Assembly: GCA_002839765.1 (NCBI GenBank)
Contig: PGYR01000027.1
Location: 1 to 38,597, forward strand
Direction: 5' to 3'
Source: Ignavibacteriae bacterium HGW-Ignavibacteriae-4
GTDB taxonomy: Bacteria; Bacteroidota; Ignavibacteria; Kapaibacteriales; UBA2268
Length of the DNA stretch: 38,597 bases
How positions within the stretch are numbered: the stretch's first letter is position 1; every line of letters starts with the position of its first letter. Shown piece by piece: positions 1-38,597 of the stretch. A program made the translations under genes and the position numbers. The notes beneath the pieces are model-generated. The model made no database searches. It saw nothing but the letters and a program-made list of their open reading frames with translations, and was not told the DNA's origin.

Positions 1-1752
1 CCAAATCACTTTGCTAATCTAAGTGTTTTTGGTGGTGGTGGTTTGACGGCCCTTAGTAGCAATCTACTTGATAATTCTGATTTCCTTACAGGCGCTTTTC
101 CTGCTCAATATTCCAACGCTCTTTCTGGTGTTTTTGATTTGCGAATGCGTGATGGTAATAGTAGTGAATTTGAACATTCTTTTGAGGTCGGAGTTATTGG
201 GATTGATTTAGCGTCTGAAGGGCCACTCGGCATATCAGAGAATTCATCTTATTTGGTCAATTATAGATACTCTACTCTTGGTTTGCTAGAGCCCTTATTG
301 CCTGAAGATGCACAAGGTACAAACTATCAAGATTTTGCTCTCAAATTCAAAATCCCAACTAACTTTGCTGGAAATTTTTCAGTCTGGGGAATAGGGCTAA
401 TTGATAATTCGGGACAAAGTATAGAAGCAGATACTTCTCTTAGGATGTATTACCAGGACATAGAACAAGAAAAAGTAAGGCAATATATGGGGACTATTGG
501 TATCAATAATAGGTTCATATTTAGTAATACTGGTTATGTTAATTCATCTATATTAATGTCAAAAGATGGAATAGATTTATTTTCTGAAAGATTAGACTCC
601 TTCAATGTTGTAAATCCAGAAAGAAAGCTCGAAAACTCATATACTAACTACACTTTCAAATCTTATATTAGCGAGAAATTAGCTGAAAGTCATCTTAATA
701 GAACAGGTTTAACATATCAATCACTGGGTTATAACTTAAATATGAAGGCAATCCTTAATAATTCTAAATACGGAAATATAGCCATTGAAAATGGTAGAAC
801 ATCACTGGTTTCAGTTTTCTCAAATTCTAAGTTAACATTTGAGAACTTAAATCTGAACATAGGTCTAAATTATTCTAGATTTAGTTTAAATGGAAATAGC
901 AGCATAGAACCAAGAGTTGGAGCTAACTACACACTTAATCAAAATGGAGATGAACTTAGCTTTGGTTATGGACTACATAGCCGATTGGAACCAATAAATA
1001 TCTATTTCAGCCGAAATGATGAAGGGGCTTTAGTAAATCAGAACTTGGATTTAACTAAATCACATCACTTTGTATTAGGATACAAATTCAAAATAAGTGA
1101 AAATATTGTATTCAAAATAGAACCATATTACCAGAGTTTATATGATATACCTGTTATTGAGGATAGTACTTATGCTCTCATTAATTTACAAAATAACTGG
1201 TTTACAAATGATGCATTTGTAAACAATGGTAAGGGTAGAAATGTAGGAGTTGACTTTACACTAGAAAAGTATATTGATAATGGGTTATACTATTTGATAA
1301 CAGCTTCCATTTTCGATTCTAAGTATAAAACTGAATCAAATAGAAATTGGTTCAATACTAGGTTCAACAACAATTTCTTGTTTAATGCATTAATTGGGAA
1401 AGAATTCTATTTTGGTGAGTCGAGTACTTTAGGAATTAATGCTAGAGCAAGTTTGCAAGGTGGAGACAGGTTCTCAAATATTGACTCAGAGAATTCTATA
1501 AGGAATCAGGAAGTAGTATATGATGAATCTAACCCTTTTTCTAATATTACAGATCCGTATTTGGTATCTCATATAACAATAAATTATAAGTGGAATACTG
1601 AGAGTACATCGCAACAACTGTCCTTGAAAGTGATTAACGCCTCTATGTATGAGGAGTTTTATGGATATAGGTACAATATTAAAAATATGACTGTTGATGA
1701 ATTTCGTGAAGCATTAGTAATTGCAAATTTGAGCTATAAAATATCATTCTAA
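1..1752 (+). CDS. TonB-dependent receptor, C-terminal part (5' truncated by window edge)
   Basis: The reading frame is open from base 1, so the start codon lies outside the window; the TTG at 43 is internal. The visible part is about 583 residues. Near the beginning it has the plug-to-barrel signature GAFPAQYSNALSGVFDL, preceded by a Gly-rich run and followed by an MRDGN-like segment, typical of Bacteroidota receptors that have a carboxypeptidase-regulatory-like domain upstream. The rest is a long series of alternating, aromatic-rich beta strands and it ends in Phe (SYKISF), as expected for an outer-membrane barrel recognised by the BAM complex. The likely role is energy-dependent uptake or surface binding; the substrate cannot be told. 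The plug domain and signal peptide are not visible. The next gene on the same strand starts 56 bp later. Confidence 0.85.
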   Translation, partial: PNHFANLSVFGGGGLTALSSNLLDNSDFLTGAFPAQYSNALSGVFDLRMRDGNSSEFEHSFEVGVIGIDLASEGPLGISENSSYLVNYRYSTLGLLEPLLPEDAQGTNYQDFALKFKIPTNFAGNFSVWGIGLIDNSGQSIEADTSLRMYYQDIEQEKVRQYMGTIGINNRFIFSNTGYVNSSILMSKDGIDLFSERLDSFNVVNPERKLENSYTNYTFKSYISEKLAESHLNRTGLTYQSLGYNLNMKAILNNSKYGNIAIENGRTSLVSVFSNSKLTFENLNLNIGLNYSRFSLNGNSSIEPRVGANYTLNQNGDELSFGYGLHSRLEPINIYFSRNDEGALVNQNLDLTKSHHFVLGYKFKISENIVFKIEPYYQSLYDIPVIEDSTYALINLQNNWFTNDAFVNNGKGRNVGVDFTLEKYIDNGLYYLITASIFDSKYKTESNRNWFNTRFNNNFLFNALIGKEFYFGESSTLGINARASLQGGDRFSNIDSENSIRNQEVVYDESNPFSNITDPYLVSHITINYKWNTESTSQQLSLKVINASMYEEFYGYRYNIKNMTVDEFREALVIANLSYKISF

Positions 1753-1808
1753 ATTAATCGTTATGCGTAATATAATACATTAATTACTTAAATTTTAAAG
1801 GCACATCT

Positions 1809-2411
1809 ATGTTCAAGAAGACTATTCTATTTGTTTTGTTATCGCTATTCGTAATCTCATGCAGTAAAGACAATAACTCTGTTAATCCTATCGATACTAT
1901 GACAGCGGAGGATATGCAGTTCGTTCGTGAGGAAGAGAAACTAGCTAGAGATGTTTATTTACATTCTTATGATAAATATCAATTACAAATATTCAAAAAT
2001 ATATCAGAAAGCGAACAAAGTCACATGGATGCTATACTAGGACAGTTAGAAAAATATAGTGTTACTGATCCTGTTGGTGATAATGCTAGAGGAGTTTTTG
2101 TTAATACAACTTTACAAGGGCTTTATGATGAGCTTACCGCTAAATCAGATGAATCATTAGTTGAAGCTTTGAAAGTTGGTGCATTAATAGAAGATTTAGA
2201 TATTTTCGATATTGAAAATATATTGAAAAGAGTATCTGAAAGCAGCATTATCAATGTTTATAATAATCTGACTTGTGGTTCTAGAAATCACTTACGAAGC
2301 TTTACTAGCGAATTAAAAGCAAATGGTGGAGATTATGAAAATATATATATCAGTGATGAATATTATAATCAGATTATAAATTCAGATAACGAAAAATGTG
2401 GTAATAACTAA
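1809..2411 (+). CDS. DUF2202 ferritin-like domain lipoprotein
   Basis: 200 residues. The N-terminus is a lipoprotein signal (hydrophobic residues 5-15, lipobox VISC with Cys18). The mature part matches the DUF2202 family: EEEKLARD at 41-48, ESEQSHM around 67-73, an E-D-L-D-I-F-D segment and a late GSRNHLRSF motif. These Glu and His residues are those expected to form the four-helix ferritin-like di-metal site, but the metal and the reaction are unknown for the family. It probably sits in the inner or outer membrane facing the periplasm. It lies 56 bp downstream of the receptor gene and may be cotranscribed with it; it converges on the small lipoprotein gene at 2468. An imperfect inverted repeat (2412-2416 with 2438-2442) lies between the two. 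Confidence 0.85.
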   Translation: MFKKTILFVLLSLFVISCSKDNNSVNPIDTMTAEDMQFVREEEKLARDVYLHSYDKYQLQIFKNISESEQSHMDAILGQLEKYSVTDPVGDNARGVFVNTTLQGLYDELTAKSDESLVEALKVGALIEDLDIFDIENILKRVSESSIINVYNNLTCGSRNHLRSFTSELKANGGDYENIYISDEYYNQIINSDNEKCGNN

Positions 2412-2467
2412 GAAAGCCGCCCCAATTAAGGAAACGACTTTCAAAGGTAATTCTAAATACGAAATTA

Positions 2468-2929
2468 TTAGCCAGTTGTTATAGCAAATGTAGCTACATG
2501 ATTAAGTACATCTGAGTCTCTAGATTTTATTGGCTCAACACCTTTTAGGTGAATTGTACAATCTCCTATTGTTACGCTTGGTACTTCTTTAGTTAGAGTA
2601 TAAGTTTCAATAGTTCCGTCTGCATTTGTTACAACAATGGTAACAACTACAGTTCTTTCAGGTTTTCTATCTGTTACGACATCGCTTGCATTCTCAGTTA
2701 CAACGATACTTTCAACTGTAAAGTAGAAATCACAAGGAGTTTTGATGGCATCACCTTCCATACCTCTTACCATCATACCGTCTCTTTCTTTTTTATCGTC
2801 TGCTTTGTCATCTCTTCCTGTGTCATTACCTGTTCCTTTACCATCGCCTAGACCAGTTGGATCCCAATTGCATGATGCTAATGTAAATGTCATCATTGCC
2901 AAGAATGTGAGTATTAGTACTTTTTTCAT
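2468..2929 (-). CDS. Small Asp/Lys/Gly-rich lipoprotein, function unknown
   Basis: 153 residues from the ATG at 2929. An upstream in-frame ATG (2986) exists, but 2929 has an AAAGGAA ribosome-binding site just before it and begins directly with a signal peptide whose lipobox is LASC (Cys20). After the Cys comes a low-complexity linker rich in D, G and K (about residues 25-52), then a compact beta-rich domain of about 100 residues with two cysteines (in TPCDF and GDCTIH) that could form a disulphide. I do not recognise a family. It is a monocistronic gene between convergent and divergent neighbours, and its upstream region shares an extended motif with the promoter region of the di-haem peroxidase at 34934, so it may belong to the same regulon. 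Confidence 0.7.
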   Translation of the reverse strand: MKKVLILTFLAMMTFTLASCNWDPTGLGDGKGTGNDTGRDDKADDKKERDGMMVRGMEGDAIKTPCDFYFTVESIVVTENASDVVTDRKPERTVVVTIVVTNADGTIETYTLTKEVPSVTIGDCTIHLKGVEPIKSRDSDVLNHVATFAITTG

Positions 2930-2955
2930 AACTGTTCCTTTAGTATTATTTATAA

Positions 2956-3001
2956 ATTTTGTTATTCTACTATAATAACACATCACTTCGGAAAAGGTAA
3001 C
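2956..3001 (-). promoter_or_regulatory. Candidate promoter/operator shared with the 34.9-kb peroxidase gene
   Basis: Read on the minus strand this is GTTACCTTTT, 12 variable bases, GTTATTATAGTAG, then AATAACAAAA. The same blocks with exactly the same 12-base gap occur upstream of the gene at 34934. The core GTTATT-atagtag-AATAAC is an inverted repeat, which fits a dimeric regulator site. It ends about 27 bp before the start codon at 2929. Function is inferred only from the match and the position. Confidence 0.5.
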
Positions 3002-3020
3002 AAAAAAAAGTAATTATTAA

Positions 3021-4061
3021 TTAATTTGGTAGCGAAACCACAAAAGTGGAACCCATTCCTTCGCCTTGGCTATTTGCTTCTATTTTGCCCGAATGACGTG
3101 ATACTATCTTGTTGCAGAGGTATAATCCTAATCCAGTAGTGTTTTCGCCCTGAGTACCTTTTCTTTTCTCTTTTGTAAATCTATCGAATATGGCAACTGA
3201 TTTATTAGGTGGGAAACCAATACCATTATCTGAAACTGTGATTTCTGTATTCTTTTCATTTTTAGTGGCTTTGATACTGATACTACCTCCATCTGGAGTG
3301 AATTTCACCGCATTATTAATCAAATTCGAAAACACTTGTTTGATCAAATCCTCTCTTGCTACTATATTCAACCCATTCGAGTCTAAAGTTAAATTCAATT
3401 TTTTGTTTGAAAGTGAATCTTCATGAATTGATTTCAATTCTTCAAAGAGTTTATCGAGCTTGATTTCACTCATCATTGCATTTGTGATTACTATTTCTTC
3501 TCTTTCTAGCAATTCGAGGACAGCGTTTATTATATCTCTTTGTACTTCTGCTGCATTCTTTATTTTATCGCTTAGCTTTTGTTTTTTCTCATCCGTATCT
3601 GCAGATGGGATTAACTCCGAATACGTGATTACAGCAGCTAAAGGATTTTTCAAATCATGTGACATTAGCCCAATCATATCCTGCTTTTCTTCTAATAATT
3701 CGTCTAGTGTTTGGATTGAAAATTGGATTTCTTTTAATAGAATCCCAACTTCATCGGTATAATTCGTTGGTAATTGGGGTCTTGTTTTATTAGTTATGTA
3801 ATCACTCAGTGATTCTTTGGCAAAAATAATCGGTTCTAATAGTTTATTCAGAATGAATAGAGTAACTCCTGTTGCTGCCAAAGTAAAAATAAGTACAGCT
3901 ATAAAAACAGAAATTGGGTCTAATACTTCATTCCCACCAAAAGTTAAATATAGGATAAGCCCAATAAGTGGAATATGAATCCCAATAAAGGCTACAAAAA
4001 GGAACTTGAAGGAATATTTCTTAAGGAAAGTTATTTTAGATAGTTTGTCGTAGGTATTCAT
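3021..4061 (-). CDS. Membrane sensor histidine kinase (orphan)
   Basis: 346 residues. Two transmembrane segments (about 20-42 and 50-71) enclose only a very short loop, so the protein lacks a sizeable periplasmic sensor domain. A HAMP-like/coiled-coil linker follows. The HisKA box is MSHDLKNPLAA with phospho-acceptor His135. The HATPase_c domain has an N box (NLINNAVKF, about 247-255), a G1 box (SDNGIGFP, 277-284) and a G2 box (TGLGLYLCNKIV, 309-320). All catalytic landmarks are present, so it should autophosphorylate. No response regulator lies next to it; the partner must be elsewhere. With so little periplasmic sequence, the signal is probably sensed in the membrane or cytoplasm (inference). 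It is divergent from the TerC gene. Confidence 0.9.
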   Translation of the reverse strand: MNTYDKLSKITFLKKYSFKFLFVAFIGIHIPLIGLILYLTFGGNEVLDPISVFIAVLIFTLAATGVTLFILNKLLEPIIFAKESLSDYITNKTRPQLPTNYTDEVGILLKEIQFSIQTLDELLEEKQDMIGLMSHDLKNPLAAVITYSELIPSADTDEKKQKLSDKIKNAAEVQRDIINAVLELLEREEIVITNAMMSEIKLDKLFEELKSIHEDSLSNKKLNLTLDSNGLNIVAREDLIKQVFSNLINNAVKFTPDGGSISIKATKNEKNTEITVSDNGIGFPPNKSVAIFDRFTKEKRKGTQGENTTGLGLYLCNKIVSRHSGKIEANSQGEGMGSTFVVSLPN

Positions 4062-4139
4062 ATTGTTTATTTATTAATTTTGAATTACGAATTACGAAAG
4101 ATATAAAATAATTAATTCAACTAGGCAAAAAAAGATATT

Positions 4140-4868
4140 ATGGAATTATTTACTGTTGACAATCTATTAGCGTTACTTACTCTTACATTCCTTGAAATAG
4201 TTCTGGGTATAGATAATATCATATTTATTTCAATTACTACTGAGAAACTACCAGTTGATAAACAGAAATTCGCACGTGTATTAGGCCTGTTCCTAGCGAT
4301 GATAATGCGAATAATTCTGCTTGCACTTATTACGCAGCTTCAAGTACTTAACAATGCACTGTTTACTTTATTCGAAGTGGATATAACCGGTAAGGGGTTG
4401 ATACTACTAGGAGGTGGGCTTTTCTTATTAGTAAAAAGTACATTAGAGATTCATCATAAAGTAGAGCAGATTGAGCACAGTGGTGAACATGAGAAAAAGA
4501 CTATTACTATGGGGAATGCTATATTCCAGATAGTAATGCTCGATATAGTATTCTCGTTTGATTCCATACTAACGGCTGTTGGTTTATCGGATAATCTATT
4601 GATAATGGTAATTGCTGTAATTATATCATTGATTGTGATGATGATATTTGCTAATTCAATTAGTGAGTTTATTAATCAGCATCCTTCTCTTCAACTATTG
4701 GCTTTATCATTCTTGATACTGATTGGATTTATGTTAATACTAGAAGCATTCCACTTCGAGATACCTAAAGGGTATATCTACTTTGCTGTTATGTTCTCAT
4801 TCATAATCGAGCTTCTGAATATGAGATTCAGAGCCAATAAGAAGGCTAAAATGAGAAAGAAGGTATAG
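4140..4868 (+). CDS. TerC family integral membrane protein
   Basis: 242 residues, almost all hydrophobic, about seven membrane helices. It carries the two acidic intramembrane signatures of the TerC/YkoY family: FLEIVLGIDNIIF (Glu19, Asp25) and MLDIVFSFDSILTAVG (Asp135, Asp141). A His/Glu-rich loop (about 105-119) sits between the halves. Family members are linked to tellurite resistance and to metal-ion (notably Mn2+) efflux and metalation of exported proteins; which applies here is not visible. It ends with a basic tail (KKAKMRKKV). It is transcribed alone and is followed by a hairpin-rich intergenic region. Confidence 0.88.
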   Translation: MELFTVDNLLALLTLTFLEIVLGIDNIIFISITTEKLPVDKQKFARVLGLFLAMIMRIILLALITQLQVLNNALFTLFEVDITGKGLILLGGGLFLLVKSTLEIHHKVEQIEHSGEHEKKTITMGNAIFQIVMLDIVFSFDSILTAVGLSDNLLIMVIAVIISLIVMMIFANSISEFINQHPSLQLLALSFLILIGFMLILEAFHFEIPKGYIYFAVMFSFIIELLNMRFRANKKAKMRKKV

Positions 4869-4911
4869 TCTTATACTTTCTTGAAATAAGGCTTAGAAGG
4901 TTTTAACTTAG

Positions 4912-5055
4912 TGCCTCGTAGAGGCATTATAACTGTAGTAAAGGATAGTATCAATGATTTTTAGCCCCCTCTAGGGGTTGTCTAATATATCACCACTACG
5001 TGGCTATTAGTGTTTGTTTTTAATTTGGACTACAGATATTTAGCCACTCTGTGGC
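4912..5055. repeat. Array of four small hairpins (REP-like)
   Basis: Four short near-perfect palindromes lie in about 145 bp: TGCCTC-GTA-GAGGCA (4912-4926), CCCCT-CT-AGGGG (4966-4977), CCAC-TAC-GTGG (4993-5003) and GCCAC-TCT-GTGGC (5043-5055). They differ in sequence but share a format of a 4-6 bp GC-rich stem with a 2-3 base loop in AT-rich DNA. None has a T-run, so they are not ordinary terminators. They resemble the dispersed hairpin arrays seen in many Bacteroidota genomes; that comparison is from memory, not a search. Confidence 0.6.
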
Positions 5056-5094
5056 AAAATGAAATTAAGAAAACTATAAACTAATAACAATTCC

Positions 5095-5904
5095 CTACAC
5101 CTTCTCCAAAATATAAGAAGCCTCTAAAGTAAAATACTTTGCTATGAATGGTATCTTAGCTAATGTGTTTATCTTCAAGCTTGGAAGTCCAAATTTCATC
5201 TTGAAAACTGGGCGTAGGAAATAACATTCTTTCAGCACAACTTTTAGTCCTGCATCTGCTACTGCTTTCTCGAATTTGGGTATGGTCAATCGCAAATCAT
5301 ATATTCGGTTTGCTTCTCCTATATCTGCTTTGACACCTTTTTCTATAAACTTATTGAAAGTAGATTTCGGAAGTAAATGAATATATGGGAACTTACCACC
5401 GGTACTTTTCACTGTGTGTTGGTGTCCGCCATAAGGTGAGTGGTATGGGGGAAAGGTAACGAATAGCTTTCCATCATCTTTCATCACCATTTTAATATTC
5501 TTCAGTGCTGATGTCGGGTTATCCAAATGCTCTATTACATCACGCAGTAGAACCAAATCAAATTCATTTTTCCACTCGTCTGATGGCTCTTGGGTAACTA
5601 TATCGTGAGTTGTATATTGAAGATCAATACCGCCTATTCCGGCTATGTACTTGCCTTTTTCTAATCTTACTACGGCAATGTCTGTCCCGAGTCCTTTACT
5701 CGCTCCAGCGTCCATAAAAGCAGCTAATACACCACCTTCTGCACTTCCTATCTCAGCAACATGATAACCAGACTTAAATATGCCTTTCTCCGCTAAATAC
5801 GGGACTATGAAACTTTTTCCAAGATCGTACATATAGTTCCAATAATACTTGTCTTGCGAGGTTAATTTCTCGTCCTTGTTGACTATTTCTCTCAAATTTG
5901 ACAT
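5095..5904 (-). CDS. Class I SAM-dependent methyltransferase
   Basis: 269 residues. After an N-terminal helical region, motif I is HVAEIGSAEGG (about 48-58), the acidic residue after strand 2 is in GTDIAV (about 73-78), and LLRDVIEHLDNP (119-130) is the post-motif segment typical of the UbiG/Methyltransf_23 type. Then comes GKLFVTFPP, a strand seen in many small-molecule or sugar methyltransferases. The PYGGHQH segment may contribute to the active site. No membrane segment or signal peptide. It is divergent from a GT4 glycosyltransferase 61 bp away, so a role in modifying a cell-surface glycan is plausible but is inference from context. The substrate is unknown. Confidence 0.85.
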   Translation of the reverse strand: MSNLREIVNKDEKLTSQDKYYWNYMYDLGKSFIVPYLAEKGIFKSGYHVAEIGSAEGGVLAAFMDAGASKGLGTDIAVVRLEKGKYIAGIGGIDLQYTTHDIVTQEPSDEWKNEFDLVLLRDVIEHLDNPTSALKNIKMVMKDDGKLFVTFPPYHSPYGGHQHTVKSTGGKFPYIHLLPKSTFNKFIEKGVKADIGEANRIYDLRLTIPKFEKAVADAGLKVVLKECYFLRPVFKMKFGLPSLKINTLAKIPFIAKYFTLEASYILEKV

Positions 5905-5965
5905 ATTTGTTTATCTTTATTGATTATCTTAATGTTTTATAAGTATGCAATTTAAAAATTAATTT

Positions 5966-7078
5966 ATGAAAATCGCCTATCTATCTACATTTTATCCTTA
6001 CAAAGGTGGCATTGCTCAGTTCAATGGTTCGCTATATACTGCATTAGCGAAAGACCACGAAGTAAAGGCATTCAACTATAGCAAGCAATACCCGAAGATT
6101 CTATTCCCTGGGAAAAGCCAATACGTGAACGATGAAGACAAAGCTATAGAAATAGAATCGGAACGTACTTTGAATTCAGTTAATCCTCTTTCTTGGATGA
6201 GCACTTATGCCGAAATAGAAAAGTTCAAACCCAATATTGTAATGAGTAAACTTTGGATTCCGTTTTTAGCTCCATCTGTCGGTTACGTTACTGGTAAATT
6301 GCAGAAAAAAGGTGTGAAAGCTATATCTGTACTTGGTAATGTAATACCACACGAACATAGAATTGGCGATGAAGCACTTACAAAATATTACCTCAATAGA
6401 AATGATGGGTTCATAGCTATGGCAGAATCCGTAAAAGATGATTTGCTAAAGTTAAAGCCAGATGCAAAGTATATAATGGGTTATCATCCACCTTATGATC
6501 ACTTTGGTGATAAGTTGGAGCAAAGTATTGCACGTGAGAAACTTGGTATTCACCCTGATAAAAAGGTGCTAATATTCTTCGGATTTATTCGTGATTACAA
6601 GGGATTGGATATACTTATAGAGGCTTTCAAGAAGCTAGATGATTCGTACCATCTGATAATAGCTGGTGAGTCATACTCAGGATTCGACAAATACGAAGAA
6701 CAACTAAAGTCTGTTGAGAACAGCCGTGTAACGAAGCTAATAAAATACACTACGGAAGACGAAGCGGCTATTTGCTTTTCTGCGTCTGATGTATGTGTTC
6801 TTCCTTACAGAACGGCTACACAATCTGGAATAGTCGGTATATCTTATAATTTCCACGTACCTGTTATAGTCTCTGACGTTGGAGGTCTGAGGGAAATGGT
6901 AGAGCCTTGGAACGCAGGTATAGTCCTAGAAAAAGCTGATGAGAATTTATTCAAAAATGCGATTGAAGAATATTTCAAATCTGATATAGACTATAAATCG
7001 AATATACTAAAAGCATTGGCAGACCAATCATGGGAAAGCTTAGCCAAAAAAGTAATTGATTTTTCTCAATCTATTTGA
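5966..7078 (+). CDS. Glycosyltransferase family 4
   Basis: 370 residues with the two-Rossmann GT-B layout. The N-terminal half starts with IAYLSTFYPYKGGIAQF, where the Gly-Gly loop sits at the acceptor site. The C-terminal half has FFGFIRDYKGLDILIEAF (GT4 core strand and helix), IIAGES, and the nucleotide-sugar segment VLPYRTATQSGIVGISYN followed by PVIVSDVGGLREMV. The usual EAMA part of the EX7E motif is replaced by Q-S-G-I-V-G-I, a variation I recall from other GT4 enzymes with a LPYR-ATQSG loop. It is retaining by family; donor and acceptor are unknown. Its last 8 bp overlap the end of ubiE on the other strand. Confidence 0.88.
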   Translation: MKIAYLSTFYPYKGGIAQFNGSLYTALAKDHEVKAFNYSKQYPKILFPGKSQYVNDEDKAIEIESERTLNSVNPLSWMSTYAEIEKFKPNIVMSKLWIPFLAPSVGYVTGKLQKKGVKAISVLGNVIPHEHRIGDEALTKYYLNRNDGFIAMAESVKDDLLKLKPDAKYIMGYHPPYDHFGDKLEQSIAREKLGIHPDKKVLIFFGFIRDYKGLDILIEAFKKLDDSYHLIIAGESYSGFDKYEEQLKSVENSRVTKLIKYTTEDEAAICFSASDVCVLPYRTATQSGIVGISYNFHVPVIVSDVGGLREMVEPWNAGIVLEKADENLFKNAIEEYFKSDIDYKSNILKALADQSWESLAKKVIDFSQSI

Positions 7079-7757
7079 CAGTACATTTATAAATATACGA
7101 TACTCCAAAAAATTGAGGATAGCACTTAACTTCAGTGAATCTTTCTGTACCTTTTAGAATATCAACAAACTTTTGTCCGTAAGGAAAGCCATCAATTGTA
7201 GTTGGTAAGTAAGTGTAAGCTGCTTCTTCGTCTATTAGCATACGTCCTAACTTAGGCATTATTATTTTACTATAGTAATCGTAGATTTTCTTCAGAAACC
7301 CTTTGGGTTTACCAGTTTCTAATATCATTAGCTTACCACCAGGTTTTACTACTCTTGCTAGTTCGGCTATTCCACGATACATATCATCTACATTTCTTAT
7401 ACCAAATGATATACCTACTATATCAAAACTCTTACTCTCGAAGTGGAGATCAAGTATGTCAGCTAGTTCCGCGTCTATTTCGACATCTTTTTTTATTGCT
7501 TTCATAGGTAGATGTTTAAGCATATCTGAGCAAAAATCAGTTGCTAGTACTCTTCCGTCTTTTACTACTTTTTTAAATTCAATTGCCAAATCACCAGTCC
7601 CCGAAGCAGTATCGAGTATATTGTCACCAGGTTTTGCCCCAGATAGCTTGACTAATCGCTTTCTCCAGATATGGTGAAGTCCCAACGACATAACATTATT
7701 CATGTAGTCATAATGCTTCGAAATACTCGAAAACATTTTTTTTATTTCTTCACTCAT
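7071..7757 (-). CDS. ubiE: Demethylmenaquinone methyltransferase (UbiE/MenG)
   Basis: 228 residues, the usual length. It shows the UbiE/COQ5 signatures: F-x-x-I-S-K-H-Y-D-Y-M-N-N-V-M-S-L-G at 9-26, HHIWRKRLV, SAM motif I LDTASGTGDLAIEF (48-61), and the family-specific SFGIRNV followed later by KPGGKLMILE. It catalyses the last step of menaquinone synthesis, C-methylation of demethylmenaquinone with SAM, at the inner face of the cytoplasmic membrane. No other men genes are in the window. It is divergent from the egtB-like gene and overlaps the end of the glycosyltransferase gene by 8 bp. Confidence 0.95.
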   Translation of the reverse strand: MSEEIKKMFSSISKHYDYMNNVMSLGLHHIWRKRLVKLSGAKPGDNILDTASGTGDLAIEFKKVVKDGRVLATDFCSDMLKHLPMKAIKKDVEIDAELADILDLHFESKSFDIVGISFGIRNVDDMYRGIAELARVVKPGGKLMILETGKPKGFLKKIYDYYSKIIMPKLGRMLIDEEAAYTYLPTTIDGFPYGQKFVDILKGTERFTEVKCYPQFFGVSYIYKCTVK

Positions 7758-7785
7758 TGTTTATTCCAAATTTTTTTTTACTTTG
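7757..7785 (+). promoter_or_regulatory. Candidate Bacteroidota-type promoter of the egtB-like gene
   Basis: TTG at 7757-7759, then 19 bases, then TACTTTG at 7779-7785, one base short of the TAnnTTTG consensus. It lies about 30 bp before the ATG at 7816, and the TTG at 7783 that would extend the gene falls inside the element, which argues for the later start. Confidence 0.4.
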
Positions 7786-7815
7786 AATTATCCTTCACTT
7801 ACAAATATAGTATTT

Positions 7816-9060
7816 ATGACCAAACATATACCACTTACACTACAATTTAATCAAGTAAGAGATGTGACAGAGGCAATTTGTTTGCCACTGGACGTAGAGG
7901 ATTATTCTATACAGGTTAATCAGTTCGCCAGTCCACCCAAATGGCATCTAGCTCACACTACTTGGTTCTATGAAAGTTTCATACTAGAAAAATACTACAA
8001 AAACTATCGTCCCTATGACGAACAGTTCTCGTATTTATTCAATAGCTATTATTATTCGAAAGGTGAAAGACTTACTCAATCAGAAAGAGGAGTTTTGTCG
8101 AGACCTTCGATTAATAAAATCTACGAATACAGAGAGTATGTAAACAAACATGTAGCTGAACTACTTGATGATCAAAATGAATCAATTAATAAATTGATGA
8201 TTTTAGGTCTTAATCATGAGCAACAACATCAGGAATTACTACTTCAAGATATAAAATATAACTTTGGTAGTAGCCCATTACACCCCACATACATAGAAAA
8301 AGATTTTAAATTCGACGATGATATAGAAGCACAGAATTTTTTATCTATCGACGAAGGAGTATATGAAATAGGACACGACTCTAACTTATTCTGTTTTGAC
8401 AATGAGAAAGGACTACATAAACAATACATACACTCAGCTGAAATAGCTGATAGATTAGTGACTAATCGTGAGTACAAAGGCTTTATCAATGATGGTGGAT
8501 ATGATGAACCATTATTATGGCTTTCTGATGGATGGGAATGGAAAGAGAAAAATAAGATTTCACATCCGCTATATTGGAAAAAGATAGATGGTTTTTGGCA
8601 TTACTTCACTTTATATGGAATGCGAAAACTTGATTCAGCTGCACCCGTAACGCATATTTCTTTTTATGAAGCAAATGCTTTTGCGAGATGGGCAGGATAT
8701 AGGTTGCCGACAGAGTTCGAATGGGAAGTTGCATCAAAATCACATTTCAATGCTAATGAGAAATCAAATTTACTGGAAGATAATAATTTTCTTTCCTTAC
8801 CAAGGAATAATGGAGATACTTCATTCATAGGTAATCTATGGGAACACACAGAAAGTGCTTATCTACCTTACCCCATGTATAAACAAGAAAAAGGGGCTTT
8901 CGGCGAATACAATGGTAAGTTTATGGTAAATCAGAAGGTACTTAGAGGAGGTAGCTTTGCTACTCCGATGACACACATACGTCATACATATAGAAATTTT
9001 TATCATCCAAATGCGAGATGGATGTTTGCTGGAATTAGATTAGCTAAGCAGTATGACTAA
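7816..9060 (+). CDS. egtB: EgtB-like hercynylcysteine sulfoxide synthase (DinB_2 + formylglycine-generating-enzyme domain)
   Basis: 414 residues from the ATG at 7816. The N-terminal DinB_2 domain has WHLAHTTWFYE (His47 likely ligand) and NHEQQHQE (His134 and His138), the three-His iron site of sulfoxide synthases. A run LFNSYYYSKGER (about 74-85) resembles the double-Tyr active site of type II EgtB enzymes. The C-terminal half (about 178-414) is a C-type-lectin-like FGE-sulfatase domain ending with LRGGSFAT and WMFAGIRLA. EgtB joins hercynine to cysteine or gamma-glutamylcysteine with oxygen in ergothioneine synthesis. The methyltransferase EgtD is not nearby, so a related sulfoxide (ovothiol/OvoA-like) reaction is possible. 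Its stop overlaps the convergent small membrane protein gene by 4 bp. Confidence 0.85.
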   Translation: MTKHIPLTLQFNQVRDVTEAICLPLDVEDYSIQVNQFASPPKWHLAHTTWFYESFILEKYYKNYRPYDEQFSYLFNSYYYSKGERLTQSERGVLSRPSINKIYEYREYVNKHVAELLDDQNESINKLMILGLNHEQQHQELLLQDIKYNFGSSPLHPTYIEKDFKFDDDIEAQNFLSIDEGVYEIGHDSNLFCFDNEKGLHKQYIHSAEIADRLVTNREYKGFINDGGYDEPLLWLSDGWEWKEKNKISHPLYWKKIDGFWHYFTLYGMRKLDSAAPVTHISFYEANAFARWAGYRLPTEFEWEVASKSHFNANEKSNLLEDNNFLSLPRNNGDTSFIGNLWEHTESAYLPYPMYKQEKGAFGEYNGKFMVNQKVLRGGSFATPMTHIRHTYRNFYHPNARWMFAGIRLAKQYD

Positions 9061-9347
9061 TTGTCAGAATGCTGACGATTTGTCTTATGTCGATTTGTCA
9101 TTTCACTCCGCATAGACTTTATACCAAAGTTAATGCCGTAGAAGATAATATAAGCAAAGCCGACTATACCAGCTGCCTCCAGAGTATTGATACATGGTAT
9201 TTTGAATGTATCGAATATAACTAGATTACAGATGTTTTCTAATGTGTAAGATATAAAAAGAAAAAGCCCGCCAATAAATATTATAAAAAATATTGAGCGG
9301 GCAATTTTTTCAATTGTAAGTTTAATATCGTGATTGTTAGTTTTCAT
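9057..9347 (-). CDS. Small two-helix membrane protein coupled to an ECF sigma gene
   Basis: 96 residues with two hydrophobic segments (about 16-36 and 57-76), short charged ends and a basic, His-rich C-terminus. The loop between the helices (FDTFKIPCINTLEAAG) recalls small two-helix proteins I know from downstream of Bacteroidota ECF sigma genes (pattern: LFGLP, then F-x-Q-A-x-G-L-L), but the match is by eye only. Its start overlaps the end of the sigma gene by 11 bp, so the two are very likely cotranslated. A role in restraining or sensing for the sigma factor is inference; no zinc-binding anti-sigma (ZAS) motif is present. Confidence 0.65.
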   Translation of the reverse strand: MKTNNHDIKLTIEKIARSIFFIIFIGGLFLFISYTLENICNLVIFDTFKIPCINTLEAAGIVGFAYIIFYGINFGIKSMRSEMTNRHKTNRQHSDN

Positions 9348-9894
9348 TTAATGAATTGTATAAACCGCTTAGTTTTTTCCGTAAATGTAGAACAGCGTAT
9401 CTCTTTCTTGCTAAAAGAGTATTTATATTCACGCCTGTTTCTTCTGACATTTCTCTAAACGAAATACCTTCAAATTCATTTTTAACAAACACATCTCTTT
9501 GTTCATCTGGAAGTTCTTTTAGTCCATCTTGGACTGCTTCCCATATAGTTTTTCTTAGCAAATCACTCTCTGGTCCTTCCCCTACATCCTCGATGAAATG
9601 CTCGAAAGTGTCCATTCCCTCTTCTTGTTGTTTGGGTGTTTGGAGGTCAGAAAATGCCTCTGCTCTTTTTTTTCTGTAAGAGTCAATAATTCTGTTTCTT
9701 ACAGCTGTAAAAACCCAAGATGCGATATTTTCAATTGGCTTTTGTACATTTTTAGATGCAGCAAGCACATTTGTGAATACGTCTTGTAATATATCTTCCG
9801 CCTCTTCCTGTGATCTTACTCTTTTACGGATAAAACCAAGGAATTTCTTTCTATCATTTTTGAATAATTCTTCAATTTGCAATGCTAAATCCAT
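9337..9894 (-). CDS. ECF-type RNA polymerase sigma factor
   Basis: 185 residues. Region 2 covers about 12-85 with EAEDILQDVFTNVL (core RNA polymerase contact) and WVFTAVRNRIIDSYRKKR (-10 recognition and melting). Region 4 covers about 125-180: LKELPDEQRDVFVKNEFEGISF, then the helix-turn-helix EMSEETGVNINTLLARKRYAV that reads the -35 element. The two are joined by an acidic linker (about 92-115). It is the first gene of a two-gene unit with the overlapping small membrane protein. An AGAGGTG ribosome-binding site precedes its ATG. The regulon cannot be told from the sequence. Confidence 0.92.
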   Translation of the reverse strand: MDLALQIEELFKNDRKKFLGFIRKRVRSQEEAEDILQDVFTNVLAASKNVQKPIENIASWVFTAVRNRIIDSYRKKRAEAFSDLQTPKQQEEGMDTFEHFIEDVGEGPESDLLRKTIWEAVQDGLKELPDEQRDVFVKNEFEGISFREMSEETGVNINTLLARKRYAVLHLRKKLSGLYNSLNEN

Positions 9895-10009
9895 AATACA
9901 CCTCTGTTTGATTCCAACTTAAAATAATATAAGACTAATGCACTCTTATATAGTTATATAAACACATTAAACGGAAAAAAGTTTCACTTTATACAATAAT
10001 TTTTCAATT

Positions 10010-10017
10010 TAACTTTG
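10010..10017 (+). promoter_or_regulatory. Candidate -7 element upstream of rqcH
   Basis: TAACTTTG is a perfect TAnnTTTG -7 box, 87 bp before the rqcH start. No TTG lies at the expected distance upstream, so the call is weak. This divergent 210-bp gap also holds the sigma-gene promoter, which I could not place. Confidence 0.3.
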
Positions 10018-10104
10018 TTAGTTGAGTAATTGCTGACATATTGTCAAACATCTTCGTACAAATAACAATAATATACATAATGAGAATTCCGTGCCAAAGA
10101 AAAT

Positions 10105-11703
10105 ATGATTAATCACAAAGCCACAATATCAGCACTTACAGACGAATTGCAATCAATTGTAGGTTATTCGTTTAGCCAAATTTATACGCAAAGCCAAGGT
10201 CTGCTTATAATCGAAATAACTGATGGCAAATCTGTTTTGTTCTTAGAATTTTCAACGAACTCTCCTTATGATAGATTGCTAATTCGCAATAAGCACCACC
10301 GAGCTAAAGCTAACACTAAAGATTTATTTGGAGTACTTGTCGGCGAAACTATTACTAATATAAATCAAGTTAATGAAGATAGAATATTAGTAATCGCAAC
10401 CCAAACACACAATTTGTATTTCGTACTGTTCGGACATAATAAATCTGATTTATTAGTTACTACTAAGAAAAATAAGATAATACATAGTCTGAACAATTTG
10501 AATGAGATTGGTTCCAAAATCTCTATAGATACTAACGAGCAAAAAGATATATCGGATTTCGATGGGGACACTTTTTTTTCAGATGCAATGAAGAAATGCA
10601 AGTACTTTTTCGGTAAGTATTATACTGAGAGCTATTTAGCTAACAATAACCTTACAAAAAAAACTTTACTAAAAGATATAAATATAGATGAGCAAACTGA
10701 GAAAGTAGATAGATATTACTATAAGTTAGCCCGAGCGAAGGAATCCTATGTTTATAAATTGAGTGATGATAAATATCTACTTTCTCTCGTTGAGCTAGAC
10801 GGCTATGAATTACATAAGAAGTGTGATTCTATTAGTGAAGGAATCAGAACAAAATTTGTTCGTGAAGTAAGTAAAAAGAGAATAACTGAGTTAAAAAAGA
10901 AATCGGTTAGTAAGTTAGAAAAACTAATAAAGAAAGATGAAACCGCAATCCAACGTATTAACAAGTTGGAAGATGGGGAAGCAAAATCGGAAGAGTTACG
11001 ACACTATGCAGATATGCTAATCTCACAGCCCAATCCCAAAATAAAGTCGGGAAAAGAAATAGAGCTCATAGATTGGGGAGGGGAAAAACTCAGAATACCA
11101 CTTGACGAGAAACTAAGCTTAATAGACAACGCACAAAAGTACTTCAAAAAATCATCGAACGTACTCAAGGAACGAACAATAGCTAAAGCCAAATTACCTG
11201 AGTTGGAACTCCGTCTTGGTGAGAAAATACAATTACTTGAAATAATCGAAAATACAGACGACGTAAAAAAATTGGAAGAAATATTAGTAGATAATCGAAA
11301 AATCTTAGGTGATATAGTGGAACGAAAAGGCCCAGAAATAAGAGAAGAGAAATTCAAAAAGTATGAGCTTAGCGAGAATTTCGTCCTTTACGTTGGTAAA
11401 AACGCGAAGAACAATGATGAGCTGACTATGAAGTTCGCCAAGCCCAATGATATATGGCTACATGCTAGAGGAGTAGGTGGCTCGCATTGTGTAATAAGAG
11501 TTGATGGCCGAGAGCCAAGCAAAGGAATAATTAAAGAAGCTGCCGCAATAGCAGCATTTTATTCCAAAGCAAAAACATCGCACCTAGCACCAGTCGCTTA
11601 TACCCAAAAGAAATATGTTAGCAAACCCAAAGGAGCTAACCCCGGTGCAGTAGTAGTCCGCCGAGAAGAAGTAGTACTAGTTGAACCGTACAAACCTGAA
11701 TGA
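10105..11703 (+). CDS. rqcH: RqcH (NFACT family ribosome quality-control factor)
   Basis: 532 residues. The NFACT-N domain has the NSPYDRLLI strand and the key Asp-Arg pair at 92-93 (NEDRILVI), the residues needed for Ala-tail synthesis in characterised RqcH proteins. A long coiled-coil middle (about 250-400) rich in K and E follows. The NFACT-R domain at the C-terminus (about 415-532) has PNDIWLHARGVGGSHCVIR and KTSHLAPVAYTQKKYVSKPKG in two conserved blocks. The protein binds stalled 50S subunits carrying peptidyl-tRNA and recruits tRNA-Ala to add a C-terminal tail that marks the chain for proteolysis. It is slightly shorter than the common 550-590 residues. Transcribed alone. Confidence 0.92.
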   Translation: MINHKATISALTDELQSIVGYSFSQIYTQSQGLLIIEITDGKSVLFLEFSTNSPYDRLLIRNKHHRAKANTKDLFGVLVGETITNINQVNEDRILVIATQTHNLYFVLFGHNKSDLLVTTKKNKIIHSLNNLNEIGSKISIDTNEQKDISDFDGDTFFSDAMKKCKYFFGKYYTESYLANNNLTKKTLLKDINIDEQTEKVDRYYYKLARAKESYVYKLSDDKYLLSLVELDGYELHKKCDSISEGIRTKFVREVSKKRITELKKKSVSKLEKLIKKDETAIQRINKLEDGEAKSEELRHYADMLISQPNPKIKSGKEIELIDWGGEKLRIPLDEKLSLIDNAQKYFKKSSNVLKERTIAKAKLPELELRLGEKIQLLEIIENTDDVKKLEEILVDNRKILGDIVERKGPEIREEKFKKYELSENFVLYVGKNAKNNDELTMKFAKPNDIWLHARGVGGSHCVIRVDGREPSKGIIKEAAAIAAFYSKAKTSHLAPVAYTQKKYVSKPKGANPGAVVVRREEVVLVEPYKPE

Positions 11704-12231
11704 GCGAAGATTCTATTTGTCAGAACAAGATTATTCCTTTTCTTCCCTCTTGAAGATTTAAGAGGGCTAGGGTGATTTGAAAAACAAAGTCATTGAGATG
11801 ACCGAAGGGACGCGCTTGCCAAGCCGAAGGCATGAGCTATCTCTTTATCAGAATCAGGATTCACAGAATTGTAGAGACGTATTGCACACGTCTCCAAATC
11901 CCCCAAACCCTCTGAAACCACGTCACTCCTGAACGAAGCGAAGAGTCTAGGTAACTATCTCTTTTGTCTGAATCACGGATTAATTGGATTTATGGATGGC
12001 ACAGATTGTAGATACGAAATGCTCGTGCTAAGCGGCGACAAAGTATTAACGTCAACAAACACCTTGATGAACCACGTCATTCGAAATAGCTCTCGAATCC
12101 CAAGAAATAGACTGTTGTATTTCTCACACACTTTTGCAACGATAAACCCAAAATAATCTAAATTTACCGCAATTGTCATATACTCCATTCAAAGTCAGTT
12201 AGTTATAAATATAATATATCAAAAATAATTG
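11704..12231. repeat. Gene-poor mosaic of dispersed-repeat fragments
   Basis: No convincing gene lies here. It holds several recognisable repeat pieces: hairpin CCCTCTT-(8)-AAGAGGG (11745-11766) followed by CTAGGGTGATTT; a GTCATTGAGATGACCGAAGG segment (from 11789) ending in CTATCTC; a TTTATCAGAATCAGGATT segment (from 11844); hairpin GAGACGT-(7)-ACGTCTC (11874-11894); CGTCACTCCTGAACGAAGCG (from 11931) followed by AAGAGTCTAGG; TTTGTCTGAATCACGGATTA (from 11963); and hairpin ATTCGA-(8)-TCGAAT (12079-12098) within a further CGTCATTC-like piece. These resemble short intergenic repeats common across Bacteroidota and relatives (recognised from memory). The order suggests repeated insertion and decay. 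Confidence 0.6.
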
Positions 12232-12239
12232 TATATTTG
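12232..12239 (+). promoter_or_regulatory. Candidate -7 promoter element of the acyltransferase/ELWxxDGT operon
   Basis: TATATTTG fits TAnnTTTG exactly. With initiation a few bases downstream it would leave a short leader before the ATG at 12264; the alternative TTG start at 12237 lies within the element. No clear upstream TTG at the right distance. Confidence 0.4.
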
Positions 12240-12263
12240 GGAAACAATATCAGAGACTTAAGT

Positions 12264-12839
12264 ATGACATCATTTTACACAGAAGAAGAACTTAAAGAAA
12301 TTGGCTTCAAATCAGTTGGTACAAATGTCCAAATCAGCCGAAAAACCTCCTTATATGGTGTGTCACGAATCTCAATTGCCAATAATGTCAGAATAGACGA
12401 TTACTGTGTACTCTCAGGAGGAGCAGGCGGTATAGAGATAGGAAACTATGTCCACATTGCTATATTCGTATCGCTCCAAGGAGACGGAAAGATAACCCTA
12501 GAAGATTTCAGTGGCATCTCATCACGGACTGCAGTTTACTCAAGCAATGATGACTATTCCGGGAATTATATGACTAACCCAACAGTCCCGTCCGAATTTA
12601 CAAAAGTTACATCAGCCCCAGTTACATTACAGAAACATGCTCTAGTCGGAAGTGGATGTGTTATATTACCAGGAGTTACTCTACAGTTAGGATGTGCCGT
12701 TGGTGCTCTCAGTTTGGTCAATCGAGACTGCAAGGAGTTTATGATTTACTCAGGTAACCCAGCTAAACCAATATTGATAAGAAACAAAAACCTATTAGAA
12801 CTCGAAAAGAAGTTAAAAGAGAAAATTCAAATTAAATAA
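12264..12839 (+). CDS. Left-handed beta-helix (hexapeptide-repeat) acyltransferase
   Basis: 191 residues from the ATG at 12264, giving the MTSFYTEEELKEIGFKSVG beginning typical of this acetyltransferase group. The body is made of hexapeptide repeats ([LIV]-G-x4): VGTNVQIS, IANNVRIDDYCVLSG, IEIGNYVHIA, ITLEDFSGISS, VGSGCVILPGVTLQLGCAVGA. YSSNDDYSG and GNPAKPI match the catalytic loop and the C-terminal cap of CatB/WcaF-like O- or N-acetyltransferases using acetyl-CoA. It is expected to act as a cytoplasmic trimer on a sugar or sugar-nucleotide. A C-terminal amphipathic helix ends it. It lies only 15 bp before the first ELWxxDGT gene and probably shares its transcript. Confidence 0.82.
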   Translation: MTSFYTEEELKEIGFKSVGTNVQISRKTSLYGVSRISIANNVRIDDYCVLSGGAGGIEIGNYVHIAIFVSLQGDGKITLEDFSGISSRTAVYSSNDDYSGNYMTNPTVPSEFTKVTSAPVTLQKHALVGSGCVILPGVTLQLGCAVGALSLVNRDCKEFMIYSGNPAKPILIRNKNLLELEKKLKEKIQIK

Positions 12840-12842
12840 TTC

Positions 12843-12907
12843 AGGAGTGAGGACATGAAATATTTTATAACAGTTTTACTTATTATACTACCATCCTATA
12901 TGTTTGG
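12843..12907 (+). repeat. 65-bp perfect direct repeat, copy 1 (tail remnant, RBS, start, signal peptide)
   Basis: Bases 12843-12907 are identical to 14908-14972. The first 8 bases (AGGAGTGA) correspond to the Glu-stop end of a T9SS tail in copy 2, but here no such gene precedes; upstream is the acyltransferase. The rest covers the ribosome-binding site, the ATG and the first 17-18 codons. Confidence 0.9.
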
Positions 12908-14915
12908 TCAAACGAATGTGATAGAGCCATTGCAAGTCGATTCACAAACATTAAATCCAGGTACATACGCGCAAACTATAGTCCACAATGGATTACTATA
13001 TTTTACAGCTGATGATAGTGTTCATGGGGAAGAAATCTGGACATTTGATGGAACATTGAATAGCTTAAAAATGCTAAAAGATGTGAACCCAGAAAGAGAT
13101 AGTCAAGCAAGATTCATCAGCAATGAACTTGAAGATTATATGCTATTTACAGCATACTATAACAAAGAAGGTGATTTTGGTTTGTGGTCAACCAATGGTA
13201 CTGAGGAAGGTACCAAATTGCTACAGAAAATGAACTATAAATTAGGTAGTAATATATCAGATTATGTACAAGCTGGAACGAATTTTATAAAACATGGTGA
13301 CAAAATCTATTTTGTTGCTAGTTTAAGCCAACTTACTAAATATGATATATGGGAAACAGATGGTACCCCCGAAGGAACAAAAATTTGGAAGAACTTAGAT
13401 TCTGTATATAATTTTAGTAGTTCAGTTCTTACAAAAGTTGGAGATAATCTTCTAATTTGGTTCAACGGAACTGGATCATTAACTTATCAAGGGATATTTG
13501 AAGTTGATACAAAGAATTCGAAGTTAATTAAATTAGTTAATGCTAAGTTTAATCAACTGGCGAGCAACAATGAAGAGTATTATTACATAAAGAATGATAA
13601 ACTTTATTTTACTAAGGAGAAGTCAGAATCAACTAATCATCTGTGGGAAACCGATGGTACACCACAAGGTACTTACAGAATAACAAAGGACATAGACAGT
13701 CTAAAAATTGATATAAGTAGCAGAATGTTTTTTGGTAACAAAACACTATTCAATGCTTCTCAAGGTATAAATAAAGCTGAATTATGGATATCTGATGAAA
13801 CTAATGAAGGTACATTTTCACTAACGAATCATTTAGATGGATTTGATTATTTAGGGTTTTCGTCTGAGTTATTAAAAGGCAAAGTAGTATTTACTGGTTC
13901 TCGTGGTAATATATTTGAAATATGGATAACAGATGGTACAAAAGAGGGAACTACCTTGGTAAGCCAGATAAACAAAGGTGATTCTGATTTTCTATTTATA
14001 TTATCGAATGAGAAACCTGATAATGACAGAATATTCTTTAGTTTATATGGTGTGAATAATAAATACAAAGATATTTGGGTAACGGATGGCACCAAAGAAA
14101 ATACAACTAAGTTGATTGATTTGAATATTTCGTTCTATAATAAACTCAAATACAGAAGTGATGGTAATAAACTTTACTTTACAAATGAACTTAACCAAAC
14201 CGGTGAAGAACTTTGGGTGACAGATGGAACAATCGAAGGCACACAATTTGTAAAGGAATTGAGAGAGGGAACTGATAGTTCTGATATATCATTTCCATCA
14301 AGAGTGATAAATGGGAGAGGGTTTGTAAAGGCAAGAACTGATAAGACTAATTACTCTTTAATTTTAACAGGAGATCCCCAAAGTGTTTCAGTTAGAATAT
14401 GTAATGCAATGTCAGAATCTAAAGGATATACACGCATCCAGCAATTAACAGAGAACAAGGCGATTTTTATAGAGAAAAGTAGTTCTGATACGAATAGGAT
14501 TTGGATTACTGATTATACTTTTAAAGGTACTAATTTATTAATACCACTCGACGCTACTAATAATAATCAAGCTAATGGATTGATAGCATATTTTCAGTAC
14601 AATGATAACATATACTTCTTCGCTGACTACTACGGCGAGGGACAACAACTCTACCGCATCCCCAACACAATAACTTCAGTCGAAGAAAGCGAACAAACTG
14701 AACTAATGACAGTTTACCCGAACCCTGCGAAGGACTTCATTCAGATAGAGGTTACTAAGCCAATGCAGCTGAGTATAGTAAACACCACTGGTAAGAAAGT
14801 GAAAGAGTACGGAACAGTAGAGAACGGCAAGCTGAACGTAGCAGAGCTACATTCGGGCGTGTATTTCGTGGTAGATGAGCAGGGTAAGAACATAGCAAAA
14901 TTTGTGAAGGAGTGA
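12855..14915 (+). CDS. Secreted ELWxxDGT-repeat protein with T9SS type A sorting domain (array member 1)
   Basis: 686 residues. A signal peptide (1-18, ending YMFGQ) is followed by about ten ELWxxDGT-type repeats spaced 45-65 residues apart, for example LWSTNGTEEGTK, DIWETDGTPEGTK, EIWITDGTKEGTT and ELWVTDGTIEGTQ; some are worn (IFEVDTKNSK, ELWISDETNEGTF). Such repeats are thought to form beta-propeller or beta-sheet folds of unknown function. The last ~80 residues are a T9SS type A C-terminal domain: VYPNPAKDFIQIEV, LSIVNTTGKKVKEYG, LNVAELHSGVYFVVDEQG and the end AKFVKE. It should be exported by Sec, cross the outer membrane by the T9SS and be cleaved and anchored or released. It is the first of five tandem paralogues; its stop overlaps the ribosome-binding site of the next gene. 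Confidence 0.92.
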   Translation: MKYFITVLLIILPSYMFGQTNVIEPLQVDSQTLNPGTYAQTIVHNGLLYFTADDSVHGEEIWTFDGTLNSLKMLKDVNPERDSQARFISNELEDYMLFTAYYNKEGDFGLWSTNGTEEGTKLLQKMNYKLGSNISDYVQAGTNFIKHGDKIYFVASLSQLTKYDIWETDGTPEGTKIWKNLDSVYNFSSSVLTKVGDNLLIWFNGTGSLTYQGIFEVDTKNSKLIKLVNAKFNQLASNNEEYYYIKNDKLYFTKEKSESTNHLWETDGTPQGTYRITKDIDSLKIDISSRMFFGNKTLFNASQGINKAELWISDETNEGTFSLTNHLDGFDYLGFSSELLKGKVVFTGSRGNIFEIWITDGTKEGTTLVSQINKGDSDFLFILSNEKPDNDRIFFSLYGVNNKYKDIWVTDGTKENTTKLIDLNISFYNKLKYRSDGNKLYFTNELNQTGEELWVTDGTIEGTQFVKELREGTDSSDISFPSRVINGRGFVKARTDKTNYSLILTGDPQSVSVRICNAMSESKGYTRIQQLTENKAIFIEKSSSDTNRIWITDYTFKGTNLLIPLDATNNNQANGLIAYFQYNDNIYFFADYYGEGQQLYRIPNTITSVEESEQTELMTVYPNPAKDFIQIEVTKPMQLSIVNTTGKKVKEYGTVENGKLNVAELHSGVYFVVDEQGKNIAKFVKE

Positions 14916-14972
14916 GGACATGAAATATTTTATAACAGTTTTACTTATTATACTACCATCCTATATGTTTGG
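14908..14972 (+). repeat. 65-bp perfect direct repeat, copy 2
   Basis: Identical to 12843-12907. Here the first 8 bases are the real end of array member 1 (last Glu codon region and TGA), followed by the 4-base gap and the start of array member 2. The identity stops at the 18th codon. Confidence 0.9.
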
Positions 14973-16809
14973 GCAGTCCAATTTGGTAGAACCTGAACTT
15001 GTCTCCGAAGAAGTTTTTGTAAAAGGGGATTTCAATAATAATAATAATGATCAAAAGTATATATTTAAAGATAAAATATATTTTTGGGGTGCTGATGATA
15101 CTCATGGTAGTGAGCTATGGGTGAGTGACGGAACTCCTATTGGTACTTATATGCTCAAAGATTGCACCCCCAACGGTAATTCTGAAATATTTATATTCAA
15201 GGCAAATCTAGATAAATTAATTTTTTCAGTAAAAGATGATAATGGTAAAGGTAGTCTATGGGCAACAGACGGTACAAAAGCCGGTACGGTGCTTCTAGCT
15301 AATGTATTTGTTCAGGCTGGATTTCCAGTTCCAATTGAGCAGGAGTCACAAGAAAATTGCGGGAAAATTATATTTGCTGGTGATGATGGTGTCCATGGTA
15401 CTGAGCCTTGGGTGACAGATGGCACTCCCAATGGTACTTATATGATACAGGATTTGGGTGTTGATGGTGGTTCTAGTCCATGGTTTTTTTCGAAAGCTGG
15501 GGATAGATTCGTATTCACAACTAATCAGAATGTAGGATTCAGATCCGTGATTTGGTCAACCGATGGGAGTAAAAATAGTTGTAATCGTATGTTCCAAGGT
15601 AATGAAGGGCAATCAGATATTATTGATATTGGCTTAGCGGGGCTATTACTTATTATTAATTCATTTTCTGACCCAATCTCTAATTCGGGATATACCTTGC
15701 TCTCTATCACTGATGGAACGCTCGATGGCACTATACCAATTCTTGGTCAAGATAAAACTCTAACGGGTTACCCGACTAAATTCACAAAGATTAAAGATAA
15801 GGTTTATTTCAGTTTATTTGGTGGTTGGAATAATGAACTATATGTGACCGATGGAACTGATAAAGGAACTGTACTTTTATTAGAAGCCGAAGATGCACTC
15901 CAAGATATTGTTAACTGGAATGATAAACTCTTATTTCATGTGAATTACAAGGGAAACTTTATAAGTGACGGTACTAAAGACGGGACTTTCGAAATCAATG
16001 ACCTAACCGATGAATCAGTATATTTCGAAGAATACTTTATAATGGGTGATAAGTTATACTTCAGTGATTATGCAGTTGAAGAGTTGTTTTCTATATGGGT
16101 GAGTGATGGAACTAAAGCTGGTACACGTAAAATAAAAACAATGAATGAGCCTAATGAAGACATTCAATTTGGTTTTATGAATAGCTTTGATGGAAAAGTT
16201 GTATTCTATTACTATGAATCATTTACTCCGGGTGAATTATGGATTACAGATGGTTTTGAAGTTGGTACAAAACAAGTTGCAGAGTTTTCATTTATAAAGA
16301 ATTTCAAAAATTATGGGTTTAGAAGGGTAGAGCAATTCGGTGATAATTTAGTAATAATACCTAGCTATCAATTTAAAGAAAATTATATGTTCTTGTTAGA
16401 TAAAGAGAGTGAGTTAACAAGAGTAGAGCCGGTTGGAGCAACTAGAGCAAACAAATATGTATTCGAAACTGGAGCGACTATTGTTGGAGAGATGAAGGGG
16501 TATCTTTATTTCGTGGCAAATTACTTCGATACTGGCGAACAGCTTTGGCGAATACAAGTCGGTGATACAACAACGAAAGAAGAGCCAATAATACCATACG
16601 ATTATAAACTATACCCTAACCCTGTTGTTGACTTTGTGAATATAAATATGGAGAACTGTGAGAGTGTTACTATATATAATAGCACTGGCAAAAGAGTAAA
16701 TGAAGTAAAAATAAATGATGGAAGAATCAATGTTTCCTTACTTTACCCCGGAGTGTACTTCGTTGTAGATGAGCTGGGCAAAAACATAGCAAAATTCGTG
16801 AAGGAGTGA
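14920..16809 (+). CDS. Secreted ELWxxDGT-repeat protein with divergent T9SS tail (array member 2)
   Basis: 629 residues. The signal peptide is DNA-identical to that of member 1 for 53 bp. About nine repeats, e.g. ELWVSDGTPIGTY, SLWATDGTKAGTV, EPWVTDGTPNGTY, ELYVTDGTDKGTV, SIWVSDGTKAGTR and ELWITDGFEVGTK. Its sorting domain is the odd one: LYPNPVVDFVNINMENCESV and VTIYNSTGKRVNEV differ from the other four, yet the last 19 residues (from GVYFVVDELG to AKFVKE) return to near identity. This suggests partial gene conversion of the extreme end, or strong selection on it. It starts 4 bp after member 1, with AAGGAG formed by the last codons of that gene as its ribosome-binding site. It is followed by an unrelated gene after 49 bp. 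Confidence 0.92.
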   Translation: MKYFITVLLIILPSYMFGQSNLVEPELVSEEVFVKGDFNNNNNDQKYIFKDKIYFWGADDTHGSELWVSDGTPIGTYMLKDCTPNGNSEIFIFKANLDKLIFSVKDDNGKGSLWATDGTKAGTVLLANVFVQAGFPVPIEQESQENCGKIIFAGDDGVHGTEPWVTDGTPNGTYMIQDLGVDGGSSPWFFSKAGDRFVFTTNQNVGFRSVIWSTDGSKNSCNRMFQGNEGQSDIIDIGLAGLLLIINSFSDPISNSGYTLLSITDGTLDGTIPILGQDKTLTGYPTKFTKIKDKVYFSLFGGWNNELYVTDGTDKGTVLLLEAEDALQDIVNWNDKLLFHVNYKGNFISDGTKDGTFEINDLTDESVYFEEYFIMGDKLYFSDYAVEELFSIWVSDGTKAGTRKIKTMNEPNEDIQFGFMNSFDGKVVFYYYESFTPGELWITDGFEVGTKQVAEFSFIKNFKNYGFRRVEQFGDNLVIIPSYQFKENYMFLLDKESELTRVEPVGATRANKYVFETGATIVGEMKGYLYFVANYFDTGEQLWRIQVGDTTTKEEPIIPYDYKLYPNPVVDFVNINMENCESVTIYNSTGKRVNEVKINDGRINVSLLYPGVYFVVDELGKNIAKFVKE

Positions 16810-16810
16810 T
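16788..16810 (+). repeat. 23-bp T9SS-tail direct repeat, left of the 16.9-kb gene
   Basis: This is the true 3' end of array member 2 (codons for A-K-F-V-K-E, the stop, and one base). It matches 18601-18623 at 22 of 23 positions, so the unrelated gene between them is bracketed by two copies of the tail end. Confidence 0.85.
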
Positions 16811-16858
16811 ATTATTTCATTATATTAAGATATTATAATAATCAAAAAATGAGGATTT

Positions 16859-18589
16859 ATGAAAGCAATTATAATTACAGCATTGTTAACTTTAATATTT
16901 AGTAGTGCATACGCAATCGACATACCTGATGATTTTGCCCCTATAGAAAATAGTGCTGAAATACTTTTTTCTTATGAATTCGATGACCCACCCGTTTTTA
17001 TTTCGAAAATTGATGATAATAAAGTGATTATCGGTACTAAAACTCGAGAAGAAATAGGACTCTTTGTATATGACAATAAAACAAATGAGATAAATGAAAT
17101 AGGTGAACTAAAAACAAGTATGGTAGAAAGAATGCTATCCCATAATGTTGAAAATAACAAGCTAGTTCTGGTAATGACTGGTGTTGTTGGGTTTGGGGTT
17201 TTTAGCAAAGGAGATTCGTATGCTAGAAAGATTGTGTATGATATTAATAATGAGAAAATAGAAAAGAACGAATTACTTTTCCTATTCCAATCTTCAAAAT
17301 TAGATGATGATGAAATAATGGATGAGTTAGAACTAACCAAGCTTGATGCGACAGTTAATCGTGTAGATGCTGAAAAGTATTTTACAGATAATGATATCGC
17401 AATAAACTCACTTCCAATTGCTTTAGAGATTTCACCAAATATTAATAATTTCAATAATCCTATGTCAATGGGGCTCTCATTTTACCCAGATAGTAAAGAT
17501 GAAAATGTTTTATTGTTAGCCGGACTTACAGAGAATGGGGTCGGCATAAAGACTATCAAATATAAAAAACTAAAAGAAGTTGAAAATCTGATTATACACT
17601 ATGCTGATTATAATAGTGAAGCTGTAACATTTTTAGCTGAGTGGTATAATCCAGAAACTGAGAAGAATTTTATGTCATTGAACAAGATAACTAAGGATGG
17701 GAAAATAAGTGAAACAGTTAAAGAATTACCTTTGAATCCGGACTATCGTTTCCAAAAGTTTGCTCCAATTGAGAAAAAAGAAAATGGAAGTTTAAAATTG
17801 TTCGGATATGCTGAGAAATTTCCAAACGGTTCTAACTTTCTAGATTATATTTTTGAACCTGGCAAAAAATTTGATTTCGGCGACCACTTTAATAATTTAG
17901 CTGAAGTGTCTCACTTTGCAATGATTAATGCAAATTTGAATACATTGGAATTTGAATTAACTGTGAAGCCAATAGAAGAAAGCCTTAAGAATAAGCCAGA
18001 ATTCAAAGATTTGGAATTAGTAATTAATAATATAAATAATGTAATGCAAAAAGATAATCGACTTGTAATATTTGCTGAAAACTCATTTTTCAGTATGAAG
18101 CAGGAATCAGGTAGTAAGTCTAGTTTTGAGACAAATCCAAGAACAGGCAAATCAGAATTTAAAAGTAGTTCATATCCAATGATCGTTACCAAATATTATT
18201 TTAGAAATATAAACTTATTCTCGATTGATAATGATATGAATCTTCTTTGGTCATCTGAGATTGAGGATCGGGATTTGGTAAAAGATATTAGTCCGTTTGA
18301 TATTCCTAATGCGATGTCAAATAAATTACCAGAAGAACTTTATCTAAAACCTACAATAACGGATAATGACATTACTTTTACTTATACAACTACCGAACCG
18401 GAAGATGAGATACGAAAAGTGAAATTCAGCTTAGTAGATGGTAAGAAATTAGAAGAAGTCTCACTATTTAATAATGATGGATATGCATCATATACTCCAG
18501 GCCAACAAATAGGTATGGGACAGAATATATATGGGACTATACTAAATCTAGATGATTATTATTTTGTGAAATACAAACTGAACAAGTAA
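16859..18589 (+). CDS. Secreted protein of unknown function embedded in the ELWxxDGT array
   Basis: 576 residues. A clear signal peptide (MKAIIITALLTLIFSSAYA, cleavage near 19) leads to a beta-rich, acidic protein with no ELWxxDGT motif and no T9SS tail of its own. I do not recognise a family. Strand patterns such as KVIIGTKTREEIGLFVYDN suggest a propeller-like periplasmic or surface protein, but this is weak. A GAGG ribosome-binding site precedes the ATG. It lies 49 bp after array member 2 and 99 bp before member 3, same strand. Its stop (TAA) is followed in the same frame by ten codons ending K-F-V-K-E-stop, the tail of the sorting domain, so its present 3' end lies beside the remains of an array gene. 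Confidence 0.8.
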   Translation: MKAIIITALLTLIFSSAYAIDIPDDFAPIENSAEILFSYEFDDPPVFISKIDDNKVIIGTKTREEIGLFVYDNKTNEINEIGELKTSMVERMLSHNVENNKLVLVMTGVVGFGVFSKGDSYARKIVYDINNEKIEKNELLFLFQSSKLDDDEIMDELELTKLDATVNRVDAEKYFTDNDIAINSLPIALEISPNINNFNNPMSMGLSFYPDSKDENVLLLAGLTENGVGIKTIKYKKLKEVENLIIHYADYNSEAVTFLAEWYNPETEKNFMSLNKITKDGKISETVKELPLNPDYRFQKFAPIEKKENGSLKLFGYAEKFPNGSNFLDYIFEPGKKFDFGDHFNNLAEVSHFAMINANLNTLEFELTVKPIEESLKNKPEFKDLELVINNINNVMQKDNRLVIFAENSFFSMKQESGSKSSFETNPRTGKSEFKSSSYPMIVTKYYFRNINLFSIDNDMNLLWSSEIEDRDLVKDISPFDIPNAMSNKLPEELYLKPTITDNDITFTYTTTEPEDEIRKVKFSLVDGKKLEEVSLFNNDGYASYTPGQQIGMGQNIYGTILNLDDYYFVKYKLNK

Positions 18590-18622
18590 GCTGCTGTTAA
18601 AGCAAAGTTCGTGAAGGAGTGA
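18590..18622 (+). pseudogene. Remnant of a T9SS sorting-domain 3' end
   Basis: Eleven codons directly after and in frame with the TAA at 18587-18589: A-A-V-K, then A-K-F-V-K-E and TGA. Bases 18601-18623 match the 3' end of array member 2 (16788-16810) at 22 of 23 positions and are similarly close to the ends of members 1, 3 and 4. It has no start codon or ribosome-binding site. It is best read as what is left of an array gene whose body was lost or replaced. Confidence 0.75.
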
Positions 18623-18688
18623 TTGTTTTTTATAATTATAAAAATATTAAATTAAATAAAAAATTATTATCTATAGGATCAAAAAATT

Positions 18689-20521
18689 ATGAAATATTTA
18701 ATACTTATTTTTTGCTTTATTAGTATACTAAATGCTGATATTAATGACCGAATAGTGAAGATGGCGATATCTTCAGAAAATAACATGCCTCAGTTTGTTG
18801 AGTTTAGTGGTAAATTATTTTTCGCTAATTCTACTTCGTCGAATGATGAAACAGTTTGGGTAACTGATGGTACCGTTGAAGGAACAAAAAACTTGGAGGA
18901 ATTTTCAAATTTTCCAACCGGCGAAAAGCCATTTATAATAATAGATGATTTAAGTAAATTAATCATTTCTACAAATAAAGGAATGTGGGCTACTGATGGG
19001 ACCGATGCTGGTACTCAAAAGTTTACAGACCATCTTCTGAGAGGTGTCTGGACTTATTATAATTGGAACAAAGGTAGAAATGCTGTAATTAGTAATAATA
19101 TTTTAATACAAGCTTTTAGAGAGGTATTTAAAAAGGATATATTTATAACAGATGGAACTGCAAAAGGAACTAAAACTATTTTCGACAATGAAAAACTCAT
19201 TAATTTGAACAAAACTAGTAAACTCAAGAACAAATTTATTCTTACTATAGAATCAGAATTGGATAATAAATACTATTATTATTCACTTGACGCAACCACT
19301 CTTGATACATTTAACTTTCTGGTTAATGACACTAAGATAGAGATATCTAACGAATACAAGAATAAGATTTACTTTTTACAATCCCACACCGATACTACTT
19401 GTGCACTATGGTCTTCCCAAGGAACTATTGGTACTAATGAAATAGTGGCAATTATTCCTACTAGAGGCGTAACCCAAGATTCATATTTCAAACTATACAA
19501 CGATAAACTTTTCTTTACTGTTCTTGACACGGGGTATGTTACGACTCTGTGGCAGACAGATGGTACGAGTGCAGGAACAAAGAAAGTGTCAGAGATATTC
19601 AATACAAGTGTAAATTATAAGCCAAAGTTTATAGAATTCAAAGATAGATTATTGATTACTAATGATAATTTTGAAAGTATTATTTGGATTACTGACGGTA
19701 CAACTAATGGAACATTTGAGTTAATAAATAGAGGACATAATGATGAATCTTTGATTAAAAGTTATTCCATCATTAGGAATAAACTTTTTACAATAAAAAC
19801 AGATTCGGAGGGAAGGTCTTTCCCCGTTATATCGGATGGTACTAAGGAAGGAACAAGGGAGATTAAGATTCAAAATATGGAAAGTGAAATGGCCAGTATT
19901 CCATTTTTGGAGGATTATGTAGGGAATCATGCAATATTTCAATTTAGAGATAATGAAGACATGATTAATCTAGTGGTATCAGATGGTACAGATGAAGGTA
20001 CGACAGTGTTTAATAGATATAACAGTAATACCTTTTATATAATTAATTCTGCAACAATTTTTGAAGATTATGTGATATTCACCGACAATAGTGATAAGAA
20101 TAAATTTAAAACTTATAATCTCGTAACAGGTGAAAGAAAAGAATTGAAACCTGCTAATGCCACTGTAAATGAATTCCGTAACTCCACACTAGGGAGTCAC
20201 ATTTACAAAGGTGATTTTTACTTTTTTGCGAAATATTCTGAAGATGGGGTGAGTTTATGGAAGATTGAAGGTACTCAAACCTCAGTCGAAGATAACCCAC
20301 AACCAGAACTAATGGCAGTTTACCCCAACCCCGCGAAGGACTATATACAGCTAGAGCTAACGAAACCAATTCCGCTGAGTATAGTAAACACCACTGGTAA
20401 GGTAGTGAAAGAATTCGGCATAGTTGATTACGGCAAGCTTAACGTGGCAGGGTTACACTCAGGCGTGTATTTCGTGGTTGATGAGCAGGGAAATAACATA
20501 GCAAAGTTCGTGAAGGAATGA
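18689..20521 (+). CDS. Secreted ELWxxDGT-repeat protein with T9SS type A sorting domain (array member 3)
   Basis: 610 residues. The signal peptide (MKYLILIFCFISILNA) begins MKY as in members 1 and 2 but differs in DNA. About eight repeats: VWVTDGTVEGTK, MWATDGTDAGTQ, FITDGTAKGTK, TLWQTDGTSAGTK, IIWITDGTTNGTF, ISDGTKEGTR, VVSDGTDEGTT and a worn LWSSQGTIGTN. The sorting domain has VYPNPAKDYIQLEL, LSIVNTTGKVVKEFG and the AKFVKE end. A 28-bp stretch of its tail (20374-20401) is identical to member 1 (14768-14795), though the cores are far apart. A short repeat-to-tail link (YSEDGVSLWKIEG) replaces the YYGEGQQLYRIPNT link of members 1, 4 and 5. Its ATG has AGGATC upstream and its stop is 4 bp from the next start. 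Confidence 0.92.
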   Translation: MKYLILIFCFISILNADINDRIVKMAISSENNMPQFVEFSGKLFFANSTSSNDETVWVTDGTVEGTKNLEEFSNFPTGEKPFIIIDDLSKLIISTNKGMWATDGTDAGTQKFTDHLLRGVWTYYNWNKGRNAVISNNILIQAFREVFKKDIFITDGTAKGTKTIFDNEKLINLNKTSKLKNKFILTIESELDNKYYYYSLDATTLDTFNFLVNDTKIEISNEYKNKIYFLQSHTDTTCALWSSQGTIGTNEIVAIIPTRGVTQDSYFKLYNDKLFFTVLDTGYVTTLWQTDGTSAGTKKVSEIFNTSVNYKPKFIEFKDRLLITNDNFESIIWITDGTTNGTFELINRGHNDESLIKSYSIIRNKLFTIKTDSEGRSFPVISDGTKEGTREIKIQNMESEMASIPFLEDYVGNHAIFQFRDNEDMINLVVSDGTDEGTTVFNRYNSNTFYIINSATIFEDYVIFTDNSDKNKFKTYNLVTGERKELKPANATVNEFRNSTLGSHIYKGDFYFFAKYSEDGVSLWKIEGTQTSVEDNPQPELMAVYPNPAKDYIQLELTKPIPLSIVNTTGKVVKEFGIVDYGKLNVAGLHSGVYFVVDEQGNNIAKFVKE

Positions 20522-20525
20522 GGAA

Positions 20526-22415
20526 ATGAAGAAGATTATAATAGTAATATTAATAATGATATCGTTTAGTTCAATTGTTCAGGCACGGTCAATAGAGCCT
20601 CAGATTCACAGTGACATAAAGCTTGTTGTTCGTGATTCAACTTATGACTTTGTCGAACATAATGGGCTAGTTTATACTATTGCAGACGATGGAGTTCACG
20701 GAATTGAACTTTGGGTTTTTGATGAAAACCTAAATAGTTTAAGAATGGTTAAAGATATAAATCCCATAGGCGATGCGAACCCATTAGTTTTTAGTTCGGT
20801 GCTTGAAAATGTTCTCTTATTCTATGCTTATGATGAAAACGGAACTGGGCTATGGGCTACAGATGGTACAGAGGTAGGAACTGTACTCTTAAAGTATTTT
20901 TATTTTTATGAAATCAAAGCCAATATAATGGATCCAAAATGGAATTTATTTAAAACTTATAAAGGTGAATTATATTTCAATGGCATTGAGTCAAAGGATA
21001 AAACTTATGAGCTTTGGAAAACGGATGGGACAGCCGAAGGAACTATACTTGTAAAAGAATTGAACCCAAATGGCTCGTCTAGTCCGGGGCAGTTTCATAT
21101 AAGAGAGGATAAACTATTATTCCAAACGTATAATGGGTTCAGAGATATTTGGGCTACAGATGGTACAGAAGAAAGCACAATTAATCTGACGAATAGCAAA
21201 GATAAATTGAGACCAGTTAGTATTATTGGTTGGAATTCCACCCATGACTTCTTCCTTGATAGTCTCGATGGTAAACTCGAATTATGGTCAACAGATGGTA
21301 CTATCAGTGGGACACTACCATTGTCTATTAATTTAGATGAAATAATTGAACTTAATTCTAATATGATATTTATTGATAAAAATTTGTATTTCGAAAGCTT
21401 TACAGAAGATGGGAGTATAGTCCTGAATATAAGTGATGGTACACAAGCAGGAACTAGAAAGCTAAAGACAATTACTTCGGAACCAGATGCTGGTATTTTT
21501 TTCATTTCCTATTATAATACTGGCGAACAGAAACTATTCTTTTACACTTATGAAAACAAAAAAAATAGTCTTTGGGTTTCAGATGGTACTGAGCAAGGAA
21601 CTATTAAGATTTCACCACCTGAATTAGTTAACATTAACAGAAATAAAGAAAGTTTAAACACAGACAAATTGTTTTTTTCGAGTTTTGGTGTTGATAAAGG
21701 TGATGAACTATGGGTATCAGATGGGACACAATTAGGCACCCATTTTGTTAAAAAGCTATCTGATGGAGGAAATAGTTCAAGAATAGAATTTACATCAGAT
21801 GTCATTGACGATAAAGTGCTTTTCTATTATAAAGCTGATAATGGTGTTGGCTCTACTTGGATTACAGATGGAACAGAAACGAGTACTTATATTTTAAATC
21901 CAAATCTTATGTTTATATCTCGAATGTATTTCTCTGATAATCAATTCAATAATATTCTCTTCTTTACTGAAGTTAGTAGTGCAGATACTACTAGGATGTG
22001 GCAGACTAACATGACGCTAGCTGGCACAAGCGTAATAATGCCCCAAAATCAAAGCAATAATAAACATATCAATCCATATCTATTTTATCAAATCGAATTC
22101 AAAAACCACATCTACTTCTTAGCTGACTACTATGGCGAGGGACAACAACTCTACCGCATCCCCAACACAATCAGTTCAGTCGAAGAAAGTAAGCTGCCAG
22201 AACTAATGGCAGTTTACCCTAACCCCGCGAAGGACTTCATACAGCTAGAGATTAGCAAGCCAATGCAACTGAGCATAATCAATAGCACTGGTAAAGTAGT
22301 GAAAGATTATGGTTTAGTAACAGTCGGTAAGCTGAACGTAGCTGCACTAATCTCAGGTGTGTACTTTGTAGTAGATGAGCAGGGTAATAACATAGCAAAA
22401 TTTGTGAAGGAGTAG
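20526..22415 (+). CDS. Secreted ELWxxDGT-repeat protein with T9SS type A sorting domain (array member 4)
   Basis: 629 residues. Signal peptide 1-21 (ending IVQARS). About ten repeats, e.g. LWATDGTEVGTV, ELWKTDGTAEGTI, DIWATDGTEESTI, ELWSTDGTISGTL, SLWVSDGTEQGTI, ELWVSDGTQLGTH and a worn RMWQTNMTLAGTS. The link YYGEGQQLYRIPNT shares 38 identical bases (22134-22171) with member 1 (14634-14671). The tail has VYPNPAKDFIQLEI, LSIINSTGKVVKDYG and SGVYFVVDEQGNN. Base composition steps up at the link: 29 G/C in the 60 bases 22141-22200 against 15 in 21601-21660. It is coupled to member 3 (4 bp gap) and member 5 (3 bp gap). Role as for member 1: surface or released protein, ligand unknown. Confidence 0.92.
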   Translation: MKKIIIVILIMISFSSIVQARSIEPQIHSDIKLVVRDSTYDFVEHNGLVYTIADDGVHGIELWVFDENLNSLRMVKDINPIGDANPLVFSSVLENVLLFYAYDENGTGLWATDGTEVGTVLLKYFYFYEIKANIMDPKWNLFKTYKGELYFNGIESKDKTYELWKTDGTAEGTILVKELNPNGSSSPGQFHIREDKLLFQTYNGFRDIWATDGTEESTINLTNSKDKLRPVSIIGWNSTHDFFLDSLDGKLELWSTDGTISGTLPLSINLDEIIELNSNMIFIDKNLYFESFTEDGSIVLNISDGTQAGTRKLKTITSEPDAGIFFISYYNTGEQKLFFYTYENKKNSLWVSDGTEQGTIKISPPELVNINRNKESLNTDKLFFSSFGVDKGDELWVSDGTQLGTHFVKKLSDGGNSSRIEFTSDVIDDKVLFYYKADNGVGSTWITDGTETSTYILNPNLMFISRMYFSDNQFNNILFFTEVSSADTTRMWQTNMTLAGTSVIMPQNQSNNKHINPYLFYQIEFKNHIYFLADYYGEGQQLYRIPNTISSVEESKLPELMAVYPNPAKDFIQLEISKPMQLSIINSTGKVVKDYGLVTVGKLNVAALISGVYFVVDEQGNNIAKFVKE

Positions 22416-22418
22416 AAA

Positions 22419-24290
22419 ATGAAAAATCTAATAATATTATTGATATTAGTACCATTCTATTTGTTTGGTCAAACAAATATTTTAGAACCGGAGTTACATT
22501 ATGAAAATAAATTTCAAGGCAATACTGGTGCTTATGATTTTGTTATAAAAAGCAACAAAGTATATACGGTTTGCGAAAATTATAAAAAGACAAATGAGCT
22601 ATGGGTATTTGATGAAAATAAGAATAGCATGGAAAGACTTTTTGAGAGCATTTCTTTTGAAACAAGTATAAATATATTAGGTACTGAATTCGATGGAATA
22701 ATAATATTTAGTGTTCATGAAGTATTCAAAGGCTCTTTATGGAGAACAGATGGAACAAAATCTGGAACATATATGATAATGGATTTAAGCGTTAGAAATT
22801 TAGAATCTATAATGTTTAATGGATATTTATATTTTACTGCAGCCGATGAACCTGGTGGTGATTACGGCTTATGGAGAACAGATGGTACTACCTTAGGTAC
22901 ATCTTTAGTTAAGTATGTTAAAGATAAACGTAGAGGTGAAGCTTTTGATTTCCATATTCTTAATCAGAAACTAATCTATACTTTTGCTACTGGATATACA
23001 GATACTGAAGCCGAACTATGGGTAACTGATGGAACAGAAGGGGAGACTAAAAGATTGGCATCTATGGTAATGTCAGGTAGATTAATGACAGAAGTTATTG
23101 GGGGTAAATTAGTTTTTGCTCATACTCCTTACCCACCATTCGATTCCGAACTATGGGTAACTGACGGTACTGCTGAAGGGACATCACGTTTAGACGATAA
23201 ACTAGGAATTGTTAGTATTGATATCAATCAATTTGATATATTTAATAACAGATTATACATAAGTATGAGCAAAGATAAAACTAGTAATGGACCTTGGGTG
23301 TCTGATGGTACAGTAGCGGGCACTTCATTATTATTAAGTAAAAATCAAATTGAATGTTCGAATCCAATATTCTTCCCATTTCATTCAAATCAAAAGGATA
23401 AATTAATGTACTTAGCTGTAGAAGAAGGACCTTTATACAGTATTATGTTAACAGATGGAACAATTGATGGAACCTATGCAATAACTTCCGGTAATGATTT
23501 ATTTAAAGTTGATGACTATAATTTTTCCTTATCGGAGGATAAATTCTATTTTCTAAACTCAAATTATAAAATTGGAAATGAACTTTGGGTCTCAGATTTT
23601 ACGAAAGAAGGTACTCACCTAGTTAAAGATATTGAGGAAGGTGAAAAATCAGCTATTATCCGATTCACTGGGGTTAATTTTAAAGGTAAAACTATTTTTA
23701 GTAATAGAGATGAAAATGAAATGAATTCTATATGGGTGACTGATGGTACTGAAGTGAATACTTTTATTTTAAATGATGAATTAACAAATCTTCCAGAAAA
23801 AATAGGTAACGGTAAGATTATAAATGACTTTGTCTTTTTCACTGAAAACACTACAACTAACCTTAAATCTCGTTTATGGAGAACTGATATGACAAAAGAG
23901 GGAACTTCTTTAATCCAAACACTTGATGCAACAAATAAGGAACAAATTATTGGTGGAAATACTACGGTAGCTTTCAAAAACCATATCTACTTCTTCGCTG
24001 ACTACTATGGCGAGGGACAACAACTCTACCGTATCCCAAACACAATCAGTTCAGTAGAAGAAACCCCACAACCAGAACTAATGACCGTTTACCCCAACCC
24101 CGCGAAGGATTTCATACAGTTAGAGCTAAGCAAACTAATGCAGCTTAGCATAGTCAATAGCGCTGGTGCAAAGATAAAGGACTACGGTATAGTTGATAAC
24201 GGCAAGCTAAACGTAGCAGAGCTACGCTCCGGAGTGTACTTTGTAGTTGATGAGCAAGGTAAAAACATAGCAAAATTTGTAAAGGAGTGA
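22419..24290 (+). CDS. Secreted ELWxxDGT-repeat protein with T9SS type A sorting domain (array member 5)
   Basis: 623 residues. The signal peptide (ending YLFGQ) and the mature start TNILEPEL resemble members 1 and 2. About ten repeats: SLWRTDGTKSGTY, GLWRTDGTTLGTS, ELWVTDGTEGETK, ELWVTDGTAEGTS, PWVSDGTVAGTS, MLTDGTIDGTY, ELWVSDFTKEGTH, SIWVTDGTEVNTF and RLWRTDMTKEGTS. The first repeat (ELWVFDENKNSME) pairs with ELWVFDENLNSLR in member 4, pointing to a duplication that kept repeat order. The tail has VYPNPAKDFIQLEL, LSIVNSAGAKIKDYG and AKFVKE. It begins 3 bp after member 4, whose last codons (AAGGAG then TAG) provide the ribosome-binding site. It closes the array; 169 bp then precede the TPR operon. 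Confidence 0.92.
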   Translation: MKNLIILLILVPFYLFGQTNILEPELHYENKFQGNTGAYDFVIKSNKVYTVCENYKKTNELWVFDENKNSMERLFESISFETSINILGTEFDGIIIFSVHEVFKGSLWRTDGTKSGTYMIMDLSVRNLESIMFNGYLYFTAADEPGGDYGLWRTDGTTLGTSLVKYVKDKRRGEAFDFHILNQKLIYTFATGYTDTEAELWVTDGTEGETKRLASMVMSGRLMTEVIGGKLVFAHTPYPPFDSELWVTDGTAEGTSRLDDKLGIVSIDINQFDIFNNRLYISMSKDKTSNGPWVSDGTVAGTSLLLSKNQIECSNPIFFPFHSNQKDKLMYLAVEEGPLYSIMLTDGTIDGTYAITSGNDLFKVDDYNFSLSEDKFYFLNSNYKIGNELWVSDFTKEGTHLVKDIEEGEKSAIIRFTGVNFKGKTIFSNRDENEMNSIWVTDGTEVNTFILNDELTNLPEKIGNGKIINDFVFFTENTTTNLKSRLWRTDMTKEGTSLIQTLDATNKEQIIGGNTTVAFKNHIYFFADYYGEGQQLYRIPNTISSVEETPQPELMTVYPNPAKDFIQLELSKLMQLSIVNSAGAKIKDYGIVDNGKLNVAELRSGVYFVVDEQGKNIAKFVKE

Positions 24291-24459
24291 GCAACCCAAT
24301 TACTTATAATATATAATTAAATTTCCGCCACTTTTTCCGAACTAAATCGTAATTATTGTGTTATTTAAAGAAAATTTGCTAATTTTACTTTGCAGCATAG
24401 GGTAAGGATTCGAAAATCCCATTTCGTCCTCTCTATATTACTTAAAAAAACAGTATAAA

Positions 24460-27400
24460 ATGACGAATTCTAAGATACAATTATATCTTGTTTTTCTCTT
24501 CCTCGGATATTTTGCAGCTTCGGCGCAAGTAACCGAAACTAGCTATATTTATAATGCTGAAGAGTTAGACAAAGCGATAAGGCTATACGATACTAAGCTT
24601 ATTAACCTGAGCGAAAGGAAAATCAGCGATGTTATCCGCAATATGCCTGAGAATCCTGCCAATGATAAAGCTCTGATGTTCGAAACCGAACTAGACTTAA
24701 TCAAGGGCAATTTCCATATAGCCGAAACAAAGCTTCTTGACTTCATAAAAGTTAGGAATAATTCCCCGTACGTTCCTGTAGCTTATTTCCGAATTGGTAT
24801 GATGCATTTCAGACAAGAGAAGTTTGAAACTGCTACTTACTATCTGAATTTCGCTTACGAAACGGCTACTGAGAATTACAATAGCCGCCACGAGAAGAAA
24901 AACAGCAGACCCGATGATGAATATTATACTATTGGTCATCATTCATTGTATTGGAAAGGGATAGCTGAAAGCCAAATCAACAAGCAAAAAGTAGCTAAAG
25001 AAACGCTAGAGAAATGCGCTGAGATATATCCAGAGGGCGAATTTTCTGATGATGCTATTTACGCTTATGGTCAGTTATATGAGCAAGAATTTGAGAATGA
25101 AAAGGCTATTGCGGCTTTCAAGAAAGTAAGAATCGAATATCCAAAGACTAATGTTTATATAGCTTCTCTTATTAGAGAAGCGAATAATTATCTGATTTTG
25201 CGAAAGTACCCAGATGCACTTTTAGTTCTAGAGCGTGCGAATTTTGCTGCTTTGAGTATATTAGAGCAAGACTCAGTGGGTAAGCAATACGAAAAGCAAA
25301 CTAATTTTGAGAATCCTCAAGAGGCAATACTTTACCTACGAGGGGAAGCGAGTAATCTAGCTGGTAATTATAGCCAAGCTTTGATGTATTTCGAGACTTT
25401 CCAGAATACTTTCTTCGGCTCGCCATTAGAGTATAAGAGCAAGTTGGGTGCTGGTTGGGCTTTGCTGAATTTGGAAAGATACAAAGAAGCATTGGCGTAT
25501 TTCGATGATATTATCAAAAATTCTGGTGATGATTACTTACAAGTGAAGTACAATGCTCAGCTATACAGAGCTGTAACACTAGTTAAGTCAGGCGATATAG
25601 AGACTGCCAAAACGGAATTGGACGCCCTTTCTCTTAGCACTTCTTTCCCTTTCAAAGGGGCTGTATTACTTGAGTTGGGACAGATTTATTACAAAGAGAA
25701 AGATTATGGCCAAGCAAAAACTGTATTGCAAAGAGCAGAGCGTTACGCACTAACTCCTGTTACTGCTACTCGGATTAACCTCCTATTAGCTGCAACTCAC
25801 ATGGAGCTTTCTGAGTGGAGTTCAGCTACTATAACTTATGATAAAGCAATACAAACAATTAAGAATTCTGACTATGTGCTAATGCCTAAGAAAGATTGGT
25901 ATATGTCAGAAGCTAGATTCAGAAAAGGTGTTTCGCTTGTTATGGATAAACGTAGCAACGAAGCTATTGCATCACTTTCGGCTTATGTAGCAGATGCTAA
26001 AAAAGGCGACCCTAGAACGGAGGAAGCTCTATTCTGGTTGGCAGAGGCTAACTATGCGAGTGATTTGCTTAATAATGCGGCACAGTCCTATGAGAAATTG
26101 CTGAAAGAATATCCTTACCATACTAGAAGAGAGGACATACTATACTCTTTGGGTTGGTCTTATTTCAGAAGGCAGAATTTCAAACAATCAAGCAGAATAT
26201 TCGAACAGTTATTAAGCGAGTTCCCTAAGACGCAGTATGGAGTGGAAGTTCTAGTCCGTCAAGCTGACGGTTATCACATGATAAAGTCTTATTCTAAAGC
26301 TGCCGAGTATTACAAAAAAGCTGCCGATTTGGGACCCAAAACGGATGAAGGTAGATATGCTGCTTTCCAAAGAGCAGATGCACTATATAGATTAGGTAAC
26401 TACGACCAATCGCTTGTAGCTCTTCAACAATTCGTTAAAAACTACAGTGGAAGTCCATTAGCTCCGAATGCAATGTATCTTGTCGGTTGGATCAAATTCC
26501 AACAAAGAAAGTACGACGAAGCTGTTGCGAATTTCAACTTCCTAATAGAAAGATACCCGAGTAGTACTTATGTACCGCGTGCTTATTATGCGATTGCAGA
26601 TTGCTATTATAATAAGAGTGATTTCGAGCAAGCTATGGTAGCTTATAGAAGAGTAGTTGACAAATTTCCATCGAGTGGATTAGCTCCCGAAGCTATGCGT
26701 AGCGTTCAGCAATGTCTGATATTGCTCGGTAGAGAAGACGAAGCTGTTGGGATAATAAATGATTATGTAGAGAAAAACGAAGATTCGCCTTTCACTCGTA
26801 GCTTCCGTTCTGATGGAGCGAGAATACTTTTTGATACGAAAAAATACGATAAAGCTATAGATGAATACGGTAAGATAATAAAAGCTGACCCGAATAACCC
26901 AGAGAATGCAGAGATACTATATTGGATAGGGAAGAGCTATATAAGTATGGATAAGAAATTGGAAGCTGAGAACGCTTTTATAAAAGTTCAGAAAACGTAC
27001 CCACAAAGTGACTACGCTAGTTTAGCTCTTATGGAAAATGCACTATTACAAAAAAGCAGTGCAAGTGGTAAAAAAGCAGATTCGCTTTTTGCTTCACTTA
27101 TACAATTATACCCTAATGAAAGTTCAGCATCTAGAGCCGTATTCGAACGTGCTTTGATTAACTTCACTTTAGGAGATACAGCATTTGGATTGAAAATGTA
27201 CGATTATGCCGTTCAAAACTACCCAGGTGATGAGTATTCTGATGAATCGGCTTATCGTTTAGCTAGTTATTACAAACGTATAGACAGCAACGCTAAGGCA
27301 AGAGATTATTTCCTCAAATTAGCACTCAATAGTAAGAGCAATGAATTTGTAGCTGAGTCATATTACAGAATAGGTGAGCTTTGGAAAAAAGAAAAGCAAT

Positions 27401-27633
27401 TAGAACAAGCAGAAGCAGCGTACCTACAAGTTAAGAATAACTACTCTGGTTACGAAGATTGGTTCTCACTTTCATTAGTGAATTTGGGTGAGATATACGA
27501 ACAACGCAAAGAGTTTCTGAAAGCAAAGGAAATATATTCGGCACTATTAGAATTGCGTCCAGACGATGACTATGGTAATACTGCTAAAGCAAGAATAAAG
27601 AGAGTAAATCAGGCAATAAAGAAAGATGAATAA
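24460..27633 (+). CDS. Large periplasmic tetratricopeptide-repeat protein
   Basis: 1057 residues. A signal peptide (about 1-23, ending FAASAQ) leads into tandem helical TPR pairs along nearly the whole length. Clear units include VAYFRIGMMHFRQEKFETAT (about 103-122), AIYAYGQLYEQEFENEKAIA, MYLVGWIKFQQRKYDEAVA and YYAIADCYYNKSDFEQAM (both near 670-730), many with the FPxS or YPxS spacing of YbgF/BamD-like repeats. There is no lipobox and no membrane helix after the signal. It probably acts as a scaffold between outer-membrane and peptidoglycan partners. It is the first gene of a coupled operon: its end overlaps the barrel gene by 8 bp. No Shine-Dalgarno sequence is visible at its ATG. Confidence 0.88.
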   Translation: MTNSKIQLYLVFLFLGYFAASAQVTETSYIYNAEELDKAIRLYDTKLINLSERKISDVIRNMPENPANDKALMFETELDLIKGNFHIAETKLLDFIKVRNNSPYVPVAYFRIGMMHFRQEKFETATYYLNFAYETATENYNSRHEKKNSRPDDEYYTIGHHSLYWKGIAESQINKQKVAKETLEKCAEIYPEGEFSDDAIYAYGQLYEQEFENEKAIAAFKKVRIEYPKTNVYIASLIREANNYLILRKYPDALLVLERANFAALSILEQDSVGKQYEKQTNFENPQEAILYLRGEASNLAGNYSQALMYFETFQNTFFGSPLEYKSKLGAGWALLNLERYKEALAYFDDIIKNSGDDYLQVKYNAQLYRAVTLVKSGDIETAKTELDALSLSTSFPFKGAVLLELGQIYYKEKDYGQAKTVLQRAERYALTPVTATRINLLLAATHMELSEWSSATITYDKAIQTIKNSDYVLMPKKDWYMSEARFRKGVSLVMDKRSNEAIASLSAYVADAKKGDPRTEEALFWLAEANYASDLLNNAAQSYEKLLKEYPYHTRREDILYSLGWSYFRRQNFKQSSRIFEQLLSEFPKTQYGVEVLVRQADGYHMIKSYSKAAEYYKKAADLGPKTDEGRYAAFQRADALYRLGNYDQSLVALQQFVKNYSGSPLAPNAMYLVGWIKFQQRKYDEAVANFNFLIERYPSSTYVPRAYYAIADCYYNKSDFEQAMVAYRRVVDKFPSSGLAPEAMRSVQQCLILLGREDEAVGIINDYVEKNEDSPFTRSFRSDGARILFDTKKYDKAIDEYGKIIKADPNNPENAEILYWIGKSYISMDKKLEAENAFIKVQKTYPQSDYASLALMENALLQKSSASGKKADSLFASLIQLYPNESSASRAVFERALINFTLGDTAFGLKMYDYAVQNYPGDEYSDESAYRLASYYKRIDSNAKARDYFLKLALNSKSNEFVAESYYRIGELWKKEKQLEQAEAAYLQVKNNYSGYEDWFSLSLVNLGEIYEQRKEFLKAKEIYSALLELRPDDDYGNTAKARIKRVNQAIKKDE

Positions 27634-29224
27634 ACTGAAAAACATATTGCTTTGTGCATTAGTTCTATCACTATATACAGCTAACGCACAAGAAACACAG
27701 AAGCCTCAGAACACTGAACCGGCGAGTTTCCCCAATGCTATTATCATCGGGAACTATAACCCAGAAACTGGTGGAGGCACAAAGAAATTGCCAGAGAAAC
27801 CAAAGCCGATGAATCAAGCATCTTTGGATTCATTGAACGATAATGAGAAGCAGAAGTTTTTACTTCTTCCTCCTGAAAAAATTCCTGCAAATTTCGAAGT
27901 ACCGACATTCCCTAATGGATATTTGGAAGGGTCCTTTGGTAGTTTTCTAACTCCTAAAGCAATGGCTGGGTTGGATTTCAACATAGATAATTTCGACTTT
28001 TTCATCAATGGTGGATTCGAGGGTTCAGATGGTCATGTTAACAATGCCAATTACACAAAAATTCAAGCAAATGCTGATATCGATTACATAGCACCTGATC
28101 AATTTTGGCTATTCGGTGGTAGTAAAACAAGAACGAAATTCAGATTTGATAACTGGAACTATAACACTTATGCTATAGATACTGCTGACAATATAAACAC
28201 GACAAAAATATTTATTGGAACGAGCACTGAGTCTAATTACAATGATTTCAGATTTGATTCTAAACTTGGATTTAATATTTTCAGTTTGAATGATAATTTG
28301 AATGATGGCTCTGAGTTTGGTATTAATGGTGGTTTATTTCTACACAATCCATTCGGGTCAGATAAGTTCGGTTTGAACGCGGAAGTAGATTTCAGGACAA
28401 CTAATAGCAATGGTAATTCGATGATAAAAGCGAATGCTGTATTCCCAATTGCAAAAGGGGATTTTTCATTTACAATTGCCCCTGGTGTGCAATTAGCTAC
28501 TAATACAAATAGTGAAAGTAAACTGGCACTTTATGCTGATGTGAATATATCTGCAATTATGAGCCAAGATTTCACTTTCTACGCTATAGCTAATACTGGC
28601 TTGAGCAATAATTCATTCGTAGATATGTTCGGGATTAATCCTTATGTAGCTACGTCACCAGTGATAGACTACAAACACACTATTGCTATGGGGAAGGTGT
28701 TATTTAATTATCACCCATTTACTTACATTAGCGCTACTTTCGGAGCTTCTTATGCTATTAATGAGAAAGATATCAGTTATACAAATGATAGCACATTCAG
28801 ATTCAATCCTGAGTACGTGGGCTCAAATAGACTTCAAGCATTTGCTCAATTATTTTGGGATATTAATGAATTGCAACGCATAACAGCAGATCTGAATTTC
28901 AACATAACAACACAAGATTCTACTGATAAACAGCTTACTTACGTTCCTACTGTTCAGTTTGCGACTAATTACCATCATTATTTCACTAAGGAGTTTGGCA
29001 CAATTATTGGTGCTAAATACATAGGGAATAGATATGCTGACTTTGCAAATACAATAGAATTGGACGGTTATTTCGATATAACTTTCCGTGCAGAGTATTA
29101 TTTCTCTGAAAGTTTAGGAGCTTTTGTTAACTTAGAAAACATATTTAACCAAGATATATATATTTGGAATGGATACAAGCAAAGAGGAATATTTGCTCAG
29201 CTAGGTGTCCTTTACACATTTTAG
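27626..29224 (+). CDS. Outer-membrane beta-barrel protein
   Basis: 532 residues. Signal peptide about 1-21 (ending TANAQ). A Pro-rich segment (about 40-90) precedes a long run of amphipathic beta strands with alternating aromatic residues, ending LGVLYTF with a terminal Phe. The closing region (AEYYFSESLGAFVNLENIFNQ, given here in two parts: AEYYFSES and GAFVNLENIFNQ) looks like the last strands of TonB-dependent receptors, but no plug domain is seen, so it is better called a receptor-like or porin-like barrel. It overlaps the TPR gene by 8 bp and lies 3 bp before the SPOR gene, so it is likely a physical partner of the operon's other envelope proteins. Confidence 0.8.
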   Translation: MNKLKNILLCALVLSLYTANAQETQKPQNTEPASFPNAIIIGNYNPETGGGTKKLPEKPKPMNQASLDSLNDNEKQKFLLLPPEKIPANFEVPTFPNGYLEGSFGSFLTPKAMAGLDFNIDNFDFFINGGFEGSDGHVNNANYTKIQANADIDYIAPDQFWLFGGSKTRTKFRFDNWNYNTYAIDTADNINTTKIFIGTSTESNYNDFRFDSKLGFNIFSLNDNLNDGSEFGINGGLFLHNPFGSDKFGLNAEVDFRTTNSNGNSMIKANAVFPIAKGDFSFTIAPGVQLATNTNSESKLALYADVNISAIMSQDFTFYAIANTGLSNNSFVDMFGINPYVATSPVIDYKHTIAMGKVLFNYHPFTYISATFGASYAINEKDISYTNDSTFRFNPEYVGSNRLQAFAQLFWDINELQRITADLNFNITTQDSTDKQLTYVPTVQFATNYHHYFTKEFGTIIGAKYIGNRYADFANTIELDGYFDITFRAEYYFSESLGAFVNLENIFNQDIYIWNGYKQRGIFAQLGVLYTF

Positions 29225-29227
29225 ATT

Positions 29228-30643
29228 ATGGCAGATTTGAACGACGATAGAAAAAAGGAAGAAGAAGAGTACGGCGGTTTCGAACCCGACGAGAACGATG
29301 ACGAATCGTTCATGTTGGAAGACGAAAACGACTACCCCGCTAAACTACCTGAAGAATTCAGTGATGAACCAAAATCAACTGTTAGGGTTACTGCGTCTGT
29401 AGAATCTGAAGAAGGTAATGGTGGGACAGAACCCGAACAAGAAGATAAAATCGAAGAACCCGAAGAAATAGAAGAAGATGAAGTAATTCCGTCTGACGAG
29501 GAAGCTGATGAAATAGAAGCTGAGATAGAGCCCGAAGAAGTAGAAGACGAGAATATCGATGATGAAGAGGAAATCACAGAAGAAGAACTAGATTTAGATG
29601 ATGAATTCAAGAAAAAATTACAATCCGATATAGATAAAAGCAAAGCGAAAAGAGAAGCAAATGCAGAACCTGTAGATGAATCAAATAATTCAGAACCGGC
29701 AAAGCAAATAGGTGACGATGCTGATACAGTAGTTATGCTATCAGATATAGAAGCTGATAAACCTTCTAAAGTAAAATCTGTAGAGGAAATACCACCACCA
29801 CCAATCGATGGCAATATACCTGAAGAATTGGAAGAAGATGTATTAGAAGAAAAGAAGAAAAAGAAAACTCCTATCTGGATATTAATGCTTTACTCTTCTG
29901 TTGCTACATTGATAGTGACACTAGGGGTCGTAGGGTTAATCTGGTATCTGATGAGTGGCAGTAGTGATAAACATGAGAAAGATGATCATAGCAAGAAAGA
30001 AGTAGCTACGAAACACGAAGAACACACTCCAAAACACCAAAAGAAAGCAATGTCAGCTGATACTATGACTCAAGAAGAGAAGAATTGGATAGACTCTATG
30101 GATATTAATAAAAAAGACACTTTACTTTCTTACGATGAAGATAAAGAGTTTTTTGCTGGATTGGAAGATGAATTAGATGACAATGGTCACTCTAAAGATA
30201 AACCAAAAGAAAAAGCAACTGAAAAACAATTACCTAAAAAAGAAAAACCAAAAACTGTAGAACCTAAGAAAGTTGTTCCAAAGAAGAAAAAAGAAGATAT
30301 CGCTTCTAATGATGTTACTAAATCAGTTGAACCAAAGGAAACCAAAAAAAGTATAACAAAAATAGATGAATCTACTTTTTCTATGCCACAACCCAAAGGC
30401 CCTGTACCAGAAACTGGACTTTTCATGGTACAAATATACTCTTCGCCTTCGAGAGAGGATGCTGAGAGTTGGTTAGGGCAATTGAAAGCCAAACAAGTAC
30501 CAAATGCTATGATAACTGAACAAGAAGTGAAAGGAAGAACTTGGTATAGAGTTCGATATGGTAGATTTGAAACAAAAGAGTCTGCTCGAACGTCTGCATT
30601 AGAGTTAGGCTACTCACAATCTTGGATAGATAGAGTCAAATGA
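29228..30643 (+). CDS. Single-pass inner-membrane protein with SPOR domain
   Basis: 471 residues. A very acidic cytoplasmic part (about 1-205, long Glu/Asp runs) is followed by a basic stop (KKKKK), one membrane helix (about 215-242), a Lys/Pro-rich periplasmic linker (about 245-390) and a C-terminal SPOR domain (about 396-471: GLFMVQIYSSPSREDAESW, then TWYRVRYGRFETKESA). SPOR domains bind peptidoglycan strands lacking stem peptides, usually at division sites. The acidic cytoplasmic part is unusually long and may bind a basic partner. The stop overlaps the start of the TonB-like gene (ATGA, 4 bp), indicating translational coupling. It may take the envelope-bridging place that other systems give to TolA-like linkers. 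Confidence 0.9.
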   Translation: MADLNDDRKKEEEEYGGFEPDENDDESFMLEDENDYPAKLPEEFSDEPKSTVRVTASVESEEGNGGTEPEQEDKIEEPEEIEEDEVIPSDEEADEIEAEIEPEEVEDENIDDEEEITEEELDLDDEFKKKLQSDIDKSKAKREANAEPVDESNNSEPAKQIGDDADTVVMLSDIEADKPSKVKSVEEIPPPPIDGNIPEELEEDVLEEKKKKKTPIWILMLYSSVATLIVTLGVVGLIWYLMSGSSDKHEKDDHSKKEVATKHEEHTPKHQKKAMSADTMTQEEKNWIDSMDINKKDTLLSYDEDKEFFAGLEDELDDNGHSKDKPKEKATEKQLPKKEKPKTVEPKKVVPKKKKEDIASNDVTKSVEPKETKKSITKIDESTFSMPQPKGPVPETGLFMVQIYSSPSREDAESWLGQLKAKQVPNAMITEQEVKGRTWYRVRYGRFETKESARTSALELGYSQSWIDRVK

Positions 30644-31404
30644 TAAGACAACCAGAAGTTCAATCGGGATTTAATATAAAAATCCCTTGGGATTCGAACA
30701 CAGCTAAGGGATTTACTATAGCAGTGGTCACTATGGCTTTGTTTTGGATTATCTCGCCATTAATCAAATTAGAAAAAGCTCAACCAAGAGAAATTAGTAG
30801 TTCTATTCCAATAGAGTTACTCAACTTTGGTAGTGGTGATGGAACTGGTAAAAGAAGTGGTAACCTTACAGAAGAAGGTAAATCTGTAAAGGGTAATAGA
30901 GCTGAAATTAACATAGAAGATGCACAGATTGCCTCTAATACTAAGGGCAAATCAGACGTTAAAATCGAAGATGCAACGAAATTTATCGCTTCGAATGACG
31001 TAAAAAGCAATGATAGAAATAATACGAAACTAACTGGAACCGACAATAAAAGTGTTGGTAAAGAAGATGGCTCTGATATTGCAGGTACTGGTCTAAAAGA
31101 TCGAGGTACTGGCAGAGGAGCTGGCGATGGTTTTGGTGACATAGATTGGGGTGGCGGAGGAAATAGAGTTCTTCTGAGTAAGAAACTACCACAATTCCCT
31201 AAGAGTGTAAAATCTAATGCTAGAATAGAGCTACGGTTCAAAGTACTAGCAGATGGTTCAGTTAGTCAAGTTATACCATTACAGAAAGCTGACCCAGCTC
31301 TAGAGCAAGCCGCTATAAATGCTATCAAACAATGGAGATTCAACCCACTTCCAGAAGACAAAGAAATGTGGGGTACTATTCCTTTAACTTTTATACTTAG
31401 ATAA
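30640..31404 (+). CDS. TonB family protein
   Basis: 254 residues. One N-terminal membrane helix (about 24-41) follows a short cytoplasmic start. The periplasmic middle (about 60-170) is Gly/Ser/Asn/Lys-rich rather than the classic Pro-Lys spacer. The C-terminal TonB domain (about 180-254) shows LPQFPKSVKSNARIELRFKV in outline, VLADGSVSQVIP, the conserved ALEQAAINAIKQWRF-like helix and the ending TIPLTFILR. It would transmit energy or mechanical linkage to an outer-membrane partner, possibly the barrel two genes upstream. No ExbB/ExbD or TolQ/TolR genes are nearby; these may act from another locus. Confidence 0.88.
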   Translation: MIRQPEVQSGFNIKIPWDSNTAKGFTIAVVTMALFWIISPLIKLEKAQPREISSSIPIELLNFGSGDGTGKRSGNLTEEGKSVKGNRAEINIEDAQIASNTKGKSDVKIEDATKFIASNDVKSNDRNNTKLTGTDNKSVGKEDGSDIAGTGLKDRGTGRGAGDGFGDIDWGGGGNRVLLSKKLPQFPKSVKSNARIELRFKVLADGSVSQVIPLQKADPALEQAAINAIKQWRFNPLPEDKEMWGTIPLTFILR

Positions 31405-31578
31405 ATGGCAGAAGCATTCCAGTTTTTTTGGGAGTTACCTACTCTAATCCAAGTTATCCTAGTTTTGCTAACTATATTACTATTCGTAACAATAATTAAA
31501 AAATTATTGAAGTTCTCAATTATAGTGTTGACTATTATTGCTATAGTTATTTACATTTCTGACGTGTTTGTCTTGTAA
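31405..31578 (+). CDS. 57-residue two-helix membrane protein at the end of the TonB operon
   Basis: The ATG at 31405 is the base triplet immediately after the TAA of the TonB-like gene (31402-31404), with no gap. The product starts MAEAFQFFWELPTLIQ, has two hydrophobic segments (about 15-31 and 37-50) separated by a basic KKLLK turn, and ends SDVFVL. Such a tight junction and clean membrane profile support a real gene. Small helper subunits of this type occur with energy-transducing or envelope complexes, but no family is recognised. The likely promoter of the next gene overlaps its last codons. Confidence 0.6.
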   Translation: MAEAFQFFWELPTLIQVILVLLTILLFVTIIKKLLKFSIIVLTIIAIVIYISDVFVL

Positions 31579-31603
31579 CTCAAAAAACCTTTGTTTATTT
31601 TTG
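31573..31603 (+). promoter_or_regulatory. Bacteroidota-type promoter of ugd
   Basis: TTG at 31573-31575, a 20-base spacer, and TATTTTTG (perfect TAnnTTTG) at 31596-31603. It lies 31 bp before the ugd ATG and overlaps the stop of the small membrane protein gene. This is the best-matching promoter in the window. Confidence 0.55.
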
Positions 31604-31634
31604 AAGCTATTGAATTTAAAAAAATGAGATTTTT

Positions 31635-32975
31635 ATGTCTTTTAAGATTGGAGTTATTGGAACTGGCTATGTCGGTTTAGTTTCAGGGACTAGTTTTGCC
31701 GCAGCTGGCAATGATGTACTATGTATTGACATCGACGAGAAAAAAGTTGAGATAATGAAAAGCGGTAAATCTCCGATTTACGAACCGGGATTAGACCACC
31801 TATTAGCTCGTAATATAAAAGAAGGTAGATTGAATTTTTCTACTAATTTGGAACAAGCGGTTTTACAAAGTCAAGTAATCTTCCTTTGTTTACCTACTCC
31901 TCCTAGCGAAGACGGTTCTGCTGATTTGCAACACGTATTGAAAGTAGCAAACGATATAGCTGACCTAATAAATAAGAATAATATAACTGATAAGAAAATA
32001 GTCGTTAACAAAAGTACTGTGCCTGTTGGTACTGCTGCTGCTGTCACAGCTATATTTGAATCTAAATTAGAAAACAATATAGTAAGTGTAGTCTCTAATC
32101 CCGAATTCCTTCGTGAAGGATTTGCTGTTGAAGATGCTATGAAGCCAGAAAGAGTTGTTATTGGTACTTCTTCGAAAGAAGCTGGAGAAATAATGACAGA
32201 TCTTTATCAACCTTTCGTTCGTAGTGGTAATCCTATCTTTATAATGGATGAGAAAAGTGCTGAAGTTACAAAGTATGCTGCAAACTCATTTTTAGCAACT
32301 AAGATTTCATTTATGAATGATTTGTCAGCTTATTGTGAGAAAGTTGGTGCTGATATAGAGCAAATCCGTGCTGGGATTGGCTCTGATAGTAGAATAGGAA
32401 AGCGTTTTCTATTTGCGGGTGTAGGTTATGGTGGCTCATGCTTCCCTAAGGACGTACAAGCACTAGAATACTCTGCAGACCAAGTTGGTTCACCTTTGCA
32501 TATCGTGAAAGCGGCTAGAAGAATAAACTCTGAACAAATACAAAGATTCGTTGATAAAGTAAAAAATAGATTTGATAATCTTAGTGAGACTAGCATAGCA
32601 ATATGGGGTCTTGCGTTTAAGCCAAATACTGACGATGTCCGTGAAGCTCCTGCATTTGTGCTTATTGAAGAATTACTCAAAGCAGGTGTTAAAATATCTG
32701 TGTATGACCAAGAAGCTATGGAGAATACTAAGCTTGAATTTGGTGATAAAATCGAATATTGTGAGGATATGTACTCTTGTTGTGAAGACAAGGACGCTTT
32801 AGTAATCGTGACTGAATGGAATTCGTTCCGCAATCCGAATTTCGATAAACTAAAAGGCTTATTAAAAAACAACATAGTATTTGATGGACGAAACTTATTT
32901 CAACCAGAAGAAATGGCACAAATTGGATTTGAGCACTACCCTGTGGGACGTGGATTTATTCAAAGTCATAAATAA
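31635..32975 (+). CDS. ugd: UDP-glucose 6-dehydrogenase
   Basis: 446 residues, the usual length. The N-terminal NAD-binding Rossmann domain has GVIGTGYVGLVSG (6-18). The central dimer region has TKYAANSFLATKISFMNDL (Lys213 region) and the catalytic Cys269 in GVGYGGSCFPKD. The C-terminal UDP-binding domain has WGLAFKPNTDDVREAP. It oxidises UDP-glucose twice to UDP-glucuronate, a precursor for capsule, exopolysaccharide or LPS sugars. All catalytic residues are present. It has its own promoter, and is followed after 74 bp by a DUF2723 membrane protein, which also fits a surface-glycan role, as do the methyltransferase and glycosyltransferase near 5-7 kb. Confidence 0.95.
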   Translation: MSFKIGVIGTGYVGLVSGTSFAAAGNDVLCIDIDEKKVEIMKSGKSPIYEPGLDHLLARNIKEGRLNFSTNLEQAVLQSQVIFLCLPTPPSEDGSADLQHVLKVANDIADLINKNNITDKKIVVNKSTVPVGTAAAVTAIFESKLENNIVSVVSNPEFLREGFAVEDAMKPERVVIGTSSKEAGEIMTDLYQPFVRSGNPIFIMDEKSAEVTKYAANSFLATKISFMNDLSAYCEKVGADIEQIRAGIGSDSRIGKRFLFAGVGYGGSCFPKDVQALEYSADQVGSPLHIVKAARRINSEQIQRFVDKVKNRFDNLSETSIAIWGLAFKPNTDDVREAPAFVLIEELLKAGVKISVYDQEAMENTKLEFGDKIEYCEDMYSCCEDKDALVIVTEWNSFRNPNFDKLKGLLKNNIVFDGRNLFQPEEMAQIGFEHYPVGRGFIQSHK

Positions 32976-33049
32976 AATCACAGAATATATTTTGTAATTT
33001 TCTGAGTCAATGATAAATTGCTAACTAAAAATAAATAGTAGTTGAGTAA

Positions 33050-34855
33050 ATGAAGAAAATATTAGTAGCTTTATCATTTTTAATTCCAGTATTAGTTTAT
33101 GTGTTAACTCTAGCTCCAGATGTACACTTCACAGATAGTGGAGAGTTAGCTTCGGTTGCTACGAGCTTAGGTATAGCTCACCCAACTGGCTACCCACTTT
33201 TCACTTTAGTTGGTTATTTGTGGGCCAATATACTCCCGTGGGCACCTATTTATAATCTAAATCTGATGGCTGCATTTGCTACAGCGGTCTCATCTATGAT
33301 GCTATTTCTTAGCTTGAGAATCCTATTTGCGAAGTTCAGATTAATCTCAAAAGTTGCTCATCATACAAGTGAAATAAAGAATAATTTATTAGCATTATTC
33401 ATATCGTTTGGTTACTCATTCGCCCTTACTACATGGCAACAGGCTACGTCCGTTGAGGTTTACTCACTACAACTATTGCTAATCAATACATTCATTTATA
33501 TTCTAATAAAGGCATATTACTCCGAAGAGAAATCAGACATATATCTTATACTATCTGGCTTTGTTCTGGGGCTTGGCTTTGCTAATCACCTTACTTCATT
33601 TATGCTCATTCCGGCTGGACTTATTATTTTCTTCTCAAAAACGAAAAATATGAAATCAAATAGCCGATATAAACTTCTACTTTATGTAGTTGGAGCTACC
33701 CTTTTAGGAGTGTTATTATATTTGTATCTGCCAATACGTTCTGCACAATCGCCTATGTTCAATTGGGGCGAAGTTCATCGCAGTTTCGATAAATTCATGT
33801 ATCACGTCACAGGTGCACAGTACCAAGTGTGGATGTTTAGCGATTCTGCTGCTTCCAAAGAGAATTTCAAGCTGTTCTTTGAGCTGATACCTTCGCAACT
33901 TACATGGATTGGTGTGATATTCTTGTTCTATGGCTTCTATGTAATGTATCGTGGTAGTAAGACTATATTCTGGGCATTGATTTCTACGGCTATTCTTTGT
34001 GTGCTATACTCTATGAATTATTCTATTCATGATATAGATTCATACTTCGTCACAGCTTATGTAGTGCTATTCCTCATAGTAGGGCTAGCAGCTAAACAGC
34101 TAATCAACTACCAAGTGAATTTGGTGTACCTGTTTGCATTTATTCCACTTTTCAACCTCTATTCGCACTTTGAGACTAATGATTTATCAAATGATAAAAC
34201 AGTAAGTGAATACTACAGATTAGTAACAGAATCTGCTGAACCTAACGCTATTATTATATCTGCTCAGTGGGACTTTTGGGTTTCCGCATTTTGGTACAAA
34301 GATAAAATAGAAGGTAAAAGACAAGATATAACTCTTATTGAAAAAGAATTATTACGCAGAACTTGGTATGTTAATTCTTTAGAAAAATGGTATCCTGATA
34401 TACAAAAACAATGTAAATCTGAAATTGAACTTTATCAAGAACAGTTAGAAAAATTTGAATCAGATTTGCCTTATGATGGTAGATTAATACAGTCTAGATT
34501 TGTCAACATGATAAACACAATTATAGATCAGAATTATGGTAAAAGACCAATATATTTGACATTTGATATTCTTCAATCTGACCCAGATATAGCAAAGAAT
34601 TATGTGAAAGTACCCGAGGGTTTCTTAGTTAGATTAAGTAAAACTGAAGATAATATCCGACTAGATTACTCAAAATTCGATTTAGATTTACTAGATAAAT
34701 CTACTAAAAACAAGAGTGATCAACTACATCAAATGTCTCGAAATATTGCCCTACTTAATCTAAAAGCCGCTCTCAACTATTACGAGTATAAAGGTGATAA
34801 TCTCAATAAAAGCATATTATTAGAAAAAATTAATAATTTCAATAACTCAAAATAA
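33050..34855 (+). CDS. DUF2723 family multi-pass membrane protein (GT-C-like)
   Basis: 601 residues. About ten membrane helices in the first two thirds, then a soluble domain (about 390-601). The first loop contains the family motif HFTDSGELASVATSLGIAH (Asp29, Glu32) followed by PTGYPL (45-50), the position of the catalytic acidic residues in GT-C glycosyltransferases; a QQATSVEVYSLQ segment follows later. DUF2723 proteins are suspected protein O-mannosyltransferase-like enzymes, common in Bacteroidota, but activity is not established for most. It is shorter than many members (often near 1000 residues), lacking the long C-terminal TPR-like part. It lies 74 bp after ugd, possibly the same transcript. 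Confidence 0.85.
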   Translation: MKKILVALSFLIPVLVYVLTLAPDVHFTDSGELASVATSLGIAHPTGYPLFTLVGYLWANILPWAPIYNLNLMAAFATAVSSMMLFLSLRILFAKFRLISKVAHHTSEIKNNLLALFISFGYSFALTTWQQATSVEVYSLQLLLINTFIYILIKAYYSEEKSDIYLILSGFVLGLGFANHLTSFMLIPAGLIIFFSKTKNMKSNSRYKLLLYVVGATLLGVLLYLYLPIRSAQSPMFNWGEVHRSFDKFMYHVTGAQYQVWMFSDSAASKENFKLFFELIPSQLTWIGVIFLFYGFYVMYRGSKTIFWALISTAILCVLYSMNYSIHDIDSYFVTAYVVLFLIVGLAAKQLINYQVNLVYLFAFIPLFNLYSHFETNDLSNDKTVSEYYRLVTESAEPNAIIISAQWDFWVSAFWYKDKIEGKRQDITLIEKELLRRTWYVNSLEKWYPDIQKQCKSEIELYQEQLEKFESDLPYDGRLIQSRFVNMINTIIDQNYGKRPIYLTFDILQSDPDIAKNYVKVPEGFLVRLSKTEDNIRLDYSKFDLDLLDKSTKNKSDQLHQMSRNIALLNLKAALNYYEYKGDNLNKSILLEKINNFNNSK

Positions 34856-34870
34856 AGTTTGTAATATTCT

Positions 34871-34915
34871 GTTACTTTTTGTAGTTTCGATTGTTATTAT
34901 AGTAGTAACAAAACA
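34871..34915 (+). promoter_or_regulatory. Candidate promoter/operator shared with the 2.9-kb lipoprotein gene
   Basis: GTTACTTTTT (34871-34880), 12 bases, GTTATTATAGTAG (34893-34905), then TAACAAAA. The blocks and the 12-base spacing match the minus-strand region 3001-2956. The core is a near inverted repeat (GTTA..TAAC). A separate TTTG-n20-TAGTTTCG pair (34858-34889) could be the promoter itself, but it is not conserved in the other copy. Confidence 0.5.
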
Positions 34916-34933
34916 ATTATGAGATAAAACTAT

Positions 34934-36211
34934 ATGAAATCTATTTACAGATTATTATTACTAATGCTACTTAGTAGTACAGTACTATTCTATTCTTGTT
35001 CTGAAGACGAACCTATTATATCTGGGAATGACGATATGGTAGCAGAATTTGGACTTGAAGTCTTGCCAGAGATACCTTATCCTCCGGATAATCAATATAA
35101 CCCCGACAGAATAGAATTGGGACGTTTATTATTTTATGACCCAATTTTATCAGCTGAGAATGCTTCTTCGTGCGGTACTTGTCATCACCCAGCATTAGCA
35201 TTTGGTGATGGACGTAAATTACCTGCTGGAGTTAGTAATTCTCTACATATTGGACCGAAAAGAGAATTAGGTGTTTCAAAAGCAACTAACTTACCAATTG
35301 GCGATGTTCCACGTAACTCACCAACTGTATTTAATACAGCTTTCAATTTAGATAGTACTGGTAAATTGACTCCTTTTGGTGTTATGTTTTGGGATGGTAG
35401 GGCTAAAGGGTTGGAATCGCAAGCAGTTAAACCTCCCACGTCTAGAGAAGAAATGAAAGGAGATATCAATTCACCGAGTAATGTAATTACACTATTATGC
35501 GGAAAGATGGATAAAATTCCTGAGTATACGAATTTATTCAAAAAAGCATTCCCTGATGAAGCAAAAGATTTTGCGGCTAGAGGTGATCAATTTATGATAT
35601 CAAAAAAGATGTTAGGGCAAGTATTAGGTGCTTTCCAAAGAGAATTAGTTACGCGTAATACGGCTTATGATAGATTTGTGATGGGTGATAAACAGGCATT
35701 AACTGAAAACCAAAAGAAAGGTCTGAGATTATTCTTTACAAAAGGGAAATGTGCTACATGCCATAGTGGACCTAACTTCTCAGATTATAAATTCATAGTC
35801 CAAGGTGTACCGCAGATTGGTCCTGGTAAAAAGCTACTAGCAGGTGAAGATTTTGGTAGAGAAGAGTTTACAGAACAAGTATCTGGTAGGTTTGCTTTCA
35901 GAACACCATCTTTAAGAAACGTATCTTTAACTGCACCTTATATGCACGATGGAGTTTTCGAAACTCTAGAAGAAGTAGTCCAATTCTACAATAATGCATC
36001 GCAACCTAGACATCCAAAAGTAACGGACAATATGCTGCACCCTTCGCTACGTGAGCCACTTGGTCTTACTAAAGAAGAAGTAAATCAACTAGTTGAATTT
36101 ATGCATGCCCTTGAGGACAATGGTTCTCTACTTGACCCTAAATTGTTAGAAGTTCCAGCTTCTGTTCCTTCTGGAATGCTCCCTCTCAATGGGGCTGTCT
36201 ATACAAAGTAA
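34934..36211 (+). CDS. Di-haem cytochrome c peroxidase (MauG/CCP family) lipoprotein
   Basis: 425 residues. The N-terminal signal ends at a lipobox-like FYSC (Cys22). Two c-type haem sites are present: CGTCHH (Cys80, Cys83, His84) in the first domain and CATCH (Cys273, Cys276, His277) in the second. Family landmarks LGRLLFYDP (62-70), SCGTCHHP, FWDGRA (152-157), FRTPSLRN and YMHDG are all visible, as expected for bacterial CCP and MauG. It would reduce hydrogen peroxide or act on a protein partner in the periplasm, taking electrons from a small cytochrome. The partner is not in the window. It is transcribed alone, with a distinctive upstream motif and a strong terminator. Confidence 0.93.
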   Translation: MKSIYRLLLLMLLSSTVLFYSCSEDEPIISGNDDMVAEFGLEVLPEIPYPPDNQYNPDRIELGRLLFYDPILSAENASSCGTCHHPALAFGDGRKLPAGVSNSLHIGPKRELGVSKATNLPIGDVPRNSPTVFNTAFNLDSTGKLTPFGVMFWDGRAKGLESQAVKPPTSREEMKGDINSPSNVITLLCGKMDKIPEYTNLFKKAFPDEAKDFAARGDQFMISKKMLGQVLGAFQRELVTRNTAYDRFVMGDKQALTENQKKGLRLFFTKGKCATCHSGPNFSDYKFIVQGVPQIGPGKKLLAGEDFGREEFTEQVSGRFAFRTPSLRNVSLTAPYMHDGVFETLEEVVQFYNNASQPRHPKVTDNMLHPSLREPLGLTKEEVNQLVEFMHALEDNGSLLDPKLLEVPASVPSGMLPLNGAVYTK

Positions 36212-36221
36212 TTTCAAAATC

Positions 36222-36252
36222 AAAGCTGTCTTAATCGACAGCTTTTTTTTTT
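36222..36252 (+). terminator. Rho-independent terminator of the peroxidase gene
   Basis: A perfect 9-bp stem AAAGCTGTC (36222-36230) and GACAGCTTT (36237-36245) with a 6-base loop, running directly into ten T residues (36243-36252). It lies 10 bp after the stop codon. Confidence 0.93.
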
Positions 36253-36284
36253 GTTATAATCAGAAGACGGATTTTATTTATATT

Positions 36285-36307
36285 CAAAAATACCATTTTC
36301 GAAATGG
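36285..36307 (-). terminator. Probable terminator of the SulP gene
   Basis: Read on the minus strand: stem CCATTT, loop CGA, stem AAATGG (36307-36293), followed by TATTTTTG. It lies about 30 bp downstream of the SulP stop. The stem is short and AT-rich, so strength is uncertain. Confidence 0.55.
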
Positions 36308-36337
36308 CATTGATTTTCAGTATAGATTCTAACCAAA

Positions 36338-37876
36338 CTACTTCCCATTCACCAAATCAACTGGCAATCTGTAAGTTGGGTCCTCTATTACATTCACATC
36401 GATTATAGCTTCAGCGTCTTTCAGTAATTTGCGGCAATCGCTACTAAGGTGACGAAGATGGACAACTTTTCCGACTTTGCTATATCTCTCTGTTAATCGG
36501 TTAAGTGCTTCGATAGCTGACATATCGACTACTCGGCTCTCCGCGAAATCTATAATGACTTCATTGGGGTCGCCCAATACATCGAATTTCTCATTGAATA
36601 CTGTTACTGAACCAAAGAAAAGTGGTCCATATATCTCATAGTGCTTAATTCCATTATCATCAACATATTTTCTAGCTCTGATTCGTTTTGCACTGTCCCA
36701 AGCAAATACTAGTGCCGAAATAATAACACCCACGATTACTGCTATAGCTAGGTTGTGAAGCACTGCCGTTACAAGAGTAACTAATACCATTACAAAAATA
36801 TCAGATTTCGGCATTCGGCGTAATGTATTGAAACTTGCCCATTCGAATGTACCGATTGATACCATTATCATCAGACCCGTCAAAGCTGCCATTGGCAATT
36901 GCTCTATTAGCTCAGCTCCGAACATAATGAATACTAATAGCATAACGGCTGCAACTATACCAGAAATTCTTGCTCTAGCTCCAGAAGAGATGTTGATCAA
37001 ACTCTGACCTATCATAGCACAACCACCCATACCAGAGAAAAATCCTGATAATATATTGGCTGCACCCTGTGCTACGGCTTCTTTGTTTCCACGTCCACGA
37101 GTTTCTGTTATCTCGTCTATTATATTCAATGTAAGTAAACTTTCTATCAACCCAACTGCTGCCATAACTGCTGAGTATGGCAAGATAGTCATAAACATCT
37201 CCATGTCAAATGGAACAGAAGGAATGTGGAATGGAGGGAACCCACCAGAAATTGATGCTATATCGCCCACTGTGCGAGTATCTATACCAAATGCGACTAC
37301 TATCCCAAAAATTGAAAGAATAGCTACTAGTGAAGCTGGAATCGCCTTGCTTAGCTTAGGTAATCCCCATATAATAAGCATTGAAAGTAACACTAATCCC
37401 ATAAATATATAAAGCTGATCACCTACCATCCAATTACCCGAAGTATCCTTGAATTGGTCTAGTTGGGAAGAAAAGATAATAATTGCTAGACCATTCACAA
37501 ACCCGAATATAACGGGGTGGGGGACTAGCCGCATTAGCTTACCTAACTTCAGTACTCCGGTTATTACTTGGAAAATACCTGCTAGTACTACTGCTGCAAA
37601 TACATATTCGACACCGTGACTAATAACCAATGCTACTATAACAACTGCTATTGCTCCCGTTGCACCTGATATCATACCCGGTCGACCACCAAAAATAGAT
37701 GTAATCAATCCCATAACGAAGGCAGCGTAAAGCCCAGTTAGTGGTGACAAACCAGCGATTAGCGCGAATGCTACTGCCTCTGGCACTAATGCTAAAGCAA
37801 CTGTAAGCCCCGAAAGGACTTCTGTTTTGTAGTCAATCTTTTCGGTTGGTGTAAAGAAGTTTATAAGAGTTTGCAT
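36338..37876 (-). CDS. SulP family anion transporter with STAS domain
   Basis: 512 residues. The membrane part (about 1-410, some 10-14 helices in the SLC26/SulP inverted-repeat fold) has the signature ALVPEAVAFALIAGLSPLTG-like segment near 28-47 and the FGGRPGMISGATGA segment (about 62-75) that contributes to the substrate site. The C-terminal STAS domain (about 425-505) has VIIDFAESRVVDMSAIEAL and the GKVVHLRHLS strand. SulP proteins carry sulfate, bicarbonate or dicarboxylates across the inner membrane by proton or sodium symport; the anion cannot be told here, and neither carbonic anhydrase nor sulfate-assimilation genes are adjacent. Single gene with its own terminator. Confidence 0.93.
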   Translation of the reverse strand: MQTLINFFTPTEKIDYKTEVLSGLTVALALVPEAVAFALIAGLSPLTGLYAAFVMGLITSIFGGRPGMISGATGAIAVVIVALVISHGVEYVFAAVVLAGIFQVITGVLKLGKLMRLVPHPVIFGFVNGLAIIIFSSQLDQFKDTSGNWMVGDQLYIFMGLVLLSMLIIWGLPKLSKAIPASLVAILSIFGIVVAFGIDTRTVGDIASISGGFPPFHIPSVPFDMEMFMTILPYSAVMAAVGLIESLLTLNIIDEITETRGRGNKEAVAQGAANILSGFFSGMGGCAMIGQSLINISSGARARISGIVAAVMLLVFIMFGAELIEQLPMAALTGLMIMVSIGTFEWASFNTLRRMPKSDIFVMVLVTLVTAVLHNLAIAVIVGVIISALVFAWDSAKRIRARKYVDDNGIKHYEIYGPLFFGSVTVFNEKFDVLGDPNEVIIDFAESRVVDMSAIEALNRLTERYSKVGKVVHLRHLSSDCRKLLKDAEAIIDVNVIEDPTYRLPVDLVNGK

Positions 37877-38068
37877 TTGAAGTAATTATCATTATTTGAC
37901 AAATAAAAGACGGCAAGTTCCGAAAAAATATGCTTATATCAATATATTGAGTGGCATTTAGCTGAGGAGTAGTTCCTATTTATCTATATTTTTAGGTTTA
38001 TGAATTATTCGTTAATTTAATGGAATGTATAAGTTAGAAAATTGAATAAATATCAAAAGAGCTATACA

Positions 38069-38491
38069 ATGAATTCTGTCAAAATTTGGGTACATATTAT
38101 TTTTTCTACTAAGAATAGAGAACCCTTACTTACTGATGATGTAAGAGATCTAGTATTCAATAATATAAGGCAAATTGCAAAAGAAAAGAATATTTATATT
38201 AAATCAATTAATGGGTGGCAAGATCACTGTCATTGTTTGGTCTGTCTTAACAAAAATCAATCTATCAATAAGATAGTAAAGCAGATAAAGGAAAAATCAT
38301 CAGATTGGATAAATAAATCAAGCGTGATAAAAGGGTTCAATTGGCAAGATGATTATTTTGCTGTATCAGTTAGCGAATCGAATCTAGACAAAGTTATTCA
38401 TTATATTGATAATCAATCTGAGCATCATAGATTCAAATCGTTTAATGATGAGTACACAGAGTTTAAGGAGTATTTCAATAAGAGTACTTAA
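38069..38491 (+). CDS. IS200-like (Y1/HUH) transposase, RAYT type
   Basis: 140 residues from the ATG at 38069; a TTG at 38042 would add nine residues but the alignment-like start is MNSVKIWVHIIFSTKNREPL. It has the HUH pair as His53-Cys-His55 in GWQDHCHCLVCL and the likely catalytic Tyr112 in HYIDNQSEHH; FNWQDDYFAVSVSES (90-104) is the other family block. These single-copy, domesticated-looking transposases (REP-associated tyrosine transposases) nick single-stranded hairpins and help spread REP sequences. Two strong hairpins lie within 80 bp after its stop, as expected for a RAYT. No accessory tnpB is present. Confidence 0.88.
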   Translation: MNSVKIWVHIIFSTKNREPLLTDDVRDLVFNNIRQIAKEKNIYIKSINGWQDHCHCLVCLNKNQSINKIVKQIKEKSSDWINKSSVIKGFNWQDDYFAVSVSESNLDKVIHYIDNQSEHHRFKSFNDEYTEFKEYFNKST

Positions 38492-38507
38492 TTGATATAT
38501 TATATTG

Positions 38508-38567
38508 CCGTCGGTTTTAACCGACGGGCAGCAAGGAAATCTACGCAAGTCCTCCCTTGAGGGAGGA
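38508..38567. repeat. REP-like hairpin pair after the transposase
   Basis: Hairpin 1 has a perfect 9-bp stem CCGTCGGTT, loop TT, AACCGACGG (38508-38527). Hairpin 2 has TCCTCCC, loop TTGA, GGGAGGA (38550-38567), followed by TTTAGGTGGGTG. The second resembles the CCCTCTT hairpin with CTAGGGTG at 11745-11776. They are candidate substrates of the neighbouring transposase. Confidence 0.7.
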
Positions 38568-38597
38568 TTTAGGTGGGTGTTAAATTTAAAACGGATG

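Follow-up and report, generated by a model that had tools for sequence, protein, structure and literature searches.

How a tandem series of secreted ELWxxDGT paralogues has come to carry conserved DNA ends around strongly divergent cores is the question raised by positions 12855-24290 of the window, i.e., the whole stretch of 38,597 nucleotides analysed here (Ignavibacteriae bacterium HGW-Ignavibacteriae-4, contig PGYR01000027.1). The earlier note on this DNA had proposed that the conserved ends act as recombination handles through which cores are duplicated, lost or exchanged. In this study, the array was compared with ELWxxDGT genes of related genomes; the window's genome is denoted G000, and genes from G000, G003 and G001 carry the prefixes w_, 3_ and 1_, respectively.

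Results

Composition of the array

Open reading frame analysis of the window confirmed five ELWxxDGT genes, all on the + strand: A (12855-14915; 686 aa, with a T9SS tail), B (14920-16809; 629 aa, with a divergent tail), C (18689-20521; 610 aa), D (20526-22415; 629 aa), and E (22419-24290; 623 aa). As the earlier note had claimed, they are paralogues: all five exceed the curated 65-bit cut-off of TIGR04534 (198.7, 163.3, 85.8, 178, and 147.5 bits), and all five score above the cut-off for the T9SS C-terminal sorting domain in both TIGR04183 (NCBIfam) and PF18962 (Pfam). Their N-termini are hydrophobic by eye in the translations.

The single structure model obtained for E (pLDDT 77.1, pTM 0.72) consists of a large β-propeller and a tail domain. 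A Foldseek search with this model gave 735 matches at E<=0.001, headed by chains of LRP6 and sortilin (TM about 0.48 for sortilin). A Z-score structure comparison, which covers mainly residues 32-497 and not the tail domain, gave Z values of 10.7-11.4 over 395-420 residues against sortilin/SorLA Vps10p (rmsd 5.1-5.7) and a top value of 12.1 for acylaminoacyl peptidase. The modelled core of E falls in the β-propeller fold class, and the array as a whole is best read, from its sequence, as a predicted type IX-exported β-propeller family.

A sixth, unrelated gene, X (16859-18589, + strand, 576 aa), sits between B and C. It lacks the ELW repeat, matches neither an NCBIfam nor a Pfam family (the T9SS tail models of both libraries included), and has no PADLOC match, and its structure model (pLDDT 39.3) is too poor for use. 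In repeat comparison, the stop codon of X is followed by an isolated stretch of 22 nt (18601-18622, + strand) that nearly copies the 3′ end of the tail; a longer version lies downstream of X′ in G003, the orthologue being 75-77% identical in amino acids.

The spacers at the A-B, C-D, and D-E joints are 3-4 nt long, and at the A-B and D-E joints the last codons of the tail set an AAGGAG motif just upstream of the next start. The conserved flanks, both on the + strand, are a hexapeptide acetyltransferase-like gene on the left (12237-12839) and, on the right, a TPR protein gene (24460-27633) whose product is 96.5% identical in G003 and weakly PorW/SprE-like (132.9 bits, under the 250 cut-off). 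Promoter-like patterns (71 vs a mean of 59.6, sd 7.4) and terminator-like patterns (6 vs 4.9, sd 2.2) are near background. No recombinase, integrase, or transposase family is among the matches shown for the scanned window proteins (10 + 9, a subset of the window's open reading frames), and PADLOC gave 0 matches for A, D, and E. Two further ELW loci lie elsewhere in the genome; together with the five array genes they form uninterrupted reading frames of 614-691 aa, and no silent donor store was seen among them.

Shared ends within the window

Sharing of signal-peptide and tail DNA, claimed for all five genes, extends to part of them only. The 5′ block of A, comprising DNA upstream of the start codon and signal-peptide DNA (12843-12928, + strand), is 92% identical to 14908-14993 at B, whereas identity drops to 65% in E and 60% in D, and C is outside this repeat family. 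A 300-nt tail block is common to A, C, D, and E, with the copies of A, C, and E being 81%, 68%, and 82% identical to that of D; the T9SS sorting tails lie at 14712-14909 (A), 20318-20515 (C), 22212-22409 (D), and 24087-24284 (E), all on the + strand. The tail of B is of its own type and is common to the other four genes only in about its last 62 nt (16748-16809, + strand; 84-87%).

The two exact runs described earlier were both recovered by exact-match comparison on the + strand, namely 38 nt at the core/tail joint of A and D (14634-14671 = 22134-22171) and 28 nt within the tails of A and C (14768-14795 = 20374-20401), and neither can be extended. Such runs alone prove little because the genes are homologous. 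When same-residue codons were permuted for 10 pairs of window genes with three statistics each, only two results survived correction for the 30 tests: the signal peptide of A/B (p 0.0012) and the tail of C/D (p 0.0014). C/E fell narrowly short of the threshold (p 0.0018-0.002), and most single pairs lacked significance; the A/C run over the 28-nt match gave p 0.026 before correction, and the A/D stretch overlapping the 38-nt run gave p 0.12. Nucleotide-identity breakpoints lie at the core/tail joint in 19 of 19 within-genome pairs, but they were set aside as proof of recombination because protein constraint alone predicts them.

Divergence and phylogeny of cores and tails

Synonymous divergence was expressed as the fraction of same-residue codons that differ. 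In all three array genomes it is lower in the tails than in the cores: 123/362=0.34 vs 381/684=0.56 for A, C, D, and E of G000 (p<=5e-5; 0.36 vs 0.57 with B included), 243/653=0.37 vs 748/1498=0.50 for genes a-e of G003 (p 0.003), and 43/219=0.20 vs 164/302=0.54 for genes 86a-c of G001 (p<=5e-5). The gap persists when only conserved core columns are compared, and tail divergence equal to that of the cores, which would have spoken against the earlier note, is seen in none of the three genomes. At the 5′ end, signal peptides differ at 4/20 codons in A/B (core 56/105) and at 5/21 in 1_86a/1_86B (core 63/106), while the orthologues w_B/3_B show 8/13 in the signal peptide vs 83/399 in the core. As far as sequence comparison can tell, these counts show a switch of partner for the signal-peptide DNA at B, both in the window and in G001. 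The signal peptide of 1_86B also has 39 exact nt in common with 3_a of G003, so the B end type in G001 may be older and kept in both species, rather than arising by conversion inside G001.

Phylogenetic analysis was based on 25 ELW-related rows. The core tree holds 21 of them, leaving out 1_435, w_C32, w_C80, and 3_C100, and the tail tree holds 19, leaving out 3_f, 1_227, w_C80, 3_C100, w_C32, and 1_86B (no tail in the contig). In the core tree w_C, 3_e, 3_C18, w_A, and w_E are long rows. The cores of 3_C58 and 1_41 are orthologous (109/385=0.28), yet their tails differ at 20/29=0.69; conversely, 3_C58 and 3_C18 of the same genome have cores only 25% identical and tails differing at 8/48=0.17. 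The tail tree unites 3_C58 with 3_C18 (100/99) and 1_86a-c with one another (99/98). For clades picked after the distances had been seen, the tail tree rejects 3_C58+1_41 (p 5e-64), and the core tree rejects 3_C58+3_C18 (p 6e-4) and 1_86a-c (p 1e-53). Tails have thus demonstrably changed partners in two relatives, on the strength of these trees: in G003 (3_C58/3_C18 vs 1_41) and in G001 (1_86a-c). Genome-specific clustering of tails, as concerted evolution of a gene family would give, is found for these two groups, whereas the window tails form no clade of their own (5 changes for 5 rows).

The locus in related genomes

At the syntenic locus of G003, where flanking proteins are 76-98% identical, there are seven ELW genes vs five in the window, and the species differ in the number and order of the genes, as expected from the earlier note. 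Only B and the non-ELW gene X have clear orthologues across the two arrays. The B protein is 81% identical to its one-to-one orthologue in G003 and 75-76% identical to that in G001, where a contig end truncates the gene; the core of D has an orthologue, 1_86b, in G001 (73-74% aa), which is located on the other side of B there; the nearest G003 gene to E is 3_d (42% aa); and C reaches at most 32% aa with any of the G003 and G001 array genes that were compared. Inter-species mosaicism of B was considered but is not claimed: windows of near-identity to G003 looked striking, but permutation gave p 0.02 for the longest run and 0.23 for the lowest stretch, and runs also occur in the flanking genes 29228, 5966, and 27626 (p 0.0008, 0.0036, and 0.0076).

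Outside the arrays, orthologous dispersed ELW genes occupy unrelated chromosomal sites in G003 and G001 with a similar upstream stretch, and the ELW gene 1_149 has 77 exact nt in common with 1_435, the visible part of which has no ELW repeat. In G002 the conserved flanks stop at contig edges, C108 at its position 6550 and C67 by beginning within the right flank, which leaves no basis for judging whether an array is present; the matches listed there in a search with E were tail matches only, and a genus-wide DNA search with the 5′ handle of A gave no match in G002. Elsewhere in the phylum, G240 (C23, L131) has three adjacent ELWxxDGT genes. One of their three pairs has a low-divergence end (last 80 codons 14/73 vs core 259/454; ends of the other two pairs 30/52 and 29/50), and another has a low-divergence start (3/19 vs core 251/441; other two starts 6/14 and 5/16). 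The single adjacent pair in G289 (C21, L132) has no low-divergence ends (8/11, 161/241, 22/35).

Discussion

We consider it probable (roughly 0.68) that the array evolves by birth, death, and rearrangement of genes, with homologous recombination spreading the ends around propeller cores that are old and divergent. Among the alternatives, import of ends and whole genes by horizontal transfer from other strains or species, in place of conversion within the genome, is unlikely, though less so than the others. It is consistent with the 39-nt match between the B signal peptide of G001 and 3_a, with the dispersed orthologues at unrelated sites, and with the window tails, which are as near to those of G003 (0.37) as to one another (0.34). 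Mean tail pS, which tells against recombinational spread, is little lower within genomes (0.49, 0.58, and 0.55) than between them (0.55, 0.57, and 0.65). On the other hand, the tails common to 1_86a-c and to 3_C58/3_C18 are genome-specific in this sample, and inter-species tract tests give B no stronger signal than some of the flanking genes.

Synonymous constraint on the tail through codon use, RNA structure, or the ribosome-binding site of the next gene, with no recombination, is very unlikely to account for the low tail divergence. A ribosome-binding site may overlap the last 20 nt or so of the tail, and even B has the final 62 nt in common with the other genes; constraint could account for those last 20 nt, but it does not yield conflicting trees. 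Moreover, orthologous tails can be saturated, as in 3_C58/1_41, and the one ordinary T9SS orthologue pair tested as a control shows no gap between body (60/313=0.19) and tail (12/69=0.17). We attach equally little probability to assembly chimerism, in which reads from different genes or strains would be fused across the conserved tails. The relatives are draft genomes whose contigs break at array tails: the C58 and C18 contigs overlap by 137 nt, the end of C149 lies in C435 for exactly 77 nt, and the G001 array is in fragments. Nevertheless, the window and G003:C88 arrays are each on a single contig with conserved flanks, the tails of 3_C58 and 3_C18 differ at several sites and so are not one collapsed copy, and the join at the C58/C18 locus is supported by G000, where a single contig carries both of its flanks with their orientation retained. 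Recent tandem duplication, with cores diverging fast under positive selection and ends not exchanged, fits the head-to-tail genes and the strong protein-level differences of the cores but is the least credible explanation, because the window core mismatch of 0.56 is at saturation (codon usage alone predicts 0.55), which, given a correct core alignment, amino-acid selection does not produce, and because cross-species core orthologues (w_D/1_86b, 3_C58/1_41, and B) place several cores before the species.

Under recombinational spread of the ends, the locus would be an operon-like array of large β-propeller genes with type IX tails, in which gene conversion or crossing-over would carry both ends from copy to copy around cores that are themselves old and divergent. 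Exchange junctions would be expected close to where the signal peptide stops and at the core/tail joint; the common ends would let any core retain its export and anchoring signals. Owing to the AAGGAG in the last codons of the tail, a head-to-tail copy may carry its own ribosome-binding site. Species would thereby come to differ in their sets of surface propellers. The proposal of recombination handles is partly supported, where tails changed partners in relatives and by the signal-peptide DNA at B, but not by the window tails themselves, which are no nearer to one another than to those of G003. That the ends drive core exchange and were not simply homogenised later, or that the array varies within a population, is no more than plausible. 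An active, population-level cassette system for surface diversification in this bacterium, which is not known as a pathogen, is improbable; it would have cores swapped between ends and moved with their upstream region, and tails placed onto unrelated cargo (1_149/1_435). If such a system were real, the lineage would re-equip its surface with its export machinery unchanged.

The earlier note knew of no described system of this exact form, and our search of open-licence PMC literature found no paper on ELWxxDGT arrays; cassettes with conserved ends are nevertheless known. In the cited account, Borrelia vlsE and Anaplasma msp2 have variable surface-protein cores between conserved 5′ and 3′ ends, with recombination between homologous copies (PMC4534519). 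The array resembles them in this trait, though only partly for the tail of B and the start of C. The same account describes an expression site with donor copies in pathogens under host immunity (PMC4534519), whereas each of the five copies in the window array, which is not known to switch, is a full gene with a start and a tail of its own, and a single expression site with silent donor copies was not found among the ELW genes of this genome. The tandem, mostly complete surface-protein paralogues of Ehrlichia p28/map-1 are closer in layout, but are described there with 200-600 bp spacers and differential expression (PMC4534519), in contrast to the short spacers and T9SS tails seen here. Surface proteins of Porphyromonas gingivalis, several of them T9SS-exported, are diversified by domain rearrangement and allelic exchange; that work concerns adhesin domains and alleles across strains, not tandem β-propellers with common signal-peptide and tail DNA (PMC5266723).

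A P. gingivalis cargo provided with a Tannerella forsythia tail is, according to the cited work, not properly secreted (PMC11285876), which suggests that one tail type spread in a genome could keep divergent cores compatible with their own secretion machine. If this is true, tail conversion would serve maintenance no less than diversification. The usual view takes a T9SS tail for an address label; in the genes compared here, the tail DNA seems to move between paralogues without regard to which protein it exports. Draft assemblies break at such arrays, and phylogenies of T9SS cargo should separate core from tail. Taken as a whole, the array looks like recombination remodelling the surface of an environmental bacterium.

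Results

The window, contig C107 of a 3.36-Mb draft genome (G000) in 110 contigs, carries five complete genes on the forward strand, A (12855-14915), B (14920-16809), C (18689-20521), D (20526-22415) and E (22419-24290), whose proteins of 610-686 aa each contain ELWxxDGT repeats (the core) and a type IX secretion (T9SS) sorting tail, each above curated cut-offs. Spacers are 4 nt (A-B and C-D) or 3 nt (D-E). Gene X (16859-18589; 576 aa), set between B and C with gaps of 49 and 99 nt at its sides, has neither repeat nor tail and belongs to no known family; it has a one-to-one counterpart in the genus relative G003, each of the four genus genomes searched also holds remoter relatives (30-36% aa) at other sites, and in both G000 and G003 X is followed by an orphan 3' end of a tail. 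The earlier note's picture of an array with shared ends and divergent cores is largely right, except that X interrupts the array and that B and C share the ends in part. Two further ELWxxDGT loci lie on contigs C32 and C80. The tail DNA of A, used as query, matched its own genome four times, at A, C, D and E; that genome holds at least 150 T9SS tails (232 candidates, 150 of them scored, all 150 above cut-off). The motif AAGGAG lies in the last tail codons, a few nucleotides before the next ATG, at the A-B (14904-14922) and D-E (22404-22421) joints, where it may serve as the ribosome-binding site of the following gene; the C-D joint has AAGGAA.

On contig C88 of G003, the gene order of the window is kept on both flanks, with flanking proteins 76-98% identical and dS of 0.62-1.06 (eight genes computed). 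Between these flanks the window reads acetyltransferase-A-B-X-C-D-E-TPR gene and G003 reads acetyltransferase-a-b-c-d-B'-X'-e-f-TPR gene, and therefore seven ELWxxDGT genes stand against five. Clear orthologues are B' (81%) and X' (75-77%); the best G003 identities of A, C, D and E are 39%, 31%, 59% and 42%. E and 3_d (prefixes 3_, 1_ and w_ denote G003, the relative G001 and the window) each find the other as best hit and group as sister branches in the core tree (99/96), so this pair may be orthologous, with a divergence that has far outpaced that of the flanks. In G001 the D orthologue, 1_86b, lies upstream of B; in the window D follows both B and X. Gene number and order are accordingly not fixed, in line with the expectation of the earlier note. 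No sorting tail is present on gene f in either G003 (C88:19860-21530) or G001 (L099:2453-3568), and in G001 a separate tail-like fragment (C227:2316-2456) lies directly downstream of it. Upstream of the acetyltransferase gene, about 530 nt of the window (11704-12236) without a long ORF resemble by eye other intergenic stretches of these genomes, e.g., that after the cytochrome-like gene of locus L121 in G003.

Synonymous divergence was counted only at codons with identical residues, so that protein divergence has no influence on the count; the mismatch expected from codon usage is about 0.55. As had been proposed, tails are less diverged than cores: 123/362 (0.34) vs 381/684 (0.56) for window A, C, D and E (p<=5e-5, column permutation), 0.37 vs 0.50 for G003 a-e (p 0.003) and 0.20 vs 0.54 for G001 86a-c (p<=5e-5). 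The window gap persists with conserved core columns only (core 196/353). In one normal T9SS orthologue pair (n=1) body and tail gave 0.19 and 0.17, so the tail of that pair is not under synonymous constraint. The segment directly before the tail was also low in window A, C, D and E (0.39, p 0.03) and G001 (0.37, p 0.046), with no significant deficit when B was added (0.52, p 0.23) or in G003 (0.45, p 0.28).

At the other end, the first 53 nt of A and B are identical, and their mismatch is 4/20 in the signal peptide vs 56/105 in the core; the G001 B orthologue similarly resembles the adjoining 1_86a (5/21 vs 63/106). The orthologues w_B and 3_B show the reverse, 8/13 vs 83/399. One core therefore carries different signal-peptide DNA in each of three species. 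In the window this DNA is of the neighbour's type; in G001 it matches the neighbour, yet 39 exact nt are also common to 3_a, and a search for a donor to 3_B gave no clear one.

The core tree (21 rows; long branches for w_C, 3_e, 3_C18, w_A and w_E, and 1_86c 29% filled) pairs genes across species: w_D/1_86b, 3_b/1_86c, 3_C58/1_41, 3_f/1_227 and the B trio. The tail tree (19 rows) instead unites 1_86a-c (99/98) and 3_C58/3_C18 (100/99). Both of these clades are rejected by the core data (1_86a-c, p 1e-53; 3_C58+3_C18, p 6e-4), as is 3_C58+1_41 by the tail data (p 5e-64); the p values are generous because the groups were picked after the distances were seen. The window tails form no clade (five changes for five rows), which speaks against a simple story, and across the full set of rows tails cluster only weakly by genome (57/200 shuffles as low; G001 alone 10/500).

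The core orthologues 3_C58 and 1_41 (78-80% aa) occupy different sites. The G003 genes 3_C58 and 3_C18 are flanked by a cytochrome-like and an FAD-protein-like gene (flank labels here are read from translations, not family searches). In G000 a single contig (C17, L147) holds both flanks, equally oriented and separated by an efflux-type operon; in G001 and the relative G002 this operon also adjoins the cytochrome-like gene, and the FAD-like gene is beside other genes. The place held by the operon in three species is thus taken in G003 by two ELWxxDGT genes (L121/L122). Gene 1_41 adjoins an aspartate-semialdehyde-dehydrogenase-like gene, and homology of its flank to G002, G000 and G003 begins at 2089-2090, 63-64 nt past the ELWxxDGT gene. 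Upstream of the dispersed 1_41, 3_C58 and 1_149, a stretch of about 65 nt is visibly similar, as judged by eye. The ELWxxDGT gene 1_149 has 77 exact nt of tail in common with 1_435 (L100:8039-8653), a T9SS-tailed gene whose visible 204 aa lack the repeat; assembly could contribute to this match, as it sits at a contig end.

Of 296 genomes sampled from the phylum, 23 have ELWxxDGT repeats, a count that includes the genome of the window, and 13 of the 23 exceed the cut-off. Protein E had matches in 39 of the 60 genomes searched, its own included; among the matches listed, long ones came from the window genome, G001 and G003, with a weaker one in G022, and the rest covered mainly the tail. A distant member, G240, has three neighbouring ELWxxDGT genes (contig C23, L131) with saturated cores. 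Divergence is low for a single start (3/19) and a single end (14/73), and the values for the other two starts (6/14, 5/16) and the other two ends (30/52, 29/50) are saturated or less clear-cut. These genes have a C-terminal ending of another kind, partly similar between paralogues, and a neighbour without the repeats has a similar-looking ending. The single pair compared in G289 had no low-divergence ends.

A model of E built from nine array proteins (pLDDT 77.1, pTM 0.72) placed LRP6 and sortilin chains on top in Foldseek. Further structure comparison gave an acylaminoacyl peptidase as top match (Z 12.1, 267 residues, rmsd 8.8), and sortilin and SorLA Vps10p chains aligned over 395-420 residues (rmsd 5.1-5.7, Z 10.7-11.4); these matches are beta-propellers, in part according to their titles. 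By sequence, the tail part matched 7pzj, a lipase chain (E 2e-6), and 8glj, a Por sorting domain (E 0.003).

Discussion

The simplest account of these data is homologous recombination between similar ends, in which conversion would spread tail and signal-peptide sequence among copies and unequal exchange would lead to the gain, loss and reordering of genes. The longest exact tracts between same-genome paralogues are 81 nt, and tracts of this length suffice for RecA-type exchange; no recombinase family was found among the window proteins scanned. That ends are exchangeable, as the earlier note proposed, draws more support from the relatives than from the window, the tails of which form no clade.

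It is plausible that the ends act as handles that cause the exchange of cores. Alternatively, the ends may have been homogenised after duplication, with the tail having to fit the cell's own T9SS, a view encouraged by the incompatibility of tails between species described in a published study (PMC11285876). The locus is a hypervariable one for predicted surface proteins, a case of gene-family evolution of a known kind in a variant that is new.
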